From NCBI RefSeq assembly GCF_002979915.1, contig NZ_PCQA01000006.1, forward strand, positions 62,001-126,000: 64,000 nt of DNA, in the 5' to 3' direction. The notes under the pieces were generated by a model. The model saw only the letters and a list, made by a program, of their open reading frames with translations, was not told where the DNA came from and did not search any database. Below are positions 1 through 64,000 of the stretch, piece after piece. How positions within the stretch are numbered: position 1 is the first letter of the stretch; each line of letters opens with the position of its first letter. This stretch comes from Arthrobacter sp. MYb213 (GTDB lineage Bacteria > Actinomycetota > Actinomycetes > Actinomycetales > Micrococcaceae). The position numbers and the translations under genes were made by a program.

Positions 1-729
1 TTTGCCTAATGGGACATCCACGACCTCGAGTACTGTTGCTGGCTGTCCGCCAAGCACGACAACACGATCGGAGAGGTAAACAGCCTCATCAATGTCGTGG
101 GTTACGAGCAGTATCGTCATCCCAAGGTCGTCACGGATGCTACGGGTCAAGTCTTCAAGTTCAAACCGTGTTTGTGCATCCACCGAAGCAAAAGGTTCAT
201 CCATGATTAAGATCTGTGGCTTGTAAGCCAACGCGCGGGCGATGGCCACGCGTTGTTGCATACCACCGGAAAGTTGCCACGGGTATTTAGCACCGGCTCG
301 CTCTAAACCGACTTCTTTCAGTGCTGCTTTGATACGGTGAGCGACTTCCTGGCGGCCCAGTTTTAAGTGACGCAAGGGAAATTTGAGATTTCCTTCAACA
401 GTCAGCCATGGCATCAACGAACGGTTATAGTCTTGGAAAACAAGTGCCATTTCCTCTGGCGGTCCTGACATGACCCGACCATTAACTTCAATTGTCCCAG
501 TCGTAATGTCGTGTAGCCCAGCCAGGGACTTCAGCAATGTTGTCTTGCCAACGCCAGACGGACCAACCAGACAAACGATCTCCCCATGCCTAACTTCCAT
601 GTTGAGGTCGGTAAGAATCTCTGGTCCGGATCCATAGCGCTTGCTGACATTTTTCAAACTCAACATTGCTTGCACTGGGCTATCCTCGATTGTGGTTTGG
701 ACATTGACTTTTTCAGTTCCTACGTACAT
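1..729 (-). CDS. ABC transporter ATP-binding protein, SsuB/TauB/NrtD type (3' end outside window)
   Basis: ATPase of an uptake system for a small organic anion or similar solute. The minus-strand reading frame is open to base 1, so the C-terminus is missing. Walker A GPSGVGKTT, signature LSGGMQQRV and Walker B ILIMDEP are all visible, followed by the switch histidine in LVTHD. Two in-frame ATGs exist at 735 and 729. The AAGGGGG stretch touches the first but lies 6 nt before the second, so 729 is preferred. It follows the permease gene by about 11 nt and is the last gene seen of a four-gene operon. The exact substrate cannot be read from the ATPase. Confidence 0.9.
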   Translation of the reverse strand, partial: MYVGTEKVNVQTTIEDSPVQAMLSLKNVSKRYGSGPEILTDLNMEVRHGEIVCLVGPSGVGKTTLLKSLAGLHDITTGTIEVNGRVMSGPPEEMALVFQDYNRSLMPWLTVEGNLKFPLRHLKLGRQEVAHRIKAALKEVGLERAGAKYPWQLSGGMQQRVAIARALAYKPQILIMDEPFASVDAQTRFELEDLTRSIRDDLGMTILLVTHDIDEAVYLSDRVVVLGGQPATVLEVVDVPLGK

Positions 730-740
730 TTTCATCCCCC

Positions 741-1544
741 TTAGGCAGCCAACTGCAGGGCTTTAGATTTGTCGTACCAGCTCAGTACCCGTGCTCTTAG
801 CCGGCCCAGCAAGTAATTCGACAAGAAGCCAATTACTCCTAGAAGTACAATTCCGGCCCACATGTCTACACTCGCAAAGCTCTGTTGCGCGAGGATGGTC
901 ATTGCACCGATGCCCACCGATGAACCAAGCATTTCAGTAGCAATCATGACGACAAACGAAAACTGTAGGCTTGCTTGCAATCCGGTGAAAATTTGGGGCA
1001 ACGCCGATGGCAACAACATCCCAAAGACGCGTTCTGCATTCGTAATGCGAAATACCTTCGCCACCTCATGGAGCTGAGGTTCAACAGCTTTGATTCCATC
1101 CATTGTCGCGATCCACGTTGGCGGGAATGCCGCCAGGATTATCACTAGAAGTCGAACTTCATTACCGAAACCCATCAGGCTGATGAAGACTGGAATGATA
1201 GCGATCGAAGGAACTGCCCGATAAAAGTGAATAAGTGGAGACAATAATTCTTCGAGCACTGGAACGAGCGCGAATACGAGTCCTAGGATCACACCCAGCA
1301 ATACTGCGATAGCAAAACCAATGACGAGATTACTCAGGCTCGGCACAATGTCACTGAGGAACTTATCGAAGAGCCAAAGCTCCCGGAATCTGACCAGAAT
1401 CTCTGACAATGGCGGGAAAAATGGATTGCTACTGGAATTTGACCATGCCCACCAAATGACAAGAATCAATATCGGAACACCGATTTGTAGGGCCATCCCT
1501 GTCCGTTGATGACGCCGGACGAATTTGTCTGAAGACCTAGCCAC
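741..1544 (-). CDS. ABC transporter permease, SsuC/TauC type
   Basis: Integral membrane subunit of the same importer, 267 residues. The N-terminus is basic, with a membrane segment near residues 17-35 and about five more after it. The BPD_transp_1 EAA-like loop is seen around EVAKVFRITNAERVFGMLLP, where the ATPase docks. The length is normal for the SsuC/TauC/NrtB family. It starts 2 nt after the stop of the upstream permease, so the two are co-transcribed and probably form a heterodimer, whereas many family members use one permease gene. Substrate is unknown. Confidence 0.88.
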   Translation of the reverse strand: MARSSDKFVRRHQRTGMALQIGVPILILVIWWAWSNSSSNPFFPPLSEILVRFRELWLFDKFLSDIVPSLSNLVIGFAIAVLLGVILGLVFALVPVLEELLSPLIHFYRAVPSIAIIPVFISLMGFGNEVRLLVIILAAFPPTWIATMDGIKAVEPQLHEVAKVFRITNAERVFGMLLPSALPQIFTGLQASLQFSFVVMIATEMLGSSVGIGAMTILAQQSFASVDMWAGIVLLGVIGFLSNYLLGRLRARVLSWYDKSKALQLAA

Positions 1545-1546
1545 GA

Positions 1547-2323
1547 TTAATGCACCAACTTTCGATAGGACGGGTGCCAGCTGAGTACTTTCGATTCAAT
1601 CCCGCCGCTGAGCAACTGCAAGAGCAATCCGACTGCACCAAGGATCAGGACGAGCCCGTAAAGATCTGCAGTTTCATTAGCGCTTAGTGCTCGCTGGATT
1701 TCCGAACCTAGCCCAGGGCCTCCCCCGAGAAGCCCAGCAACTACGGAAACGATCAGTGAGATCGGTATCGCTGTTCTGATTGCAGTAGCGATAAAGGCCG
1801 AGGCGGAGGGTAAAACTACTCGTCCAAGAATTTCGCCTGTTCCGACACCATAAGAGCGACTTGTTTGAATAGCAACGGGATCCGTTTCTCTTACTCCAGC
1901 AGCAGTCTGATAGAGAATCGGGAGCAGACAACCGTAGAAGACGAGGAATTCCCCCATGCGTTGGGTGGGACCCAGCACTAAGATTGCCAAAGGCATGATC
2001 ACAATTGGCGGAATTGGTTTAAGGAATTCCACGACAAAACTCAGTGCTTTACCTACCAGACCAAACCACCCGACGGCCATGCCCAGAAGCACTCCCACGA
2101 GCAATGCCCACGCAAACCCTTTGGCTGCCATCAACATGGTAATACCTAAAGATTCCCAAAAGGCCAGGTCTTGCACCATTGCGATCATTGCGGAAAATAC
2201 CTGCGCGGGTGCCGGTAACGGTGATTCTCTCATCGGTCCGAGAGCAATTAGGTACCAGGCAAGTACTGCCATGAAGAGGCCCGCAGCACCGAGGGCTACC
2301 TTTCGAGAACTTACGTTGTTCAC
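1547..2323 (-). CDS. ABC transporter permease, SsuC/TauC type (second subunit)
   Basis: Second membrane subunit, 258 residues, with a leading membrane helix at about residues 9-30 and five more. The cytoplasmic loop with QTSRSYGVGTGEILGRVVLP is the EAA-type contact site for the ATPase. It resembles the neighbouring permease in architecture but not closely in sequence, which points to a heterodimeric channel. It lies between the lipoprotein gene (34 nt upstream) and the other permease. Family assignment is firm; the transported compound is not predictable from sequence alone. Confidence 0.88.
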   Translation of the reverse strand: MNNVSSRKVALGAAGLFMAVLAWYLIALGPMRESPLPAPAQVFSAMIAMVQDLAFWESLGITMLMAAKGFAWALLVGVLLGMAVGWFGLVGKALSFVVEFLKPIPPIVIMPLAILVLGPTQRMGEFLVFYGCLLPILYQTAAGVRETDPVAIQTSRSYGVGTGEILGRVVLPSASAFIATAIRTAIPISLIVSVVAGLLGGGPGLGSEIQRALSANETADLYGLVLILGAVGLLLQLLSGGIESKVLSWHPSYRKLVH

Positions 2324-2357
2324 GATTCCAGCTCCTTATCTGAAGAAAATCGACCAG

Positions 2358-3344
2358 TTAAGGAAGTGGGATAGCAGTCGTGTCAGTGACTTCCAAAGGA
2401 GAATCAAGGAAACCAATTTTTACCAGCTTTTCACTAATACGACTGATATCGCTGGTATCCATCACTGTCGGGAAGTATGTAAACTTTCCGCTATCCGTAA
2501 TCACCTTGGCATCGATTCCAGTTAGTTCAGCTGCGGCTGCCACCGCGTCTGCACGATGCTCATTCGCATAGTCGTTGGACTTCACGACTGCACGCTGGAA
2601 CTTAGCAATTGTGTCGCTGTCCTTAGACATTTCGGGGCCAACCATCCAGGTGCTCGTCATCCCGCTGTCATAGAAGGCAACGCCTGGGCTCCAAAGCTTT
2701 TTGGCACCGTTGGATTCTGCTTCAAGAGTAAAAGGCATAGGGAGCGTAATCGCATCGACGCGTCCGGATTTGAGCGATTCAATCTGCGATCCAAAATCTA
2801 AAGCGATCCAGTCGACGTTCTCAGGGTTCCCGCCATCCTTGGCAACCTCATCTGTGACAAAGGCTTCGAAAATGGCCTTGCGTGCGTTGACGCCGACCTT
2901 CTTGCCTTCGAGATCCTTCGGAGAACTTATGCCGCTATCTGGATTCACATAGACACCGTAGGTATCGAACTCGGAATCCGCCTCAACACCTTCCGGATAC
3001 CCGACAACAGGAGCGACGGAAGTTACCTGAATACCCTTTTTCTGAGCGTTGATGCCCGGAATCAAGGGGATTGACCCAAAATCTATCTGGTTACTCTGTA
3101 GCGCCGCAGATGCTGCGGGAGGATTTCCATTGGTGCTGATCTCAAGCTCAAGTCCTTCATCTTTGAAGAAACCTTGTGCGATACCTAGTTCTATGGCTGC
3201 TCCTGAAGTGGTCCCATCAACGCTTACTTTCAGGGTGTCTTTCGAACCATCAGAAGTCGCGGATTCACCGGATGAACAAGATGTTACACCCAACGCAAAA
3301 ATTGCAGCGGTCGCTAGCAGCACACCTATTTTCGTGGATTTCAT
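2358..3344 (-). CDS. ABC transporter substrate-binding lipoprotein, NMT1/SsuA-like
   Basis: Extracellular solute receptor, 328 residues from the chosen ATG. The signal peptide MKSTKIGVLLATAAIFALG ends in a lipobox with the lipidated Cys in VTSCSSG. The body follows the NMT1/SsuA pattern: a TSGAAIELGIAQGFFKDEGL ligand-lobe motif near the N-terminus, then a second lobe. The ATG at 3344 is preceded by GGAGGA about 9 nt upstream; a longer frame reaching 3404 lacks a signal-like start and was rejected. It is the first gene of the operon and faces the divergent MBL hydrolase. Family members bind sulfonates, taurine, aromatic acids or pyrimidine precursors; which applies is unknown. Confidence 0.9.
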   Translation of the reverse strand: MKSTKIGVLLATAAIFALGVTSCSSGESATSDGSKDTLKVSVDGTTSGAAIELGIAQGFFKDEGLELEISTNGNPPAASAALQSNQIDFGSIPLIPGINAQKKGIQVTSVAPVVGYPEGVEADSEFDTYGVYVNPDSGISSPKDLEGKKVGVNARKAIFEAFVTDEVAKDGGNPENVDWIALDFGSQIESLKSGRVDAITLPMPFTLEAESNGAKKLWSPGVAFYDSGMTSTWMVGPEMSKDSDTIAKFQRAVVKSNDYANEHRADAVAAAAELTGIDAKVITDSGKFTYFPTVMDTSDISRISEKLVKIGFLDSPLEVTDTTAIPLP

Positions 3345-3548
3345 AATTTGTTTTTCCTCCAGGAGCAGTTCATCCAAACCAATACTTCTTGTGACGGTCG
3401 CCACGTCTTAGATTTCATAATTGCACGCTGGCCCACGCCTCGGATAACACTAAGTATCGATGCAGTGCATAAGTAAATTATGTTTGCTTCAATGTTCTAA
3501 ATAAGTTGAGATTTTGGTACGAGTAAATTTATAGAAACGAGTCTCAAA

Positions 3549-4589
3549 TTGTCTACGCAAATAATTGAAGAAGGTATGCACGCTATCGCTTTAGGTACCG
3601 CTGGTGGGCCAGTTTGGTGGGGGCGAGACGACATAGATGCTGGAATCAGCACGGCTATCGTCGTCGACGGTAAGGTTTATCTCGTAGATTTCGGATATGG
3701 TGCCGGCCGCCAGCTACGGCGAGCAGGTCACCGGTTCGGAGATGTCGAAGCACTGTTTATTACACATATGCATTCTGATCACACCGTCGATTTGGCTAGC
3801 CTTTTTCTCTTCGCACGAAACGAAATCGGAGACCGGAAAGTCAAAATTCTAGGACCCGGCAACCGGGGAAAATTACCTCCGCTGACACCCCTCGCGAAGG
3901 AAGTTCCGACACCTGTTAATCCGGAATCGCCCGTCCCCGGAATAACTGAAACACTTGACAGGCTTGTGCGTACTTACTCGGCAGATATCAACGACCGAAT
4001 CTTTGATTACGGATCGCCTTCTCCAGCTACCAAGTTCGATATCAAAGATATTGAGCTTCCTGCGGGGCTCCCCTTTGATCCCAACGAAAACGTTGCACCA
4101 GAAATGGAACCGTTCGTGATTTTTCGCGATGAGAGGGTAAGCGTAAGCGCAATTTTGGTTGATCATCACCCAACTGCACCCGCATATGCCTTCCGTTTCG
4201 ACTCACGTTACGGCTCAATCGTCGTTTCGGGAGATACGGGCTACTGCCAAAATTTGATTACGATTTCGCAAGATTGCGACGTGCTCTTTCATGAGGCCAT
4301 CAACCTTGAAGTGGTAGGTCAACAAGCCCTAAATACATACCCGGACCCGGAAGTCCGCGAATCAGTGATGTCTCACCATCGCCGCTCGCACACAACCGCT
4401 CTAGATGCAGGCCGTATTGCAAGCATGGCGAATGTTGGAACCTTAGTCTTACATCACCTGGTACCTGCCAACGCGCCTCTAGAAGGTTGGCACGAAGCCG
4501 CCAAGGAATACGACGGTCGGCTAATTATCGCTCGTGATTTAGACACCATCAGCCTCAAGACCAGCGACGAAGCAATCCCTGCCTCGTAG
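3549..4589 (+). CDS. MBL-fold metallo-hydrolase, function unknown
   Basis: Predicted soluble metal-dependent hydrolase, 346 residues. The metal-binding signature THMHSDHTVD (H73, H75, D77, H78 by this start) is intact, followed by VDHHP, VSGDTGY and LFHEAI, which supply further ligands of the metallo-beta-lactamase fold. An insert of about 70 residues after the signature makes it longer than RNase Z-like relatives. The frame opens with TTG at 3549; an ATG at 3576 is an alternative start just before HAIALGTAGG. It is divergent from the ABC importer operon and followed by a LysR regulator, suggesting it hydrolyses the imported compound. That link is inference. Confidence 0.82.
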   Translation: MSTQIIEEGMHAIALGTAGGPVWWGRDDIDAGISTAIVVDGKVYLVDFGYGAGRQLRRAGHRFGDVEALFITHMHSDHTVDLASLFLFARNEIGDRKVKILGPGNRGKLPPLTPLAKEVPTPVNPESPVPGITETLDRLVRTYSADINDRIFDYGSPSPATKFDIKDIELPAGLPFDPNENVAPEMEPFVIFRDERVSVSAILVDHHPTAPAYAFRFDSRYGSIVVSGDTGYCQNLITISQDCDVLFHEAINLEVVGQQALNTYPDPEVRESVMSHHRRSHTTALDAGRIASMANVGTLVLHHLVPANAPLEGWHEAAKEYDGRLIIARDLDTISLKTSDEAIPAS

Positions 4590-4613
4590 GCGTCTTCCCA
4601 GACGCCTACGAGG
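4582..4613. terminator. Hairpin at the end of the MBL hydrolase gene
   Basis: Perfect 14-bp inverted repeat (4582-4595 with 4600-4613) around the loop tccc, overlapping the hydrolase stop codon. There is no clear U-run, so it may end transcription weakly or stabilise the 3' end. It separates the hydrolase from the LysR gene 46 nt further on. Confidence 0.6.
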
Positions 4614-4658
4614 TAATGCAATCGACTCGCCGCTCAATTATGGACCTAGAATTGCTTC

Positions 4659-5567
4659 ATGATCCGAATGACAATTAGGCAGCTTGAATACTTTCAGGCC
4701 GTTCTCGAAACGGGAAGCGCAACTGCTGCGGCTAAGGTTTGTCATGTCAGTCAGGCCGGACTTTCTGCGGGAATATTGCAGTTAGAAACCGCACTCAACA
4801 TACAACTATTCGTCCGTCAGAAGTCACGAAATCTATCGCTTACTCCGGCTGGCCGAGCATTTAGCCTTACGGTTCAATCAGTACTGCAACAGTTACAAGA
4901 ACTCGAAGACGGGGCTGCTTCTTTCGGCCATGCGGTTAGCGGCGTACTTCGTTTGGGATGTTTCGAAAGCTTGTCCCCTACCTTGTTGCCACGGCTTGCT
5001 GGGCATTTCACGGACAATTTTCCAGATGTCAGCTTAAGATTTTTCGAGGGCTCTCCTCGCGCTATTGAGGATGATCTTCGCTCTGGACGATGCGAAGGGA
5101 TACTGGCCTATAAACAGCACGTATCTGGCGGGTTGGTCTACCATTCGCTGGGGAGCCATCCACTGTATATAGCGCTTCCTCCAGAACATGCTCTCGCTGA
5201 AAAAGACTCCATCAATTTAGATGAGCTCGCGTCTTATCCGCACGTGCTCTTAGATCAAGAGCCAATTTCCACATTGGTTACTAATCTTCTACGGGAGCAC
5301 GGTGCACATTCCGAACCGTTGCTCACGAGCCGTTCCATCGAAACAATCCGTTCCGCGGTAGCGCGAGGCCTTGGATTTACCGTTACAGGGGTTCGTCCGC
5401 CTAATGACTTGAGTTTCGATGGACTCCCCATCGTCTACAAGCCGTTATCAGATGGAGGACAGGTCCGAGAAATTGTGTTGTGCACAATGCCTGGTGTCCC
5501 GTTGTCGCGCCGGCTCACCGAAGCCTTAGAATTTTGCAAAATGCTCGTAAGCCACACTTCGCTTTGA
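4659..5567 (+). CDS. LysR-family transcriptional regulator
   Basis: DNA-binding regulator, 302 residues. The N-terminal winged helix-turn-helix is typical of LysR (TIRQLEYFQAVLETGSATAA then VSQAGLSAGILQLETALNIQLF), with a C-terminal periplasmic-binding-like effector domain from about residue 95. Two ATGs (4659 and 4668) fit; MTIRQLEYF from the second is the more usual LysR beginning. By position it is the likely regulator of the hydrolase and of the divergent importer. The co-inducer is unknown. Confidence 0.88.
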   Translation: MIRMTIRQLEYFQAVLETGSATAAAKVCHVSQAGLSAGILQLETALNIQLFVRQKSRNLSLTPAGRAFSLTVQSVLQQLQELEDGAASFGHAVSGVLRLGCFESLSPTLLPRLAGHFTDNFPDVSLRFFEGSPRAIEDDLRSGRCEGILAYKQHVSGGLVYHSLGSHPLYIALPPEHALAEKDSINLDELASYPHVLLDQEPISTLVTNLLREHGAHSEPLLTSRSIETIRSAVARGLGFTVTGVRPPNDLSFDGLPIVYKPLSDGGQVREIVLCTMPGVPLSRRLTEALEFCKMLVSHTSL

Positions 5568-5592
5568 TCGGAACAAAACACATTTTTTGCCC

Positions 5593-5626
5593 AAAAAGCC
5601 GGCATCGATGACCTGTCGATACCGGC
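5593..5626 (-). terminator. Rho-independent terminator of the ribose operon
   Basis: Stem 5598-5608 with 5616-5626. On the minus strand the one irregular pair is a G-U wobble and the stem is followed by a T-run (5597-5593). On the plus strand the same pair is a C-A mismatch, so the structure is best read as ending minus-strand transcription after rbsD. Confidence 0.78.
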
Positions 5627-5638
5627 TTCGGTTTGGTC

Positions 5639-6022
5639 TTAGAAAGCTACCCCGCAGTGCAGGATCACGTTGGCGAAGGGAGTTGATTCTCCGGTGCGCA
5701 CGATAACCTTCGCGTTGGGCAATTCGGCTTTGAGCTGTTCATGAGTGATGAATTGTGGCTCAAGTCCGTAGGAGGCGCATAGCTCTTGGACTGCTCCGTC
5801 CTTGGCTTCGCTGGCCAATGTGCTGGCCTCGATCACCATATTGCGACTGAGTACATCCAGTACCTGCTCAAAGCTGAGCAGTCCTTGAACCAGCGCTAAA
5901 TCGATGACTGTTGGACCAGCAGGAAGTGGTAAACCGCAATCGGCGATAACCACCGTGTCGGTGTGCCCCAACTTGGCCAATGCGCCAAGTAGTGGGGCGT
6001 TGAGAATTTCGGATTTCAGCAC
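5639..6022 (-). CDS. rbsD: D-ribose pyranase RbsD
   Basis: Interconverts the pyranose and furanose forms of ribose so that the furanose reaches ribokinase; cytoplasmic. The 127 residues match the family length. The N-terminal pattern MLKSEILNAPLLGALAKLGH and TVVIADCGLPLP, with the conserved His and Asp, is diagnostic of RbsD/FucU. It is the last gene of the ribose operon, 36 nt after ribokinase and followed by a good terminator. Confidence 0.95.
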   Translation of the reverse strand: MLKSEILNAPLLGALAKLGHTDTVVIADCGLPLPAGPTVIDLALVQGLLSFEQVLDVLSRNMVIEASTLASEAKDGAVQELCASYGLEPQFITHEQLKAELPNAKVIVRTGESTPFANVILHCGVAF

Positions 6023-6058
6023 GAATGCTTCCTTAGGTCTTGCTTGAAAAGTTCTGTC

Positions 6059-6961
6059 TTAGAGTGCGTCTAGAGAACGCGGGTAGGAAGCCTGAGCACC
6101 ATGTGCCTGCACGGTCAGCGCCGCGAACTTTCCAGCGAAATCTGCTGCTTGTGCCAGAGTGTCACCGTGAGCCAGACGGGCTGCCACCGCACCGGTAAAT
6201 GCGTCGCCAGCACCGGTGGTGTCCATTGCCTTGACCTTCACCGCAGGAAGCTGCTGAATTTCAGCGTCGCGTTCAACCACCAAACAGCCGTTGGCACCCA
6301 AGGTGATCACCAGCGAGGCTAGGCCATGTGCCATGAGCTTCGCAGCAAGTACCGGTTCGGATTCGGTAGACATAGTTTCACTGCCATCGAGCTGTTGCAA
6401 GATGAGCGCCGCTTCGTGTTCGTTGACCACCAGCGGGTTGGCTTTGAGCAGGTAATCGCGGTCCAATTCGATCACCGGTGCCAGATTCAGCACCACCTTA
6501 TCGGTGGCCAGATCCATGGCGGCTTTGATGCCCGAGGAAGGGATTTCACCTTGCAGCACCACAATGCCGTGCAGTGCACCGGCAGCCTTGACTACCTCAG
6601 CGGTGACCGAGGAGTTAGCCCCGGACACCACGGCGATGGAGTTTTCCGCGCCGGAATCCACCTGAATGATGGCTACGCCGGTAGGTTGGCTGGAAGTTGA
6701 GACGCGATCCAGCTTTACCCCTGCTTCTTCAAGCTGGCCTAGCGCGATTTTCGAGTGTGAGTCTTCGCCTACTGCACCGATAAATTCGGTGCTGGCGCCT
6801 GCTAGTTGCGCGGCGAGGGCCTGATTTGCCCCTTTGCCGCCGGGCGAAAGCTGGTAGGAATCGGCCAACACGGTTTCACCCGGGCCAGGCAGGCGGTTCA
6901 TCAACGCGGTGATGTCCACATTGCTCGAACCAACGATAGTGACTTGGATGTTGTCCGTCAT
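6059..6961 (-). CDS. rbsK: Ribokinase RbsK
   Basis: Phosphorylates ribose at O5 with ATP, giving ribose 5-phosphate. PfkB-family signatures are present: the N-terminal GGKGANQALAAQLAG sugar-binding segment and the C-terminal DTTGAGDAFTGAVAA with catalytic Asp. At 300 residues the length is normal. It sits between rbsB and rbsD in the operon, 66 nt after rbsB, and should act directly after the RbsABC importer and RbsD. Confidence 0.95.
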   Translation of the reverse strand: MTDNIQVTIVGSSNVDITALMNRLPGPGETVLADSYQLSPGGKGANQALAAQLAGASTEFIGAVGEDSHSKIALGQLEEAGVKLDRVSTSSQPTGVAIIQVDSGAENSIAVVSGANSSVTAEVVKAAGALHGIVVLQGEIPSSGIKAAMDLATDKVVLNLAPVIELDRDYLLKANPLVVNEHEAALILQQLDGSETMSTESEPVLAAKLMAHGLASLVITLGANGCLVVERDAEIQQLPAVKVKAMDTTGAGDAFTGAVAARLAHGDTLAQAADFAGKFAALTVQAHGAQASYPRSLDAL

Positions 6962-7027
6962 GATTATTCCTTAGCTTGGTATAGCTCAGTTGAGCTCTCG
7001 CCCGGCGAAATGAGGTACTGCGGGTAC

Positions 7028-7966
7028 TTACTTGGTGACGTAGTCAGCGACGTTGTCGGTGTTGACGGTGTCAACGGCAACCTGAACTACTTCTTCAACT
7101 GCTTCATCCTTCATAGCCTTAGCCAAGATCTGCACCGACTGCTTGCCTAGCTCGGCTGGGTTCTGCGCGATGGTGGCGACCAAGGTGCCAGCCTCGACTG
7201 CCTTGAAGCCATCTTCGGTACCGTCGAAGCCTACAACCTTGACGTCCTTGCCTGCCTTGGCACCCAGAGCCTGGATAGCGCCCAGAGCCATTTCGTCATT
7301 CATCGCCAGCACGCCGGTGGCGTCTGGGTTGGACTGCATCAGGTTGGTCACAACGTCCAGTGCCTCGGCACGGTCAAAGTTAGCGGTCTGGCTGGAGACC
7401 GCCGTGATGTCGCCGAATTCTTTCAGACCCTTGGTGAAGCCTTCGCCACGCTCGTTAGTTGCCGAAGCGCCAGGTACACCTTCAAGGATGATGATCTTGC
7501 CCTTGCCACCCAGTGATTCTGCCAGTGCCTTGGCTGCCTGCTCGCCACCAGCAACGTTGTCCGAAGCGACGAAAGAAGCGACCTTGGTGGCGCCTACGGA
7601 GCGGTCAACTGCGACAATTGGCAGGTCTGCCGAAACGATCGGAGCCAGGCCGGCTTCGGCGGTTTCGGTATCTACGGCGTTGATGATGATACCTTCGGTG
7701 CCATCGGTGGCGGCGGTTGCCAGCTGGTTAGCCTGGCTGGCCGAGTCGTTCTGCGCGTCAACAACGGAAAGGTCGATGCCCAGTTCGGTGGCTTCTGCCT
7801 GTGCGCCATCGCGCAGGTCAACGAAGAATGGGTTGTTCAAAGTGGACACTGCCAAAGTGGCCTTGCCACCCTCGGCGGCTGCCTCGCCACGGCCACAGGC
7901 GCTGGCGCCCAAGACCAGTGCTAGACCAAGGGTCAGTGCGGTGCTCTTACGTACGATGTTTTTCAT
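7028..7966 (-). CDS. rbsB: Ribose ABC transporter substrate-binding lipoprotein RbsB
   Basis: Extracellular ribose receptor, 312 residues. The signal peptide has a basic start MKNIVRKS and a lipobox ending in ASAC, so it is lipid-anchored as expected in a Gram-positive cell. The body begins LAVSTLNNPFFVDLRDGA, the usual opening of the periplasmic-binding-protein/LacI sugar-binding domain, and later has DGTEDGFKAVEAGTLVATIAQNP. It follows rbsC by about 50 nt in the operon. Confidence 0.94.
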   Translation of the reverse strand: MKNIVRKSTALTLGLALVLGASACGRGEAAAEGGKATLAVSTLNNPFFVDLRDGAQAEATELGIDLSVVDAQNDSASQANQLATAATDGTEGIIINAVDTETAEAGLAPIVSADLPIVAVDRSVGATKVASFVASDNVAGGEQAAKALAESLGGKGKIIILEGVPGASATNERGEGFTKGLKEFGDITAVSSQTANFDRAEALDVVTNLMQSNPDATGVLAMNDEMALGAIQALGAKAGKDVKVVGFDGTEDGFKAVEAGTLVATIAQNPAELGKQSVQILAKAMKDEAVEEVVQVAVDTVNTDNVADYVTK

Positions 7967-8016
7967 TGGGTTCTCCCTTGAACTAAATGGTGTCAGAAAC
8001 GGTGGTACAAAAACTT

Positions 8017-8985
8017 TTAGTGGCGCACGTTCTTGCGACGCAGTACGTCAAAGCCCACGGCGATCGCGATAACCAAGCCGATCACTACCTGCTGCCAGAA
8101 GGCGCTGACCGAGAGCAGGTTCAGGCCGTTGCGGATGACCGCGAGGACCAGAGCACCGATGAGCGTTCCGGAAATACGACCCACGCCACCGGACAGCGAA
8201 GCGCCGCCGATAACAACCGCCGCGATGGCGTCCAGCTCATAACCGCTGGCCAAGGTTGGCTGTGCCGAGTCCAGACGACCTGCAAGGATCATGCCCGATA
8301 GTGCGGCGAAGATACCGGAAATGACAAACACGGTCACCAGGACGCGCTTGACCGGAATGCCCGACAGACGTGCGGCCTCGGTGTTGCCACCTACGGCGAA
8401 GGCGTTCTTACCGATGATGGTGCGGTTCAACACGAACGCTGCAATCAAACCGGAGACAATCAAGATCAAGATGGGCACCGGCATGAAGCCTAGGTCCCCG
8501 CCCAGCCAAGAGACCGAATCGCCGGTGGCGATAGGACGCCCGTCGGAGATGACCAAGGTCAGCCCGCGCACAATGGTGAGCATCGCCAGCGAGGCGATGA
8601 AGGTCGGCAGTTTGCCGTAGGCGCTCATGGCACCGGTGACCCAACCGCACAACCCGCCGATGGCCAAGCCAACAACGATCGATAGTCCGTCAGGCAACCC
8701 CGCGGTGGTTACCCAGTACGAGGAGGTCATCGCAGAGATCGCTGCGATAGAACCGACCGAAAGGTCGATACCGGCGGCGACGATCACGAAGGTCATGCCG
8801 AAGGCCATCACCGCGATGGTGGAGACCTGGATGCCGATATTCATCAGGTTTGGCCCGGTCAAAAAGCGCGGGGTCGCGATGAACATGGCAAGGCAAAGAA
8901 CAACCAGGCCGACTAGGGCACCGTTGTTTGCAAGGAATGCCTTGAAGTCAAAGCCCTTCTTGGGTGTGGTGGCTACGCTGCTCAT
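8017..8985 (-). CDS. rbsC: Ribose ABC transporter permease RbsC
   Basis: Membrane channel of the ribose importer, 322 residues, with about eight hydrophobic segments. It carries the BPD_transp_2 family hallmarks: FVIVAAGIDLSVGSIAA and, later, AVVIGGASLSGGVGRISGT. The start overlaps the last base of the rbsA stop codon (TAATG), indicating translational coupling. Pairs with RbsA and RbsB. Confidence 0.94.
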   Translation of the reverse strand: MSSVATTPKKGFDFKAFLANNGALVGLVVLCLAMFIATPRFLTGPNLMNIGIQVSTIAVMAFGMTFVIVAAGIDLSVGSIAAISAMTSSYWVTTAGLPDGLSIVVGLAIGGLCGWVTGAMSAYGKLPTFIASLAMLTIVRGLTLVISDGRPIATGDSVSWLGGDLGFMPVPILILIVSGLIAAFVLNRTIIGKNAFAVGGNTEAARLSGIPVKRVLVTVFVISGIFAALSGMILAGRLDSAQPTLASGYELDAIAAVVIGGASLSGGVGRISGTLIGALVLAVIRNGLNLLSVSAFWQQVVIGLVIAIAVGFDVLRRKNVRH

Positions 8986-10499
8986 TACTTCTTTCCCATT
9001 TCATCTTCGCGGTGCACATTGCTCACGGCGAGGGCCATGATGCTGTCTTGAGTGGCTTCATTGGTGGCTAGTTCTCCGGCGATCCGGCCCTGGCTCATCA
9101 CCAGGACGCGGTCGGACATACCCAGCACTTCGGGCAGTTCGCTGGAGGCCATCAGTACGCAGCCTCCGGAGGCGGTGATCTCATTGATCAATTCGTAAAT
9201 TTCTACCTTGGCCCCGACGTCTACGCCGCGGGTGGGTTCGTCCAGCAAGAGCACCTTGGCACCGGCGGAGAACCAGCGGCCAAAGACCGCCTTTTGCTGG
9301 TTACCTCCGGAGAGTGAGCGAATCGGCTGGTCAATATTTCCCATGCGGATCCGCAACCGGGCGGCGACCTTCTCGGCGCGTGTCCGCTGACCCTTGCGGT
9401 CTACCAATCCCGCTTTAGCGGTGGATGCCATGGTGGCGTAACCGATGTTCTCGGCGACCGAAGCATCAAGTACCAGGCCCTGAGTCTTGCGGTCTTCAGG
9501 CACATGGCCTAACCCTGCACGAGTGGCTGCAGCAACGTCATTGCGTGGCAGCTTTTTGCCGGCAACCTTCACGGTGCCCGAAGTGTATTTATCCGCTCCG
9601 GCAATCGCACGGATCAGTTCGGTGCGCCCAGCGCCCATCAATCCGGCTAAGGCCACGACCTCACCCGGACGAACCGAGAGCGAAATATTTTGCAGTGGGC
9701 CTACGCTAAGATTTTCCACGCTCAGCAGGTTCTGCTCGCTAGGAGTGGCTGCTTGGCGCGGGAATTGTGCATCGATGTCGCGGCCCACCATCAGGCGTAC
9801 CAATTCGTTCTCCGGGGTGTCTGCCGGGACGGTGGCAATGAACTTTCCATCACGTAATACGTTGACGAAGTCGCCAATGGCAGCAATCTCATCGAGGTGG
9901 TGGCTGATGAAGACCATGCCCACACCCTTGGTCTTGAGCTGGCTGACGACCTCAAAGAGGCCTGCAATCTCTGCGTTGGTCAACGCGGCAGTTGGTTCAT
10001 CAAGGATGAGTACGCGAGCGTCCAAGGACAGGGCCTTGGCGATTTCCACTAGCTGTTGCTGGGCTAAGCCGAGGTCACCTACCGGGGTGTTGACATCAAG
10101 ATTCAAACCCAGCTGGTCCAGTGCTTCGCGGGCAATGCGGCGCATCTCGCGGCGATTGATAATGCCAAAGCGACGCGGCACACGGCCTAGGGTGATGTTT
10201 TCAGCGATAGTCATCGAGGGAACCAGGTTTAGTTCCTGGTGGATGGTGGCGATGCCCAGAGCTTCGGAAGCCTTAGTATCTGGGATCTGCACTTCCTTGC
10301 CGTCCATCAAGATGCGTCCGGAATCGGCACTGTGCACTCCGGCGATCATCTTGATCAAGGTGGATTTGCCTGCACCGTTTTCGCCGAGCAGCACCGAGAC
10401 CTTGCCGGCGTGGACCTCGACGGTTACCTCATCGATTACCTGGACGGGGCCGAACGACTTGCAGACTCGGTCAAGGACCAGTAGAGCGTCGTTACTCAT
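8985..10499 (-). CDS. rbsA: Ribose ABC transporter ATP-binding protein RbsA (two ATPase domains)
   Basis: Fused double ATPase that powers ribose import, 504 residues. The N-terminal domain has Walker A GENGAGKST, signature LAQQQLVEIAKAL and Walker B VLILDEPTAAL. The C-terminal domain has the usual degenerate P-loop LMGAGRTEL but an intact signature LSGGNQQKAVF and LLLDEPTRGVDVG. This asymmetry is normal for the RbsA/XylG/MglA family. It overlaps the rbsR end by 4 nt. Confidence 0.95.
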   Translation of the reverse strand: MSNDALLVLDRVCKSFGPVQVIDEVTVEVHAGKVSVLLGENGAGKSTLIKMIAGVHSADSGRILMDGKEVQIPDTKASEALGIATIHQELNLVPSMTIAENITLGRVPRRFGIINRREMRRIAREALDQLGLNLDVNTPVGDLGLAQQQLVEIAKALSLDARVLILDEPTAALTNAEIAGLFEVVSQLKTKGVGMVFISHHLDEIAAIGDFVNVLRDGKFIATVPADTPENELVRLMVGRDIDAQFPRQAATPSEQNLLSVENLSVGPLQNISLSVRPGEVVALAGLMGAGRTELIRAIAGADKYTSGTVKVAGKKLPRNDVAAATRAGLGHVPEDRKTQGLVLDASVAENIGYATMASTAKAGLVDRKGQRTRAEKVAARLRIRMGNIDQPIRSLSGGNQQKAVFGRWFSAGAKVLLLDEPTRGVDVGAKVEIYELINEITASGGCVLMASSELPEVLGMSDRVLVMSQGRIAGELATNEATQDSIMALAVSNVHREDEMGKK

Positions 10500-11548
10500 G
10501 GGCGCACCTTTCCTTCCATCACTTGTGTTGCTTTGGCTGACGCCACCGAGGGGCGTAGCGTAAATTTGCTAATCAGTTCTTCGGGTTCCGGTTGGTGACC
10601 GGCCATCACTTCGCGCAGGGCCTGAACCGCCATTTTTCCCATCTGGCTCAGGTCATGACCGATAGTGGCAATGGGTGGGTCGTGGATGAGCATCGCATCG
10701 ACTTCGTCGAAGGTAATCACCGACAGGTCAGCACCAACTCTTATCCCCAGTTCGCGCCAGACGCGAAGCGCCCCAATGGCCATCGGAGCATCCGCGATGA
10801 TCACGGCGCTAGGTTTTGCAGGATTGTCTAGGAGCCACTGAGCTGCCAGCGCGCCGGAGGCCGGCTGGAAGTCACCGACAAAGTGCAATGCTTCATCTGC
10901 ATGTAGTCCGTTGTTCGCCAGTGCGGTGTCGAACGCGCTGTAGCGTTCAAGGGCGGTGGAGGCGTGCTTTGGTCCGCCAATGAAAGCAATCTTCTGGTGG
11001 CCCAGGGAATGTAGTGTTGCCACCGCTTCATCCAGCGCTTGGGCGCTGTTGGCGGTGATGGCCGGAACCTGAATGCTAGGCAATGCCCGGTCAACGAAGA
11101 TGGTGGGAATGCCGCTGGAAAGCACCCGATTCATCATTTCGCTGGGCTGGTTTGATTCTTCATTCAGCCCTTGGGGCACAATGACCAGTCCGTCCACACG
11201 GCGTGAAAGCATGGTGGCCAAAAAATCATCTTGTTGTGCGGCATCTTCGTTGGCATTACCAATGAAGGTCATCAGTCCGGCAGCGCGTGCGTGCTGTTCC
11301 ACCGCATGGGCCAGGTCTGAGAAGTAGGGGTTACGCACGTCAGAGATCAACAATGCGATGGAATCTGTTTTGGTGGAGCGTAGTGAGCGGGCCTGCGCGT
11401 TGGGCATGAAACCCAATTCTTTCGCGGCGCTTTCAACCTTGGCGCGGGAATCGGGCGAGGTCGCCGGGTGACCTGAAAGGACGCGCGAAGCGGTGGCAAC
11501 AGATACTCCTGCTGCGCTGGCAACGTCCTTGATGGTGACGGCGTTCAT
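10496..11548 (-). CDS. rbsR: LacI-family repressor of the ribose operon RbsR
   Basis: Transcriptional repressor, 350 residues from the chosen start. The N-terminal LacI helix-turn-helix reads VTIKDVASAAGVSVATASRVLSG, followed by a sugar-binding core with GLVIVPQG and AFIGGPKH segments. An in-frame ATG at 11575 overlaps the operator palindrome itself. The ATG at 11548 has AAGGGAG about 10 nt upstream and gives the standard LacI N-terminus, so it is preferred. As first gene of the rbs operon it should repress itself and rbsACBKD, released by a ribose-derived ligand. That ligand is inference. Confidence 0.92.
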   Translation of the reverse strand: MNAVTIKDVASAAGVSVATASRVLSGHPATSPDSRAKVESAAKELGFMPNAQARSLRSTKTDSIALLISDVRNPYFSDLAHAVEQHARAAGLMTFIGNANEDAAQQDDFLATMLSRRVDGLVIVPQGLNEESNQPSEMMNRVLSSGIPTIFVDRALPSIQVPAITANSAQALDEAVATLHSLGHQKIAFIGGPKHASTALERYSAFDTALANNGLHADEALHFVGDFQPASGALAAQWLLDNPAKPSAVIIADAPMAIGALRVWRELGIRVGADLSVITFDEVDAMLIHDPPIATIGHDLSQMGKMAVQALREVMAGHQPEPEELISKFTLRPSVASAKATQVMEGKVRP

Positions 11549-11574
11549 GGCCAATAAGCTCCCTTGCTTACTCA

Positions 11575-11602
11575 TGTAAACGATTCCATGGAATCGTTTA
11601 CA
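11575..11602. promoter_or_regulatory. Double LacI-type operator of the rbs operon
   Basis: A perfect 28-bp palindrome directly before rbsR. It is two abutting 14-bp LacI-family sites, TGTAAACGATTCCA (11575-11588) and TGGAATCGTTTACA (11589-11602), each matching TGnAAnCGnTTnCA with the central CG that LacI hinge helices recognise. Because the two sites are reverse complements the whole is symmetric about 11588/11589. It is the probable RbsR binding site. Confidence 0.85.
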
Positions 11603-11789
11603 CAGTCTTCCCTAACAAGTTTTTCAAGTCAAGACGGCGCCCACAACTCAACGCAAGAGCCTCGTGGGACTAAGGAAAAACTAGTCAATGACTTGTGATT
11701 TTTTAGCCAAGCCAGACTAGGTCACCAAATAACTCAGATTTATTCGCGATGCGCAGTTCAAGTCTTCGGCGTGCACAGCACAGTTGTCT

Positions 11790-12488
11790 ATGATTGATGA
11801 TGTGTCGGTAACTCAACTTTCGGATAGCGCGCAGAACTACCTCAAGATCATTTTTAGTCTCAACGAATGGTCTGACGAGGCGGTGTCCCCTACCGTGATC
11901 GCAGAAAAAGCCGGAGTCAAACTTTCCACCGTCTCCGGGGCCATGTCTAAACTGCGCCAACAGGGTTTGCTGGACCACGCTCCCTATGGTGCGGTTTCGT
12001 TGACCGAACTGGGCCGCGAGTATGCGGTCACCATGGTGCGCAGGCACCGACTAATAGAGACTTTCCTGGTCCAAATGCTTGGATATCGCTGGGACCAGGT
12101 CCATGACGAGGCCGAACAGCTTGAGCATGCGGTGTCCGACTTCATGGTTCAACGAATCGACGAGTTACTGGGCTATCCAACCCGGGACCCGCATGGAGAT
12201 CCTATCCCCACTGCAGAAGGCACGATTTCGTTCCCCGCTGCGATCTTGCTTGCCCAGGCAAAGCCGGGCCAAAAAGTCAGCGTGGAACGAATCTCCGATG
12301 CGGATTCGGAACTACTTCAGTACTTTTCGGAAAACGGCATTATCGTCGGCGCACGATTAAACATTGCGACAGGTGAACCATTTTCCGACACCTTAGAGGT
12401 CACCGCGAATGGCGAGGCGGCGGTGATCCGCCTGGGCACGCGAGCCACTGAAGCCGTCTGGGTTTCACCTCTAGACTCCGCCGACTAA
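11790..12488 (+). CDS. DtxR/MntR-family metal-dependent transcriptional regulator
   Basis: Metal-sensing repressor, 232 residues. An N-terminal winged helix (VSVTQLSDSAQNYLKIIFSL, then VIAEKAGVKLSTVSGAMSKL) is followed by the dimerisation/metal-binding domain with RRHRLIETFLVQMLG, HDEAEQLEHAVSD and DPHGDPIPT, and a C-terminal FeoA/SH3-like domain from about residue 150. Start candidates are TTG 11784, ATG 11790 and GTG 11802; none has a strong ribosome site, so a leaderless message is possible. The convergent neighbour is a manganese/zinc-type importer, so an MntR role is most likely, though an iron-responsive one cannot be excluded. Confidence 0.88.
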   Translation: MIDDVSVTQLSDSAQNYLKIIFSLNEWSDEAVSPTVIAEKAGVKLSTVSGAMSKLRQQGLLDHAPYGAVSLTELGREYAVTMVRRHRLIETFLVQMLGYRWDQVHDEAEQLEHAVSDFMVQRIDELLGYPTRDPHGDPIPTAEGTISFPAAILLAQAKPGQKVSVERISDADSELLQYFSENGIIVGARLNIATGEPFSDTLEVTANGEAAVIRLGTRATEAVWVSPLDSAD

Positions 12489-12724
12489 TCCGAGGAGAAT
12501 AAACGCACTTCGGTAGGGAGTAGACAATGTTTGGGGTACGAACTTACGACTCGATCAATAAAGTCGAAATCATCAACACCATGCGCCTGGAAGCTTCCCC
12601 GGTGCGTTCGCCAGCAGTCTCAGAACTCTGTCGGCGCTGCGCGAGGATTGTTTCTCCTGCTCGGAGGAGCATGCGGAAAGTAAGTTTCCATCGGCAATCT
12701 CATGAGCTGTGGGAGTAGCCCGAC

Positions 12725-13600
12725 TTATCCTGCGTGCTGCAAGTTCTTGCGCCGCCTGCGCACCGCGAACCGGTGGGCAACTAACCCTTGGCGTGGGCTA
12801 AACAGGTAGATCAGGACAAAGATCGCGCCTTGCGAAAGCACCACCATACCTCCGGTAGATGCATCCAGGTAGTAGCTGACGTACACCCCGATAATTCCTG
12901 CCAGTGCCGCCAAGGCCGGGGCAATCACTAACATTTTGCCGAAGCTATTTGTCAACAGATAAGCGCTCGCACCCGGAATGATCAGCATCGCTACTACCAA
13001 GATGACGCCCACCGCCTGCAATGCCACCACCGAGGTCATGGCAAGCAACCCTAAAAGGACCGCCCCGATTATTCGCGGATTCATGCCGAGCGCGTGCGCG
13101 TGGGTTGAGTCAAAAGCGTAGAGCGTGAAATCTTTGCGTTTGAGGATCAGAATCAGGAAGGTCACCGCACCCAGGATGATGACCTGCCAGAGGTCTGCCG
13201 CGGAGACCCCGAGCAGATTTCCAAAGATTATGTGGTTCAAATCTAGGTGGCTTGGGGTCACCGAGATCAGCACCAGCCCAAAGGAAAATAAGGTGGTAAA
13301 CACGATTCCAATGGCTGCATCTTCTTTTAGCCTGGAGGTATCGCGCACTGCCCCAATCAGTGCAACCGCCAAGAAACCAAATACTAAGGCGCCTAAGGCA
13401 AATGGTGCACCGACAATATAAGCGAGCACTACCCCGGGCAATACCGCATGGGATACCGCGTCGCCCATCAGCGACCAGCCGATGAGCACGAGCCAGCAGG
13501 AGAGCACCGCACAGAGTATCGCGGCGATCACGGTGACGGCGAGCGCGCGCACCATAAAGGTGTATCCCAGTGGTTCGGTCAATAACTCGATGAGGTTCAT
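12725..13600 (-). CDS. Metal ABC transporter permease (MntB/ZnuB/SitC family)
   Basis: Membrane channel for Mn2+ or Zn2+ uptake, 291 residues with about eight to nine hydrophobic segments. Family marks include LVLIGWSLMGDAVSHAVLPG near the N-terminus and the STHAHALGM segment. A basic tail, RRRRKNLQ, closes the protein. It overlaps the ATPase gene by 4 nt, so the three importer genes form one operon (binding protein, ATPase, permease). No terminator-like hairpin was noticed between its end and the convergent regulator. Confidence 0.9.
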   Translation of the reverse strand: MNLIELLTEPLGYTFMVRALAVTVIAAILCAVLSCWLVLIGWSLMGDAVSHAVLPGVVLAYIVGAPFALGALVFGFLAVALIGAVRDTSRLKEDAAIGIVFTTLFSFGLVLISVTPSHLDLNHIIFGNLLGVSAADLWQVIILGAVTFLILILKRKDFTLYAFDSTHAHALGMNPRIIGAVLLGLLAMTSVVALQAVGVILVVAMLIIPGASAYLLTNSFGKMLVIAPALAALAGIIGVYVSYYLDASTGGMVVLSQGAIFVLIYLFSPRQGLVAHRFAVRRRRKNLQHAG

Positions 13601-14337
13601 GCGTCTTCGCCTCGGTTCATAGGATCCAGCCCGAAGGCCATGGCGAGGTTCTCTGGTTGCAGAACCAACTGTGGGTCTCCTTGCATCAGTACCTTGCGCA
13701 TCAAAAGTATTGCTTGATCAGCTAAATTTGGCAGCGCGTGAAGGTCATGGGTCGAGATCAATATGCTTCCGCCCTGGTCCGCTACTTCCCGCAGGAGTTT
13801 GGTAATTGTTGCTTCGCTTCTCTTGTCCACTCCGGCGAATGGCTCATCGAGCAGCATGATGTTCGCTTCTTGGGCGATACAGCGAGCTACGAAGGCGCGT
13901 TTCTTTTGCCCTCCGGAAAGCTGACCTATTTGTCGCGAAGTTTGCTCGGTGAGTTCAACTCGGGCTAGCGCTTGCTCTACCGCCTCATGGTCTGCCTTCC
14001 GCGGGCGCCTGGTAAATCCCATATGCCCATAGCGTCCGGTCATCACTACTTCACGTACCGAAATGGGGAAGTCCCAGTCAACGGCCTCATTTTGTGGGAC
14101 GTAACCAATGGCTCCTGATTTACGCGCCTGCAGTGGATTGGTGCCGTTGACTAATACGCTGCCGGTGTCGGGCTTGACCAGCCCCATGATGGTTTTGAAG
14201 AGTGTAGATTTTCCGGATCCGTTCATTCCGACCAGTCCGCAAACAGATCCGCGCTCCAGTTGAATGGAGGCTTTATCTAGGGCGAGTAACGAGCCATAGT
14301 GAACTGTCGCATTGGCGACATCGATGGCGAGTGTCAT
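13597..14337 (-). CDS. Metal ABC transporter ATP-binding protein (MntA/ZnuC family)
   Basis: ATPase of the metal importer, 246 residues. Walker A GMNGSGKST, signature QLSGGQKKRAFVARCIA and Walker B IMLLDEPFAGVD are intact; the switch His is in STHDLHALP. The sequence after Walker A (YVPQNEAVDWDFPISVREVV) is characteristic of the Mn/Fe-type rather than the short Zn-type ATPases, which fits the nearby MntR-like gene. It overlaps its neighbours by 4 nt on both sides. Confidence 0.92.
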   Translation of the reverse strand: MTLAIDVANATVHYGSLLALDKASIQLERGSVCGLVGMNGSGKSTLFKTIMGLVKPDTGSVLVNGTNPLQARKSGAIGYVPQNEAVDWDFPISVREVVMTGRYGHMGFTRRPRKADHEAVEQALARVELTEQTSRQIGQLSGGQKKRAFVARCIAQEANIMLLDEPFAGVDKRSEATITKLLREVADQGGSILISTHDLHALPNLADQAILLMRKVLMQGDPQLVLQPENLAMAFGLDPMNRGEDA

Positions 14338-15287
14338 GGCATTTCTCCTCGTAAGGCGCGGGCAATGACTTGGGCATCATGGGTGATCAGGTCCAGATAG
14401 CTAGGAACTGGTCCATCGGGTTCGGAGAGCGAATCAACGTAGAGCGTACCGCCGAATCGGGCATCGGTGGATTCAACCACGCGTTGCATTGCAGCATCCG
14501 AGACCGTCGATTCACAGAAGACCGCGGGAATTTGATGTTCACGAACATAGTCGATAGCTGCGGCGACCTTACGCGGGGTAGCCATCGACTCTGCATTCAC
14601 CGCCCAGAGGTATTTTTCACGCAAGCCGGTATCTCGCGCCAAGTAGCTAAACGCCCCTTCGCAGGAAACTAGTACCCGCTGACTTTCGGGAACTTTTGCT
14701 AGGTCGGCAACGAGCGAGTCGTGCACGGCCTGGAGTTTGGTTTTGTAAGCGCTGCCGTTGGCGGCGAAGTCATCGGCATGTGCCGGGTCTAGTTCGCTAA
14801 ATGCGACGATCATTGAATCAACATAGGTTTTGACGTTCAGTGGGCTCATCCACGCGTGTGGGTTGGGCTTCCCGTCACCTGCACCCTCGGTAATGTTTAT
14901 CGGCGTAACTTGATCGCTCACCGTAACGTGCGGGGCCGGATTGTCGTGAACGAATTGTTCAAACCATGCTTCCAGATTCATCCCATTATCCAAGATGAGA
15001 TCCGCATGCGAGGCGCGTCGCAGATCATCCGGAGTGGGCTCATAACCGTGGATTTCGGAACCAAATTTGGTCACCGATTCAACACGTAGATGATCTCCTG
15101 CGACGTTTTGTGCGATGTCCGCAAGCACCGTAAAGGTTGTCAGTACCACCGGCCGCTGGTCCTCCGGAGCAATCGTCTGAGCTGGTGTCGAAGCACTGCA
15201 TCCGGTTAGTACCAGCACTAAGGAGCAAAGCAGTGCCAGCGCGCGACGAACCGACCTAGTGGTCCATTGGCCATTTCTTGCTCGCAC
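14334..15287 (-). CDS. Metal ABC transporter substrate-binding lipoprotein (TroA/PsaA/MntC family)
   Basis: Surface receptor for Mn2+ or related metals, 317 residues. The start is GTG with no strong ribosome site. The signal peptide has the hydrophobic stretch ALALLCSLVLVLTG and a lipobox Cys in LTGCSAS. Candidate metal ligands are His in GSEIHGYEPTPDDL, His in PNPHAWMSP, Glu in FCESTVSD and Asp near the end. There is no His-rich loop, the feature of zinc-specific ZnuA proteins, which favours manganese. First gene of the importer operon. Confidence 0.9.
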   Translation of the reverse strand: MRARNGQWTTRSVRRALALLCSLVLVLTGCSASTPAQTIAPEDQRPVVLTTFTVLADIAQNVAGDHLRVESVTKFGSEIHGYEPTPDDLRRASHADLILDNGMNLEAWFEQFVHDNPAPHVTVSDQVTPINITEGAGDGKPNPHAWMSPLNVKTYVDSMIVAFSELDPAHADDFAANGSAYKTKLQAVHDSLVADLAKVPESQRVLVSCEGAFSYLARDTGLREKYLWAVNAESMATPRKVAAAIDYVREHQIPAVFCESTVSDAAMQRVVESTDARFGGTLYVDSLSEPDGPVPSYLDLITHDAQVIARALRGEMP

Positions 15288-15344
15288 CGTTGCTCACATC
15301 TTTTCGCTTGTGTCTTCAGCGCAAAATCCGCTTTCACACAGCAT

Positions 15345-15366
15345 AATGTTTGAGGGGTCAAACATT
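15345..15366. promoter_or_regulatory. Palindromic putative metalloregulator operator
   Basis: Perfect inverted repeat AATGTTTGA (15345-15353), gggg, TCAAACATT (15358-15366), 22 bp in all, located about 60 bp before the metal-binding lipoprotein gene. Size, symmetry and place fit a DtxR/MntR-family operator, with the regulator gene 3 kb away. The assignment is inference; a role for the opposite gene pair is less likely because the other neighbour (15407) reads away. Confidence 0.6.
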
Positions 15367-15406
15367 CAAAGTTGTTGTCACAATCAGCTCATTCTAGCTG
15401 CGCTTT

Positions 15407-16387
15407 CTAGACTCCAATCAGCGTATTAATGAGCCGGGCAGCGGTACGTGCGGTGCGTGCGTCAATATCAAGGCTTGGATTCAGCTCCACCACGTCAACG
15501 AGTGCCAGCTTTCCACTTCGTGTCACGTGACGACAGACCGCGTGAATAACTTCCAATGGCACGCCATAGGCTGCCGGGGCACTTACCCCAGGAGCTATTG
15601 CGGCAGGTAACACGTCAAGGTCAATGGTCAAATACAACTGGTCAATAGATTCCAAGAACTCGTCAACAAATTTGATGACTTCTTTCAGGTTCGAAGAGCC
15701 GCATTCCTCATCAACTAAATACCGAACCCCGAGCGCCTGCGCCTGATCAAAAAGTACCTGGGTGTTGTTTGGTTCGCTGATCCCCAGAACCGCGTAGTTA
15801 AAATCCCGTCCGGCCTCTTGCATATCGTTGGCGATATCTTTGAAGGGCGTTCCGCTGCTCCGTCGCGAAGCGGTGCGCAGGTCAAAGTGCGCATCTAAGT
15901 TTATAATTCCAATGCGCGTCGTTTCCTGTTGCCTCAGATGTTCAAAGAGGCCACTGAAAGATCCATAGGCAGTCTCATGCCCACCTCCAAGGACTACCGG
16001 CATCATGCCAGCATCCAACAGTGTTGACACTGCCTTGGCCAACCGTGCCTGCCCCGATTCAAGTTCGTCTCCGAGCACCACGATGTCGCCCGTATCGTGC
16101 ACCGCGCGTGGCTGGTGAATTGCCAATGAGCTCAGCGCTGCTCGCAAAGCCTGCGGACCACTGGCTGCGCCGGTTCGTCCTTGGTTTCTCAATACTCCCG
16201 CGTCTGAGGCAAACCCGAGCAGTGCTACCGGTCGCGGTGTGGAATGCTCTTCGGAAAGAGCGAACCGATCGGAATTTACATGCTGGTGCCAGCGAAGATG
16301 CTCGGCTCCATCCCCGTCGATGCGGCCACCCCATACTGCGGCCGGCCGATCTACCTGAACTCCCCCATGCGACGCATTATTCTCCAT
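15407..16387 (-). CDS. hutG: Formimidoylglutamase / arginase-family hydrolase
   Basis: Ureohydrolase-family enzyme, 326 residues, most like HutG, which hydrolyses N-formimino-L-glutamate to glutamate and formamide in histidine breakdown. The dimanganese ligands are visible: His in LGGGHETAYG, the INLDAHFD cluster and TIDLDVLPA. The segment RSSGTPFKDIA matches formimidoylglutamases better than arginases or agmatinases. No other hut gene is in the window, so it stands alone here; the adjacent manganese importer fits its cofactor need but may be coincidence. Specificity for formiminoglutamate is probable, not proven. Confidence 0.82.
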   Translation of the reverse strand: MENNASHGGVQVDRPAAVWGGRIDGDGAEHLRWHQHVNSDRFALSEEHSTPRPVALLGFASDAGVLRNQGRTGAASGPQALRAALSSLAIHQPRAVHDTGDIVVLGDELESGQARLAKAVSTLLDAGMMPVVLGGGHETAYGSFSGLFEHLRQQETTRIGIINLDAHFDLRTASRRSSGTPFKDIANDMQEAGRDFNYAVLGISEPNNTQVLFDQAQALGVRYLVDEECGSSNLKEVIKFVDEFLESIDQLYLTIDLDVLPAAIAPGVSAPAAYGVPLEVIHAVCRHVTRSGKLALVDVVELNPSLDIDARTARTAARLINTLIGV

Positions 16388-16719
16388 GTCACCAGCAGAC
16401 CAGATCCACAGCTAGCTAACCAGTACATTGAGCCAACTTAGTCCGAGATTTCGGACTGTTGGCCTGTGGCCGGGAAAATACCGTTAGTTACTGCCCAGCA
16501 CGTGGTGAGCGAAATTGTGGAGGGCAAGGTTTTGCTATGACTGCTCCCCCACGATTGGACCCGGTAATCAACCATGGTCTTCACCCCGGTACAGGACTGG
16601 ACGCTTCGGTTACTCCGCGCGCAAAGAATTCACTTTACCGGCGTACGTCATCCCAGGTGCCGTGACAAGCACTGCTCACGCGGCTACGTGCCCAGTTCCG
16701 AGCAGCGCACCGATTCGTT
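16388..16719. other. Intergenic stretch between hutG and the SH3b protein gene
   Basis: No convincing gene. A 68-codon plus-strand frame (16459-16665) has no family resemblance and composition unlike neighbouring proteins. It is upstream of hutG, so it should hold that promoter, and downstream of the SH3b gene; no strong terminator hairpin was found. Confidence 0.5.
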
Positions 16720-18870
16720 CTAATTTAGCCTGCCATCAGAACCAGAATCACCGTAGACCTCAACATGGATATGATCCATGTGCTTGGTGGTGTCATTCCA
16801 ATTATTAGTGAACTGGGTACCGTATTTACCCGAGGTGGAATAGTCGTTCCAGCCAGATCCTGGCAACCATATTTGGTCCTGCCAGATAAGGTAATACACC
16901 CCAAGTTGTTCCCGGTTATCGAGCAAAAACTGGGCTATTTTGTCACCCTGAGCAATACGAGTTTTGTTCTTGTAATCTCGGATCATCAAGTCAACGGCTT
17001 TGCCTGCGCTATGTCCCACCGAGCCGCTTCTGATGGTGTGGATATTGCTGACGGTGTCACCGAAGCGATGATCGATTGCTTTGAGAACGCGTTGCGCATC
17101 GGGTTGCAGACTCACTGGTGCTTTAGTCGCGAGATATTTGGCGCTGACCCATCCGGTGCCTTGAGAAGATTTGATCTGAGACCAACCATTGCTCATCTTG
17201 AGGAAGGTGACCTTCTCGCCTATGGGCACTACACCTAGGCTTCGGTGCTCAACTCCACCGCCGGCGCGTAGATTCACGTTCGCCGTAATCCAACGAAACA
17301 CCTGCTGCTTATCGGGAACCGGTGCTTGAGGTTGCTTGGACGTCACGTAGGTAGAACTCACCCATCCGACACCTTGTGTGGTGGTGACGCGAGTCCAACC
17401 GTTAGCTGTTCCGTGTGCGGTTACTTGCTGGTTCTTAGGCACAACACCGAGGGATCTGAACGATGTTGAACTGCCTTCGCGTAAGTTCACGTTTGTAGTT
17501 GCCCAGCGTTTAACGTTATTCAGTGGCACATAGGTCTTGTCGATCAGCGTAGAGCTCGGAACCCAGCCGATAACCCGTCCAGTTTTGATCTTTGACCACG
17601 AGCCACTGCTGCGATAGAACCCTACTTTGCTACCAGGACGAATCGTCCCTAAAGATTTCGCTTTCGACGAGGTGGAAGCTCGGACCGCTACCGAACTTAT
17701 GGCCCAGCGGTTGCCCTTCAACACGTCGCTCACGGGCTTGGTCGCCGAGAGATCCTTTGAAGAGATCCAGCCGAGGCCCTTCGAAGTTTTGACGCGGGAC
17801 CACCCATTTGAGGTGCCGTGCAAGGTCACTTTTTCGCGTGCAGACACCGTGGCTTTTTTGCTTGTGGTGCCCGAAGCTCCGGTACGCAGAGTTGTATTCT
17901 TCACGACCCACCGTGGGGTGGCGGGGGTTGCTTTGAACGCACTGCTTGTCAGATTTGCTGTGGGGACCCACCCGGTACCGCGAGTAGTTCGCACCTTGCT
18001 CCACGAACCCTTGGTGAGAAACAGACCCAGTTTTTCTCCGGCACGGACGGTGCCCAAAGATTTTGTCTTGTTCCAGTTACCCTCGCGAAGCACCGTGTCC
18101 GCGATGATCCAGCGCGATCCGATGATCTTGGCATTGACCGGCTTCGTGTTACTGAGCTTTGCAGCAGAGATCCATCCTTTGGTCCCGGACACCGAAACAT
18201 GTGCCCAGCTACCAGAAGTGCGGAACCATTCAACCTTTGCACCAGAAGCGACAGTTGCCAGTTTCTTCGATTTGTTCGAGGTCGTCTGGAAAAGCGACTG
18301 CTTGGATTTCGAATACTTATAGACAGCTGCCGGCATCGCCGAGGATAGCTGATTTGTGGGAACAAATCCGACGCTTCGTCCAACTTTGACCCGCGTCCAT
18401 GATCCGGAGGAGCCAAGACGTTGAACCTTAGTTTTGCGGATGATCCCAGTCAGCGAGGTAGACGTCGCCGAAGGTTTCTGCCGTAAGGACTGGAATGATT
18501 TTAGGTAGCGATAGACAACGGTCTTTGGCGTTGACTTCGTCTGGGACTTTACTGGCGTCAGTTGGTTAGCCGGGAGCCAGCCAATTTTGTTCTGGTAGGT
18601 GACCTGGTCCCAGCCGGAGCTGCTTCGCGAAACGCTGAGTGTGGTGTTCTTGGGAATTACGAGCACCGATGTTGCCTTGCTTGACGCGGTCTTACGCATT
18701 GTCAGGCTGGTCTTGGTCTTTTTGATGACCTTCGCTTTGGCAACCGTACTTGCTACCACGATGGTTGGCTGTAGCGGAGTTGCTGCTATAGCTGGAGCGC
18801 TAAGCCCGAGAGTCAAAATAGCGGTAAGTCCCAGACTCAGTACACGGTTAACGCGCATATTAGTGTTCAC
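16720..18870 (-). CDS. Secreted SH3b-repeat protein with C-terminal M15-like domain
   Basis: Predicted exported wall-associated protein, 716 residues. A Sec signal peptide (basic MNTNMRVNR, hydrophobic core, cleavage near APAIAA) is followed by eight bacterial SH3 repeats of about 65 residues, roughly residues 48-580, each with the pattern W-x-n-LR-x-G, GSW/NGW-x-x-V and GW(V/I)S/P. The C-terminal 130 residues contain SVGHSAGKAVDL and HMDHIHVEV, the Hx6D and HxH zinc-site pattern of VanY/M15-like (ARB_07466-type) domains. SH3b domains bind peptidoglycan, so a wall-remodelling or wall-binding role is likely. Start is GTG 18870; ATG 18858 is possible. Confidence 0.85.
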   Translation of the reverse strand: MNTNMRVNRVLSLGLTAILTLGLSAPAIAATPLQPTIVVASTVAKAKVIKKTKTSLTMRKTASSKATSVLVIPKNTTLSVSRSSSGWDQVTYQNKIGWLPANQLTPVKSQTKSTPKTVVYRYLKSFQSLRQKPSATSTSLTGIIRKTKVQRLGSSGSWTRVKVGRSVGFVPTNQLSSAMPAAVYKYSKSKQSLFQTTSNKSKKLATVASGAKVEWFRTSGSWAHVSVSGTKGWISAAKLSNTKPVNAKIIGSRWIIADTVLREGNWNKTKSLGTVRAGEKLGLFLTKGSWSKVRTTRGTGWVPTANLTSSAFKATPATPRWVVKNTTLRTGASGTTSKKATVSAREKVTLHGTSNGWSRVKTSKGLGWISSKDLSATKPVSDVLKGNRWAISSVAVRASTSSKAKSLGTIRPGSKVGFYRSSGSWSKIKTGRVIGWVPSSTLIDKTYVPLNNVKRWATTNVNLREGSSTSFRSLGVVPKNQQVTAHGTANGWTRVTTTQGVGWVSSTYVTSKQPQAPVPDKQQVFRWITANVNLRAGGGVEHRSLGVVPIGEKVTFLKMSNGWSQIKSSQGTGWVSAKYLATKAPVSLQPDAQRVLKAIDHRFGDTVSNIHTIRSGSVGHSAGKAVDLMIRDYKNKTRIAQGDKIAQFLLDNREQLGVYYLIWQDQIWLPGSGWNDYSTSGKYGTQFTNNWNDTTKHMDHIHVEVYGDSGSDGRLN

Positions 18871-19176
18871 TCTCGCGAAAAGATTTTGATGCCATTTCTT
18901 GATGGCTCAACAAAGTGTACTGGCATCAAAGCGAAATCGTGTGAAACGGGAAAGGAAAAAATTAGTCATCGACTTCAATTTCTGCGGGTCTACCGACCGG
19001 CTACCAACTATCTGTTGCAGCGATGTTGGAAACCTATCTCGCTCTGACTCCGCAGTGGTCCACTAACTCGCTCGTGCCTCTTGATTCACCGGGGTGATTT
19101 GGAGATCGGGCTTGGAGCGCAGAAAAGAGTCCTGCCAACTCTTGTGCGCTAGGTAAATGCTGAGTTCTACAATTAC
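18871..19176. other. Leader/promoter stretch of the SH3b protein gene with an inverted repeat
   Basis: No gene seen. A perfect 10-bp inverted repeat, TTTGATGCCA at 18885-18894 and TGGCATCAAA at 18921-18930, lies 15 bp before the start codon of the SH3b gene. It could be a regulator site or an mRNA hairpin over the ribosome-binding region. The c-di-AMP (ydaO) riboswitch often found before such genes was looked for by eye and not recognised. Confidence 0.45.
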
Positions 19177-19830
19177 TTACTGCTGTGCAAAGAGCACAAA
19201 GGCGGTGGTAGATCCCGGCTCAATTTCGGTACGCCCAGCGTCCTGAATCACCGGTCCGGAAGCCTGCGTGCAAAGCTTGTCGAACTCGGGGCGTGGCAGT
19301 TGTTTGATCCCCACTGGGGCGTGAGACTTGAGCCAGTTTTCAATGAGTTCTGGCTGCGCTTCGGTCAACCATGCAAAGAGGGCATGCGCAGCTTGCGCCG
19401 CAGCTTTTCCGGTGGACATCTCTAAAGATTTATTGAGCACAATGTTCACCGGTGCCATCAGTACTTCATCGCTTTTGGGTAGCTCGGTTCCGGAGACCTG
19501 CAGCTTGGCGATCAGTTTAGGCAGCGCGGCCGCGGGAAGTGGCGGCAACCCGACTGCTTGAGCTTTGCCCACTTCGCTGACCATCTGTTCGGGGAAAAGT
19601 TCAAGCACTTTTGCGAACATTTTCGGATTGGCTCGACGTACTGATTTCGCAAACGCTTGGCTTGCCCAGATCTGCCACTGCTCATTTTGTGGGTCCTGTA
19701 GGTAAGCGATCACCGCCGCGCGGGCAACCGCCGAAATCCCCTCATCTTCGGTGGATGGGTCTTCCTTATCAATCCGCAAGATGATGGGTTGCACTAACTC
19801 GTCTGGCTGTCTTTCAGTATGCTCACTCAC
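19177..19830 (-). CDS. Pth2-like peptidyl-tRNA hydrolase domain protein
   Basis: 217 residues. The C-terminal half carries Pth2 family features: VNIVLNKSLEMSTGKAAAQAAHA (residues about 128-150) and GPVIQDAGRTEIEPGSTTAFVLF, the same order as in archaeal/eukaryotic Pth2, which releases peptide from peptidyl-tRNA. The N-terminal about 120 residues are an actinobacterial extension of unknown role. Start is GTG with a weak ribosome site. Single gene with no evident operon partner. Enzymatic activity is inferred. Confidence 0.78.
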   Translation of the reverse strand: MSEHTERQPDELVQPIILRIDKEDPSTEDEGISAVARAAVIAYLQDPQNEQWQIWASQAFAKSVRRANPKMFAKVLELFPEQMVSEVGKAQAVGLPPLPAAALPKLIAKLQVSGTELPKSDEVLMAPVNIVLNKSLEMSTGKAAAQAAHALFAWLTEAQPELIENWLKSHAPVGIKQLPRPEFDKLCTQASGPVIQDAGRTEIEPGSTTAFVLFAQQ

Positions 19831-19970
19831 CAGTTCATTCTATGTGGTTGGCACCCTGCGATTAGTAGCCGTACGTGTCTCCACAGTTTGCGATGGCATA
19901 CCAAGGACCAGATAACGATAAATGGCTAACAGATTCTTGGCAGCTGACGCTTGCGGCTCCTGTTCTATTA

Positions 19971-20942
19971 CTACGGTATCGTGATGACCACTTTGCCCGA
20001 CAAGCCACCATCGATCATGGCCTGGAAACCTTCATGGATCCGATCCAACGGAAGCACCCGGTCAATGGTCGGGTGCAACTGGTGCTCTTCTACGAATTTC
20101 AGCATTGCAGCCGTCTCTTCTTGTGTAGACCCCGTTGAACCGATCACTCGCAGTTGTTGGTAGAAAATTCTCCCAAGGTCCGCCTCTGGGCTAGTCCCAC
20201 TAGTGGCACCGGCAATGACGATTGCTCCACCGGGTTTTAAGCACCGCAAAGAGTGCGCCCAGGTAGCTTCGCCGACAGTTTCAATGACTAGATCCACACG
20301 AGCTGGAAGCCGTTCACCAGATTCAAAGACTTCAGTAGCACCCATCGAGATCGCCAATTCGCGGTTTTTCACGCTCCGACTAGACGCGTAGACCGTCGCT
20401 CCAACCGCACTGGCTAGGCTGATTGCAGCACTTGCAACTCCCCCGCCAGCCCCCTGAACGAGAACTTTCTGCCCCTTGCGCAGTTGGCCCTGGGTAAAAA
20501 GCATTCGGTAGGCAGTGGACCATGCCACCGGGAGGCAAGCCGCTTCTTCGAAGCTCAAAGTGGATGGCTTATCTAGGACACACCGTTCTGGAACAACAAT
20601 GTATTCAGCAAAGCCGCCATCGTGCCGTTCGGATAAGAGCGCACGATTGGGATCCAAAGTCTCATCACCCTCACCAGCTTCTGCGTCAGCAATCACCGGA
20701 TGAATAATGACTTCGCGGCCGTCTTCAGTAACGCCAGAGACATCACATCCAAGAATGATGGGAATGTTTTTGGGATCATGACCGACACCTCGCAGAGTCC
20801 ACAGATCATGCATGTTAACCGACGATGCTTTGACTCGAACTTTGGCCCAGCCGGGTTCTACCTGCGGCTCCGGCACGTCCTTGATCAAAAGCCCTGATAA
20901 CGGATCGTTTGGATTCTGCGAAATGGCAACAGCTGCGCGCAT
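19971..20942 (-). CDS. Zinc-less MDR-family alcohol dehydrogenase / quinone oxidoreductase
   Basis: NAD(P)H-dependent oxidoreductase of the medium-chain family, 323 residues. GroES-like N-terminal domain (VRVKASSVNMHDLWTLRGVG), then a Rossmann domain with VLVQGAGGGVASAAISLASA. The structural four-cysteine zinc site of classical alcohol dehydrogenases is absent, which suggests a quinone-oxidoreductase-like activity. ATG 20942 is chosen because CTAGGAG lies 8 nt upstream and MRAAVAIS is the standard opening; a frame reaching 21005 is an unsupported extension. Substrate unknown. Confidence 0.85.
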   Translation of the reverse strand: MRAAVAISQNPNDPLSGLLIKDVPEPQVEPGWAKVRVKASSVNMHDLWTLRGVGHDPKNIPIILGCDVSGVTEDGREVIIHPVIADAEAGEGDETLDPNRALLSERHDGGFAEYIVVPERCVLDKPSTLSFEEAACLPVAWSTAYRMLFTQGQLRKGQKVLVQGAGGGVASAAISLASAVGATVYASSRSVKNRELAISMGATEVFESGERLPARVDLVIETVGEATWAHSLRCLKPGGAIVIAGATSGTSPEADLGRIFYQQLRVIGSTGSTQEETAAMLKFVEEHQLHPTIDRVLPLDRIHEGFQAMIDGGLSGKVVITIP

Positions 20943-21141
20943 TTTCTTTACTCCTAGGAAAAATGTCTGTGTCGCTTCGGCAAACAGCGAAGCTTGTCTC
21001 TGCATAGAGTCTTCAGCCCATCACTTCCACATGTCTAACAAACGTGCCGTTAGCCGGAATGATTACTAGTGAAGCGCGTCTAATCTACTTAGAGTCAAGC
21101 AAGAGAAATGTCTACCTCCTAGAAGAAATTTTGGTGTATCC

Positions 21142-21615
21142 ATGAGCGAAACCAACGACAGCATCTGGCATACCGCACCTGTAGTTGCTGACCTGAATTC
21201 CAAAGCCGAGGGAACGCTCAACCACAACTTGGGTATTGAGATTACGGAAATCACCGGTGATTCGTTGAAAGGTCGAATGCCCGTAGATGAGCGCACTGTG
21301 CAGCCCGCTGGTGTTCTTCATGGCGGAGCCTCGGTGGCCTTCGCAGAAACCTTAGCTTCTTGGGCTGGCTACTTGGTAGTCGATAGTTCGCAGTTCCACG
21401 TGGTCGGACAGGAAATCAATGCGAACCACCTACGCCCCGGGGTTGCCGGTGAATTCGTTTATGGTGAGGCAACTGCGGTCCATCTTGGCCGCAAGGCTCA
21501 TGTTTGGCAGATTCATATTCGTAACGAGCAAGGCAAGCTGGTGTGCATTTCGCGGTGTACTTTGGCCGTTATTACTATGCCTGGGCAATATGCCACGCGC
21601 GAAGATCGTGGCTAG
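21142..21615 (+). CDS. Hotdog-fold thioesterase (PaaI/MenI-like)
   Basis: Acyl-CoA thioesterase, 157 residues. The hotdog motif GRMPVDERTVQPAGVLHGGASVAFAETLAS contains the catalytic HGG and the acidic residue on the long helix, as in 1,4-dihydroxy-2-naphthoyl-CoA and YbdB-type thioesterases. A menaquinone role (MenI) is possible because actinobacteria use menaquinone, but no men gene is near. Its 3' end overlaps the convergent XRE-cupin gene by 4 nt. Confidence 0.88.
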   Translation: MSETNDSIWHTAPVVADLNSKAEGTLNHNLGIEITEITGDSLKGRMPVDERTVQPAGVLHGGASVAFAETLASWAGYLVVDSSQFHVVGQEINANHLRPGVAGEFVYGEATAVHLGRKAHVWQIHIRNEQGKLVCISRCTLAVITMPGQYATREDRG

Positions 21616-22181
21616 TCAATGATGGGCCTAAACTGAGCAACCTGTGGAACCGTAGTGGTGATGTGCAAAACAGCTTCGCTACCGTTGGCTCGGTACCCAT
21701 GAGTTATGTCCCCGGGAAATCTAAAACTATCTCCCGCAGATAGCTGGACGCGATCAAATTCTCCGTTGATGACTACCTCGCCAGAAATTACATAGGTCTG
21801 ATGCAAGGTTCCTCGTGCATGCGCTTTGAATACAGTTTCCTTTTGAACAGACACACGAATAATGCTCGTTTCTACAAAACCTGTTCCGTAAATACGGTCG
21901 AGGTCTCTGATGAACCCCACCCGGTGTTCACGCACTAGTGCTTCGGCTGCACGTTGCAATCGAATATTGCTTCCGTAGTCGCTCAGCATTGCGGGGACAC
22001 TCGTGCCCAAACCAAGACAGATCGCCTCAAGCGTTTCAATGGTGGGGTTTCCAACGCCGGCTTCAATACGGGACAGAGTCTGTTTTGAAGTACCGGTACG
22101 CTTTGCTAGCTCCCCCAGCGAAAGCCCACGTTCACGGCGGAATCTACGGATATTTATCGCAATAATTTCATTGTGTTTCAT
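21612..22181 (-). CDS. XRE-family regulator with C-terminal cupin domain
   Basis: 189-residue transcription factor. Helix-turn-helix at residues about 8-60 (INIRRFRRERGLSLGELAKRTGTSKQTLSRIEAG), then a cupin barrel from about residue 100 with TLHQTYVISGEVVING and GDSFRFPGDITHGYRA, the small-molecule sensor. This is the common XRE-cupin (SutR/PuuR-like) layout, often linked to amino acid or polyamine use. The ligand is unknown. It reads convergently into the thioesterase gene. Confidence 0.87.
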   Translation of the reverse strand: MKHNEIIAINIRRFRRERGLSLGELAKRTGTSKQTLSRIEAGVGNPTIETLEAICLGLGTSVPAMLSDYGSNIRLQRAAEALVREHRVGFIRDLDRIYGTGFVETSIIRVSVQKETVFKAHARGTLHQTYVISGEVVINGEFDRVQLSAGDSFRFPGDITHGYRANGSEAVLHITTTVPQVAQFRPIID

Positions 22182-22319
22182 ACTATGATTGTCACTTATA
22201 ATTTACGTACTGTCAGTAATGTTTGACATTAAATCTTGCGAGGGCGAACATTAAGTAAAGGTTAGAAGCCACCATGTTGAGCTGTCTTCCCATCGCCGTT
22301 CTGCCAATAGGAGTATTGC

Positions 22320-23108
22320 GTGTCATCAACTTCCGCGTCCTCTCGTGATAATCGCACCGCCGTGGATAAGGCGATGGCTTTACTGCGCGCCTTCGGCGAA
22401 GAAGCTACCACTGGAGTCGGGGTCAGCGAACTTGCACGTCGTGCAGAGCTTTCGAAGTCCACAGCTTTTCGGCTCTTAGCTTCGCTTCAGTCCAATGATG
22501 CAGTGGAGCGTGCTGGTAATGCATATCGCTTAGGCAAGATGATCCAGAATTTGGGTACAACGCAAGAATCTGATCTCCATGCTCGATTGCGTGACGCGTT
22601 AACTCCGTTCATGGTGAATCTTTATGAAACTACCCGCCAAACCGTCCATTTAGCCATACTCCAGGGCACAGATGTGGTGTATCTAAACAAACTTTATGGA
22701 CAGCTTGCGGTACGCAGTCCCTCTCGCATCGGCGGACGGCTGCCTTCCTACTGCACTGCGGTAGGCAAAGTACTTCTGGCGTACAACCCAGATGCGGCCC
22801 AAACAGTACTGAGTAAAGAAATGTATGCCTGGACCGAAAACACCATCACCGATGCCGACAGATTGTCCCACGAGCTGACCAACATCCGAAGAGATCATGT
22901 GGGTTACGACCGCGATGAAGTTTTGTTGGGGCTAAACTGCGTAGCCGCACCCGTGTTCAACGGTACGGGGCAAGCCGTTGCTGCCCTTTCTATTTCCGGT
23001 CCGACAGGACGCTTCAACCCTGAGAGTCAGACTTCGGTCTTACGTCGTGTGACATATGAGGCCTCCCGTGCAGCTGCAGCGGTAAGCGCTGCCGTACAAC
23101 GAACTTAG
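22320..23108 (+). CDS. IclR-family transcriptional regulator
   Basis: 262 residues, GTG start with AGGAG 6-7 nt upstream. The IclR winged helix reads AVDKAMALLRAFGEEATTGVGVSELARRAELSKSTAFRLLASL; the GAF-like effector domain follows from about residue 85 (TVHLAILQGTDVVYLNKL, then SYCTAVGKVLLA, a pocket signature). It lies at the edge of the aromatic catabolic island, convergent with the dioxygenase operon and separated from it by a strong terminator. It may control that operon, or a function outside the island. Confidence 0.88.
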   Translation: MSSTSASSRDNRTAVDKAMALLRAFGEEATTGVGVSELARRAELSKSTAFRLLASLQSNDAVERAGNAYRLGKMIQNLGTTQESDLHARLRDALTPFMVNLYETTRQTVHLAILQGTDVVYLNKLYGQLAVRSPSRIGGRLPSYCTAVGKVLLAYNPDAAQTVLSKEMYAWTENTITDADRLSHELTNIRRDHVGYDRDEVLLGLNCVAAPVFNGTGQAVAALSISGPTGRFNPESQTSVLRRVTYEASRAAAAVSAAVQRT

Positions 23109-23132
23109 CAACCAATAGTCTCTTAACGCTTA

Positions 23133-23172
23133 AACCGGATGACTCACAAATTATTGTGAGTCATCCGGTTTT
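23133..23172. terminator. Bidirectional terminator between the IclR gene and the dioxygenase operon
   Basis: Perfect 17-bp inverted repeat (23133-23149 with 23154-23170), loop atta, followed by TTTT on the plus strand and by a short T-run on the minus strand. It serves the convergent IclR gene and the minus-strand catabolic operon. Confidence 0.88.
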
Positions 23173-23187
23173 GCCTTGCCCCTTGAA

Positions 23188-23649
23188 TTATCGGGTTGGA
23201 ACTTCGTCGATCCGACGTGACTCCTCCAGCACCCACACTGGCTCCGCGGTCATTAGACTCACCGCTCGATCGTATAAATCAACGTCGACGACGTAGCGGT
23301 AGCCTGCCTCTTCGGCACGCGCTATTTGCGCGACATCGGCTTCATCGGTCGCGATCACCAAACGACGACATTCCGGATCGCGACGCATGAGTTCTTCGGA
23401 CACCAGCTGGATGCTCTGGGCAACAACATCCGGAGATACGCTGAGCACTCGATCGTGTGCCGATACCGGATAGGCATCTCTAAGTTCACTGTCTAAGGCA
23501 AGAACTACATCACATCGACCGCGAGTCTGGCCTGCGTCGAATACTTCGAATGCAATATCGAAGCCTGCTGCTGACGCAACCTCAACCAAGGTCCAGCTCT
23601 CTGGTAAAGGGTCAGGCCATTTAACTAGGTCTACTTCGTCGTGGCTCAT
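23188..23649 (-). CDS. Protein of unknown function at the end of the dioxygenase operon
   Basis: 153 residues, acidic, no membrane segment or signal. Not recognised. The C-terminal half (ATDEADVAQIARAEEAGYRYVVDVDLYDR, split by a predicted helix and strand) has the flavour of a GNAT acetyltransferase C-terminal half, but the acetyl-CoA motif Q/RxxGxG/A is not visible. GGGAGG lies about 11 nt before the ATG, and the gene follows the CoA ligase by 8 nt, so it is co-transcribed with the catabolic genes. A role in the same pathway is inference from position. Confidence 0.75.
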   Translation of the reverse strand: MSHDEVDLVKWPDPLPESWTLVEVASAAGFDIAFEVFDAGQTRGRCDVVLALDSELRDAYPVSAHDRVLSVSPDVVAQSIQLVSEELMRRDPECRRLVIATDEADVAQIARAEEAGYRYVVDVDLYDRAVSLMTAEPVWVLEESRRIDEVPTR

Positions 23650-23657
23650 TTGTGTGT

Positions 23658-25232
23658 TTACCTCCCCGTTGCGATTGTGCGTATTTTGAGCTTATCGAGC
23701 TTACCTGCACCGTTTCGCGGTACATCTTCGAGGAGGATTATTTCTTTAGGTAGTTTGTAGCGCGCAACGTGGGAGGTCGCATATTCACGAACTTCCTCAA
23801 TCGTGGGTTCCACTCCGGGCTTACAGCTAATCAGTGCAACCACTTTTTCGCCCCATTGCTCGTCAGGTATGCCGACTACCGCGATGTCTCGTAAGCCTGG
23901 AAAACCGGCCAAAGCACGTTCCACCTCGGCAGGGTAGATGTTTTCTCCGCCAGAGATGATCATGTCTTTCAGTCGATCAACGATGTAGAGATACCCTTCT
24001 TCATCGCGGTACCCAATATCTCCAGAGCGGAACCATCCTTCAGAGAATGCTGAATCCGTGGCTTCCTGGTTCTCCCAATATCCCGAAGTGACGTTTGGTC
24101 CCTTTACCCACATTTCGCCGGTATCGCCGGTTTTTTCAACATCTTGTCCGGTGGCCGGGTCTACAATGCGAATTTCAGTGTATGGCATCGGAATGCCACA
24201 CGATCCGGGCTTTTGGTGTGTGAACTCGGCGGGTAGATAAGTTGCAAAAGGAGCGGTTTCGGTCAGCCCCCAGGCTTGCTGCACGTCTACGCCCTTGACC
24301 AAGTACTGCTGGAGAAGCACCGGCGGAACCGGTGCACCCGCGCAGATTAACGCGCGCATGCTCGTAATATCGACTACTTCAAACTCATCCGTCTGTTGCA
24401 TGGCAGCAAGCATCGCAGGTACTAGGAAGCTCTGATTAATAGAGTACTTTTCGATGTCCTGCAAAGTTTTACGTGGATCGAAGTTGCGTCTCACAATGGT
24501 GCGTCCGCCACGAACCATACACCGGATTGTCAGCGCGTTTAAACCACCAATGTGGAAAAGTGGAGCAACCGCAAGGTTGCTATCACCACGTCGAGTGTCG
24601 ACCAGCGAATCCACGTTCATCGAGTTCCACCAGATATTACCGTGGCTTAGTTGTACTCCCTTGGGCCGTCCGGTTGTCCCCGATGTGAACATCAAGATCC
24701 CCAAATCCGTATCAAAGCGTTCCATTGGGTCACCAAGTTCGGTGTTCTCCCCAGCCGCTAGATACGCGGTGGCCATCTGGAAGAAGTTCGGAATTGTCGC
24801 CTTCAGCGGTGCCTGAACGTCGTTATCAATCATCACCATCTGGGTACTGGCCGCGAGCGTCGCGATACTGGGAATCATTTCTACGACTCCCTGGTGATCA
24901 GGTTCGACGAACAGCACGTTGGGCCGTGAACGCTCAAGCAAATCTTCAACTTCTAGCGGGGCCAGACGAAAGTTCAGCGGTTCGAAGACTGCCCCGACCC
25001 ACCAAGCGGCGAGATTGATAAACAAAAAGTTCGCGCTGTTGAGTCCAAGATAAGCAATACGGTCATTTTCTTTGACCCCGTTGGCTACGAAAGCCTTCGC
25101 GTAGTCGCGGATCCGAGCCACAAACTGTTCATAGGACCAGGTTTCGTCACCATAGACAAGTGCTTCTTGGGTAGGAAAGAAGGTTGCTTGGCGAAGCACC
25201 CCACTGACTGCGTTGATATTAATGTCTTTCAC
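23658..25232 (-). CDS. Acyl/aryl-CoA ligase (AMP-binding family)
   Basis: Activates a carboxylic acid to its CoA thioester via an acyl-adenylate, 524 residues. The AMP-binding P-loop LMFTSGTTGRPKGVQLSHG is at about residues 180-198, and the adenylation motif YLYIVDRLKDMIISGGENIY and the C-terminal lysine in RNGAGKLDK are intact. It overlaps the dihydrodiol dehydrogenase gene by 4 nt. By context the substrate is an aromatic or phenylalkanoic acid (cinnamate/phenylpropionate type), but the family also covers fatty acids. CoA activation is not part of the E. coli hca route, so it is an addition here. Confidence 0.88.
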   Translation of the reverse strand: MKDININAVSGVLRQATFFPTQEALVYGDETWSYEQFVARIRDYAKAFVANGVKENDRIAYLGLNSANFLFINLAAWWVGAVFEPLNFRLAPLEVEDLLERSRPNVLFVEPDHQGVVEMIPSIATLAASTQMVMIDNDVQAPLKATIPNFFQMATAYLAAGENTELGDPMERFDTDLGILMFTSGTTGRPKGVQLSHGNIWWNSMNVDSLVDTRRGDSNLAVAPLFHIGGLNALTIRCMVRGGRTIVRRNFDPRKTLQDIEKYSINQSFLVPAMLAAMQQTDEFEVVDITSMRALICAGAPVPPVLLQQYLVKGVDVQQAWGLTETAPFATYLPAEFTHQKPGSCGIPMPYTEIRIVDPATGQDVEKTGDTGEMWVKGPNVTSGYWENQEATDSAFSEGWFRSGDIGYRDEEGYLYIVDRLKDMIISGGENIYPAEVERALAGFPGLRDIAVVGIPDEQWGEKVVALISCKPGVEPTIEEVREYATSHVARYKLPKEIILLEDVPRNGAGKLDKLKIRTIATGR

Positions 25233-26086
25233 AGTTGGTCTCCTCCTGCGGCGCGGTCACCGAAACCGCGAATTCCAATACCACCGTCAGCCTGAATAAT
25301 CTGCCCGGTGATATTACTTGAGTTTTTCTTCGATGCCAGAAGCACGTAAGAGCCGGTGAAATCGACTGGGTCTGTCGAGGCGTCGTGTAATGGAATCAGT
25401 GGATTGTTCCCGGTGATCGAGGATTTGGCGAAGGAGTCTGCGATCGATCGATCGGCCAGCCCGATAGATTCGGGCCCGCGAAGATCGGTGTTCATCCCGC
25501 CTACGGCAACACCGTTCACTCGTACCTTCGGCGCAAGTTCATAAGCCAACTGATTAACCAATCCACGCACCGCAAACTTACTTGCGGTATACACCGGACC
25601 ACCGCCGGCGGTATGGAACGAGGCATTCGAAAGCGTCATTACGATTGACCCACCGCTGTTGACCAATTCACGCCAAGCGGCTTCCACGGTGAGCAAATAG
25701 CCCTTGACGTTTATCGAGAACAACTCATCAAATGAATCCGAGAGCTGCTGTCCGTCTAAGCGTGTAACCGAGCGGTTAAAGTCCCAAATACCTGCGTTGG
25801 GAACCAGGATATTCAATTTCCCAAAGTGCTCAACCGTTTGCTTAACGGCAACATGCAACGCCTGCGAATCACGTACATCGGCTGCGATCGCCAGCATGTT
25901 TTCCGGGTGGGAAGACTCTGCCACAACCTGATCCAACTTGTCCTGATTACGCCCGATAATTGCGACCCTGGCACCTTCAGCCAAGAATCGTTCGGCTACC
26001 GCACGTCCGATTCCCGAACCACCGCCGGTGATGAGTGCGACGTCCCCGTCGAGCCATCCTCCGGTCGCTGAGTTAGCTGTGCTCAC
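25229..26086 (-). CDS. hcaB: cis-Dihydrodiol dehydrogenase (BphB/HcaB-like SDR)
   Basis: Oxidises the cis-dihydrodiol made by the ring dioxygenase to a catechol, reducing NAD+. 285 residues from the GTG at 26086, which has AGGAG 7-8 nt upstream; a longer frame to 26140 was rejected. Short-chain dehydrogenase marks: VALITGGGSGIGRAVAERF, catalytic Ser in TLSNASFHTAGGG and YTASK. The segments VPNAGIWDF, INVKGYLLTVEAAW and VGGMNTDLRGPESIG are specific to the BphB/HcaB group rather than generic SDRs. Co-transcribed with the dioxygenase genes. Confidence 0.9.
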   Translation of the reverse strand: MSTANSATGGWLDGDVALITGGGSGIGRAVAERFLAEGARVAIIGRNQDKLDQVVAESSHPENMLAIAADVRDSQALHVAVKQTVEHFGKLNILVPNAGIWDFNRSVTRLDGQQLSDSFDELFSINVKGYLLTVEAAWRELVNSGGSIVMTLSNASFHTAGGGPVYTASKFAVRGLVNQLAYELAPKVRVNGVAVGGMNTDLRGPESIGLADRSIADSFAKSSITGNNPLIPLHDASTDPVDFTGSYVLLASKKNSSNITGQIIQADGGIGIRGFGDRAAGGDQL

Positions 26087-26157
26087 GATTGTTCTCCTGA
26101 ATATCTGTGACGAGCCACCCGCCGCTTCGTGGACGGACACACTCTTTTGGGTAGTGG

Positions 26158-26718
26158 TTAGAAGAAGGTGCTTAGGTTCTTTGCCTGGAGTACATTTGCG
26201 TCAAAAAGTAGCTCGCGGCGAGCCACGCCAAAACTGCCGTCTTCCCGCAACCTGATAGTGTCCGTGCGGCCGCCTGCATAGATATCTGTTTCGGTCTGAA
26301 GCCGGTTGCGATATACCAAGAACGCACAACGCACGCTTAGCTCGGTTTTGCTCACCCAATGGGCTGTTACATTTGAGATCAGGTGACGAGTACGCGAAGG
26401 TGGATCTTCGGCCCACGCCATACCCGAGTCATACCGGCGAATTCGCCAAGCCAATGACTCCTTGGTTTCGTCAAAGTACGCCGCTTCACCTTCACGACCA
26501 ATAGACAGAGCAGCCTGTCTACGCAACCTGTTGGTGCGTAGCGGTGCAAAATAGAACAGGTCTTCTTCAAAGATTTCTAGCCAGTCGGCAAAACGACCAT
26601 CGTCCAACAGCTCTGCCTCGCGGAAGTAAAACTGGGCGATACGGTAAGACAATTCGGAATCGACAAGTTGGCCTGCCAGCTCAAATTCTTTGCTATCGCT
26701 AGTTGCATCCTGTGTCAT
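26158..26718 (-). CDS. hcaF: Aromatic-ring-hydroxylating dioxygenase beta subunit
   Basis: Small structural subunit of the alpha3beta3 oxygenase, 186 residues. Family features: YRIAQFYFREAELLDDGRFADWLEIFEEDLFYFAP at residues about 25-60, and TRHLISNVTAHWV, both standard in the NTF2-like beta subunit. It carries no metal site. It is separated from the alpha subunit by the ferredoxin and reductase genes, an order alpha-ferredoxin-reductase-beta that differs from the E. coli hcaEFCBD order. Confidence 0.9.
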   Translation of the reverse strand: MTQDATSDSKEFELAGQLVDSELSYRIAQFYFREAELLDDGRFADWLEIFEEDLFYFAPLRTNRLRRQAALSIGREGEAAYFDETKESLAWRIRRYDSGMAWAEDPPSRTRHLISNVTAHWVSKTELSVRCAFLVYRNRLQTETDIYAGGRTDTIRLREDGSFGVARRELLFDANVLQAKNLSTFF

Positions 26719-26747
26719 GAACTTTTCCTCGTTCCTTCTCGGTAGCC

Positions 26748-27962
26748 CTAACGGGCTAGCTTTTTCAGATCGATTGTGGGGTCCGCCAGTTGTTCTGCGT
26801 TCACTGGCTTCTGCTTGTCAATAATGCGTCGCGCTGCACGGACCATCAGCCCACCATCAATTGCCGCACAACCTGCAAGCATTCCCTGCTCATCGATGCG
26901 GAAGGCTGCAACGGGGATGCCTTCGACTTCACGGATCACTTGAGTTCCTTCACCGAGCATAGATCCCACGCCTTCTACATGGACTCCATGTCGGTCAGAC
27001 CAGAACCAGGAAGCACCGTGTGCCGGCAATTCTTCGCCGAGAAGTGCGGCGGCAACCGTGGTGCCGGTATTCATCGCGTGTTCCCAATGTTCGGCACGAC
27101 GCAAGAGAGTTCCATCTGCTAATCGCGTTCGTGCGGTGTCACCAATTGCGTACACATTGCGATGGCTGGTGCGCTGAGACTCATCGACCAGAATTCCGTT
27201 ATCGGTATCTAGCCCGCTGGTCGCGGCCAGTCCAGTATCTGGCACGATGCCAATACCGACTAACACCACGTCCGCCTCGATGGTCTCCCCATCCTGCAGG
27301 GAAATGGTGTGTACTCCGTTGCCATTTACGGTGATGTCGGTAGGTACACCAGTGACCACACTGACGCCCTGCTGATCATGCATTTGGTGAAGACGGCGGG
27401 CCAAAACCTCACCGACTGCGGGAACCAGCGGTGGGTCCACCGGATCAATCAAGGTCACGGTGGCACCGAGCTGCAACGCGGAGGAAGCGACCTCGGCACC
27501 GATGAGCCCCGCCCCAACGATCGCCATACGAACTCCATCACCAAGTTTGGAGCGCAGGTGGTCCGCGTCTTTCATGGTGCGTAGTTCGAGCACCGTCGGT
27601 AGTTGCCCACCAGGGATCGGTAGGCGGCGGGCGGTGCCGCCGGTAGCCAAAATAATCTTGTCTGCACCGAGCTGCTGACCGTCTGAGAGCGTTACCGTGG
27701 GAGTATCAACGTCCAGTTCCACGACCTTGGCGGTGATCACCTGGACATTGTGCGTGGTGAACCAGTCTGCGGCACTGAGCAGGATCTGTGTTGCATCACG
27801 TTTGGCTAGCAGGTAGTCCTTGCTCAGAGGCGGACGGTCATAGGGCATACCTTCGGGGTCAACGATGGTCAGCTTCCCGGTGTATCCACGGTCTCGCAAC
27901 TGACGAGCCGCGGTGAATCCTGCCATGCCGCCGCCTGCAATGATCACTGATTCCAGTGCCAT
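26748..27962 (-). CDS. hcaD: Ferredoxin reductase of the ring dioxygenase (FAD, NADH)
   Basis: Passes electrons from NADH to the Rieske ferredoxin, 404 residues, similar in length to HcaD/BphG. The FAD site VIIAGGGMAGFTAARQL is at the N-terminus and the NADH site MAIVGAGLIGAEVASSAL at about residue 145; the VYAIGDTA motif that contacts FAD is near residue 280, and EHWEHAMNTG and FWSDRHG are typical of this reductase group. It has a paralog at 58837-59982. Confidence 0.92.
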   Translation of the reverse strand: MALESVIIAGGGMAGFTAARQLRDRGYTGKLTIVDPEGMPYDRPPLSKDYLLAKRDATQILLSAADWFTTHNVQVITAKVVELDVDTPTVTLSDGQQLGADKIILATGGTARRLPIPGGQLPTVLELRTMKDADHLRSKLGDGVRMAIVGAGLIGAEVASSALQLGATVTLIDPVDPPLVPAVGEVLARRLHQMHDQQGVSVVTGVPTDITVNGNGVHTISLQDGETIEADVVLVGIGIVPDTGLAATSGLDTDNGILVDESQRTSHRNVYAIGDTARTRLADGTLLRRAEHWEHAMNTGTTVAAALLGEELPAHGASWFWSDRHGVHVEGVGSMLGEGTQVIREVEGIPVAAFRIDEQGMLAGCAAIDGGLMVRAARRIIDKQKPVNAEQLADPTIDLKKLAR

Positions 27963-27998
27963 GATTTTCCTGTCCGTATAAGTTTTTGTGCGTGCCGG

Positions 27999-28346
27999 TT
28001 AGGCGTCAGCGTTAGCTGCAACATTCGGGTAAAGCACCAAGCCGTCATCGGTAACCTCAACCTTGTGGGTACGCGCGGCGATGGTCGCTGGCATGCAAAG
28101 CGCGGTGCCTGCCTTGAGGCAGAACTTTGCCGAGTGCACCGGACATTCAACTTCGGTACCTTCAATCCAGCCATCAGCTAGCGAAGCTTCCTCGTGGGTG
28201 CAGGTGTCATCGAGTGCATAGAAGTTACCGTCTTCTGCGTGGAAGACGGCAATGTCGTTACCGGTGCCGTTCTCATCGCCCGGAATAACCTTTGCTTCGC
28301 CTTCATCGATGTCATCAATGGATCCGATGTTCAATGAGTTGCTCAT
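27999..28346 (-). CDS. hcaC: Rieske-type ferredoxin of the ring dioxygenase
   Basis: 115-residue soluble [2Fe-2S] electron carrier. Ligands are in DTCTHEEASL (CxH) and VECPVHSAKF (CxxH), the spacing of dioxygenase Rieske ferredoxins (HcaC, BphF). It overlaps the alpha subunit gene by 4 nt and is followed by its reductase. Very similar to the ferredoxin at 59983-60300 through the cluster region. Confidence 0.93.
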   Translation of the reverse strand: MSNSLNIGSIDDIDEGEAKVIPGDENGTGNDIAVFHAEDGNFYALDDTCTHEEASLADGWIEGTEVECPVHSAKFCLKAGTALCMPATIAARTHKVEVTDDGLVLYPNVAANADA

Positions 28347-29701
28347 GCTTCTTCCTTCTTTTCATGCCATGCAGGGGTGTTCATCAATTTTGACCAGTGC
28401 TTATAGAACGAGCGTCCGGCAGCATCTGAATACAATTCGCTGGTCTTTCCCGGATACGTTCCGTCTTCCTTCTCCGAGCCAATACCCATCTGGAAGTTCA
28501 GCGGCACCTGGTTCGTGACAAAACCACGGGAAATTGCCTGAATCTCAGACCAGTTTTCTCCGTCATCAGCTTCGAAGATGCCCGAAGGACCAAAGGTTCG
28601 CAGGTTGTAAAGACGCTGTGCGTCCTTTACGTCATCAGGCATCGACTTATCAACCAATACCCACGCCCAGACCTCGATCTTGTCCGGTCCCTTGGGGTGC
28701 CAAACGCGGATGGAACCGTTAACTGGAAGGTAGGAGAAGTTCGGGAAGACCGTGGCATGACCGGTAGTCATGGGGCCTTCGACTGCTGCGTCGCCAAGGC
28801 GTTCACGCAACATCTCATAGTCGTAGTATTCGTGGACTGGTTTAGCATCAAAGCGTGACTTCGGGTGGGTCGGAAAACCTGCACCGTGACCGTTTTCGCT
28901 GACAAATTGACGTCCCGGGGTGGCAACAATTTCCGGCTTTGGTCCACGCCCAGTCGGGGACAGCACCATCAGTGCCGATGCATGAGACATATTCACGTGG
29001 TACCAGTCGGTAGCGAACTGCTCTGCGGCGAGCTTCCAGTTACCTTCCAATTCCCATTTCATCACGCCACCCATAACCTCGGTGCCCTCAGGATCTCGAT
29101 CCAACATGGCATCCATGTAGTAGCGCATATCGCCAAGTGTCTCTTCTAGAGGTTCGGCGGCATGATCCCAGTTGCCAAAGATGAGTCCCTTATATATTTG
29201 AACATTTGGAACTTCAATCAGACTCCACTTATTCCGGTCGAAGTCTTCCGGATACGCCTGCTCGTTGGGGACACTCTTCAACGCACCTGCTAGGTCAAAG
29301 GACCAACCGTGGTACGTGCAAGTGAACATTTTGGTGGCGCCCGCGTCGGCACGGCACAGACGCACGCCCCTGTGACGGCAGGAGTTCAGGTAAGCGCGGA
29401 TCTTCTTGGTCTTATCCATGGTGACAATGATGGGATCTTCGCCCATGAACGTCGTGAAGAAATCTCCGGGCTTTTTGAATTGGCTGGTGTGCGCCAAGAA
29501 TAGCCAGCTTCGAGCAAAGACGCGTCGCTGCTCCTGCCCATAGATCGTATGGTCGGTGTAGATTGAACGATCGATCAGACCGCCCTCAGAATCGACTAGG
29601 TTACTGACATCGATATTGCGGGTTAGCTCTGCTGGTCGATCCATGCGGCCAATTGAAGCGTTTGCCTCTGGTTGAGAGGAACAATTATCAGCGGTGCTCA
29701 T
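28343..29701 (-). CDS. hcaE: Aromatic-ring-hydroxylating dioxygenase alpha subunit
   Basis: Catalytic subunit, 452 residues, the length of HcaE. It adds both atoms of O2 to an aromatic ring, giving a cis-dihydrodiol. Rieske ligands C108, H110 (SCRHRG) and C128, H131 (CTYHGW) are intact; the mononuclear iron site has D232, H235 and H240 in TDWYHVNMSH. First gene of the operon; a copy of the 19-bp repeat lies about 185 bp upstream. The adjacent mhp genes make phenylpropionate/cinnamate the best-supported substrate class, but benzoate- or biphenyl-like substrates are possible. Confidence 0.9.
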   Translation of the reverse strand: MSTADNCSSQPEANASIGRMDRPAELTRNIDVSNLVDSEGGLIDRSIYTDHTIYGQEQRRVFARSWLFLAHTSQFKKPGDFFTTFMGEDPIIVTMDKTKKIRAYLNSCRHRGVRLCRADAGATKMFTCTYHGWSFDLAGALKSVPNEQAYPEDFDRNKWSLIEVPNVQIYKGLIFGNWDHAAEPLEETLGDMRYYMDAMLDRDPEGTEVMGGVMKWELEGNWKLAAEQFATDWYHVNMSHASALMVLSPTGRGPKPEIVATPGRQFVSENGHGAGFPTHPKSRFDAKPVHEYYDYEMLRERLGDAAVEGPMTTGHATVFPNFSYLPVNGSIRVWHPKGPDKIEVWAWVLVDKSMPDDVKDAQRLYNLRTFGPSGIFEADDGENWSEIQAISRGFVTNQVPLNFQMGIGSEKEDGTYPGKTSELYSDAAGRSFYKHWSKLMNTPAWHEKKEEA

Positions 29702-29885
29702 CTGCGTACCGTCCTTGCTCGGTTTTGGTGCCGCCAGTTACCGGCGACCTTGCTTAGTAACCATTTATCCACGTACGTAATGCAAAACACCAGCCACTGT
29801 TCCAAACCATAAGACCGGGCAGGATGTCAAGAACCGAATCTCGGATTATTTACTCATTTCTGCTTCTCTACACCGCTAATCACGA

Positions 29886-29904
29886 TGTTCCGCCTGGTGG
29901 CACG
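29886..29904. promoter_or_regulatory. Degenerate copy of the 19-bp catabolic operator (site E)
   Basis: TGTTCC-GCCTGGT-GGCACG, one mismatch in each half relative to CGTTCC-N7-GGAACG with the same spacing. It lies in the divergent region between the dioxygenase operon (start 29701) and the HSD10-like gene (start 29946). The weakest of the copies. Confidence 0.45.
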
Positions 29905-29945
29905 AAGTAGATTAACCGCAGCTTCACTTATGTACCGTAAGCAAA

Positions 29946-30728
29946 ATGACTGACTCACTAATCGAAAATTTAGGTACTTGGCAGGACGCGGGCGTGCTGG
30001 TTCTCGGCGGAACCTCCGGGCTCGGCGAAGCAACCGCGAGGGAATTCGCACGAGCCGGTGCAATAGTTACCGTCGCTGGCCGCAACAAAATAGCCGGAGA
30101 AAAAATTGCCGAATCAATTGAAGGCCACTTTTGTACCGTTGATGTCACGGCGCCAGAATCAATTCAGGCAGCCCTCGAGAAGTCGGCCACCGCCCCGCGG
30201 GGTCTGCGTGCAGTGGTCAATGCTGCGGGTAGCGCAATCGTTGAAAAGACACTCCATCGAGGAGCTCCACACCAGTTGGACTCGTTCTTAGGTCAGATTC
30301 AGACCAATCTCGTGGGTTCGTTCAATGTGCTCCGGCTGGCAGCACAAGCCATGGCAGAAAATGAGTCTGAGGAAGCACTTGGCCGAGGTGTGATCGTCTT
30401 GACCAGCTCTGTTGCCGGGTTTGAAGCACAGCGAGGCCAAGTCGCTTATGCAGCGGCTAAAGGTGGAATCAACTCCATGATCCTGCCAGCAGCACGTGAT
30501 CTCGCGCGGGATAAGATCAGAGTTTTCGGCGTTGCACCAGGCGTCTTTGATACACCATTTATGGATGTCCTTTCGGAGGATGCTCGCAATGCCGTTGGCA
30601 AGTCAGTGCCTCATCCAAGTCGGCTAGGTAAAGCAACCGAATTTTCGCACCTATTAGTCTCACTTGCTACTAATCCGATGTTTAACGGTGAAGTTGTGCG
30701 TCTGGACGGCGCGCTTCGGCTGGCTTAA
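29946..30728 (+). CDS. SDR, 3-hydroxyacyl-CoA dehydrogenase type II (HSD10)-like
   Basis: NAD(H)-dependent short-chain dehydrogenase, 260 residues. Cofactor loop GGTSGLGEATAREFA, catalytic Ser in LTSSVAG and YAAAK. The C-terminal third, with VAPGVFDTPFMDVL, VPHPSRLG and NGEVVRLDGALRL, closely follows HSD17B10/type II 3-hydroxyacyl-CoA dehydrogenases, not cis-diol dehydrogenases. With the CoA ligase and hotdog thioesterase nearby it suggests CoA-dependent side-chain processing. Divergent from the dioxygenase operon, with site E between. Confidence 0.85.
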   Translation: MTDSLIENLGTWQDAGVLVLGGTSGLGEATAREFARAGAIVTVAGRNKIAGEKIAESIEGHFCTVDVTAPESIQAALEKSATAPRGLRAVVNAAGSAIVEKTLHRGAPHQLDSFLGQIQTNLVGSFNVLRLAAQAMAENESEEALGRGVIVLTSSVAGFEAQRGQVAYAAAKGGINSMILPAARDLARDKIRVFGVAPGVFDTPFMDVLSEDARNAVGKSVPHPSRLGKATEFSHLLVSLATNPMFNGEVVRLDGALRLA

Positions 30729-30801
30729 AAAGCAAAAATAACTCGTCCATACAGTTTTTTGACACTTAGCCTCAACCGAAATTGATGGTATTGCAGCAGA
30801 A

Positions 30802-30820
30802 CGTTCCGATGTACGGAACG
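30802..30820. promoter_or_regulatory. 19-bp catabolic operator, site A (before the MHS transporter)
   Basis: CGTTCCG-ATGTA-CGGAACG, a perfect inverted repeat with 7-bp arms, 116 bp before the transporter start. An extra half-like AGAACG (30798-30803) sits one 17-bp period before its right arm. Same element as sites B, C and D. Confidence 0.75.
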
Positions 30821-30935
30821 ACGTTTAGCAAGATCTGAGTAATTCAACTCACACTATTTGAAGCGCCATAGTCTTGCTAGCCAATCGGCTCACGCGCATC
30901 CCGTCTTCACCCATTCACCACACTCGGAGCACGCA

Positions 30936-32300
30936 ATGGATCAAGCACCCGCCTCGGCTCAACAGCCTAAATCATCTAAGGAAACCAAACGGGCACTCGT
31001 GTCCAGCTTCCTTGGATCCACCGTCGAATACTACGATTTCCTGCTTTATGGAGCCGCAGCAGGTCTAGTATTTCCACACCTCTTCTTCTCGGATGAGATG
31101 GACCCAACCTTGGGCATGACCTTGTCCTTTGTTATCTTGTTGGCCGGCTATGTCACGCGTCCTATCGGTGGCATCCTCTTCGGTCACTTCGGGGACCGCT
31201 TCGGTCGCAAAAACATGTTGTTCATAACGCTGATGATGATGGGCGTTGTTTCTGTCTGCATCGGCTTGATGCCTGGCTACGCCACGATTGGTGTAGCGGC
31301 TCCTTTGATTCTTGTGCTCCTGCGTGTAGTCCAGGGACTTGCCGTCGGCGGCGAATGGGCGGGGGCCACATTGATGGCCGCCGAACACGTCCAAGAAAAG
31401 AACCGAGGACTCGCTGCTTCGATCGCCGTCACTGGCGGTCCAACCGGCTCGGTACTCGCTACTTTGATGCTCGGTTTGTTCGCTGGCCTGCCACAGGATC
31501 AGTTCCTCGCTTGGGGCTGGCGCATCCCGTTCTTGCTCTCGGCAGCTTTGGTAGTTATCGGTCTGTACATGCGATACCGCGTTACCGAATCGCCTGACTT
31601 CGTCGCAGCTCAAGCGAAGGGCGAAGTGCACACAGGTGTGCCAATCCTGCGCGTACTGACCAAATACCCGTTGTCCTCGCTCTACGGAATCCTCGCGGCC
31701 GCTGGCCCGTTGTTCATGCAGGCGCTGTTGGCCATCTTCATGGTCCCTTACGTTGCAGAGACTGGCGTTGTCACTCGTCAAGAAGCGCTGATGATGCTTA
31801 CAGTTTCTTCCTTCTTGCATATCTTCGCGATTCCATTCTTTGCTATGCTTTCAGACCGTTATGGACGTCGCCCTGTCATGTTGGTCGGTGCAGGCATTTC
31901 CATAGCGTTGGTCTTCCCCATGTTTGCACTCTTCAACTCCGGTAATTTCTGGTTGATTGCGCTAGCCTTCCTGGTTGGAAATCCAATCATCCAAGCTTCG
32001 ATGTATGGACCGATCGGTGCTTTCTTGGCCGAGAAGTTCGAGACGCAAGATCGCTACACCGGAGTTTCGCTGACCTTCCAGCTTGGTTCACTCGTCGGCG
32101 CCGGTACCGCACCGTTGATGGCTACCTGGCTGATCGGGCTCGACAACGGTGGCGGAACGAACAATATCGCTTGGTACTTCATCTTGTTGATCGTGCTCGC
32201 CGGACTTGCGGTACTGCTGTCCAAGGAGACTCGCGGACGTGCGGAGCGGACCGCTTCGCGTGCCGACGAATCCATCGACGATCAAGTTCTAGGCCGCTAG
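30936..32300 (+). CDS. MFS transporter, metabolite:H+ symporter (MHS) family
   Basis: Proton-coupled uptake of an organic acid, 454 residues from the chosen ATG, which has CGGAG 6 nt upstream; a frame from 30858 adds 26 unlikely residues. MHS signatures: SSFLGSTVEYYDFLLYG at the first helix, GGILFGHFGDRFGRKNML between helices 2 and 3, and RVVQGLAVGGEWAGA. Twelve membrane segments expected. Position inside the catabolic island and its own operator copy make it the likely phenylpropionate/hydroxyphenylpropionate importer. Confidence 0.88.
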   Translation: MDQAPASAQQPKSSKETKRALVSSFLGSTVEYYDFLLYGAAAGLVFPHLFFSDEMDPTLGMTLSFVILLAGYVTRPIGGILFGHFGDRFGRKNMLFITLMMMGVVSVCIGLMPGYATIGVAAPLILVLLRVVQGLAVGGEWAGATLMAAEHVQEKNRGLAASIAVTGGPTGSVLATLMLGLFAGLPQDQFLAWGWRIPFLLSAALVVIGLYMRYRVTESPDFVAAQAKGEVHTGVPILRVLTKYPLSSLYGILAAAGPLFMQALLAIFMVPYVAETGVVTRQEALMMLTVSSFLHIFAIPFFAMLSDRYGRRPVMLVGAGISIALVFPMFALFNSGNFWLIALAFLVGNPIIQASMYGPIGAFLAEKFETQDRYTGVSLTFQLGSLVGAGTAPLMATWLIGLDNGGGTNNIAWYFILLIVLAGLAVLLSKETRGRAERTASRADESIDDQVLGR

Positions 32301-32342
32301 GTAAGCCGTAGTTCGTAACACGGTAGCCAAAGACCGTTTTGC

Positions 32343-32377
32343 CATTGGAGCGCGCTGTGCCACAGGGCGCTCCAATG
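32343..32377. terminator. Hairpin after the MHS transporter gene
   Basis: Inverted repeat CATTGGAGCGC (32343-32353) and GCGCTCCAATG (32367-32377) with a smaller paired core CTGTG/CAG inside. It lies about 40 nt after the transporter stop. Only a weak T-rich tail follows. Confidence 0.65.
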
Positions 32378-32496
32378 TTGTGTGCGAGCACTTGACATCG
32401 CTGGGCGTTTCATCGTTTGAAACCCAAGGTTCTAGTTCTCGTCCGTGGAGCATAGAGTGATTTTCAAGACCGATTTCATCATTTTTAGGAGGACCA

Positions 32497-32946
32497 ATGG
32501 CGATTCCAGCCAATGTTGAAGATTTAGACCAGTTAGTCAGCAAGTTCCTTTCACGTTTGGGCTTCGATGACATAGTGACCACGTTGGGGCTTGTACCGCA
32601 TGCTGCCGATGGCGAAACCATTAGCCTGCGCATGCCATTGCAAGATTCCATCGCCCAGGCCAACGGCATGTACTCGGCAGCAGCGCTCTTTGGTGCGGCC
32701 GATATTGCCGGCACCTTCCTCGCCATGTCGACTTACGCCGATTCGGGCCAGTTTCCACTGGCTGTGCAATCGAGTCAGAACTATATGAGCAATTCCAAAA
32801 CCGAGTACGTCGTGGCTACCGCAAAGATTCTTCGTGGCGGTGGCTCTGTGGCCGTCGCCGAGGTTAGCGTCGCAGACGCCGATGGCAAAGCCCTGATGCA
32901 TGCGACTTTCACCTACGTCATCACGGAACGCAAGCTAGGAAAATAG
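32497..32946 (+). CDS. Hotdog-fold thioesterase-like protein
   Basis: 149 residues, ATG with AGGAGG 4 nt upstream. The layout (central MYSAAALFGAADIAGTFLAM helix followed by strands SQNYMSNSKTEYVVATAKIL) fits the PaaI/DUF4442 hotdog group of acyl-CoA thioesterases; the usual HGG is replaced by the NGMYSAA segment, as in DUF4442 members. It sits between the transporter and mhpC, with operator site B just after it, so it is probably part of the same pathway, perhaps recycling CoA from aromatic thioesters. That role is inference. Confidence 0.78.
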   Translation: MAIPANVEDLDQLVSKFLSRLGFDDIVTTLGLVPHAADGETISLRMPLQDSIAQANGMYSAAALFGAADIAGTFLAMSTYADSGQFPLAVQSSQNYMSNSKTEYVVATAKILRGGGSVAVAEVSVADADGKALMHATFTYVITERKLGK

Positions 32947-32953
32947 CGATCCG

Positions 32954-32972
32954 CGTTCCATCTGATGGAACG
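32954..32972. promoter_or_regulatory. 19-bp catabolic operator, site B (before mhpC)
   Basis: CGTTCCAT-CTG-ATGGAACG, a perfect inverted repeat with 8-bp arms, 107 bp before the mhpC start and 8 bp after the thioesterase stop. The most symmetric copy of the element. Confidence 0.78.
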
Positions 32973-33078
32973 AGTAGGAGCATTAGCTACGCATAGTTCC
33001 TATCGTTAAGTTTAGGATCCATGTCGCCTTGCGGATCAGCAATGAATGACATTCGTGACCAAAATGAAGGAGTACCCC

Positions 33079-33933
33079 ATGACGCAAACAGCAATCCCGG
33101 AATACACCACCGACAAGTTCTTTGGTCTCGAAGACAAATGGTTGCAGACCGCCGACGGCGAGCTAACTCACTACCATGAGATGGGCGAAGGCACCCCGAT
33201 TCTTTTCCTCCACGGTTCCGGAACGGGTGTGACAGCTGCAGCTAACTGGTGGCTCAATCTTCCTCAGTTATCCGAATCCGGTCGCTGCATCGCCATCGAT
33301 TCTGTCGGTTACGGCCAGACCATCGCTGCTGAGAATATCCAGTACGGCATCAAGGAATGGGTCCGTCACGCGGTTCGCACACTCGACGCGCTGGGTATTG
33401 AAAAGACCTGGATCGTCGGCAACTCGCTCGGTGGCTGGCTCGCATTCCAGTTCGCCATTGACTACCCAGAGCGCCTACTCGGTGTAATTTCCATGGGTAC
33501 CGGTGGAGCAAAGCTCACCGGCGCGCTGAAGGGCCACTCAAATCCAACGCTAACCGAAGAAGGCATTCGGAAGACCTTGGAAATGTTCGTTGTCGACAAG
33601 TCCTTGGTGACTGACGAACTTGTCTCCCTGCGTTACCAGTCCGCGTTGAATGACACCGCCAGCGACCGTTTGGCCGAGGTTGTCACTGCCCGTGACCGTG
33701 ACCGCACCGAGCTTCCTTTGGACTTTGATGTGCTGGCCAAGCTGGACATCCCGGTCTTGCTGATTCACGGTGTGCAGGACGTAGTGATCCCAGTGTCGCG
33801 TACTTGGGAACTACTAAATCTGATCCCTAACGCGGATGCCCACATCTTCAGCCAGTGTGGCCACTGGTCACAGGTTGAGCGTGCCGAAGAATTTAATCAG
33901 GTAGTTTCTTCGTACTTGAAGCGCCACGCCTAA
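33079..33933 (+). CDS. mhpC: 2-Hydroxy-6-oxonona-2,4-dienedioate hydrolase MhpC
   Basis: Alpha/beta hydrolase that splits the C-C bond of the ring-cleavage product made by MhpB, giving 2-hydroxypenta-2,4-dienoate and succinate (or fumarate from cinnamates). 284 residues from ATG 33079 (GGAG 6 nt upstream). Catalytic triad: S116 in GNSLGGW, D234 in HGVQDVVIP, H262 in CGHWSQ; oxyanion-hole segment HGSGTG. It has its own operator and a terminator, so it is a single-gene unit apart from mhpBDFE. Confidence 0.92.
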   Translation: MTQTAIPEYTTDKFFGLEDKWLQTADGELTHYHEMGEGTPILFLHGSGTGVTAAANWWLNLPQLSESGRCIAIDSVGYGQTIAAENIQYGIKEWVRHAVRTLDALGIEKTWIVGNSLGGWLAFQFAIDYPERLLGVISMGTGGAKLTGALKGHSNPTLTEEGIRKTLEMFVVDKSLVTDELVSLRYQSALNDTASDRLAEVVTARDRDRTELPLDFDVLAKLDIPVLLIHGVQDVVIPVSRTWELLNLIPNADAHIFSQCGHWSQVERAEEFNQVVSSYLKRHA

Positions 33934-33941
33934 ACACGAAT

Positions 33942-33995
33942 GACAACACGGCGGTGGTTGAAAAGCTCAGTGCTTTTTCAACCACCGCCGTTGTC
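33942..33995 (+). terminator. Terminator after mhpC
   Basis: Long hairpin: GACAAC...GGCGGTGGTTGAAAA (33942-33964) pairs with TTTTCAACCACCGCC...GTTGTC (33974-33995), with a 2-nt irregularity. It separates mhpC from the mhpBDFE promoter. Confidence 0.75.
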
Positions 33996-34049
33996 ATCTG
34001 CACAGATAGATCCTCGAATTCCATAATTCACCGCGAAAGAATTGCGTAT

Positions 34050-34068
34050 TGTTCCGACTGATGGAACG
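34050..34068. promoter_or_regulatory. 19-bp catabolic operator, site C (before mhpB)
   Basis: TGTTCC-GACTGAT-GGAACG, 91 bp before the mhpB start. Same 6-7-6 layout as sites A, B and D, and the spacer GACTGAT is close to ATCTGAT of site B. Confidence 0.75.
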
Positions 34069-34158
34069 CAAACTAGCACCGCAGTTACTAAGCGAGTGAA
34101 ATGGATAACAAGCAATAAGTGATTCGTTTCAGTCTGCCTCTAAGTCAAGGAGAACATC

Positions 34159-35097
34159 ATGCCCCAGGCATTGTTATGTATGTCCCACAGCCCGCTGTTG
34201 GAACACACCAATCCGCCAGCAGAGGTCAAAGCAGCAGTTGAGGCAGCCTTCGAAAAGGCTCGCGCCTTTGTCAAGGATTTCGATCCAGACCTGATCATTA
34301 ATTTTGGCCCAGATCACTACAACGGTTTCTTCTACGACCTCATGCCACCATTCTGCATTGGCTATGAAGCCTTGGGCACCGGCGACTACGACTCGTGGGA
34401 AGGGCCTATCAACGTCCCTACCTCCATCGCCGAAGAGCTGGCTCAGTACGTTATTGATCAGGACATCGATACCGCGATTAGCCGGAAGATGGAAGTTGAC
34501 CACGGTGCGGTCCAGCCGATGGAAATCATGTATGGGAATCTGGCCGACAAGCCAATGATCCCGATCTTCATCAACTCCGTTGCTCGCCCTTTCTCTAAGG
34601 TGGCACGAGTACGCAAGTTTGGTCAGGCGGTCGGAGAGTTCTTCAAGGACTCCGATAAGAAAGTTCTGTTTATCGGTTCCGGTGGCCTTTCCCACGATCC
34701 CCCGGTACCGCAGATTGCGACGGCCACCGAAGAACAGCGTGCTTTCCTCACCAACGGTCGTAAGCCAACACCTGAAGCACGGGCTGCCCGTCAACAGCGC
34801 ACCATCGATACGGCGCTGGCCTTCGCTAAGGGAGAGGCCAACATCATGGAATTGAACCCCGAATGGGATCAGGCATTCCTCGAAATTTGTAAGTCTGGAG
34901 ACGTCACCGGGTTTGACGCCTTGAATCCGGACGAAATGGACGCAGTAGCAGGACACTCCTCGCATGAGGTACGCACTTGGGTAGCAGCTTACTCGGCACT
35001 CAAGGCCTGCGGTGACTATGAAGTCACCTACGAGTTCTACAAGCCAATCAAAGAATACATAGCCGGTTTCGGCGTAACGACAGCGGTGATCAAATAA
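34159..35097 (+). CDS. mhpB: 3-(2,3-Dihydroxyphenyl)propionate 1,2-dioxygenase MhpB
   Basis: Extradiol ring-cleavage dioxygenase of the LigB superfamily; opens 2,3-dihydroxyphenylpropionate (and 2,3-dihydroxycinnamate) next to the diol with Fe(II) and O2. 312 residues, the same as the E. coli enzyme. The catalytic histidines described for MhpB are at the matching positions, H115 in VDHGAVQP and H179 in GGLSHDPP; N-terminal MSHSPLL is the metal-site loop. First gene of mhpB-D-F-E, overlapping mhpD. Confidence 0.95.
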   Translation: MPQALLCMSHSPLLEHTNPPAEVKAAVEAAFEKARAFVKDFDPDLIINFGPDHYNGFFYDLMPPFCIGYEALGTGDYDSWEGPINVPTSIAEELAQYVIDQDIDTAISRKMEVDHGAVQPMEIMYGNLADKPMIPIFINSVARPFSKVARVRKFGQAVGEFFKDSDKKVLFIGSGGLSHDPPVPQIATATEEQRAFLTNGRKPTPEARAARQQRTIDTALAFAKGEANIMELNPEWDQAFLEICKSGDVTGFDALNPDEMDAVAGHSSHEVRTWVAAYSALKACGDYEVTYEFYKPIKEYIAGFGVTTAVIK

Positions 35098-35939
35098 TGA
35101 CTCAGGCCCCACAATCAGGCGCTGCGGAATGGGCAAGCAACCACTCCGACGAAGCTCCACGAAGCGAACTCATCAAGCGTTTGGCCGACGAACTGCTTGT
35201 CGCCACCGAAACATTAGTTCCAATTCCGCCACTGCGTGACCGCGTGTTGAACATGACCGTGGAAGACGCCTACCAAATACAGGATGCGCAGTTGCAGCAT
35301 CATGTGGCCAAGGGTCGTGTTCTTGCTGGACGCAAAGTCGGCCTGACCTCCTTGGCTATGCAGAAGCAGCTCGGTGTTGATTCACCGGACTTCGGTTACT
35401 TTTTCGCCGACATGGTCCACCACGAAGACGCACAGATTCCCGCGGATTCGTTCATCTCCCCCAAGGTAGAACCAGAATTCGGTTTCATCCTGAAGGAAAC
35501 CTTGACCGGTCCCGGTGTCACCCGTGAGCAAGCGGCGGCTGCCATCGGTGAGGTCTACGCAGCAATTGAAATCATCGACTCCCGAGTCGAGGACTGGAAT
35601 ATCAAGCTGGTAGACACCGTGGCAGATAACGCTTCCTGCGGTGCTATCGCGGTGGGCACCACCCCACTTGATGTCCGCATCGAAGACTTGGCCGAGGTTG
35701 AATGCTCGCTCATTATCGATGGCGAAAAGGTAGCTACCGGCAAGGGCAGCGCCGTGATGAATGATCCGGTTGCCCCACTTGCTTGGCTAGCCAACGTGCT
35801 CGGTGAGCAGGGCGTCGCCCTTGAAGCCGGACAGTTGATCCTGCCTGGTTCCTTCACAGGCGCTATGCCGGTGGTCAAGGACTCGACCGCTACCGCAGAT
35901 TTTGGTGAGCTCGGTTCGCTGAAGATCAATTTCTCTTAG
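35097..35939 (+). CDS. mhpD: 2-Keto-4-pentenoate (2-hydroxypentadienoate) hydratase MhpD
   Basis: Adds water to 2-hydroxypenta-2,4-dienoate giving 4-hydroxy-2-oxovalerate. 280 residues, about 10 longer than E. coli MhpD because of an N-terminal extension. Family motifs: AGRKVGLTSLAMQKQLGV, the acidic metal site in PEFGFIL and EVYAAIEIIDSR, and GSAVMNDPVAPLAWLAN. The start overlaps the mhpB stop (TAATGA), so translation is coupled. Confidence 0.94.
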   Translation: MTQAPQSGAAEWASNHSDEAPRSELIKRLADELLVATETLVPIPPLRDRVLNMTVEDAYQIQDAQLQHHVAKGRVLAGRKVGLTSLAMQKQLGVDSPDFGYFFADMVHHEDAQIPADSFISPKVEPEFGFILKETLTGPGVTREQAAAAIGEVYAAIEIIDSRVEDWNIKLVDTVADNASCGAIAVGTTPLDVRIEDLAEVECSLIIDGEKVATGKGSAVMNDPVAPLAWLANVLGEQGVALEAGQLILPGSFTGAMPVVKDSTATADFGELGSLKINFS

Positions 35940-35995
35940 TAACGCCCCGCGTTACCCCATCACCCATTTTGCTCTGTAGCTAAGGAAGCTCTCCC

Positions 35996-36931
35996 ATGGC
36001 CAAGAAAACAGCCGCCATTGTCGGTTCCGGGAACATCGGTTCTGATCTGATGTTCAAAATTATGCGCCGCTCGACCAACGTCGAGGTCAAATACATGATT
36101 GGTGTTGACCCTGCCTCGGATGGTCTAGCTCGCGCAGCCCGTCTGGGCATCACCACCTCTGCAGAAGGTGTTGACTGGTTACTCGCTCAGGAAGAACTGC
36201 CTGACTTTGTTTTTGAATGCACCTCGGCCAAAGCACACGAGGCCAATGCGCCGAAGTACAAGGCCGCAGGCATTCACGCTATTGATCTCACCCCAGCAGC
36301 CGTTGGACCGTACCTGGCACCCGTAGTGAATCTGGATTCACTGACCGACACCATGAACGTCAACATGATCACCTGCGCCGGCCAGGCAACTACCCCAATC
36401 GTCGCCGCAGTTTCCTCGGTGGTTCCTGTTGAGTATGCAGAAATCGTTGCCTCAATCGCTTCGAAGTCTGCCGGCCCAGGCACCCGTGCCAACGTAGACG
36501 AGTTCACCGAGACCACCGCGAAGGCATTGGAAGTAGTTGGTGGAGTCAAGCGTGGCAAGGCAATTATCATCATCAACCCTGTCGAACCACCAATGATGAT
36601 GCGCAATACTATCTACGCGATGATTCCTGCCGAGGCAGCCGTTGCTGGCGAAACTCAGGATAAGATCCGTGCAGCCATCGACAAGGCCGCCGCCGATATC
36701 CGTGACTACGTCCCTGGTTATGAACTTCGCATGGAGCCACAGTTTGAGGAAGCTCGCGAAGACTGGGGTGGCTTTGGCCGCGTTGGCATCTGGGTCCAGG
36801 TCGCCGGTGCCGCCGACTACCTGCCAGAATACGCAGGCAACCTGGATATCATCACCGCCGCAGCTACCCGCACCGCGGATCTGCTCTCTGACAAGATCGA
36901 CGCTGCACGCACCGCCGCGTCGGTGAACTAA
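35996..36931 (+). CDS. mhpF: Acetaldehyde dehydrogenase (acylating) MhpF
   Basis: Converts acetaldehyde, NAD+ and CoA to acetyl-CoA; works in complex with MhpE. 311 residues. N-terminal Rossmann fold ([20 protein letters not shown]) and the catalytic C127 in [14 protein letters not shown]-terminal region [20 protein letters not shown] is typical. It follows mhpD by 56 nt and precedes the aldolase partner by 20 nt. Confidence 0.95.
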
Positions 36932-36951
36932 GAATTAGGGACACGCACATC

Positions 36952-37980
36952 ATGACTGCACCTATGGACACCACCTTTGATATTCGCCTGACAGACACCA
37001 CCTTGCGCGATGGTTCCCACGCGATGAGCCACAAATTCACCGAAGAACATGTGCGCTCGGTAGTACGCGCACTGGATGACTCACGTGTTGAGGTCATCGA
37101 GGTCACCCACGGCGACGGCTTGGGCGGCTCATCGTTCAACTACGGCTTCTCGCTGACCCCGGAACTGGACCTGATCAAGGCCGCGGTAGATGAAGCCAAG
37201 CAGGCAAAAATTGCTGTGCTGATGCTCCCAGGTTTGGGCACCATCCATGATCTGAATCAGGCTCACGAAGTTGGCGCATCGGTAGCTCGTATTGCCACAC
37301 ACTGCACCGAAGCAGACGTCTCGATCCAGCACTTCCAGCACGCCCGTAAGTTGGGTATGGAAACTGTGGGCTTCCTAATGCTCAGCCACCGTGTATCCCC
37401 TGAAGAATTGGCTAAGCAGGCACGCATCATGGCTGATGCCGGCTGCCAGTGCGTCTACGTCGTTGACTCAGCCGGCGCGCTGATCCTCGATGACGTTTCG
37501 GACCGTGTCTCGGCATTGGTTTCCGAGCTTGGAAATGATGCTCAGGTGGGCTTCCACGGTCACCAGAACATGAGCTTTGGTGTCGCGAACTCGGTGTTCG
37601 CCGTACGTGCCGGAGCCAAGCAGATCGATGGCACCCTGATGGCTTTGGGCGCCGGAGCAGGTAACTCCCCTACCGAGGTTCTTGCTGCAGCATTTGATCG
37701 TCTTGATATCAAAACCGGCGTGGACATCCAGGGTCTGATGGGTGCGGCCGAAGATATCGTGAAGCCATTTATCACCCGCATGCCCGTGATGGACCGTGCC
37801 TCAATCATGCAGGGTTACGCCGGCGTGTACTCCTCGTTCTTGATCCACGCTGAGCGTGCCGCCGAACGTTATGGAGTTCCTGCCTACAAGATTCTCGAAG
37901 AGGTCGGCAAGGCCGGCTATGTAGGCGGTCAGGAAGACATGATTGTCGATGTGGCGGTGCAGCTGGCAGCAGCTAAGTAA
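36952..37980 (+). CDS. mhpE: 4-Hydroxy-2-oxovalerate aldolase MhpE
   Basis: Cleaves 4-hydroxy-2-oxovalerate to pyruvate and acetaldehyde, passing the latter to MhpF through an internal channel. 342 residues. HMG-CoA-lyase-like barrel with D15 and R19 in [12 protein letters not shown]23, and the metal ligands H202 and H204 in [10 protein letters not shown]. Last gene of mhpBDFE, ending just before a hairpin. Confidence 0.95.
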
Positions 37981-37998
37981 GTATTTCAACAGTTCTTT

Positions 37999-38033
37999 GA
38001 ATGCCGGGGTGATCATCTGATCCCCTGGCATTC
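37999..38033 (+). terminator. Hairpin after mhpE
   Basis: GAATGCCGGGG...GATC pairs with GATC...CCCTGGCATTC with a single bulged T and a G-T pair; 18 nt after the mhpE stop. Weak T tail only. Confidence 0.65.
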
Positions 38034-38356
38034 ATGCGTTGTCCCTCATCCATTGCTCGATTCTGGCTGCCTTGGGTCGCATAGGTAAGCACTGGGCTAA
38101 GGATCAGCACGCATTACTGATGCCCAAATATCAGCTCAGCTCAGTTTTTCCACGCAAATTATAAGTATTTGCGACAGCAGAAGAGCCCTATGTTTCCACT
38201 GCGCAGTAACGGCGTTGCCCCGCGAACGTGATTGTTTGTGTGCACTTGTATCCGTAGCCGCCTGCCATGAGCCTTAGAATTTGGTGTTCTAGGCGTCTAA
38301 GCATCTTCTCAGCGAGGAGAGTTCGTACGCCACTGGTAAAAGCAGTTCAGACGGTT
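38034..38356. other. Intergenic stretch without a gene
   Basis: Lies between the mhpE hairpin and the end of the convergent MFS gene. No reading frame with coding character, no RNA gene and no clear repeat was seen. Confidence 0.5.
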
Positions 38357-39607
38357 CTACTGCTTATTCGCCATACCGGTTTGTGCTACTTCCGTTGGAT
38401 GTCCAGTGAGCGGTGAAAGATGCCGCTTAGAATTCAAGGCAATCACGACCAAACAAAGCAATGCCAGAACGGTGACAGTAATCAGCATCTCCATCAGTCC
38501 GAACCATTGGCCAAGATACGCAAGTAAAGTAGGCGCTAAGAATCCCGCATAGGCCAACATATAAAATTTGCCGGTCGCGGATCCAAGGCGCTGCGGAGTA
38601 CTCAACCGTTGTGTTTCGAGTAGTCCAGCAACCATCATTAGGCCGTACCCTCCTCCCAGCCAGCAACAAGCCAGTAGCGCAAGCCATGGTGTCTGGAATA
38701 AGCCACAGATCAAAGCCAACAACAATCCGGCAACGCTCAATCCCAGCGCAACCAGGATGGCGCGGGCCGAACGTGTTGAATCAAGTCGCCGAGCAATTGG
38801 TTGGACCGCAACTCCGCTACCCAAAGTCAGCGCGACGGCAACCGTTGAATAGATGAGCGCTTGCTCGCCGAGGTTGGCAAACAGGTTAGGAACTACCGCG
38901 AACCCGATAGTGCCGGCTCCGAAAACCCACGGAGCACTAGGGACGATAACTCTGCGAAAACGTCGCTGAGCTCCCTCATAGGCATACTGCTGTATCCGTG
39001 CCTCCGTGCTATTTCCAGCCAGCGCTTCAGGTTTGGTTCCAGGAACACGGAGCAAAAACAGCAACACAGGCAGGCAAAGCACGATATGTACCAGGTAGGG
39101 CAAAGTTGCCGGGAACGGAGCAAAGTTCGCAAGCATTCCGCTGGCTACGGGTCCCAAACAAAAACCTGCGGCGGTAAACAATGAAGCTCTACGCGCCCCA
39201 GAGCCATTCGAAACCGTGGGATTTGAACTGGAAGGCGATAGTTCTTTGATCCAACTCGTTCCCGCGGCCATCGCCGCTCCGGTGGCCACACCCGCTAGTA
39301 AACGACCTAGATAGATGGGTAAGGCCCAAAGCGCACCAAACATCATGGCAGCACTAGCCGCAATAGTTACCAGTAAGGCAACCACCGTGGTGCTTTTGCG
39401 CCCCATCCGGTCTGAAATTCTGCCACCAAGTAAAAGCGCTGGGATCAATCCGGCCACATAAATCCCCAGCATGGAGGTTACTTCTAGCTGTGAAAAACCA
39501 TAATCCTCACGGTAGAAGATCAGCATCGAAGCGAATTGATTGGCACCCCATCCCACAAGAGTCATTGCGATAGCAACGGGCGGCCACCATCGAGAACTGT
39601 CAGCCAC
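38357..39607 (-). CDS. MFS transporter (paralog of the one at 48455-49699)
   Basis: Twelve-helix major facilitator, 416 residues. N-terminal segment ALLLGGRISDRMGRKSTTVV is the standard loop between helices 2 and 3. It lies within the catabolic island, convergent with mhpE and divergent from the IclR regulator, and could export or import an aromatic intermediate. It shares clear similarity with the MFS at 48455-49699 (the GW-AN-Q start, the P-LLLGG loop, and a TSW segment after helix 4). A GGAACG half-site (39643-39648) precedes it without a second arm. Confidence 0.85.
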   Translation of the reverse strand: MADSSRWWPPVAIAMTLVGWGANQFASMLIFYREDYGFSQLEVTSMLGIYVAGLIPALLLGGRISDRMGRKSTTVVALLVTIAASAAMMFGALWALPIYLGRLLAGVATGAAMAAGTSWIKELSPSSSNPTVSNGSGARRASLFTAAGFCLGPVASGMLANFAPFPATLPYLVHIVLCLPVLLFLLRVPGTKPEALAGNSTEARIQQYAYEGAQRRFRRVIVPSAPWVFGAGTIGFAVVPNLFANLGEQALIYSTVAVALTLGSGVAVQPIARRLDSTRSARAILVALGLSVAGLLLALICGLFQTPWLALLACCWLGGGYGLMMVAGLLETQRLSTPQRLGSATGKFYMLAYAGFLAPTLLAYLGQWFGLMEMLITVTVLALLCLVVIALNSKRHLSPLTGHPTEVAQTGMANKQ

Positions 39608-40156
39608 TATTGGACTCCTTTATCGATTCGCGTGTCAGGAATGGAACGATCCTAACCATCTTCGATGATGAAGCACTTCAACTCCATAATTCGTCCCACT
39701 GTACGCAACACCAGCTCCATGTACTTCTCCACCGAAAGAACGGACACTGATCCCCAGTGAAGATTACATGCTCAAATTCTTCCACCGCGTCATCAGGGTG
39801 AAAACGAACGGAGGTGGTGCTCCCCAACAAGTAGGATGGAATGGATTTTTCCAACTTAGCAGGGCCCTGAAAGAGCTGTAGTGCTGCGCATCAGAGTCGA
39901 TTGCGGCTTTTGTGCCAGCAGGTCCCAGACCCGCGAAGAAAAGTTAGATATGTAATGGTGCGTATTCAGCTTATAGACGCTCTACATGCCACTACCGCTG
40001 AGCCTGTCTCCATGCTGAAGCCCAAGCTGTCGAATCACAGAAGTCTTAACTCGGCCTCTTGGTATCGGGACAAGGCGGCAATGATGATAGCTATTAAGTT
40101 TCGCTACGCGGAACACGTCTAAGCAAATAACGCACGCCTTATGGCACTATCTACAT
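39608..40156. other. Long divergent intergenic region
   Basis: 549 bp between the MFS and IclR genes. A 73-codon frame at 39901-40122 has no recognisable features and was not accepted. No complete 19-bp operator copy is present, only a GGAACG half-site at 39643-39648. The promoter of the regulator should be here; its ATG at 40157 has no ribosome site, so the message may be leaderless. Confidence 0.5.
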
Positions 40157-40858
40157 ATGAATGAGAGCGTTACTCCTAACTCCTCCCGAACTACGGGGTC
40201 CCAGACCCTTGCCCGTGGCCTGACAATTTTGCGTCAGGTGGTCGAAGCGCATGACGGATTGACCGCGACGGAGGTCGCGCAACATTCAAAGGTTCACCGC
40301 ACTGTTGCCTACCGAATTTTGAATACGCTCTGCGACGCTGAATTATTACACCGCGGAGAAGACAGCAGATACCGTGGGGCAGCCGGTTTACTATCCTTGG
40401 CCGCTGCCGGACACCAACATTTACGCAATGTCGCAACATCTCATCTACGTAGTGCCGCGGACTCCCTCGGCGTGACGGTTGCGTTGCTAGTACGCGAAGG
40501 CAATAGTGCGGTGTCGCTAGCGGTGGTCTCCCCGCGCGCGGGCACCTACCATGTTGCGTTCTCTGAAGGCTCGCAGCATCCGGTCACCAGTGGAGCGGCG
40601 GGATTAGCACTTTTGGCAGCAGAGCCAGCATCTGCCCAAGATACCGAACAGGTGCGTGCGGTGAGGGAACGAGGTTTCGCGCAGACCTTTGGAGAGGTGG
40701 AACCAAATATGTATGGCCTGGCAATCCCGCTTCCCGCAGCCGGATCGAGGTCCACCGCGTGCCTGAACGTCATCACCCTCCATGAGCAATCCGCAATCGA
40801 CTGCATTGAGCCGCTGAAATTAGTCGCTTCGCGTCTGCTCGATGACTTGAATACTTAG
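40157..40858 (+). CDS. IclR-family regulator, probable MhpR-type controller of the island
   Basis: 233 residues, on the short side for IclR proteins. N-terminal winged helix: ARGLTILRQVVEAHDGLTATEVAQHSKVHRTVAYRILNTL; the effector domain follows (TVALLVREGNSAVSLAVVSP, HPVTSGAAGLALLA). It directly precedes mhpA, in the place where mhpR stands in E. coli (there divergent). IclR proteins of aromatic pathways (MhpR, PcaR, PobR) usually activate in the presence of substrate. The 19-bp repeats before five units are its probable sites; that match is inference. Confidence 0.85.
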   Translation: MNESVTPNSSRTTGSQTLARGLTILRQVVEAHDGLTATEVAQHSKVHRTVAYRILNTLCDAELLHRGEDSRYRGAAGLLSLAAAGHQHLRNVATSHLRSAADSLGVTVALLVREGNSAVSLAVVSPRAGTYHVAFSEGSQHPVTSGAAGLALLAAEPASAQDTEQVRAVRERGFAQTFGEVEPNMYGLAIPLPAAGSRSTACLNVITLHEQSAIDCIEPLKLVASRLLDDLNT

Positions 40859-40867
40859 CTTGTCCAA

Positions 40868-40903
40868 CGTTCCTTTGTGCAAAACGTTCCGGCATGCAGA
40901 ACG
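40868..40903. promoter_or_regulatory. Tandem 19-bp operators before mhpA (site D and a weaker partner)
   Basis: CGTTCC-TTTGTGC-AAAACG (40868-40886) and CGTTCC-GGCATGC-AGAACG (40885-40903) share two bases, a 17-bp period. The second is the better inverted repeat. They lie about 103 bp before the mhpA start, downstream of the IclR gene. Confidence 0.7.
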
Positions 40904-41005
40904 CTCACTTTGATCCACGACACATCTCATGGTGTGATGAACCACAGGTTAGGTGCACATGTAATACACATATGTGCGTTATTTACACAAATAAGTGAGG
41001 GTTAG

Positions 41006-42736
41006 ATGTCTTCAATGACTACCAGCGAAGTCCTTATCGTCGGCGCAGGGCCAACAGGCCTAATGCTTGCCAACATCTTAGGGATGTATGGCCGCACGGT
41101 CACCGTCCTTGAAGCTCGCGACACCCTCATCGATTACCCACGCGGCGTGGGACTCGACGATGAGTCATTACGAACCATTCAGACAGTCGGGCTTGTAGAC
41201 GAGGTCCGCCCGCACACGACGCCGCAGCACATCATGCGTCTAGTCAATGGACGCGGCAAAACCATCTTGATCAATAATCCACAAACCGATGAATTCGGAT
41301 GGGAACGCAAGCACGGTTTCATCCAGCCCGAGGTTGACCGGGTACTCTACGATGGCCTTGCACGCTTCGATAATGTTCAGGTACTTTTTGGCCACGAAGT
41401 ACTCGACGTCACCGAAACTGCCGATTCCGTGACCACACGGGTCAAGGTCAGTGACAAAAACGGCGAAGAAACCGAGCGCACCTTCGAGGCAAAATACATC
41501 GTGGGTTGCGAAGGCGGCAAGTCCCCTACCCGCAAACGTTTGAACGTCAGTTTCGAAGGAGAATCCCCTTCCACCCGCTGGCTAGTAGTGGATGTCAACA
41601 ACGACCCACTGGGCACCCCGAATGTGTTCCTCGGCGCCGATCCCGTACGCCCGTATGTGTCCATCGGGCTACCCCACGCCGTACGCCGTTGGGAATTCAT
41701 GCTGCTCGATGGTGAAACCGAAGAAATGGCCACCGATCCAGAGTTCGTGAACCGCATGCTGGCAGATCACGTTCCTGACCCGACAAACCTCGAATACATT
41801 CGTCGCCGCGTATTTACTCACCACGCCCGCGTGGCAGGGAACTTCCGCAAGGGACGCCAACTTATCGCAGGCGACGCCGCACATCTAATGCCTGTATGGA
41901 TGGGCCAGGGATGGAATTCAGGCATGCGCGATGCAACAAACCTCGGATGGAAGCTCACCGCGATCCTCTCAGGACAAGCCGGGGATGAACTGCTGGACAC
42001 CTATACCTCCGAGCGTAAACAACACGCTAAGGCAATGGTGGATCTTTCATTGACCATGGGCAACGTCATTAAGATGACCAATCCAGCCGGAGTGATTCTG
42101 CGAGATACCGCGGCCAGCGTACTCAATCTTTTTCCCTCGGTTAAGAGCTACTTTGCAGATATGCGATTCAAACCAATGCCTCGTTACACCGTGGGCGTAT
42201 TAGCGGATCCCACTACTGGTCAGTCCGGCACCGCCAACGGAGTTTTGAGTAGCAAGCTCATCCCAGTGACCACGGCGAATTCCCGGGTCTCTCCGGTAGG
42301 CGTGCAGTTCATTCAGCCCGATGTACGTACCGATGAGCTGGGTGTCAGCAAACTCGATGACGTCATCGGTAACTGGTGGACACTCATCGTCTGGGGCAAC
42401 GATCCGCTAGACGTCCTTCCCGCCAAAACTATCAATGATTTGGAAGCGCTTGGCGCAAAGCTCGTTGCGGTGGTTCCAGAAACCCAATACAAGTGGGCCA
42501 AGCGCGATATGAGTCCGCAGACACTAGTAGTTTCTGATGTGACCGGACGGCTAAAGAAGTGGTTTGACGACCGTCCAACCCCAATGATTCTGTTACGCCC
42601 TGACCGATTTGTTGCCGGCGCGAGCCTGCACCAAGATGGGCCGCGCACCATTGATGCGGTGCTCAATTCAATGAGCTTTAACCGTGCGACAGCAACAACT
42701 GAACCCGAGCTAACCGCCCTGGACGCGCAACGTTAG
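41006..42736 (+). CDS. mhpA: 3-(3-Hydroxyphenyl)propionate hydroxylase MhpA
   Basis: FAD- and NADH-dependent monooxygenase making 2,3-dihydroxyphenylpropionate from the 3-hydroxy compound, feeding MhpB. 576 residues (E. coli about 554). FAD motif VLIVGAGPTGLMLANILG at the N-terminus, the PRGVGLDDESLRTIQ segment of the MhpA/PheA group, the GCEGGKSPTRK stretch (DG motif region) and LIAGDAAHLMPVWMGQG, the second FAD site. It is a separate unit with a tandem operator and its own terminator. Phenol or resorcinol hydroxylases are related alternatives. Confidence 0.92.
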   Translation: MSSMTTSEVLIVGAGPTGLMLANILGMYGRTVTVLEARDTLIDYPRGVGLDDESLRTIQTVGLVDEVRPHTTPQHIMRLVNGRGKTILINNPQTDEFGWERKHGFIQPEVDRVLYDGLARFDNVQVLFGHEVLDVTETADSVTTRVKVSDKNGEETERTFEAKYIVGCEGGKSPTRKRLNVSFEGESPSTRWLVVDVNNDPLGTPNVFLGADPVRPYVSIGLPHAVRRWEFMLLDGETEEMATDPEFVNRMLADHVPDPTNLEYIRRRVFTHHARVAGNFRKGRQLIAGDAAHLMPVWMGQGWNSGMRDATNLGWKLTAILSGQAGDELLDTYTSERKQHAKAMVDLSLTMGNVIKMTNPAGVILRDTAASVLNLFPSVKSYFADMRFKPMPRYTVGVLADPTTGQSGTANGVLSSKLIPVTTANSRVSPVGVQFIQPDVRTDELGVSKLDDVIGNWWTLIVWGNDPLDVLPAKTINDLEALGAKLVAVVPETQYKWAKRDMSPQTLVVSDVTGRLKKWFDDRPTPMILLRPDRFVAGASLHQDGPRTIDAVLNSMSFNRATATTEPELTALDAQR

Positions 42737-42748
42737 TGAGTACAAAAT

Positions 42749-42782
42749 GGTGTCTGCTAAGTCTTAGCAGACACCGTTTTTA
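42749..42782 (+). terminator. Rho-independent terminator after mhpA
   Basis: GGTGTCTGCTA (42749-42759), loop agtct, TAGCAGACACC (42765-42775), then GTTTTTA. A textbook hairpin with T-run 12 nt after the mhpA stop. Confidence 0.93.
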
Positions 42783-42815
42783 GTTCCTGGAACTCTACGA
42801 CGTAGTCTGTACAGC

Positions 42816-43568
42816 ATGCCCCACGCCCACTTCGACTCACAGATTTACTACGCGGTAGCCTCGCCTGAACAAGTACAGTTGGCGACCCAAAAATTTGGCG
42901 GCCCGGAGAAAATCCTCGGTACCGAAGCCAGCCGGGCCGAAGACTTTGTCCATGGGGAGGATCGCGAAGCGTTTATCGGTTCTCGAGCACTGTTACGGTT
43001 ATTGCTCTCCTACCTCACGCACGGAGAGCTTGATCAGGCCTCGAACGTAGAAATTTCGCGGCATTGCATCTCCTGCAATTCCAGCGACCATGGCAAACCA
43101 ACAACGCCGCAGCATGCGATCTCGTCCTCTAGAACTAGAGAACTAGTCATTGCTGCGGTGGCTCCTAAAGGCTTGCGTCTTGGCATTGATATTGAACGCG
43201 GAACCACGCTGAGTCCGGCGGGGGTCTTTCCCGGCTTTGACCAGCTCGCACTCACGTCTGATGAACTCAAACTGGTGCACCGGGACAAGAACCCAGACTA
43301 CATAAGGCTTTTGGCCTGGACCGCCAAAGAAGCGCTTCTCAAGGCGGATGGCGCAGGCTTAAGACGCGAGCCTTCCACCGTTCGGGTCCTCTCGACTTCG
43401 GTGACAAGAGCCGCCCGTCTCAATAAGTGGGCCACCCCGAGGCATTTGGCCGGATACAGCCTTCGCAGACTCCCGGTGACATCCACTCATGTAGCGACTC
43501 TTGCCGCTTCAAAGCCATTATCGGTTCAAGAACTCAGTACTCAGATTTTCAACGCAGCACTGAGTTGA
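42816..43568 (+). CDS. 4'-Phosphopantetheinyl transferase, Sfp type
   Basis: Transfers phosphopantetheine from CoA to carrier proteins. 250 residues. Core motifs: LGIDIE (D125, E127) and WTAKEALLKADG (W168, K171, E172, K175), the Mg2+/CoA site of Sfp-type enzymes. An upstream HCISCNSSDHGKP segment with paired Cys is standard in this subfamily. The conserved His usually seen in the middle strand (SHS) reads SSS here. No NRPS/PKS gene is in the window, so its target lies elsewhere. Confidence 0.85.
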   Translation: MPHAHFDSQIYYAVASPEQVQLATQKFGGPEKILGTEASRAEDFVHGEDREAFIGSRALLRLLLSYLTHGELDQASNVEISRHCISCNSSDHGKPTTPQHAISSSRTRELVIAAVAPKGLRLGIDIERGTTLSPAGVFPGFDQLALTSDELKLVHRDKNPDYIRLLAWTAKEALLKADGAGLRREPSTVRVLSTSVTRAARLNKWATPRHLAGYSLRRLPVTSTHVATLAASKPLSVQELSTQIFNAALS

Positions 43569-43578
43569 CGAATCATTC

Positions 43579-43935
43579 TTAGATGTTGATGAAGGTAATG
43601 AGAATTCGGGCTGGCTTCTCCGCATAGACGGCATGAACTACTCCGGCTTCAAGACGAATAATCCCGCCGTAGCTGAGGTGGTGGGTTTCATCGCCCACGC
43701 TGAAGTCCACTTCCCCATCAAGTACTTGCACAATGATTGGGGTGCCTGCTTTATGGTCGGCGAGCTCAACATCTGCGTCAAAGGCAATCTGCACCAGGGT
43801 AGCTCCCGAGCCTGCACTGAGACGTTTGGCAGAATACCCTCCGGGCTTTATCGGATTTGCCTGCTCCAAATCGCCAAGTTCCTGCGCCAGCAGATTGCTT
43901 GCGTCCTTAGTATCGTTATTGTCCACCACGAACAT
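43579..43935 (-). CDS. Small cupin-domain protein
   Basis: 118 residues, one cupin barrel: ADHKAGTPIIVQVLDGEVDFSVGDETHHL is motif 1, GGIIRLEAGVVHAVYAEKPARIL motif 2 with a single metal His visible in each (the first His is in LADHKAG). The ATG at 43935 touches an AAAGGA ribosome site; GTG codons at 43929 and 43926 have better spacing and could be the true start. Function not recognised. Convergent with the phosphopantetheinyl transferase. Confidence 0.8.
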   Translation of the reverse strand: MFVVDNNDTKDASNLLAQELGDLEQANPIKPGGYSAKRLSAGSGATLVQIAFDADVELADHKAGTPIIVQVLDGEVDFSVGDETHHLSYGGIIRLEAGVVHAVYAEKPARILITFINI

Positions 43936-44040
43936 TCCTTTACATCAGGTAATGCCGGACTTCCAGACTCCGGTTTCATCTGAGTATCTCAGAGATTGCG
44001 GCTCTTGGACGCTCTTTGGCCTTTGCGCTTCACCGAACTA

Positions 44041-44892
44041 CTACGTGCGTCGTTTGGCCTTACGGACAATCAGCAGAGTAACGCTTACCAGCATGGCTAC
44101 TGCAAGGGTCACCAAGGACGGTATGAGCCAATCTGTTTGCCCGATGGCATCTTGACTCAGCTCACCAAACTTGGCCAATGAACCGCCCACGGAACCCACC
44201 GGATTTTCCAGTAGCGTAACAACCGCGGAGATTACCGCTGGCATGACCCACTGGATAGCTAGTGCAATAACCCAAACCACCAAATGCCAAATCTGCAGGA
44301 ATCCGAGGAATCCCAATACCAACCCGAGTATCAATGCTCCACCATAGATCAAGGAGGAGTAGATTTCCGGTTCTAAGGGAGTATAGGTCGCCACCATCTG
44401 CAGCCATTGGCCCACATTAAAAACGAGTGCGGCTACCAGTAGCGCCACGATACTTAGTCGCAATTTGGCGATCAAGAAATATAGCACTTGGCTGATTACG
44501 AATACTACGCCGAGGGCCCAGAGTTGAGCTTGGAGTGGATCGCTGACTTTCCCTTGGAAAATTTCCGGTGCATCGCCCCAGATCCACTGAAAAACGAGCC
44601 CAACCAGCGCTAGAAGCACACCAATATCTGTCAGGATTGCGAAGCTCGTACTTCGCCGGCCCATCACTCGCGTAAACCAACCGCCAAGCAAGGCGATGAT
44701 TGCGAAGATGATGATCAACCCCGCCGCGTCGTTCTTCGACGTCGGCAGCATTGCTTGTTCTCGTTGTCCCAGCCAAAGCCACAGCCACGGACCAACTGCG
44801 AGCATGACAATGAATAGCCCTGCAATGATCTGTGCCCACCACGGGCTCCAGAATTGACGGCTGCTTCTCATACTTAACGTGTGTGCTCCCAC
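44041..44892 (-). CDS. Polytopic membrane protein of unknown function
   Basis: 283 residues with about seven to eight hydrophobic segments and few charged residues, ending in the basic tail RKAKRR. No family was recognised. The start is GTG 44892; ATG 44871 (MRSSRQFW) is an alternative nearer the first membrane helix. It may follow the MFS gene at 45306 in the same direction but a 413-bp gap with a large hairpin lies between, so it is likely a separate unit. Confidence 0.78.
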   Translation of the reverse strand: MGAHTLSMRSSRQFWSPWWAQIIAGLFIVMLAVGPWLWLWLGQREQAMLPTSKNDAAGLIIIFAIIALLGGWFTRVMGRRSTSFAILTDIGVLLALVGLVFQWIWGDAPEIFQGKVSDPLQAQLWALGVVFVISQVLYFLIAKLRLSIVALLVAALVFNVGQWLQMVATYTPLEPEIYSSLIYGGALILGLVLGFLGFLQIWHLVVWVIALAIQWVMPAVISAVVTLLENPVGSVGGSLAKFGELSQDAIGQTDWLIPSLVTLAVAMLVSVTLLIVRKAKRRT

Positions 44893-45305
44893 GCGCTCAT
44901 TCTGTCAGAGCCGAGCTATCGTTCCTAGGACCTCCGAGGCCGTTTCACTGATCATCGAAGAAGAAGCGGTATCTAATGCTTCAAGATTTCCTCCGCGATT
45001 AAAGTCAAAGGGATCCGTAAGCGCTTCTCCAGAGCTGGAGCGAACGCTTACGGATCCCTTGGTCTGACCCTTCGATGCCCAAGAACGGTATCTTTGTCCC
45101 GTGTCTAAAACCAACCGTCAAGACATGATGCTCTTTCCGGTGATCGGCGCAAGTCATACGAGGCGGTAGCCCGATGACTTCAACTGAGTTCAGTAAACAC
45201 TGAACCCGTCAGTGTGCGCAACAGGCAGAGTGAACATTGGACAATATGCACAATCCATTCAGCGCACTAGCGCCTAAAGCCTACATTTTGCAATGTACGC
45301 TGAAA
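44893..45305. other. Non-coding interval holding a large hairpin and a small inverted repeat
   Basis: No gene supported. Besides the 53-nt hairpin at 45008-45060 it has GTTCAGT-aaac-ACTGAAC (45188-45205). The interval is upstream of the membrane protein gene and downstream of the MFS gene. Confidence 0.5.
45008..45060. repeat. 53-nt hairpin with 16-bp outer and 6-bp inner stems
   Basis: Outer arms 45008-45023 and 45045-45060 are perfect complements (core GGATCCGTAAGCG / CGCTTACGGATCC); inside them CTCCAG and CTGGAG pair again. It could terminate the MFS gene, act as an mRNA leader for the membrane gene, or be a mobile palindromic unit. No second copy was noticed in this window. Confidence 0.7.
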
Positions 45306-46571
45306 TTAGTGTCGTGGATCACTGTCGAGTTCCTGCTCATCAGGGACCCGTTCGAGATTGATTTTTCTTTCGCCCACCGCCGATGAGAAGAACATCGCCA
45401 CAATGACAAATCCAAGAGGAAGGACCAGCGCCTGTCGCAACCCAAATTCATTCCCAATAAAGCCCAGAAGCGGTGGGCCGACTAAGAAAGCGATATATCC
45501 GATGGTGGCGGCCACCGCAACTCGCCCCGCAGGATCTGTCCCGGAGGCTCCAGCCGCGGAGATTGCCAAAGGAAAAGCCAACGAAGTACCAAGTCCCCAG
45601 AGCATGACGCAGGCGCCGGCAAGGACTGGGTTGTTAAGGAAAATGACACCCGAAAGCCCAAGTGCTCCAAGAAAAGCACTGACGGCAAAAGTTTTACTTG
45701 CGCCAAACTGCCCAATAAACCAGCCGCCGCAGAATCGCCCAACAGTCATCGCCAACGCGAATCCGGTGAAAATCAATGACCCCGCAGCTGGATCAAAACC
45801 GTGCCCGTCAACCATCACCAGCGGCAGCCAGTCGTTGGCCGACCCTTCGGCGAGCGCCATCGCCAAAACGATAAACCCGATCAACAGCAAGCGTGGGTCC
45901 GTCCAGAGTTTGGCTGCGCTCGGCGATACGGTTTCTTCGGAGCGTGACCTATCAATTTTCCCTGTGCCTTGGGGAAGGTATCGAATGACGTAGAGAAATA
46001 GGGCTAGCGATAGAAGCCCACTGAGTACCAAATGCCAAAGCACTGGAAAAGCGATTGAAGTAAAAATGATTCCTGCACTGGCGCCAATGACCGTACCAAG
46101 GGAAAAGAATCCGTGAAGACTCGCCAAGAAGGATTTCCTAGTGAGCCGTTCAATCTCGGCGCCTTCTACATTCATTCCAACTTCTGCGCTTCCCATACCG
46201 GCACCGAAGAGAAACAGCCCAGCGGCCACACACCATTCAAGTTGGAAGTGGGCGCTAATCCCAATGAGCGGCATCGAGGCAATAACCGCTGCAGAGCCGG
46301 CACGGATCACCGGGCGCGCGGCAAAACGTGCAACAAGTTTTCCGGAAAAGATGATGCCGAGCATGGAACCGACCGATATGCCGAAGAGTACGAGGCCCAT
46401 CTTCGCCGGGGTGGCTTCCAGCAGGTCCCTAATGGCCGGGGTGCGCGTCACCCACGAGGCCATGCTCAGCCCGGGTAGGAAAAACAGCGTGTACAGTGCC
46501 CAACGTCGTTGGGTAATAGTCGGTGACAAGTCCGCTCCTGGTGCGGGTGCAGTCGGTGCCGAAATCGGCAT
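45306..46571 (-). CDS. MFS transporter, YbjJ/sugar-MFS-like, probable efflux
   Basis: 421 residues, about twelve membrane helices. N-terminal ALYTLFFLPGLSMASWVTRTPAIRDLL is characteristic of the YbjJ/FucP-like MFS group, and FSGKLVARFAARPVIRAG is the loop between helices 2 and 3. It diverges from a TipA-like MerR gene with a MerR-type operator in the 104-bp gap, so it is probably controlled by that regulator and may export a toxic compound. Function is inference. Confidence 0.85.
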   Translation of the reverse strand: MPISAPTAPAPGADLSPTITQRRWALYTLFFLPGLSMASWVTRTPAIRDLLEATPAKMGLVLFGISVGSMLGIIFSGKLVARFAARPVIRAGSAAVIASMPLIGISAHFQLEWCVAAGLFLFGAGMGSAEVGMNVEGAEIERLTRKSFLASLHGFFSLGTVIGASAGIIFTSIAFPVLWHLVLSGLLSLALFLYVIRYLPQGTGKIDRSRSEETVSPSAAKLWTDPRLLLIGFIVLAMALAEGSANDWLPLVMVDGHGFDPAAGSLIFTGFALAMTVGRFCGGWFIGQFGASKTFAVSAFLGALGLSGVIFLNNPVLAGACVMLWGLGTSLAFPLAISAAGASGTDPAGRVAVAATIGYIAFLVGPPLLGFIGNEFGLRQALVLPLGFVIVAMFFSSAVGERKINLERVPDEQELDSDPRH

Positions 46572-46637
46572 TCAGTCTAAAACTACACAAGTTAGCGATT
46601 CCCTGGCCAAATTTGTCGGCCGATTCATCTTTTCCAC

Positions 46638-46667
46638 TTGACCTTGACGCGGCGTCAACCTCTAGCG
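46638..46667 (+). promoter_or_regulatory. MerR-type operator/promoter of the TipA-like gene
   Basis: TTGACC (46638-46643) and TAGCGT (46662-46667) are plausible -35 and -10 boxes 18 bp apart, with the inverted repeat TTGACGC-g-GCGTCAA (46644-46658) between them, the usual position of MerR-family sites. Start codon is 9 nt after the -10 box, so the message would be nearly leaderless. Confidence 0.7.
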
Positions 46668-46675
46668 TGGGGTGC

Positions 46676-47464
46676 ATGAACGATTTCCTGTCCAACAATT
46701 CTGCGGATGCCTATTCGATCAGCGAGGTCGCTAGGGCCGCGGGAGTGAGCAGTCGGACCCTTCGCCACTACGATCAGATTGGTTTGCTCCATCCAAGCTG
46801 GACCGAGCCCACTGGATACCGCTATTACGGCCAACCTGAGCTAGTACGGTTGCAGCGCATTTTGTTACTTCGTCAGCTCGGGCTGAAGCTGGAAACCATT
46901 GGCGGAATCTTGGACGAGCACCAGGACGAGTCCGCGGCCCTTCAATCGCATATCGTCGAGCTGCGAAACCAACGGGTGGCTCTGGACAAGCAAATCGAGG
47001 CGCTACAGCACACCATTGAGACACTAAATTCGGGAGAAAAAATGAGCGTAGACCAAGCCTTCGAGGGCTTTAATGAGAAATACAAGGAAGAAGTAATCTC
47101 ACGCTGGGGCGAAGATAGCTACGTCCAATCGGATCGGTGGTGGCGCGACCAAAGCAAGAGCGAACGCACCGCGGCCATGGAACAAGTTAAGGAGCTCAAC
47201 CGTCGATGGGCCGACGCCGGGCGCTCTGGTATCGACCCGACCAGCGTTCAAGCGCAGCAACTCGCCCACGAGCACGTTCGTTGGCTCAACTCTGTTCCGG
47301 GCACGCCTGGGCGTGGCGGCGATAGGCAGCAACTGGAACAATATGTGCTCGGCTTGGCTCAAATGTATGTGGCCGATGACCGCTTCGCGAAGAATTATGC
47401 GGGGCAGGCAGCTTTTGTAAAGGCGTCCCTAGAGCATTTCGTGGCGACAAATCTTAGCTCTTGA
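46676..47464 (+). CDS. tipA: MerR-family regulator with TipAS drug-binding domain
   Basis: 262 residues. N-terminal MerR helix-turn-helix (YSISEVARAAGVSSRTLRHY, residues about 13-32), a dimer helix with DKQIEALQHTIETL, then the TipAS domain from residue 123: MSVDQAFEGFNEKYKEEVI, ELNRRWADAGRSGIDPTS and a C-terminal FVKASLEHFV. In TipA this domain binds thiopeptide antibiotics covalently through a cysteine; I see no cysteine in this C-terminal domain, so a different ligand or non-covalent binding is likely. The frame extends upstream to 46523 but ATG 46676 fits the promoter. Confidence 0.9.
   Translation: MNDFLSNNSADAYSISEVARAAGVSSRTLRHYDQIGLLHPSWTEPTGYRYYGQPELVRLQRILLLRQLGLKLETIGGILDEHQDESAALQSHIVELRNQRVALDKQIEALQHTIETLNSGEKMSVDQAFEGFNEKYKEEVISRWGEDSYVQSDRWWRDQSKSERTAAMEQVKELNRRWADAGRSGIDPTSVQAQQLAHEHVRWLNSVPGTPGRGGDRQQLEQYVLGLAQMYVADDRFAKNYAGQAAFVKASLEHFVATNLSS
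47032..47044 (+). promoter_or_regulatory. Internal ribosome-binding site for a separate TipAS-like product
   Basis: GGGAG (47032-47036), five A, then an in-frame ATG at 47042, exactly at the beginning of the TipAS domain. It would give a 140-residue protein, close to the 144-residue TipAS made from an internal start in Streptomyces lividans tipA. Confidence 0.65.
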
Positions 47465-47526
47465 ACAGGAAGCCCGGCGAAGTCAGTGCACCTTGGACGG
47501 ATTCGCTCTCGTCTATCGGGCAGCGA

Positions 47527-47730
47527 TCAATCAATATCACCGCTGACTTCTTCGCGCGCTTGGGCATAGCGATGCTGAATATAGTTCTCCAGTTCTACCC
47601 GCTCCACCCGCCACATGCCACGGCCACCAATTTGAATAGCAGGAAGCTCACCACTTTTCACCAGCGCACGAACCTGGGGAAGTTTTACGTTCAATTCCTC
47701 GGCAACGTCCTCTAATCTCAAAAACCTCAT
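47527..47730 (-). CDS. Small helix-turn-helix DNA-binding protein (excisionase-like fold)
   Basis: 67 residues, one MerR/excisionase-type winged helix: FLRLEDVAEELNVKLPQVRALVKSGELPAIQIGGRG then MWRVERVELENYIQHR. This is a common actinobacterial stand-alone HTH protein; its target is not known. No recombinase is near, so a phage excisionase role is unlikely. Convergent with the TipA-like gene. Confidence 0.82.
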   Translation of the reverse strand: MRFLRLEDVAEELNVKLPQVRALVKSGELPAIQIGGRGMWRVERVELENYIQHRYAQAREEVSGDID

Positions 47731-47962
47731 ATCTGAAAGGTTACTGCGATTTGGGACGATTTGGTATGAAATCGGACAAGTTGTTCATAAGTAATGCATT
47801 ATGATTCGACGCAAGCCAAGCCATGGCACATAATGGGTTAGACGCAACAAAACCGGTCAGACCGTGCAACACAGTTGGGCATTGCTGGTCATTTTGACTA
47901 AAATCCTATGAAGGCACGTAGGCCGCGGACCACCCAACATGGCAGCACAGGAGAATCTCCAC

Positions 47963-48451
47963 ATGAATTCGGAAACGTATCAGCTCGATGAGACCGACCG
48001 CCGAATTTTGTTGGCTTTAGATAACGATCCACGTGTACCGATCATGATGCTCGCTCAGCAGCTGGGCTTGGCACGCGGAACAGTACAGACGCGGCTTGAA
48101 CGTCTGGCGCATTCCGGTGCTTTGCGCCCAAACACCGCCCGCATCCTGCCAAGCTCTATGGGCCGGGGAGTCAGCGCGTTTGTGAGCGCTGAGTTGAACC
48201 AGTCGAGCTTGAATGAGGCCATCGAGGCGTTGCGTCGCATCCCAGAAGTTTTAGAATGCGTTGCTCCTGCGGGGGAAACCGATCTGCTGATTCGCGTTTC
48301 GGCTACCGATCCAGATGATCTGTACCGAGTCTCTGAAGAAATCCGTTTATGCCCTGGGATCACCCGCACTTCAACCTCAATGATTCTGCGTGATGTTATC
48401 CCCTACCGCACCACTGCCTTGCTGTCGAAGCTCAGTGGAACCAAGAACTAG
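47963..48451 (+). CDS. Lrp/AsnC-family transcriptional regulator
   Basis: 162 residues from the ATG at 47963, which has AGGAG 9 nt upstream; an ATG at 47939 without a ribosome site is less likely. HTH: LDETDRRILLALDNDPRVPIMMLAQQLGLARGTVQTRLERL. The RAM ligand-binding domain follows (VSAFVSAELNQSSLNEAIEALR, and VAPAGETDLLIRVSATDPDDL). Such regulators usually sense an amino acid. It ends 3 bp from the convergent MFS gene. Confidence 0.9.
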   Translation: MNSETYQLDETDRRILLALDNDPRVPIMMLAQQLGLARGTVQTRLERLAHSGALRPNTARILPSSMGRGVSAFVSAELNQSSLNEAIEALRRIPEVLECVAPAGETDLLIRVSATDPDDLYRVSEEIRLCPGITRTSTSMILRDVIPYRTTALLSKLSGTKN

Positions 48452-48454
48452 TTT

Positions 48455-49699
48455 CTAGCCCTGCACCAGATCTAAGGTCCGTGCTGGCAGATGCTTACGG
48501 GCAGCAAAGACGCAAACCATGCTCAATAGACAAAGCCCGATAAGTAACGAGATAAACCAGAGGGGATCCGCAAACGGTCGCCACATGGCAAAGAGCGTCG
48601 GGAAGCTAAATCCGATAAAGCACACCGCATAAAACCGGCCGGTAAGTTTTCCGATTTCCCCAGACCCCGCAAGGTCAAGTACCTGGCTAAGTCCGGCGAC
48701 CAGCAACACTCCGTTGGCCGAACCCGAAACGATGAAGGCTACATAGCCCAGCGCTTCAGATCCGCTGAGATACACCAGGATCATCAATGCGAACGCCAAC
48801 ACCGAGAGAAGCAGCCCCGCCATCAATACGTTGACCTTGCTGGTGTTGTTATAGCGTTTGGCCAAGGGCTGGACCAGTACGCCCATCCCCATGGTGATCA
48901 CGACCGCGGCAGTAGTGAAAAACAACGATGACTGACCTGCTGCCGAACTCAATGCGGGAACGATAGCAAAACCGCTTGCTGCTAGCCCGAACACCCATGG
49001 AGCTGCGGGAAGCACCACGAGTTTAAAACGTTTGAGGTTCTCGGGTGTGGTCACGGTCCCAGACTTACTGTCCTGAACCGGCTTTTCTTCCTTGACCCTG
49101 GTGATAAGAAATAACCACGAGAGCGCAGCTACGGCGTGAATTCCATAGGCGAGTTCCGGACTGGCGCTCACGCCCACAATACTTCCGGAGATCATTGGGC
49201 CAATGGCAAACCCTGCAGACGTGCACAGCGCCGCTCGGGTTGCTCCTGCAGGTCCCGCGCTAAGTACTTTAACCCAGCTGGTCACCGCCACCATGGCTAG
49301 CCCCATGCCCATTCCGGTAAACACTCGTCCGGCATATAACCCAGAGTCGTGAATCACCCCGAACATCATGCTGAGCGAGCCGAGCGTGGAGGCGGTCAAA
49401 GCTAGGAGCGTGAAGGGCTTGCGGCCAAATTTGTCGGCTAGCGGTCCACCCAGCAGTAGCGTCGGAATCATTCCGAGCAGATAGCTGCCCATCACGAGCA
49501 TTGCTTCAAATTCGCTGAGCTCACGGTGCTGCTGATACCAGCTAATGAGTGAAACATACTGGTTAGCACACCATCCGGTGAGAATCAGGCAGATTCCCGG
49601 AAGCCACCACGAGGTAGTGCTCTGTTTCGTTTTGCTAACGCTGATCTTATTTCTCCAGTTCGCGGTACAGTTCGCGTACGCGCTCAGCGATTTCATCAC
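48455..49699 (-). CDS. MFS transporter (paralog of the one at 38357-39607)
   Basis: 414 residues, about twelve membrane helices, with LLLGGPLADKFGRKPFTLLA in the loop between helices 2 and 3. The start is uncertain: GTG 49699 or ATG 49696 lie inside the ArsC-like gene (53-nt overlap), whereas the sequence after that gene's stop has a GGAGAAATAA ribosome-like site but no ATG or GTG close by in this frame. Its similarity to the MFS at 38357 is easily seen in the first 120 residues. Substrate unknown. Confidence 0.83.
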   Translation of the reverse strand: MMKSLSAYANCTANWRNKISVSKTKQSTTSWWLPGICLILTGWCANQYVSLISWYQQHRELSEFEAMLVMGSYLLGMIPTLLLGGPLADKFGRKPFTLLALTASTLGSLSMMFGVIHDSGLYAGRVFTGMGMGLAMVAVTSWVKVLSAGPAGATRAALCTSAGFAIGPMISGSIVGVSASPELAYGIHAVAALSWLFLITRVKEEKPVQDSKSGTVTTPENLKRFKLVVLPAAPWVFGLAASGFAIVPALSSAAGQSSLFFTTAAVVITMGMGVLVQPLAKRYNNTSKVNVLMAGLLLSVLAFALMILVYLSGSEALGYVAFIVSGSANGVLLVAGLSQVLDLAGSGEIGKLTGRFYAVCFIGFSFPTLFAMWRPFADPLWFISLLIGLCLLSMVCVFAARKHLPARTLDLVQG

Positions 49700-50057
49700 G
49701 GATTAGGTTCATCCGTTCGGAGCCCGTCACCCCGTCCTCGCTTGGCTCATAGGTGACCCAGCGTTCGGTGGGAATGTTTTCGTTAATGTTGGGATTCGCT
49801 TCGCTGCCCAGAATAACTACGCGGTCCACCTGGTCCAATAGTGCAGGGTCAATGCCTTTGGGAATACCTGCGGACATATCTGCGCCGGCCTCGGCCAGCG
49901 ATTCAGCAGCCTCGTGATTGATCACGGCGCCAGGGTTTGTCCCGGCCGAATAGCTGGTCACCTTGCCGTCCGAGACGAGGTCCATCAAGGCTGCAGCCAT
50001 TTGCGACTTGCCTGCGTTGCGAGAACAGATAAAAAGAACCGAAGTAGCCATGAACAT
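49647..50057 (-). CDS. Low-molecular-weight phosphatase / arsenate reductase-like protein
   Basis: 136 residues from the ATG at 50057 (ATG 50051 is possible). The active-site loop is VLFICSRNAGKSQMAAALM: a CX5K-S in place of the CX5R-S of classical LMW phosphatases and ArsC. Actinobacterial mycothiol-dependent arsenate reductases also show lysine here, so the change need not abolish activity. An acidic DQVDRVVILG segment and the C-terminal RDEIAERVRELYREL helix fit the family. A 16-bp hairpin abuts the start codon and no ribosome site is seen. Confidence 0.82.
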   Translation of the reverse strand: MFMATSVLFICSRNAGKSQMAAALMDLVSDGKVTSYSAGTNPGAVINHEAAESLAEAGADMSAGIPKGIDPALLDQVDRVVILGSEANPNINENIPTERWVTYEPSEDGVTGSERMNLIRDEIAERVRELYRELEK

Positions 50058-50095
50058 ATTGAACCACCCACTGAGCGTTAGTGGGTGGTTCAATA
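50057..50095 (-). terminator. 16-bp hairpin between the APC permease and the ArsC-like gene
   Basis: Arms 50057-50072 and 50080-50095 are perfectly complementary (core GAACCACCCACT / AGTGGGTGGTTC). On the minus strand it comes 30 nt after the permease stop and its last base is the A of the ArsC-like start codon. It may terminate the amine operon or govern ArsC translation; no T-run follows. Confidence 0.7.
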
Positions 50096-50125
50096 ACAAT
50101 TGTTGAGCGTAGTAAGAGCTACTAG

Positions 50126-51634
50126 CTACCTGGTCTTAATGGTTTCTCCTCTGAAGAAGGCTGGATGTCGCCACTTGGTGAACAGCATGATTGCGACTCC
50201 GAGTAGCAAAACCCCGATTCCCAGAATGAAGACCATGCCCACGGAACCAATCGCGGATCCTGAACCATAGTCGGGATTCATTGATTCGATGGCGGTGCTG
50301 AAGAACATCACCAGCAGCACTACACCTCCAATGAGGGGTGCAAGGAATTTGAAGAAGAAATTCCGGACGCTGGTAAACAACTCAGAGCGGAAATACCAGA
50401 CACAGGCTAGTGCGGTAATCCCGTAGTAGAAGCAGATCATGAGTCCCAGCGCAGTGATGGTGTCCCACAGGGCATTTTCAGAGATCAACCGGGTCACCAC
50501 GTAGAACACCGCAGCGGCTGCGGCCGAGACTACCGTGGCAACAGAAGGCGACATGAATCGTGGGGAAATCTTTGCGAAGCTCGGTGGCAACGCCTTGTAG
50601 TATCCCATGGCCAGCAAGGTACGCGCCGGAGAAACCATGGTTGACTGCAGCGAAGCCGCAGAGGAGGAAAGGATCGCCAACGACATCAGAATGGCTAGTG
50701 GACCCATAATAGGTCCGGAGAGCACCGCGAAAATTGATTCTTGGTTTGCCTCGTTACCCGCGCCGAGTCCGGTTTGGCCGACTCCGGCCCAGTACAGCAC
50801 GCCCAAAGATACCGCTAGGTACAATGCGATGATGACGAGGACCGTCCACGTTGCACCACGTCCGGGAACCTTGGCTGGGTCGGTGGTTTCTTCGTTCATG
50901 GTTAGCGTGACATCCCAGCCCCAGAAAACAAAGATTGACAGGGAAATACCTGCGGCGAAGGCGGCGAATGAATCCACCGAGGCCGGGTTGAACATGTCTA
51001 AGTTAATTGGTGTCCGGTCAAAGGGGGTACTACTGGTGAACGCCATGATCGCGAAGAGAAGCAAGACCGCCACTTGGAAACCAACCAGCACGTACTGGAA
51101 CACCTTGGTGGCATTGAGCCCACGATAGGAAATGTAGGCGGCCGCCGCGATGAAGACCAACGTGGTGGGAATGTTGACCCACAGGTTTTTCGTTAAGTCG
51201 GCGATTGCTTGGTTTCCGGTGAGCTGGGCGAGGAGGATATAGAAGAAGTCCACCGCCACTGCTGCAAGGTTGGATAAGACGATCACGGTGGCCGCAATAA
51301 GTCCCCAACCGCCCATCCAACCGATCATCGGTCCGAAGGCGCGGGTGGCCCAGGTAAATGAGGTTCCAGAATCTGGCATCGCGTTGTTTAGCTCGCGGTA
51401 GCCCAAAGCGACCAGCAACATCGGAATGAAACCGGCGAGCAAAATGGCCGGAAGGCTCGTACCAACCACTGCCACGGTGGCGCCAAGCCCGGCGGTCAAA
51501 GTGTAGGCCGGGGCAATGCAGGAGATGCCGATGACTACTAGTCCGACTACTCCTACGGTGCCGGTAGACAAACCCTTTGAGTGCAGTCCACTCTCGGGTT
51601 GTTCGGCAGTTTCCTGCTTCAGTTCTTGCGACAT
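50126..51634 (-). CDS. APC-family amino acid/polyamine permease
   Basis: 502 residues, about twelve to fourteen membrane helices. First helix GTVGVVGLVVIGISCIAPAYTLTAGLG and FIPMLLVALGYRELNNAMPDSGTSFTWATRAFGP carry the standard APC features (unwound helix 1 and the GG/ELN segment). It follows the Usp gene by 75 nt, downstream of a flavin amine oxidase, so a putrescine or related amine is the likely substrate. Confidence 0.9.
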   Translation of the reverse strand: MSQELKQETAEQPESGLHSKGLSTGTVGVVGLVVIGISCIAPAYTLTAGLGATVAVVGTSLPAILLAGFIPMLLVALGYRELNNAMPDSGTSFTWATRAFGPMIGWMGGWGLIAATVIVLSNLAAVAVDFFYILLAQLTGNQAIADLTKNLWVNIPTTLVFIAAAAYISYRGLNATKVFQYVLVGFQVAVLLLFAIMAFTSSTPFDRTPINLDMFNPASVDSFAAFAAGISLSIFVFWGWDVTLTMNEETTDPAKVPGRGATWTVLVIIALYLAVSLGVLYWAGVGQTGLGAGNEANQESIFAVLSGPIMGPLAILMSLAILSSSAASLQSTMVSPARTLLAMGYYKALPPSFAKISPRFMSPSVATVVSAAAAAVFYVVTRLISENALWDTITALGLMICFYYGITALACVWYFRSELFTSVRNFFFKFLAPLIGGVVLLVMFFSTAIESMNPDYGSGSAIGSVGMVFILGIGVLLLGVAIMLFTKWRHPAFFRGETIKTR

Positions 51635-51709
51635 AGTGTTAACCTTCTGGGTTTATTCTCGGCAGACTTCTGCGTCCGCCAAGAAAACGGGTAATCCCCG
51701 CGCGATGGT

Positions 51710-52567
51710 CTAGTTCGGTATCACTGCCATGGGCACGTGTAACTTACCGAGGATTCGTTGGGCCTTGGCCCCGACAAAGAGACGACGGCTAGCAGCCAAG
51801 CGGGAAGAACCCAGAATTGCTATTTCTCCGGCTTCCCAAGTCAACGAGTCAATGGCTTCATCCAAACTCTGACGTGAAATCACTTCGATACTTGCCTGCA
51901 GCCCCATGGACTCGGTCAGTTCCGTGAGGAACGTTTTGGTGCGCACCAGATGTGGATCAAGCTCGGTAGCCGGATCCGACACGTCACTATCGGCAACGAG
52001 CGTCGCGACGCGTAGTGCAACCTTACGGATCGTGGCGAACTTGGCCGCGTTGGCAATGACCTCGCGCGCTCCCGGACGGTCTCCAACGAATGCTGTCATT
52101 CGGGTGATTTGTCCGTTCGCTGCGCGCAACGAGGCAAGAGCCTGCGGACTGGACATGAATACCGGAACAGGTGAAGCGTGTAGGAGTGCGTTTGCCACCG
52201 CGCCGGGCATGAAAAATCCCGCACGGTGGCGTTTGCGCCCACCTAAGACGATTCCATGTGCGCCTACCTCTTCGGCTAGCTCAATGAGGCCTTCGGCAAC
52301 CGAGGATACGGAGCGAGCCACCACTTTGGCGCTGACGCCTTGTGGAACTTGGGCTAGCGCGGTAACTGCCCACTCATCAACTTTGGCCGAGAGAATAGAG
52401 TCGAACCCATGGTCGCCACCCGGGTAGATGGCGCTAAAGGGTGTCGTTGCAGGCACCACGATTCCTATGGTCAGGCTAGGCGTTGCGGTTCCCTGCACTA
52501 GAGCCGCTGCCAGCTCTAGTGCTTCGGCACCACGCTGATCTGCGGTGTATCCAACAAGCAAGTTCAT
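51710..52567 (-). CDS. Tandem universal stress protein (Usp)
   Basis: 285 residues, two Usp domains. The first ends in GIVLGGRKRHRAGFFMPGAVANALL, the second in IAILGSSRLAASRRLFVGAKAQRIL; both keep the G-2x-G-9x-G-S/K ATP-binding pattern approximately. It begins 2 nt after the amine oxidase stop and precedes the permease, so it belongs to the same operon. Usp proteins next to putrescine-oxidase genes recur in Arthrobacter relatives (general knowledge). Precise role unknown. Confidence 0.87.
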   Translation of the reverse strand: MNLLVGYTADQRGAEALELAAALVQGTATPSLTIGIVVPATTPFSAIYPGGDHGFDSILSAKVDEWAVTALAQVPQGVSAKVVARSVSSVAEGLIELAEEVGAHGIVLGGRKRHRAGFFMPGAVANALLHASPVPVFMSSPQALASLRAANGQITRMTAFVGDRPGAREVIANAAKFATIRKVALRVATLVADSDVSDPATELDPHLVRTKTFLTELTESMGLQASIEVISRQSLDEAIDSLTWEAGEIAILGSSRLAASRRLFVGAKAQRILGKLHVPMAVIPN

Positions 52568-52569
52568 GG

Positions 52570-53982
52570 TTAGGCGTTGACCTTATCTAGTGGAGCAACA
52601 CCGTCATAGCTTTCGTCATAGCTGCTTCCCTCTAGCTGCGCAATGATTCGAGCAGCGCTACGTCGTCCCATGCGTACCGCACCATCCACATGCTGGTAGC
52701 CCTCACCGGCAAGATCTGAAGAGGAGAAGTACAGCGGTCCTACATTGTCGTTCTGGACTGAGCCAAAGCGAGCCAGGCCGCCAAGGTCATAGCTGGTGGC
52801 GTAGGCGCCTCGGGTCCATTCTTCGGCCCCAAAATCGGAGAGGTAGAAGACCTTAGGTTCCAAAGCCTTATCGCCGAGGAAGTCGGCAATTCCCTGCAGG
52901 ATCTGCGATTTGCGCTCTTCTTCGCTTAGCTCCCACATGGCGTCAGCATCAACATCGGAGATAAATCCGACCAGGGTGCCGGTGCTTTCTCCGGTGTAGG
53001 TGTTGTCGTAGAGTTCCTGGACCACTGAGTTAGGTCCGAAGCAGGTTCCGGAAAGTCCCGCTTCACGCCAGAAAGGTGTCTCGTAAACTGCGTGTACCTT
53101 GATGACCAATCCCATGGACTGGTGCTGGTGGGTGACCAGTTGCTTGCGTGGAAGCGCAGGAACGTAGCTGATACGTGAGTACAGGTTCGGCGGAACCGCA
53201 ATCACGGCTTTTTTAGCCTTGACACTCACCGTCGCGCCGTGGGCGATCACGCCATCTTCGGACCATTCAAGTTTAAGGACCGGATTTTCCAGGTACACGT
53301 CATCGCCTAAGCGTTCGGCCACCGTCTTGGAGACGCCCTGCATGGTGCCAACGATACGGCGGTCAAGAATGAAGTCTTCGTCTACAAGATTGTCGAAGGA
53401 CCCAGCCGAGGAAGCCATGAGCACCGCTTGGAGCGCCGAGAAGGTGTGGGCGGGTTTGGTCAGCATGCCCCCGGCGATAAATAGACCCACGTTATCGCAG
53501 GCAAGGTCATCGGTGCTGTGCTCGCGCAGGAAATGATGGAAGGAGATCATATCGAGTTCTTTAGCCTGTGGGTGGTCCCACGGCGTGTCCGGATTCATTT
53601 GTGCTGCGAGGTCATTCATTACCTGGACCAGCTTGTTCATCTCGGCCACGGTGCCAGGTGCAACTGGGAAGTCTTCACCTTCGTAGGCAATGGTTTCGCC
53701 CTCGGCAGTGCGGTACAGGCTTTTGCCTTCCTTGTAACGCTCGAAGGTTTCGATGCCTAGTTCGTTGATTAGCGAGTACAGGCCGGTTTGGTCCGGGCTA
53801 ATCCACTGCCCGCCAATTTCAATGGTCGCCCCTTCCATTTCTTCGCTCCAGGTACGTCCGCCGACACGGTCGCGGGCTTCTAAGACTGCCACCGATTTCC
53901 CACACTTTTTCAGTTCATAGGCGGCAGTGAGACCCGATGGTCCGGCCCCGATAATGACGACGTCGCGTTCAATCTGTTTCAC
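52570..53982 (-). CDS. Flavin amine oxidase, putrescine-oxidase-like
   Basis: FAD enzyme oxidising a primary amine to an aldehyde with H2O2 and ammonia, 470 residues. GTG start at 53982 with AAGGGG 6 nt upstream; a longer frame to 54018 is less likely. FAD motif VVIIGAGPSGLTAAYEL and ARDRVGGRTWSEEM at the N-terminus; C-terminal GEGYQHVDGAVRMGRRSAARII holds the flavin. First gene of an operon with the Usp and APC permease. Putrescine is the best guess; tyramine or other monoamines are possible. Confidence 0.88.
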   Translation of the reverse strand: MKQIERDVVIIGAGPSGLTAAYELKKCGKSVAVLEARDRVGGRTWSEEMEGATIEIGGQWISPDQTGLYSLINELGIETFERYKEGKSLYRTAEGETIAYEGEDFPVAPGTVAEMNKLVQVMNDLAAQMNPDTPWDHPQAKELDMISFHHFLREHSTDDLACDNVGLFIAGGMLTKPAHTFSALQAVLMASSAGSFDNLVDEDFILDRRIVGTMQGVSKTVAERLGDDVYLENPVLKLEWSEDGVIAHGATVSVKAKKAVIAVPPNLYSRISYVPALPRKQLVTHQHQSMGLVIKVHAVYETPFWREAGLSGTCFGPNSVVQELYDNTYTGESTGTLVGFISDVDADAMWELSEEERKSQILQGIADFLGDKALEPKVFYLSDFGAEEWTRGAYATSYDLGGLARFGSVQNDNVGPLYFSSSDLAGEGYQHVDGAVRMGRRSAARIIAQLEGSSYDESYDGVAPLDKVNA

Positions 53983-54000
53983 AATAATCCCCTTCAACAC

Positions 54001-54021
54001 TAAATGAATTTGGTTCATTTA
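54001..54021. promoter_or_regulatory. TetR-type operator between the amine oxidase and regulator genes
   Basis: Perfect inverted repeat TAAATGAA-tttgg-TTCATTTA, 21 bp, 19 bp before the amine oxidase start and 67 bp before the divergent TetR gene. Size and place fit a TetR-family dimer site controlling both genes. Confidence 0.75.
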
Positions 54022-54087
54022 CCTCTGCGTATAGCATAGGGTACGAAGATGCTCTTGTGAAGCATGCCACGTCAGGGGGAAATTGGA

Positions 54088-54741
54088 ATGAGTACCGAGA
54101 GTCCTCGACGGGCCGGCAGGCCACGCACCGCCATACTCAATCGTGATCGCATTACCGAGCACGCGCTGAGCTTAGTCTCCCAAGATGGTTACGATGCACT
54201 GACCATGCAGCAACTCGCGCGATCTTTAGGGGTATCCCCTTCGGCGCTCTACAACCATGTCGATTCCAAACATGACCTACTGCAATGGATCCAGGAACTG
54301 GTCATGGCTCAGGTAGATACCTCTGCGTTTGGGAAACTCGAGATTCACGATGCGCTGATCCAATGGGCAACGAGCTACCGAAACGTTTTTGCGTTGCACA
54401 TCCCGCTAATTCCGATCATCGCGGTGCTACCGGTGTCTAATTCCCCGCGCACCATTGCAATGTATGAGCATGTGGCCGAAACACTGAAAACCCATGGACT
54501 GGCCGAAGCCGAAGTGATTCCCACAATCGTGGCCCTAGAGTCCTTCATCTTTGGATCGTCAATGGACACCGGCGCACCGCACGACATCTTTGATACCAGT
54601 AATCACCGCGAGGCGACCCCGCACTTCACTCAGGCAGTGGCTGCGCAACGCGCCACTGGGGTCAACACCAGTGACGACTCTTTTGGACGCGGACTACGCG
54701 CCCTAGTGACCGGACTACTAGCATCGCGAGACCTTACATGA
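54088..54741 (+). CDS. TetR-family repressor of the amine operon
   Basis: 217 residues from ATG 54088 (AGGGGGA 6-9 nt upstream); an ATG at 54064 lacks one. HTH: RDRITEHALSLVSQDGYDALTMQQLARSLGVSPSALYNHVDSKHDL, textbook TetR, preceded by RRAGRPRTAI. The C-terminal ligand domain resembles TetR_C (helical, DALIQWATSYRNVFA). Divergent from the amine oxidase with the palindrome between, so it probably represses that operon until an amine is sensed. Confidence 0.88.
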   Translation: MSTESPRRAGRPRTAILNRDRITEHALSLVSQDGYDALTMQQLARSLGVSPSALYNHVDSKHDLLQWIQELVMAQVDTSAFGKLEIHDALIQWATSYRNVFALHIPLIPIIAVLPVSNSPRTIAMYEHVAETLKTHGLAEAEVIPTIVALESFIFGSSMDTGAPHDIFDTSNHREATPHFTQAVAAQRATGVNTSDDSFGRGLRALVTGLLASRDLT

Positions 54742-54959
54742 GCCAAGATTCTCGCCCTACAGGAAACCGCCGACTTTCTGCCAAACAATGGACTGCAATT
54801 GTTCTGGGAATTATCGCACTAATATTTATCTTGCAGAATCTAAATTATGTTCGAGTAGAACTACTGATATTTCATACCAGCGCCCCGCTCTGGGCAGTGC
54901 TCAGCATGACCTTATTCATTGGTTATTTGATTGGGCGTTTCTCTAAGAAACGGGATTAG
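54738..54959 (+). CDS. Small LapA-family (DUF1049) membrane protein
   Basis: 73 residues with two membrane segments: AIVLGIIALIFILQNLNYVRVELLIF and APLWAVLSMTLFIGYLIGRF, ending in a basic tail KKRD. The QN-x-x-x-V-x-V-x-L turn is the LapA/YciS signature. The start overlaps the TetR stop by 4 nt (ATGA), so it is co-transcribed; in some bacteria LapA works in lipid or lipopolysaccharide assembly, but the actinobacterial role is unknown. Confidence 0.85.
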   Translation: MSQDSRPTGNRRLSAKQWTAIVLGIIALIFILQNLNYVRVELLIFHTSAPLWAVLSMTLFIGYLIGRFSKKRD

Positions 54960-55144
54960 TCCTCTACTAACGCCCACTCGCCAACTTCTTCGCCTTCGGC
55001 GTCGAGGATGTCTTCTTGGGCACCGGCTTCAAGTGGGTAAAGCGCAATATTTTTAGACCAATCCGAGAGAATTTTCTGCAGCTCTTCCAGCGGCTTGAGT
55101 TGCATACTCTCGGAGTCAAAATTTACTTCCATGACGAAACGCAT
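54956..55144 (-). CDS. Small acidic protein of unknown function
   Basis: 62 residues from the ATG at 55144 (GGAG 6 nt upstream), rich in Glu and Asp, no membrane segment. Predicted beta strand MRFVMEVNFD then a helix LKPLEELQKILSDWSKN. Not recognised. Its end overlaps the convergent LapA-like gene by 4 nt. Short but supported by ribosome site and composition. Confidence 0.6.
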   Translation of the reverse strand: MRFVMEVNFDSESMQLKPLEELQKILSDWSKNIALYPLEAGAQEDILDAEGEEVGEWALVED

Positions 55145-55256
55145 GTTGGGCTCCAATCCCTAGGATTATCGCCATCCTATGCCCAGAAAACTTAAATTAC
55201 GAGACTTGCCAGCCCGTCTTCAAAGTGCTCACCTACAAGGACTCTGGTTCTCCATA

Positions 55257-55296
55257 GACAACAAGGGCGAAACCAGATGGTTTCGCCCTTGTTGTC
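55257..55296 (-). terminator. 18-bp hairpin after the small membrane protein gene
   Basis: Arms 55257-55274 and 55279-55296 with loop agat (core AAGGGCGAAACC / GGTTTCGCCCTT). It follows the stop of the gene at 55312 on the minus strand. Confidence 0.8.
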
Positions 55297-55311
55297 AGAA
55301 AATTTGAGAGC

Positions 55312-55692
55312 CTACAGTGCTGCACCCATGCTTGAAAGGGAGGCAATCGCTTCGTTGCCACCGACCTTGTATAGGGCTAGAAGCAGTCCGCCAAAGACAA
55401 TCCCCATCACTGCACTGAAGCCGAGGGACACCTTGACCAGTGAGCGAACTTCCTGGCGACTAACGGAGTACTCGTTGTTCAGGTAGGTCATCGTTCCCTG
55501 ACTGATTGCCTGGACCGGGGTGCGCACCGAGGTGCTGAGAACGCCCGCGGTGATCACGTTGGACGCCGAATCCATTTCGCCACCACGCAGGTAGGCTACC
55601 GTCGAACGGTTCTTGCGATCCTGGCGGAATTTGATAATACTCTCGCCATGGCGGGCCAAGAGTATGTCTTCGCCAAGAGGGATCGCACCCAT
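55312..55692 (-). CDS. Small membrane-anchored protein of unknown function
   Basis: 126 residues. N-terminal MGAIPLGEDILLARHGESIIKFRQDRK looks soluble; one membrane segment, SLGFSAVMGIVFGGLLLALY, lies near residues 90-112. No family recognised. Its ATG has AGGAGC 7-8 nt upstream and a terminator follows, so it is a single-gene unit. Confidence 0.72.
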   Translation of the reverse strand: MGAIPLGEDILLARHGESIIKFRQDRKNRSTVAYLRGGEMDSASNVITAGVLSTSVRTPVQAISQGTMTYLNNEYSVSRQEVRSLVKVSLGFSAVMGIVFGGLLLALYKVGGNEAIASLSSMGAAL

Positions 55693-55977
55693 TGTTTGCT
55701 CCTAAAGTTTCAATAACACTGTAATTCCAGTAAAGCCCATAAAGTTTTCTCTTTAATACAGAACCCCCTTATTCGTTCACAAGGTCACAGGAGGCTGTGA
55801 TTGAATCGGCATGATTTCCAATAAAATTCGATAAGAATGGTGACCTGTGTCATTTTATGAAAACTATTATGAAATGTCATTCATTCGTTAGTTGCTGGCG
55901 GGATTTTGGCTAATTCCACGGCAAGTCACACCACACAACGTCCATTGCCTACGCGGCGCTACGAAACCAAATGCAAA
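55693..55977. other. Non-coding interval
   Basis: No gene seen between the 55312-55692 gene start and the hairpin at 55978; the AT-rich stretch at about 55740-55880 should hold the promoter of the leftward gene. Confidence 0.45.
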
Positions 55978-56017
55978 ATGAGGGCCGAAGGAACCTTGCG
56001 ATTCCTTCGGCCCTCAT
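55978..56017 (-). terminator. Rho-independent terminator after the small membrane gene at 56041
   Basis: Arms 55978-55993 and 56002-56017 pair perfectly (16 bp, core GAGGGCCGAAGGAA / TTCCTTCGGCCCTC), and on the minus strand the stem is followed by TTTTGCATTT. Confidence 0.85.
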
Positions 56018-56040
56018 CATGCTGCACTAGAGCTAAAGAG

Positions 56041-56280
56041 CTATGCGGCTTTCATCTGCCTTTGTTTACCTTCACGTTTAGCATCGTGAATTGCCACTGC
56101 CAAGTCATGGTTCGTCAGTTCATCCGGAGACGTAACTGCGTACTTTCTTGCCTGTCGCATTAGCGATTCGCGAATCTGCGACGCATGCGTCCGACGATAC
56201 TTCGCAACCAGATAGATACTGGCACCTGCTAATACCGTAAGGGTGACCAGTGCGGTTAGTAGAGTAACTTCAATACCCAT
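56041..56280 (-). CDS. Small single-span membrane protein
   Basis: 79 residues from the ATG at 56280; a frame from 56307 adds an acidic unlikely start. N-terminal membrane segment EVTLLTALVTLTVLAGASIYLV, then a basic cytoplasmic tail with helix IRESLMRQARKYAV and LTNHDLAVAIHDAKREGKQRQ. No family recognised. Its own terminator supports it as a real gene. Confidence 0.68.
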   Translation of the reverse strand: MGIEVTLLTALVTLTVLAGASIYLVAKYRRTHASQIRESLMRQARKYAVTSPDELTNHDLAVAIHDAKREGKQRQMKAA

Positions 56281-56516
56281 TGCCTTCTCATCCTCCTCAT
56301 ACCTCAACCGGAAAGGTGACCGTCATAGTTAACGTAGGACCCTAGCCATTCAGGGCCTCATCACATCTTGTCTCAGAAGAGAACATTGATCTTAGCATTT
56401 TTATTCGAATAGGTCAAATACTTTTAGTGAGAGAATACGAATTTGTAGGTAGTCAGCTGACATTCGACAACCGGCATGACGGGACGAGATACAAATAATT
56501 TGATCGATCCCGGGGA

Positions 56517-57005
56517 CTAGTACTCGTCAGTTCCGTGGCTATGTTCGAAGACTAGGGATGTTTGAGTGGTCGCCACCGCAGGGTTGGCGGACAGGTTGTC
56601 CAACACAAATTGTCGGACGTCGGCTGAGTTACGGACGGCAATATGTAATACGAAGTCATCGGCTCCGCCCAGGAAGAATAACTGCTGCACCCCGGGCTTT
56701 GACCTCATTTCCGAGGCAAAGGTAGACATCAGATGCCTTGCACCTGGCCGGATTTTTACGAAGATCAATGCTTCGAGCTCACGGCCTAGGACCTGGGGGT
56801 TCACCTCAATGGTGAATCGTGAAATAACACCCGAATCGCGCAAACCGTTCAGTCGAGCCAGACATGTAGAAGCCGCAATACCCAGTTCCTCAGCCAACGA
56901 ATTATTGGTTCGCCGCGAGTTCTCTGAAAGCAAGGACAACAGACGACGGTCTAACTCGTCGAGTTGCGCCGTGCGCTTTTCGCCGGAGGCAGGACTGTTC
57001 AGCAT
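56517..57005 (-). CDS. Lrp/AsnC-family transcriptional regulator
   Basis: 162 residues. HTH: LDELDRRLLSLLSENSRRTNNSLAEELGIAASTCLARLNGLRDSG. The RAM domain follows, with VNPQVLGRELEALIFVKI and FLGGADDFVLHIAVRNSADVRQFVL. No close partner; next to the VTT and MFS genes in the same direction, 87 nt after the VTT gene, though a shared transcript is not certain. Ligand unknown. Confidence 0.88.
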   Translation of the reverse strand: MLNSPASGEKRTAQLDELDRRLLSLLSENSRRTNNSLAEELGIAASTCLARLNGLRDSGVISRFTIEVNPQVLGRELEALIFVKIRPGARHLMSTFASEMRSKPGVQQLFFLGGADDFVLHIAVRNSADVRQFVLDNLSANPAVATTQTSLVFEHSHGTDEY

Positions 57006-57091
57006 TAAGTGGCACCGGCTTTCACTGCTACATCTTTAGACTTTGAAAAACTCGTGAGATTCCCACGCGATAGAACTACAGCATAGTAAAT

Positions 57092-57577
57092 TTATGACTC
57101 GCCTGACTTCGCCGCCGGCGACTTACTCTGCCGTAATCGAAAAACTAGAATAACAATGACGGCAATGAGCAGAACACCTCCCACAAGGTACGGCCACTCC
57201 AGTGAGAGCCAAGCATAAAATACCGCCATACCAATGGTCGTGTATATCAGTGCCCAAGCTAGCGCTCCCACAGTGACCGCGGGAAGGTACCGTCGCAACG
57301 GCATGCGGCTCACCCCGGCGGTCGCGTTCACGGCGGATTGAATACCGATAGTAAGAAAGCACAATGGGACAGCGAGCATTCCCCACCGAGCAATGAATCG
57401 TTGTGCACGCTGATACATAGCCCCGTGCAAGATCTTTTGATACCGGGTATTCTCAACTCCGCGCGCCACAGCCCGTCCCGCCCAGTAGGTCGCGTTGCCA
57501 CGCAACATTGCTCCAATGAAGAAGAAAGTAAAGGTCACCATAAAAGGTGCTTCATTTACCAACCAATTTATTGTCAT
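57092..57577 (-). CDS. DedA/VTT-family membrane protein
   Basis: 161 residues, four to five hydrophobic segments. The segment FFFIGAMLRGNATYWAGRAVARG and the later RYLPAVTVGALAWALIYTTIGMAVF follow the VTT (SNARE-associated) domain: a re-entrant loop with GNxxxYxxGR and a paired helix with GAxxW. Family members are lipid scramblases. It is shorter than DedA proteins (about 200). It starts 6 nt after the MFS stop, so it is co-transcribed with it. Confidence 0.8.
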   Translation of the reverse strand: MTINWLVNEAPFMVTFTFFFIGAMLRGNATYWAGRAVARGVENTRYQKILHGAMYQRAQRFIARWGMLAVPLCFLTIGIQSAVNATAGVSRMPLRRYLPAVTVGALAWALIYTTIGMAVFYAWLSLEWPYLVGGVLLIAVIVILVFRLRQSKSPAAKSGES

Positions 57578-57583
57578 TACCGG

Positions 57584-58840
57584 CTACGGAACGCTTTTGA
57601 TTTTCAAGACCAGCGCGGCACCAAGCAGGCTGATCACTGCTGAACACATGAATAACGTTGCATAACCGCCTAGCCACGTCACCGAAAGCCAAGCAATAAG
57701 TGGAGCAAACACTTGTGGCAGCGAGTTCGCAATATTAATCATGCCCAGGTCTTTACCGCGCGAATCCTCGAACGGCAGCACCTGTGTAAGCAAGGCAAAG
57801 TCGACGGCGAGGTAAGCGCCAAATCCAACCCCGAGAAAGACGGCAGCGAAGATCGCAGTGGTGAAGGTAGTCGCAAAGGCTAAGGTCAATGCAGCGCCAG
57901 CCACAATGACCGAGGAGATGATCACGTATTTCTTACGTTTTCCATCCCTGTCAGAGAGTCGTCCGGCAATCACCGAGGAGAAAATCACGCAAAAGGCGTA
58001 GGTCGCTGTCAGGACCAGCACGCCGGTGGCGGGTTCTGGGTGGTGCAACTTGTCCTGCAAGAAAAAGAGCAGGTAAACCAAACACAGCTGGCTTCCCAAG
58101 TAGAGCAGGAAACGAGAAAGCCAGGCCCACCCAAAATCTGTGTGCTGCATCGGGTTGATCCAGAAGCTCTTGACGAACTCCATAGGCTTTAACGGTTCTA
58201 GCGCGTCCTTTGGAAGCGGAACATCCTGTCGTAGTAAGACAAAGGGAATCGCACAAAGGGCTACGGCCGTTGCGACAATCGCATAGCCGAACACCAGATC
58301 TGAGGCCGCAAACATACCAATGACAGCACCAATAAGTGAGCCACAGGTTTGTCCCAACGCCACCATTCCGCCGACAAGGCCGCGTTGTTCCACCGGTACC
58401 TTGTCCGGGATGGCTGCAAAAATCGCGGCTAAGGCTGCATTGCCAGCTGCCTGCATCAGTGCCCAGCCCAGTACCAACATGCCTACCGTTTGGGCGGTTG
58501 ACATGAGTAGCAGTGCTAACGCTCCGCACACCGTCCCGCACAATACCCACGGAATACGCCGGCCAAATTTCGAGGTACTCCGATCACTCAACGCCCCGAA
58601 AAGTGGATTTGCCACCAAAGAAACAGCCGCACCAACACCGGTGACGAGCGAAAGAATGGCTGCCTTCTGGCTGGCATCTAGCTGTTGAGCGTGTAGTCCA
58701 AGGAGGACCTGAATCGGTGCGAAGAAGCCAACATTAATCCCAATATGAACGGTGACAACAGCTGCAATCCAGCCGACCCCCACACGTTTGGTAGGGATCC
58801 GCAGAGCTTCGGGGATACCCGAATTACGTTCCGTAATCAT
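57584..58840 (-). CDS. MFS transporter (GPH/sugar-like)
   Basis: 418 residues, about twelve membrane helices. ALSDRSTSKFGRRIPWVLCGT is the helix 2-3 loop of the GPH-like group; VGFGAYLAVDFALLTQVLPFEDSRGKDLGMIN near the C-terminus matches too. It begins 4 nt inside the end of the orphan ferredoxin reductase gene, so the two are translated together. It could move the substrate of the unknown oxygenase served by that redox pair. Confidence 0.85.
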   Translation of the reverse strand: MITERNSGIPEALRIPTKRVGVGWIAAVVTVHIGINVGFFAPIQVLLGLHAQQLDASQKAAILSLVTGVGAAVSLVANPLFGALSDRSTSKFGRRIPWVLCGTVCGALALLLMSTAQTVGMLVLGWALMQAAGNAALAAIFAAIPDKVPVEQRGLVGGMVALGQTCGSLIGAVIGMFAASDLVFGYAIVATAVALCAIPFVLLRQDVPLPKDALEPLKPMEFVKSFWINPMQHTDFGWAWLSRFLLYLGSQLCLVYLLFFLQDKLHHPEPATGVLVLTATYAFCVIFSSVIAGRLSDRDGKRKKYVIISSVIVAGAALTLAFATTFTTAIFAAVFLGVGFGAYLAVDFALLTQVLPFEDSRGKDLGMINIANSLPQVFAPLIAWLSVTWLGGYATLFMCSAVISLLGAALVLKIKSVP

Positions 58841-59982
58841 GACTGTTCCTGCCGTCCAAGGTCACGCGGGCCAACACTGGAATCTTGCAGTTCTTCAATG
58901 CTCGGTGTGTAGCCACGTGCGATGAGCCGTTTGACGGCTTTAGACATCTGACCACCGTCAATCATCGATGCGGCTACCAATTTTCCTGCGTCGTTAAGAC
59001 CGAAAAGTACCTGTAACTGCCCGCGACGGTTCAATCGCGACACATGCTGCGCAGCTTGGGAAAAATCCCCCACCGCTTCAATATGGCTGTCGTGCCTATC
59101 AGACCAGAACCATGGCACCGAATGTTTGCGAGCTTCGCCGCCCATGATGGTAGCCGCGGCAATCGCAGCGTCTTCCATGGCACCTTCCCAGTGCACTGCA
59201 CGGGAGTGATCCTTGATTCTTGCCGCGTCCCCAATAGCCAAGACCTGGCTGTGCTCAGTGGTGCGTAACTGTTCATCAACGATAATTCCATCGTTGATTT
59301 CTAGCCCCAGTGCTTGTGCGAGGGTAGTTTCGGGTTCAACCCCAATGGCAGCGACAAGAATTGCTGCCTCGATACGTTCCCCATCGACCACTGCGTAGTC
59401 CGGGCCGAGCTGCGTAGGAGTTCCAGACAATACGGTAATCCCATGGCGGGAATGCTCCGCATGCAACGCGGTCGCCATTTCTGCACCCAACACTTTGGAC
59501 AGCGGAGCGGACGAGTTTGAAACGAGTGTGACCTGAGCGCCGAGCATTTTGGCTGTGGAGGCGAATTCCGCTCCGACCAGCCCTGCTCCGATGATCACGG
59601 CTCGTTGTCCGAACATGCCGTCTTCCAAGGTGGCCGAAAGTGCAGAGGCATCCGCAGCAGTATGCAGGCTGCGGGCATGCTGTGCACCGGGTACTTGCAG
59701 TTTCTTGGGCGTGGTTCCGGTAGCTAGAACTACCCACTCATCCGGAGAACTGGGTATTTCTAGTTCGGTAACAATTTCTTCAATCAGCGAGACGCCGTGT
59801 TCTGCGAACCAAGTTGGTGGCACGAAGTACTCACGCTGCAAGGATTTGCTCAGCGGTGGCCGGTCATAGGGCAAGCCCTCGGGGTCACTGATTTTGATGT
59901 TCCCGGCATACCCTTTACTCACTAATTCGCGGGCAAGGGTAAACCCGGCAACACCGCCGCCGACAATGTGTACGGACGGCAT
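58837..59982 (-). CDS. Second ferredoxin reductase (paralog of 26748-27962), no oxygenase partner
   Basis: FAD/NADH reductase, 381 residues, about 23 shorter than the hcaD-like paralog. FAD site VHIVGGGVAGFTLARELV, shared DPEG-PYDRPPLSK stretch, NADH site AVIIGAGLVGAEFAST and VLAIGDAARI, then WFWSDRHDSHIE. It overlaps the MFS gene and follows the Rieske ferredoxin without a gap. The absence of an oxygenase nearby is unusual and is described under findings. Confidence 0.9.
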   Translation of the reverse strand: MPSVHIVGGGVAGFTLARELVSKGYAGNIKISDPEGLPYDRPPLSKSLQREYFVPPTWFAEHGVSLIEEIVTELEIPSSPDEWVVLATGTTPKKLQVPGAQHARSLHTAADASALSATLEDGMFGQRAVIIGAGLVGAEFASTAKMLGAQVTLVSNSSAPLSKVLGAEMATALHAEHSRHGITVLSGTPTQLGPDYAVVDGERIEAAILVAAIGVEPETTLAQALGLEINDGIIVDEQLRTTEHSQVLAIGDAARIKDHSRAVHWEGAMEDAAIAAATIMGGEARKHSVPWFWSDRHDSHIEAVGDFSQAAQHVSRLNRRGQLQVLFGLNDAGKLVAASMIDGGQMSKAVKRLIARGYTPSIEELQDSSVGPRDLGRQEQS

Positions 59983-60300
59983 TTAGATATCTAGCTCCAA
60001 ATTTCCGTCTACTACGGCAACTTTGTAGGTACGTGCATCTACGGTGGCTGGCATGCATTGCACCTTTCCGGTACGCAGATCAAAGCTGGAGGAATGTATT
60101 GGACATTCAACTTCACAGCCTTCAATCCAGCCATCGGAAAGTGATGCAACCTCGTGGGTGCACTCATCCTGCAACGCATAGAAGTTGCCATCTTCGGCAT
60201 GGAACACCGCAATGTCCTCGCTGGCACCACTTTCACTGGCGCGAACTAGTAAGGCTTCGCCTTCGGATAGCTCGTCTGCAGGGCCTACCTTGTAGCTCAC
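59983..60300 (-). CDS. Second Rieske-type ferredoxin (paralog of 27999-28346)
   Basis: 105 residues from the GTG at 60300, which has AAGGAG 5 nt upstream; a longer frame to 60393 has no support. Ligands DECTHEVAS (CxH) and VECPIHSSS (CxxH). The stretch DIAVFHAEDGNFYAL is identical to that of the other ferredoxin, and DGWIEG recurs too. Immediately followed by its reductase gene. Confidence 0.92.
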   Translation of the reverse strand: MSYKVGPADELSEGEALLVRASESGASEDIAVFHAEDGNFYALQDECTHEVASLSDGWIEGCEVECPIHSSSFDLRTGKVQCMPATVDARTYKVAVVDGNLELDI

Positions 60301-60410
60301 GATGACTCCTTTGATGTTGTTAAACGTCTGGAACCATCTTGTCACTGTTGGTGCCCACTGTCCTATCTGAGAGGTCATGAGCCGAATCATCACCCCATTG
60401 TGTTAACCGT

Positions 60411-60461
60411 GCGCTTGCTTGGAACCGTCAGGAAAAACACTCAGGGGTTCCAAGCAAGCGC
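60411..60461. terminator. 16-bp hairpin after dppF
   Basis: GCGCTTGCTTGGAACC (60411-60426) pairs with GGTTCCAAGCAAGCGC (60446-60461), loop of 19 nt. It lies 18 nt after the dppF stop and separates the peptide transporter operon from the ferredoxin gene. No T-run. Confidence 0.7.
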
Positions 60462-60478
60462 GTAGCACTCAGGGTTTG

Positions 60479-61552
60479 TTAGGTCCGGACCAAACCAGCT
60501 TCTGCCGGGTTACTCACCGGAAAATGGCATTCAGCCAGATGCTCCGCATTATCTAGTCCCACCCCTGGCATGCCCAAGACGATCTTGCCTGATTCATTTC
60601 TCGTCATCTTTTCAGGACGTTCGGCGCTACAAATCGGCTGGGCCTTCCAGCAACGTGTCCGGAAGCGGCATCCGGATGGCGGATCCAAGGGCGACGGAAG
60701 TTCACCTTGTAATACGATGCGCTGTACCGGACGTTGGGCCGGATCAAGCTTGGGAGACGCCGACATCAGCGAAGCAGTGTATGGGTGCAACGGGGAATCA
60801 AAGACTTGTTCGGTGGTACCAGTTTCAATAATGCGGCCAAGATACATCACGGCGACCCGGTCGGTAACGTGTCGGACTACCGACAGGTCGTGGGAGATGA
60901 AAATGTAGCTTACGCCCAGCTCCCGTTGTAGATCGTTGAGCAAATTCAGCACCTGGGCCTGTACCGAAAGGTCCAACGCTGAGACCGGCTCGTCAAGAAT
61001 GATCAAATCCGGGTCCAACGCCAACGCGCGGGCGATACCAATACGCTGACGCTGTCCACCGGAGAATTCCTGCGGAGATTTCGAGGCATCGGTGGCACGC
61101 AGACCCACCAGGTCAAGAAGCTCGTTGAGCCGCTTCGTCTTCGCGGCGGTGCCCCGATGCATGTCTTTATGCGTGGCGAACGGTTCACTGATAATTTGTC
61201 CGGCGGTCATTCGAGCGTTGAGCGACGCGAACGGATCTTGAAACACCATCTGCACGCGGCGGCGCCATTTGAGTAGTTCCTTACCACGCAGGCCAAATGG
61301 ATCTTGCCCTTCAAACCTCACGGTTCCGGAATCCGGTTGTTCGAGCATCATCAGCGTTCGAGCCAGAGTTGATTTGCCGCATCCCGACTCACCGACTAGA
61401 CCAAGAGTTTCTCCCTTGCGCACCGTGAGATTGATTCCGTCCAGGGCACGAAGTTCCTTGGTGCCCGCTGCACCGGCAGAAACATGGAAGGTCTTACTCA
61501 GATCTTTGACTTCCAGCACGTTTTCGGCGTTACCGCCAGGTGTTGTATTCAC
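60479..61552 (-). CDS. dppF: Dipeptide/oligopeptide ABC transporter ATP-binding protein DppF/OppF
   Basis: Second ATPase of a peptide importer, 357 residues. Walker [10 protein letters not shown], signature EFSGGQRQRIGIARALAL, Walker B LIILDEPVSALD. The oligopeptide C-terminal domain has GCRFRTRCWKAQPIC, the cysteine-rich segment of DppD/F proteins. It overlaps dppD by 4 nt and ends the operon. Substrate could be dipeptides, nickel or other small solutes. Confidence 0.92.
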   Translation of the reverse strand: MNTTPGGNAENVLEVKDLSKTFHVSAGAAGTKELRALDGINLTVRKGETLGLVGESGCGKSTLARTLMMLEQPDSGTVRFEGQDPFGLRGKELLKWRRRVQMVFQDPFASLNARMTAGQIISEPFATHKDMHRGTAAKTKRLNELLDLVGLRATDASKSPQEFSGGQRQRIGIARALALDPDLIILDEPVSALDLSVQAQVLNLLNDLQRELGVSYIFISHDLSVVRHVTDRVAVMYLGRIIETGTTEQVFDSPLHPYTASLMSASPKLDPAQRPVQRIVLQGELPSPLDPPSGCRFRTRCWKAQPICSAERPEKMTRNESGKIVLGMPGVGLDNAEHLAECHFPVSNPAEAGLVRT

Positions 61553-62616
61553 CGGTTTTCCTCCTCAAATGAGTTTGCCAGTTCGGTGCTGACCTTTGCC
61601 GAAGATACCTTTTCCGAGAAATGGCAGGCAGCTCGCTGCGCCACGCCGGTCTCACGCAATACTGGCCGCTCCTCACGGCAAATGGCGCTGACTAGCGGGC
61701 ACCTCTCTTGGTAGACACACCCCGAAGGTATCTTGTTCAATTCAGGTGGACTTCCTGGAATAGATGACAGCCCCTCACCACGCTGCGCATCGGAAGGTAC
61801 CGAATCCAGTAGTCCCTTCGTGTAAGGGTGCGTAGGATTTGAAAATACCGTGTCCACCGGGCCCTGTTCCACCACGTTTCCGGCGTACATCACGCACACC
61901 TCATCTGCTTCTTCCGCCACGACGGCCAGGTCATGGGTGATTAGCACTACCGCCATATGGTCCTCGGTACGTAGCTTGTGCAATAGCGCCATGATTTGCG
62001 CTTGGACGGTGACATCCAAGGCAGTCGTTGGTTCGTCGGCGATCAGCAGCTGCGGGCTGAGCGCTACGGCCATGGCAATCAGAATTCTTTGCCTCATGCC
62101 GCCGGAGAACTGATGCGGGTAGGAATTCACTCTTGTTTCGGGCTCCGGGATACCGACCCTTCTCATCAAATCAATAGCTTCGGCTTTGGCTTGTTTCTTG
62201 TTTGCGCCGCGGTGGATACGGAACGATTCACCCAGCTGCGCACCGATGGTGTACACCGGGTTCAATGCTGTCAGCGCATCTTGGAAAACGATGCCCAGGC
62301 CGGGGCCGGCAACGGCGCGACGCTGTTTGGCCGTCATCTGGTTCAGGTCCACACCATTTAGTTCGGCGCGTCCTGCGGATACCGAGGCCACTGGGTCCAA
62401 GAGACCGGCGATGGCCTTCGCAGTCATGGATTTGCCGCAGCCGGATTCGCCGAGCAAGGCCAGCGTGCGACCCCGACGTGCGGTGAAGCTGACCTGGCTG
62501 ACTACCCGCACGGTTCCGCGCGGGGTGCGGATATCTACATCGAGTCCAGTCACTTCAAGTACCGTATCGTTCGCGGTTGCCTTGTCTGCTGTGGGTTCAC
62601 GCATCTCGGTCATCAT
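61549..62616 (-). CDS. dppD: Dipeptide/oligopeptide ABC transporter ATP-binding protein DppD/OppD
   Basis: First ATPase, 355 residues. Walker [10 protein letters not shown], signature [15 protein letters not shown], Walker [14 protein letters not shown]-terminal [16 protein letters not shown] cysteine segment as in DppD. It overlaps dppC by 4 nt and dppF by 4 nt. Pairs with DppF as the asymmetric ATPase dimer. Confidence 0.92.
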
Positions 62617-63587
62617 TTGGTGTCCTTGATTACTGTGGTGAGGGATTTCTTGGTCTGCTTATCAAGAGTCAAACGCCAACGTTGTGCTGGATCGGTTGCG
62701 ATGCGCATCCACGCGGCAAGCATATTTGCTGCGACGGCGGTGACCACGATGGCCAATCCCGGAAGAATCGATAACCACCAGGCGGTCTGCAAGTACTGGC
62801 GCCCCTGAGCAACCATCAGGCCCCAGGAGACATCCGGCGGCTGGATACCAATGCCAAGAAATGACAACGAAGATTCGGCGAGCATCACAAAACAGAACTC
62901 AAGTGTTGCCAGCGTCAAGAGAGTCGGGGTGACCACGGGGATTACGTGACGGGCAATGATGGCGTTTGGCTTGGTGCCGAATGTCCGCGCGGCATCAACG
63001 AAGGTTCGTGATTGCAGTTCGGCCGATTCGGCACGGGCTGTACGCATGTAAATAGGGATTCGGGTAATGGCCAAGATCAACACGATATTTGCAGCCGACG
63101 GGCTGAAGACGAAGAGCACGACTACCGCAAGCAACAGCGAAGGGAAGGACATGATGATATCGGCAATGCGCATTGAAATGCTCTCGCGCCGACCGCGGTG
63201 GTATCCAGCCCAGACTCCCCAGAGTGAGCCAATCAATAGTGCAATGAGCACCGCGGGAACTGCAACCAACAACGTGGTCTGCGTGGCGACGACCATGCGG
63301 GCGAGCATTGAACGTCCCAACGAATCGGATCCGAGAATATAGGCCCAACCGTTTGATAGGTCGAAGGGCTCCTTGTTCATGAACATCAGGTTCTGCTTGG
63401 TGGCCAGCTCCCCCATGAGGACCGGGCCAAAGACGGCCAGCAGGATCACGAAACTGAGGATGACAGCTGCCACGGTGGCGAACTTGTCACGCAGCAGCAT
63501 GCTGAACATGCTCGGACGTCCCAGCCGTTGCGTCGCATTGGCCTTCACCGTTTTTTGCGTTGCAGGTTTTTCTTGAATTTGTGTCAT
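62613..63587 (-). CDS. dppC: Dipeptide/oligopeptide ABC transporter permease DppC/OppC
   Basis: 324 residues, about six membrane helices. N-terminal soluble stretch then the first helix (VILSFVILLAVFGPVLMG), the DppC-type LGSDSLGRSMLARMVVATQTTLLVA segment, and the EAA-like loop AESAELQSRTFVDAARTFGTKPNAIIARHVIP. It follows dppB by 9 nt. Forms the channel with DppB. Confidence 0.92.
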   Translation of the reverse strand: MTQIQEKPATQKTVKANATQRLGRPSMFSMLLRDKFATVAAVILSFVILLAVFGPVLMGELATKQNLMFMNKEPFDLSNGWAYILGSDSLGRSMLARMVVATQTTLLVAVPAVLIALLIGSLWGVWAGYHRGRRESISMRIADIIMSFPSLLLAVVVLFVFSPSAANIVLILAITRIPIYMRTARAESAELQSRTFVDAARTFGTKPNAIIARHVIPVVTPTLLTLATLEFCFVMLAESSLSFLGIGIQPPDVSWGLMVAQGRQYLQTAWWLSILPGLAIVVTAVAANMLAAWMRIATDPAQRWRLTLDKQTKKSLTTVIKDTK

Positions 63588-63596
63588 GGCTTCGCC

Positions 63597-64000
63597 CTAA
63601 GCGTCAATCGCGGCGGTAGGAACCGGAGCGCTGGTAGTCGGGGTACCAGTGGTAGCTGGCGTGTTGTTTTGGCCGCGATGCTCGTTGCGCGCCTTGCGGC
63701 GACCACGGGCACCGGCACTTGGCCGGACCCGTGGGTCCAACAATGCGTAGCCAATATCTATGAGGATGTTGAGTACAAAGATCGCTATCGCGGTGAGCAG
63801 TACACAGGCTTGGAGCACGGCAAAGTCGCGTTGCAAGATTGAGTCGATCATGAGCTTTCCGATACCTGGCCAGCCAAAGATCGTTTCAACAACCACAGCT
63901 CCGTTGACCAGACCGACGGTCAGGTCTCCGGCCACGGTCAGTCCTGGCGCCGCTGCATTTCGCAATGCGTGCGCGCCGACCACACGATATTGGGTGGCTC
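63597..64000 (-). CDS. dppB: Dipeptide/oligopeptide ABC transporter permease DppB/OppB, C-terminal part
   Basis: Runs off the right edge: the last 134 residues only. The C-terminal EAA-side sequence VVGAHALRNAAAPGLTVAGDL, GLVNGAVVVETIFGWPGIGKLM and ALLDPRVRP are typical of DppB/OppB. It then carries an unusual tail of about 35 residues rich in Gly, Ala, Arg, Thr and Pro (GARGRRKARNEHRGQ, then TTGTPTTSAPVPT). The tail is not seen in E. coli DppB and is probably cytoplasmic. Confidence 0.88.
   Translation of the reverse strand, partial: ATQYRVVGAHALRNAAAPGLTVAGDLTVGLVNGAVVVETIFGWPGIGKLMIDSILQRDFAVLQACVLLTAIAIFVLNILIDIGYALLDPRVRPSAGARGRRKARNEHRGQNNTPATTGTPTTSAPVPTAAIDA

Follow-up and report, generated by a model that had tools for sequence, protein, structure and literature searches.

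A conserved IclR-type operator and its predicted regulator in the hca/mhp phenylpropionate gene cluster of Arthrobacter sp. MYb213

Which regulator reads the 19-bp palindrome that recurs ahead of scattered catabolic genes in Arthrobacter sp. MYb213 is the question raised by the 64,000-nucleotide stretch of DNA analyzed here (the window). An earlier reading, made from the sequence alone, had described the operator yGTTCC-N7-GGAACG before five catabolic units and assigned it to the IclR-family protein encoded at 40157, here IclR1; a second IclR-family gene at 22320-23108, here IclR2, went unnoticed. The genes of the cluster (Table 1) match a phenylpropionate (hca/mhp) pathway, with models for mhpB, mhpA and the dihydrodiol dehydrogenase all scoring above their cut-offs (for the last, 336.4 bits against 330 with the HcaB-type model NF004849). 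Because its score with the HcaE equivalog NF042946 is 455.1 bits against a cut-off of 830, the gene tabulated as hcaE is best named hcaE-like.

Table 1. Genes and operators of the hca/mhp cluster (window positions; scores as bits/cut-off where two values are given)
Feature	Position	Strand	Remarks
Zinc-binding dehydrogenase	19971-21005	-	under the 21043 site
Operator B	21043-21061		between the dehydrogenase (-) and thioesterase (+) genes; 16.4 bits; same place in relatives
Thioesterase	21142-21615	+	under the 21043 site
XRE-cupin regulator	21612-22181	-	domain matches
IclR2	22320-23108	+	full-length IclR-family regulator; most likely binder of operator B, by association
hca-like operon	23658-29701	-	hcaE, hcaC, hcaD, hcaF, hcaB, AMP-forming ligase; family matches
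Half-operator	29798-29816		before hcaE; one half well kept, the second decayed here; -1.8 bits
Operator B	29886-29904		51 bp before SDR gene, 194 bp before hcaE; 22.4 bits, window maximum; exact refined match
SDR dehydrogenase	29946-30728	+	under the 29886 site
Operator B	30802-30820		before MHS transporter gene; 22.3 bits; exact; kept before MHS in relatives
MHS-type transporter	30936-32300	+	start inferred; TIGR00883 368.6 bits, below cut-off 443.45
Operator B	32954-32972		before mhpC-like gene; 20.7 bits; exact; conserved
mhpC-like hydrolase	33079-33933	+	start inferred
Operator B	34050-34068		before mhpB-mhpD-mhpF-mhpE; 20.7 bits; exact; conserved
mhpB, mhpD, mhpF, mhpE	34159-37980	+	mhpB NF009910 471.1/291; others Pfam domains
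Possible second operator A	40120-40157		overlaps iclR1 start codon; 19/26 letters; weak
IclR1	40157-40858	+	short IclR-family regulator, 233 aa; named in the earlier reading
Operator B	40885-40903		before mhpA; 17.6 bits; conserved before mhpA
Operator A	40952-40989		inverted repeat GTGCA..AATACAC / GTGCGTTATTTACACA; downstream of mhpA promoter-like pair; 19/26 half-site letters
mhpA	41006-42736	+	NF004829 399.6/390 (subfamily); promoter with both operators A and B

Recalibrated on relatives, the consensus of the repeated element (operator B) became YGTKCCR-N5-YGGMACR, a 19-bp palindrome with six exact copies in the 3.785-Mb genome. This cluster holds four of them and a related module on contig C14 the other two, so that every exact refined site of the genome falls within an hca/mhp module. 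The original pattern can be read exactly at 30802, 32954 and 34050, with one mismatch at 29886 and 40885 and with two at 40868-40886; it has four exact matches in the genome, three of them packed into a 3.3-kb span of this cluster. The fourth exact yGTTCC-N7-GGAACR place (C12:24566) was set aside, as it overlaps a predicted reading frame and departs from the refined consensus. The genome scan proposed in the sequence-only reading was informative only for exact matches, which cluster here and in the C14 module, whereas loose matches occur at or near chance because their counts are close to those of controls: genome-wide, with up to one mismatch, the original pattern found 45 places and its backward control 42, the refined pattern 50 and its control 65; in the window, with up to three mismatches, there were 126 matches where shuffled sequence averaged 102. 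A match counted as a site only if it was exact or scored with the matrix.

A matrix derived from relatives identified six sites in the window, including a conserved one at 21043 that is absent from the earlier list. The site at 29886, previously called degenerate, is the top-scoring site of the window, while the weaker overlapping copy reported at 40868 scored 4.4 bits, which is noise level, and was rejected; the mhpA fragments of relatives carry a single site rather than a tandem, leaving the suggested cooperative binding at mhpA unsupported. Another low-scoring match, at 40097 upstream of iclR1 (8.3 bits), was likewise treated as noise. The decayed half-operator before hcaE has fuller counterparts in some relatives: in four genomes (G061, G199, G210 and G246) a copy with one mismatch lies 107-108 bp upstream of that gene. 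The distance of 91-116 bp from sites to start codons given in the earlier reading holds if the MHS transporter gene starts near 30936 and the mhpC-like gene at 33079. With exact sites above chance, and matrix sites conserved in relatives before the same genes (MHS, mhpC, mhpB and mhpA), the repeated operator is real.

Both candidate regulators belong to the IclR family, although to different extents: IclR2 scored 145.9 bits with PF01614 (cut-off 24) and 49.8 with PF09339 (cut-off 22), whereas IclR1 scored 35.5 and 34.8 bits, its C-terminal domain matching only positions 3-80 of the 174 of the model. With the MhpR-type PRK09834 models (cut-offs 251-299), the best scores were 37.4 bits for IclR1 and 27.7 for IclR2; with the PcaR/PcaU/PobR family TIGR02431 (cut-off 284.75), IclR2 reached 143.2 bits and IclR1 69.7. 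HcaR of Escherichia coli, which regulates the hca dioxygenase genes, is a LysR-family protein; IclR2 would share its target genes while belonging to a different protein family.

Comparison of related clusters separated the two candidates. Using a leave-genus-out matrix with a 12-bit cut-off on 28 clusters, and testing all mapped gene starts, we found operator B in 16 of 16 clusters with IclR2 and in 2 of 12 without it (Fisher p ~5e-6, ignoring relatedness). The association held when genes inside operons were left out and fewer promoters were tested (15/16 versus 1/12), and at a 16-bit cut-off the IclR2 clusters with operator B dropped to 14 of 16. The 28 clusters exclude five genomes with weak IclR1 homologues (G058, G088, G139, G168 and G256) and those with 42%-identical mhpB, in whose corresponding stretches there were no exact B sites. 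Broadening the search to the best 80 of 111 IclR2 loci in actinobacteria yielded 102 exact B sites in 48 loci, compared with 2, 0, 0, 2, 2 and 0 for wrong-spacing controls and 1 and 1 for reversed patterns in the same loci, and none in control loci of approximately 503 kb, partly overlapping. In another family, exact sites were found twice in G571 and once in G560. Among these best 80 loci, 32 had no exact site, and operator B was present in 36 of 41 with hcaE and in 12 of the other 39; as the IclR2 and hca genes occur together, the hca genes themselves could account for part of the link to operator B.

These counts bear directly on the earlier assignment, under which IclR1 would control the regulon by binding operator B, whether on its own or jointly with IclR2. 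In its favor, the iclR1 gene adjoins mhpA, which has a B site; IclR1 also occurs in 11 of 15 IclR2 genomes; and one genome (G065) has IclR1 and B sites before mhpC and mhpA, yet no IclR2 (best match 29%). However, operator B occurs where IclR1 was not found, namely in G388 and G269, which both have IclR2, in the C14 module and in the 48 site-bearing loci among the best 80 of 111 (top IclR1 match 45 bits), and seven of the nine clusters with IclR1 but without IclR2 have no B site at 12 bits. IclR1 also has a companion repeat of its own, operator A. The two exceptions among the nine are G065 and G183; in the latter, which has no IclR2 orthologue, a single B site of 16.8 bits precedes mhpD and lies next to a 40% IclR2 homologue. 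In G065, hca fragments and the lack of an mhpB match suggest cluster decay, but its mhpA lies in one frame; we discarded a broken mhpA there, as both matched parts share that frame, and an hcaE match at distance 1791 as an artefact of a weak match. We thus regard the assignment of operator B to IclR1 as probably wrong and give that reading only a small chance, and we infer from its computed association that IclR2, and not the neighboring IclR1, probably reads operator B. The exact sites, their conservation and the association with IclR2 give strong support to the broader proposal of the sequence-only reading, a regulon in which one conserved operator links scattered catabolic units.

Another regulator might bind operator B instead, the obvious candidate being the XRE-cupin protein, whose gene adjoins that of IclR2 in this genome and several related ones, and which is itself preceded by operator B in G321 and G327. 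Against this, no XRE-cupin match was found at E<=1e-15 in 5 of 8 IclR2 genomes, or above 150 bits in 29 of the 48 B-bearing IclR2 loci (from the best 80 of 111), and operator B fits an IclR operator class. We rejected the XRE-cupin protein on account of these absences, and binding of operator B by some other regulator seems extremely improbable as well.

How IclR2 would act is suggested by the position of its operator. A -10-like element (T[AG]NNNT) begins 38 or 39 bp downstream of the center of operator B in 51 of 80 fragments (a set that excludes G068), compared with at most 9 in shuffles; before mhpA, the site lies directly upstream of a promoter-like pair, TTGATC (40910) and TGTGAT (40933). 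For sites outside the family, TANNNT is most frequent at 37 bp (10 cases versus a mean of 0.41), while a less strict hexamer pattern has its maximum at 52 bp rather than 37. Contact with RNA polymerase needs rigid spacing and repressor sites usually vary in position, so the fixed spacing over many promoters suits an activator. It argues against IclR2 binding operator B mainly as a repressor released by inducer, a reading that is unlikely but deserves some weight, given that operator B abuts the -35 region and that the IclR family has repressors and activators as well as members that do both (PMC8222616).

Operator A, by comparison, follows IclR1. Of the IclR1 clusters that have either a full-length mhpA or an operon-head hydrolase, all 18 contain it, and it was absent from G388 and G416, both without IclR1; binding of operator A by IclR1 is therefore the more likely pairing, and its location downstream of the mhpA promoter suits a repressor. 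A similar repeat precedes iclR1 in 4 of 20 genomes, and the weak copy here could possibly reflect autoregulation of iclR1.

In terms of known systems, the operator type is not new: B falls in or next to the IclR class GTT-11-AAC, with consensus GTTYCRYW3RYGRAAC in Suvorova and Gelfand 2021 (PMC8222616). Like that class, it is a 17-bp palindrome with equally spaced half-sites, GTTCC and GGAAC; sites of 14 genomes have GTTYC halves 7 bp apart and inner R/Y flanks. Unlike it, operator B has G and T in roughly equal proportion as its fourth base, and in place of the A/T core (W3), positions 9-11 are mixed in the same sites, with C and G commonest. The same text gives ATTCC-N7(5)-GGAAT for GenR of Corynebacterium glutamicum, which, like the proposed B regulator, is an actinobacterial IclR protein of an aromatic acid pathway with a TTCC-N7-GGAA core, and which both activates and represses according to the title of a paper cited there; the outer bases of its operator are A/T rather than GT/AC, and its pathway is that of gentisate, not hca/mhp. 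PcaU and PobR of Acinetobacter, also IclR-family regulators of aromatic acid genes, are described there with palindromic operators; PcaU requires an extra direct half-site, of which none was noticed at operator B. For MhpR of E. coli, the IclR regulator of 3-(3-hydroxyphenyl)propionate genes, the listed operator is GGTGCACCTGGTGCACA, unlike operator B; because its GTGCA...TGCAC ends resemble one operator A element, IclR1 is the nearer counterpart of MhpR. The main text of PMC8222616 contains no word beginning with "phenylpropionate" and no mention of Arthrobacter, and we recognized no description of this regulon among the papers listed by searches of the accessible literature.

Overall, we consider it likely, on genomic comparison, that IclR2 binds operator B and activates the hca/mhp genes while IclR1 represses mhpA through operator A. 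IclR2 would then be a conserved actinobacterial regulator governing the phenylpropionate pathway, with its hca-like dioxygenase and mhp ring-cleavage genes; it would sit on operator B next to the -35 element, some 50 bp upstream of each transcript start, and most likely activate transcription when given a pathway compound. IclR1 would most likely be a repressor on operator A, such that IclR2 turns mhpA on but IclR1 keeps it silent until mhpA's own substrate is present. More generally, the balance tips slightly toward many actinobacterial genera controlling phenylpropionate dioxygenase genes by a non-MhpR regulator with one operator at a fixed activator distance, with Glutamicibacter and its kin having added a second IclR protein as an independent repressor gate on mhpA alone, two operators flanking one promoter and separating the phenylpropionate from the hydroxyphenylpropionate branch.

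The predicted IclR2-operator B pair offers a testable regulator and operator for the breakdown of phenylpropionate in many actinobacterial genera, and points to IclR2 rather than IclR1 as the protein to purify. Operator B can be used to find further members, such as the second module on C14, and an mhpA promoter lying between two different IclR-type operators would be a compact case of separate branch switching.

The 19-bp palindrome yGTTCC-N7-GGAACG that the sequence-only reading had placed at 29886, 30802, 32954, 34050 and 40885, with a further copy at 40868, is present at each of these positions. Loose matching of this motif was at or near chance, both in the window (126 matches versus 102 expected) and genome-wide with up to one mismatch (45 places versus 42 in the control), whereas exact matching is above chance, with four places in the 3.785-Mb genome, three of them within 3.3 kb in the window. 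In the sites of relatives, base 4 is G or T and bases 7 and 13 are R and Y; the refined consensus, YGTKCCR-N5-YGGMACR (operator B), has six exact places in the genome, four in the window (29886, 30802, 32954 and 34050) and two on contig C14. Because relatives of these very sites had served to tune this consensus, we used a separate matrix built from 63 distinct sites in 14 other genomes. Six window positions scored 16.4–22.4 bits and the next best 9.4 bits, while the maximum in ten simulated 64-kb sequences was 14.4 bits. The sixth position, 21043, is kept between the dehydrogenase and thioesterase genes in relatives.

Genes around the operator B sites (calls based on model scores) and window copies of operator A
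Feature	Position	Location
Zinc-binding dehydrogenase	19971-21005	past hca operon
Thioesterase	21142-21615	past hca operon
XRE-cupin regulator	21612-22181	past hca operon
IclR2, second IclR gene, full-length	22320-23108	past hca operon
hca-like operon	23658-29701	minus strand
SDR gene	29946-30728	
MHS transporter gene	about 30936-32300	
Thioesterase gene	32497-32946	
mhpC-like gene	33079-33933	
mhpB-mhpD-mhpF-mhpE	34159-37980	
Operator A, possible second copy	40120-40157	at iclR1 start
IclR1, short IclR gene	40157-40858	
Operator A	40952-40989	before mhpA
mhpA	41006-42736	

The sites had been assigned to IclR1 in a reading from which the IclR2 gene was absent. Among 395 family genomes, 15 were positive for IclR2 (E-value cut-off 1e-60) and 25 for IclR1 (1e-28). 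We compared 28 clusters using a leave-genus-out matrix, testing every mapped gene start, and found an operator B promoter of at least 12 bits in 16/16 IclR2 clusters (15 genomes plus C14) versus 2/12 without IclR2. The counts were 15/16 versus 1/12 when genes inside operons were left out, and 14/16 versus 2/12 at 16 bits; Fisher p values, which ignore relatedness, were about 5e-6 (3e-4 at 16 bits). Genomes G388 and G269 carry operator B and IclR2 without IclR1, and seven with IclR1 (G013, G068, G277, G296, G298, G400 and G413) have neither IclR2 nor operator B at 12 bits. The two IclR2-less clusters with operator B at 12 bits were those of G065 and G183. G183 has a single site ahead of mhpD, adjoining a 40% IclR2 homologue. 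G065 (loci L085 and L138) retains IclR1, mhpA and mhpC, with operator B ahead of the latter two, has hcaE and hcaF as fragments and gave no mhpB or IclR2 match; this cluster is apparently decaying. The XRE-cupin gene adjoins IclR2 here and in several relatives, and was without a match in five of the eight IclR2 genomes searched at E<=1e-15.

A scan of species genomes with an IclR2 alignment gave 111 loci, the best 80 of which (38–78% identity) held 102 exact operator B sites spread over 48 loci. At those 80 loci the same half-sites at six other spacings occurred 2, 0, 0, 2, 2 and 0 times, and two reversed patterns once each. Outside the family lay 71 of these best 80, with 84 exact sites in 41 loci. 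Two genomes of another family, G571 (IclR2 48%, with an hca cluster) and G560 (IclR2 52%), have two exact sites and one, respectively. Among the best 80 loci, operator B was found in 36/41 of those with an hcaE of at least 60%, versus 12/39 of the others, and the top IclR1 match in these 80 was 45 bits. The partly overlapping controls, about 503 kb in all, held no exact site; they comprised the loci of 27 IclR genes, of 15 weak IclR1 homologues and of 8 distant mhpB genes, 6 clusters with IclR1 but not IclR2, and 3 mhp clusters with neither.

IclR1 clusters share a further inverted repeat, operator A (half-site TGTGCAAATAACG), which lies upstream of 13/21 mhpA matches. The eight without it comprise five operon-internal mhpA genes, a partial mhpA (G013), the second G065 gene piece and the mhpA match of G388, a genome without IclR1. 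It precedes the first gene in 5/6 operons, the sixth being that of G416, again without IclR1; therefore, wherever an IclR1 cluster has a full-length mhpA or an operon head, operator A is found there (18/18). Elsewhere it is rare upstream (mhpB 1/23, MHS 3/21, mhpC 0/17, hcaE 0/13, dehydrogenase 0/12). Similar repeats occur 0–3 times per 64 kb in simulated sequences, so the evidence for operator A is its position and conservation, not its number. Ahead of iclR1 itself it was seen in only 4/20 cases, and the case for autoregulation of iclR1 through the candidate copy there is weak. Downstream of mhpA, on the same strand, is a 4'-phosphopantetheinyl transferase-like gene (42816-43568).

Contig C14 (L128 and L129; about 4757-26724) holds a second hca/mhp-type module with two exact operators, an XRE-cupin paralogue and further paralogues of window genes (mhpC 83%, IclR2 66%, dehydrogenase 76%). 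Three stretches of its DNA are 80–87% identical to a locus of G388; as that genome belongs to another genus, the module may have been transferred between genera.

This kind of operator and regulator is already known: operator B belongs to, or borders on, the published IclR operator class GTT-11-AAC (PMC8222616), its nearest listed example being the GenR operator ATTCC-N7(5)-GGAAT, whereas MhpR of E. coli is nearest by pathway but has an unlike operator. The regulon member was not found in the openly accessible papers searched.

In 80 site-to-gene fragments, which are related rather than independent, T[AG]NNNT starts 38 bp after the operator B centre in 32 and 39 bp in 19, versus at most 9 at one offset in shuffled sequences. 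In 168 flanks from outside the family, TANNNT is most frequent at 37 bp (10 times versus a mean of 0.41), but the looser T[AG]NNNT at 52 bp (15 cases, with 12 at 37 bp). The hexamer spacing thus places operator B immediately upstream of the −35 element, some 50 bp ahead of the inferred start of the transcript. The SDR start codon coincides with that start in the window (51 bp; 29886-29946) and in G061, G199, G210 and G246 (50–51 bp), with G017 an exception (77 bp); the spacing kept in these four relatives suggests a leaderless SDR message. At mhpA, operator A lies downstream of a promoter-like pair. Binding, effectors and the direction of control are all predicted from sequence: the position of operator B would suit an activator of its target promoters, and that of operator A a repressor of mhpA.
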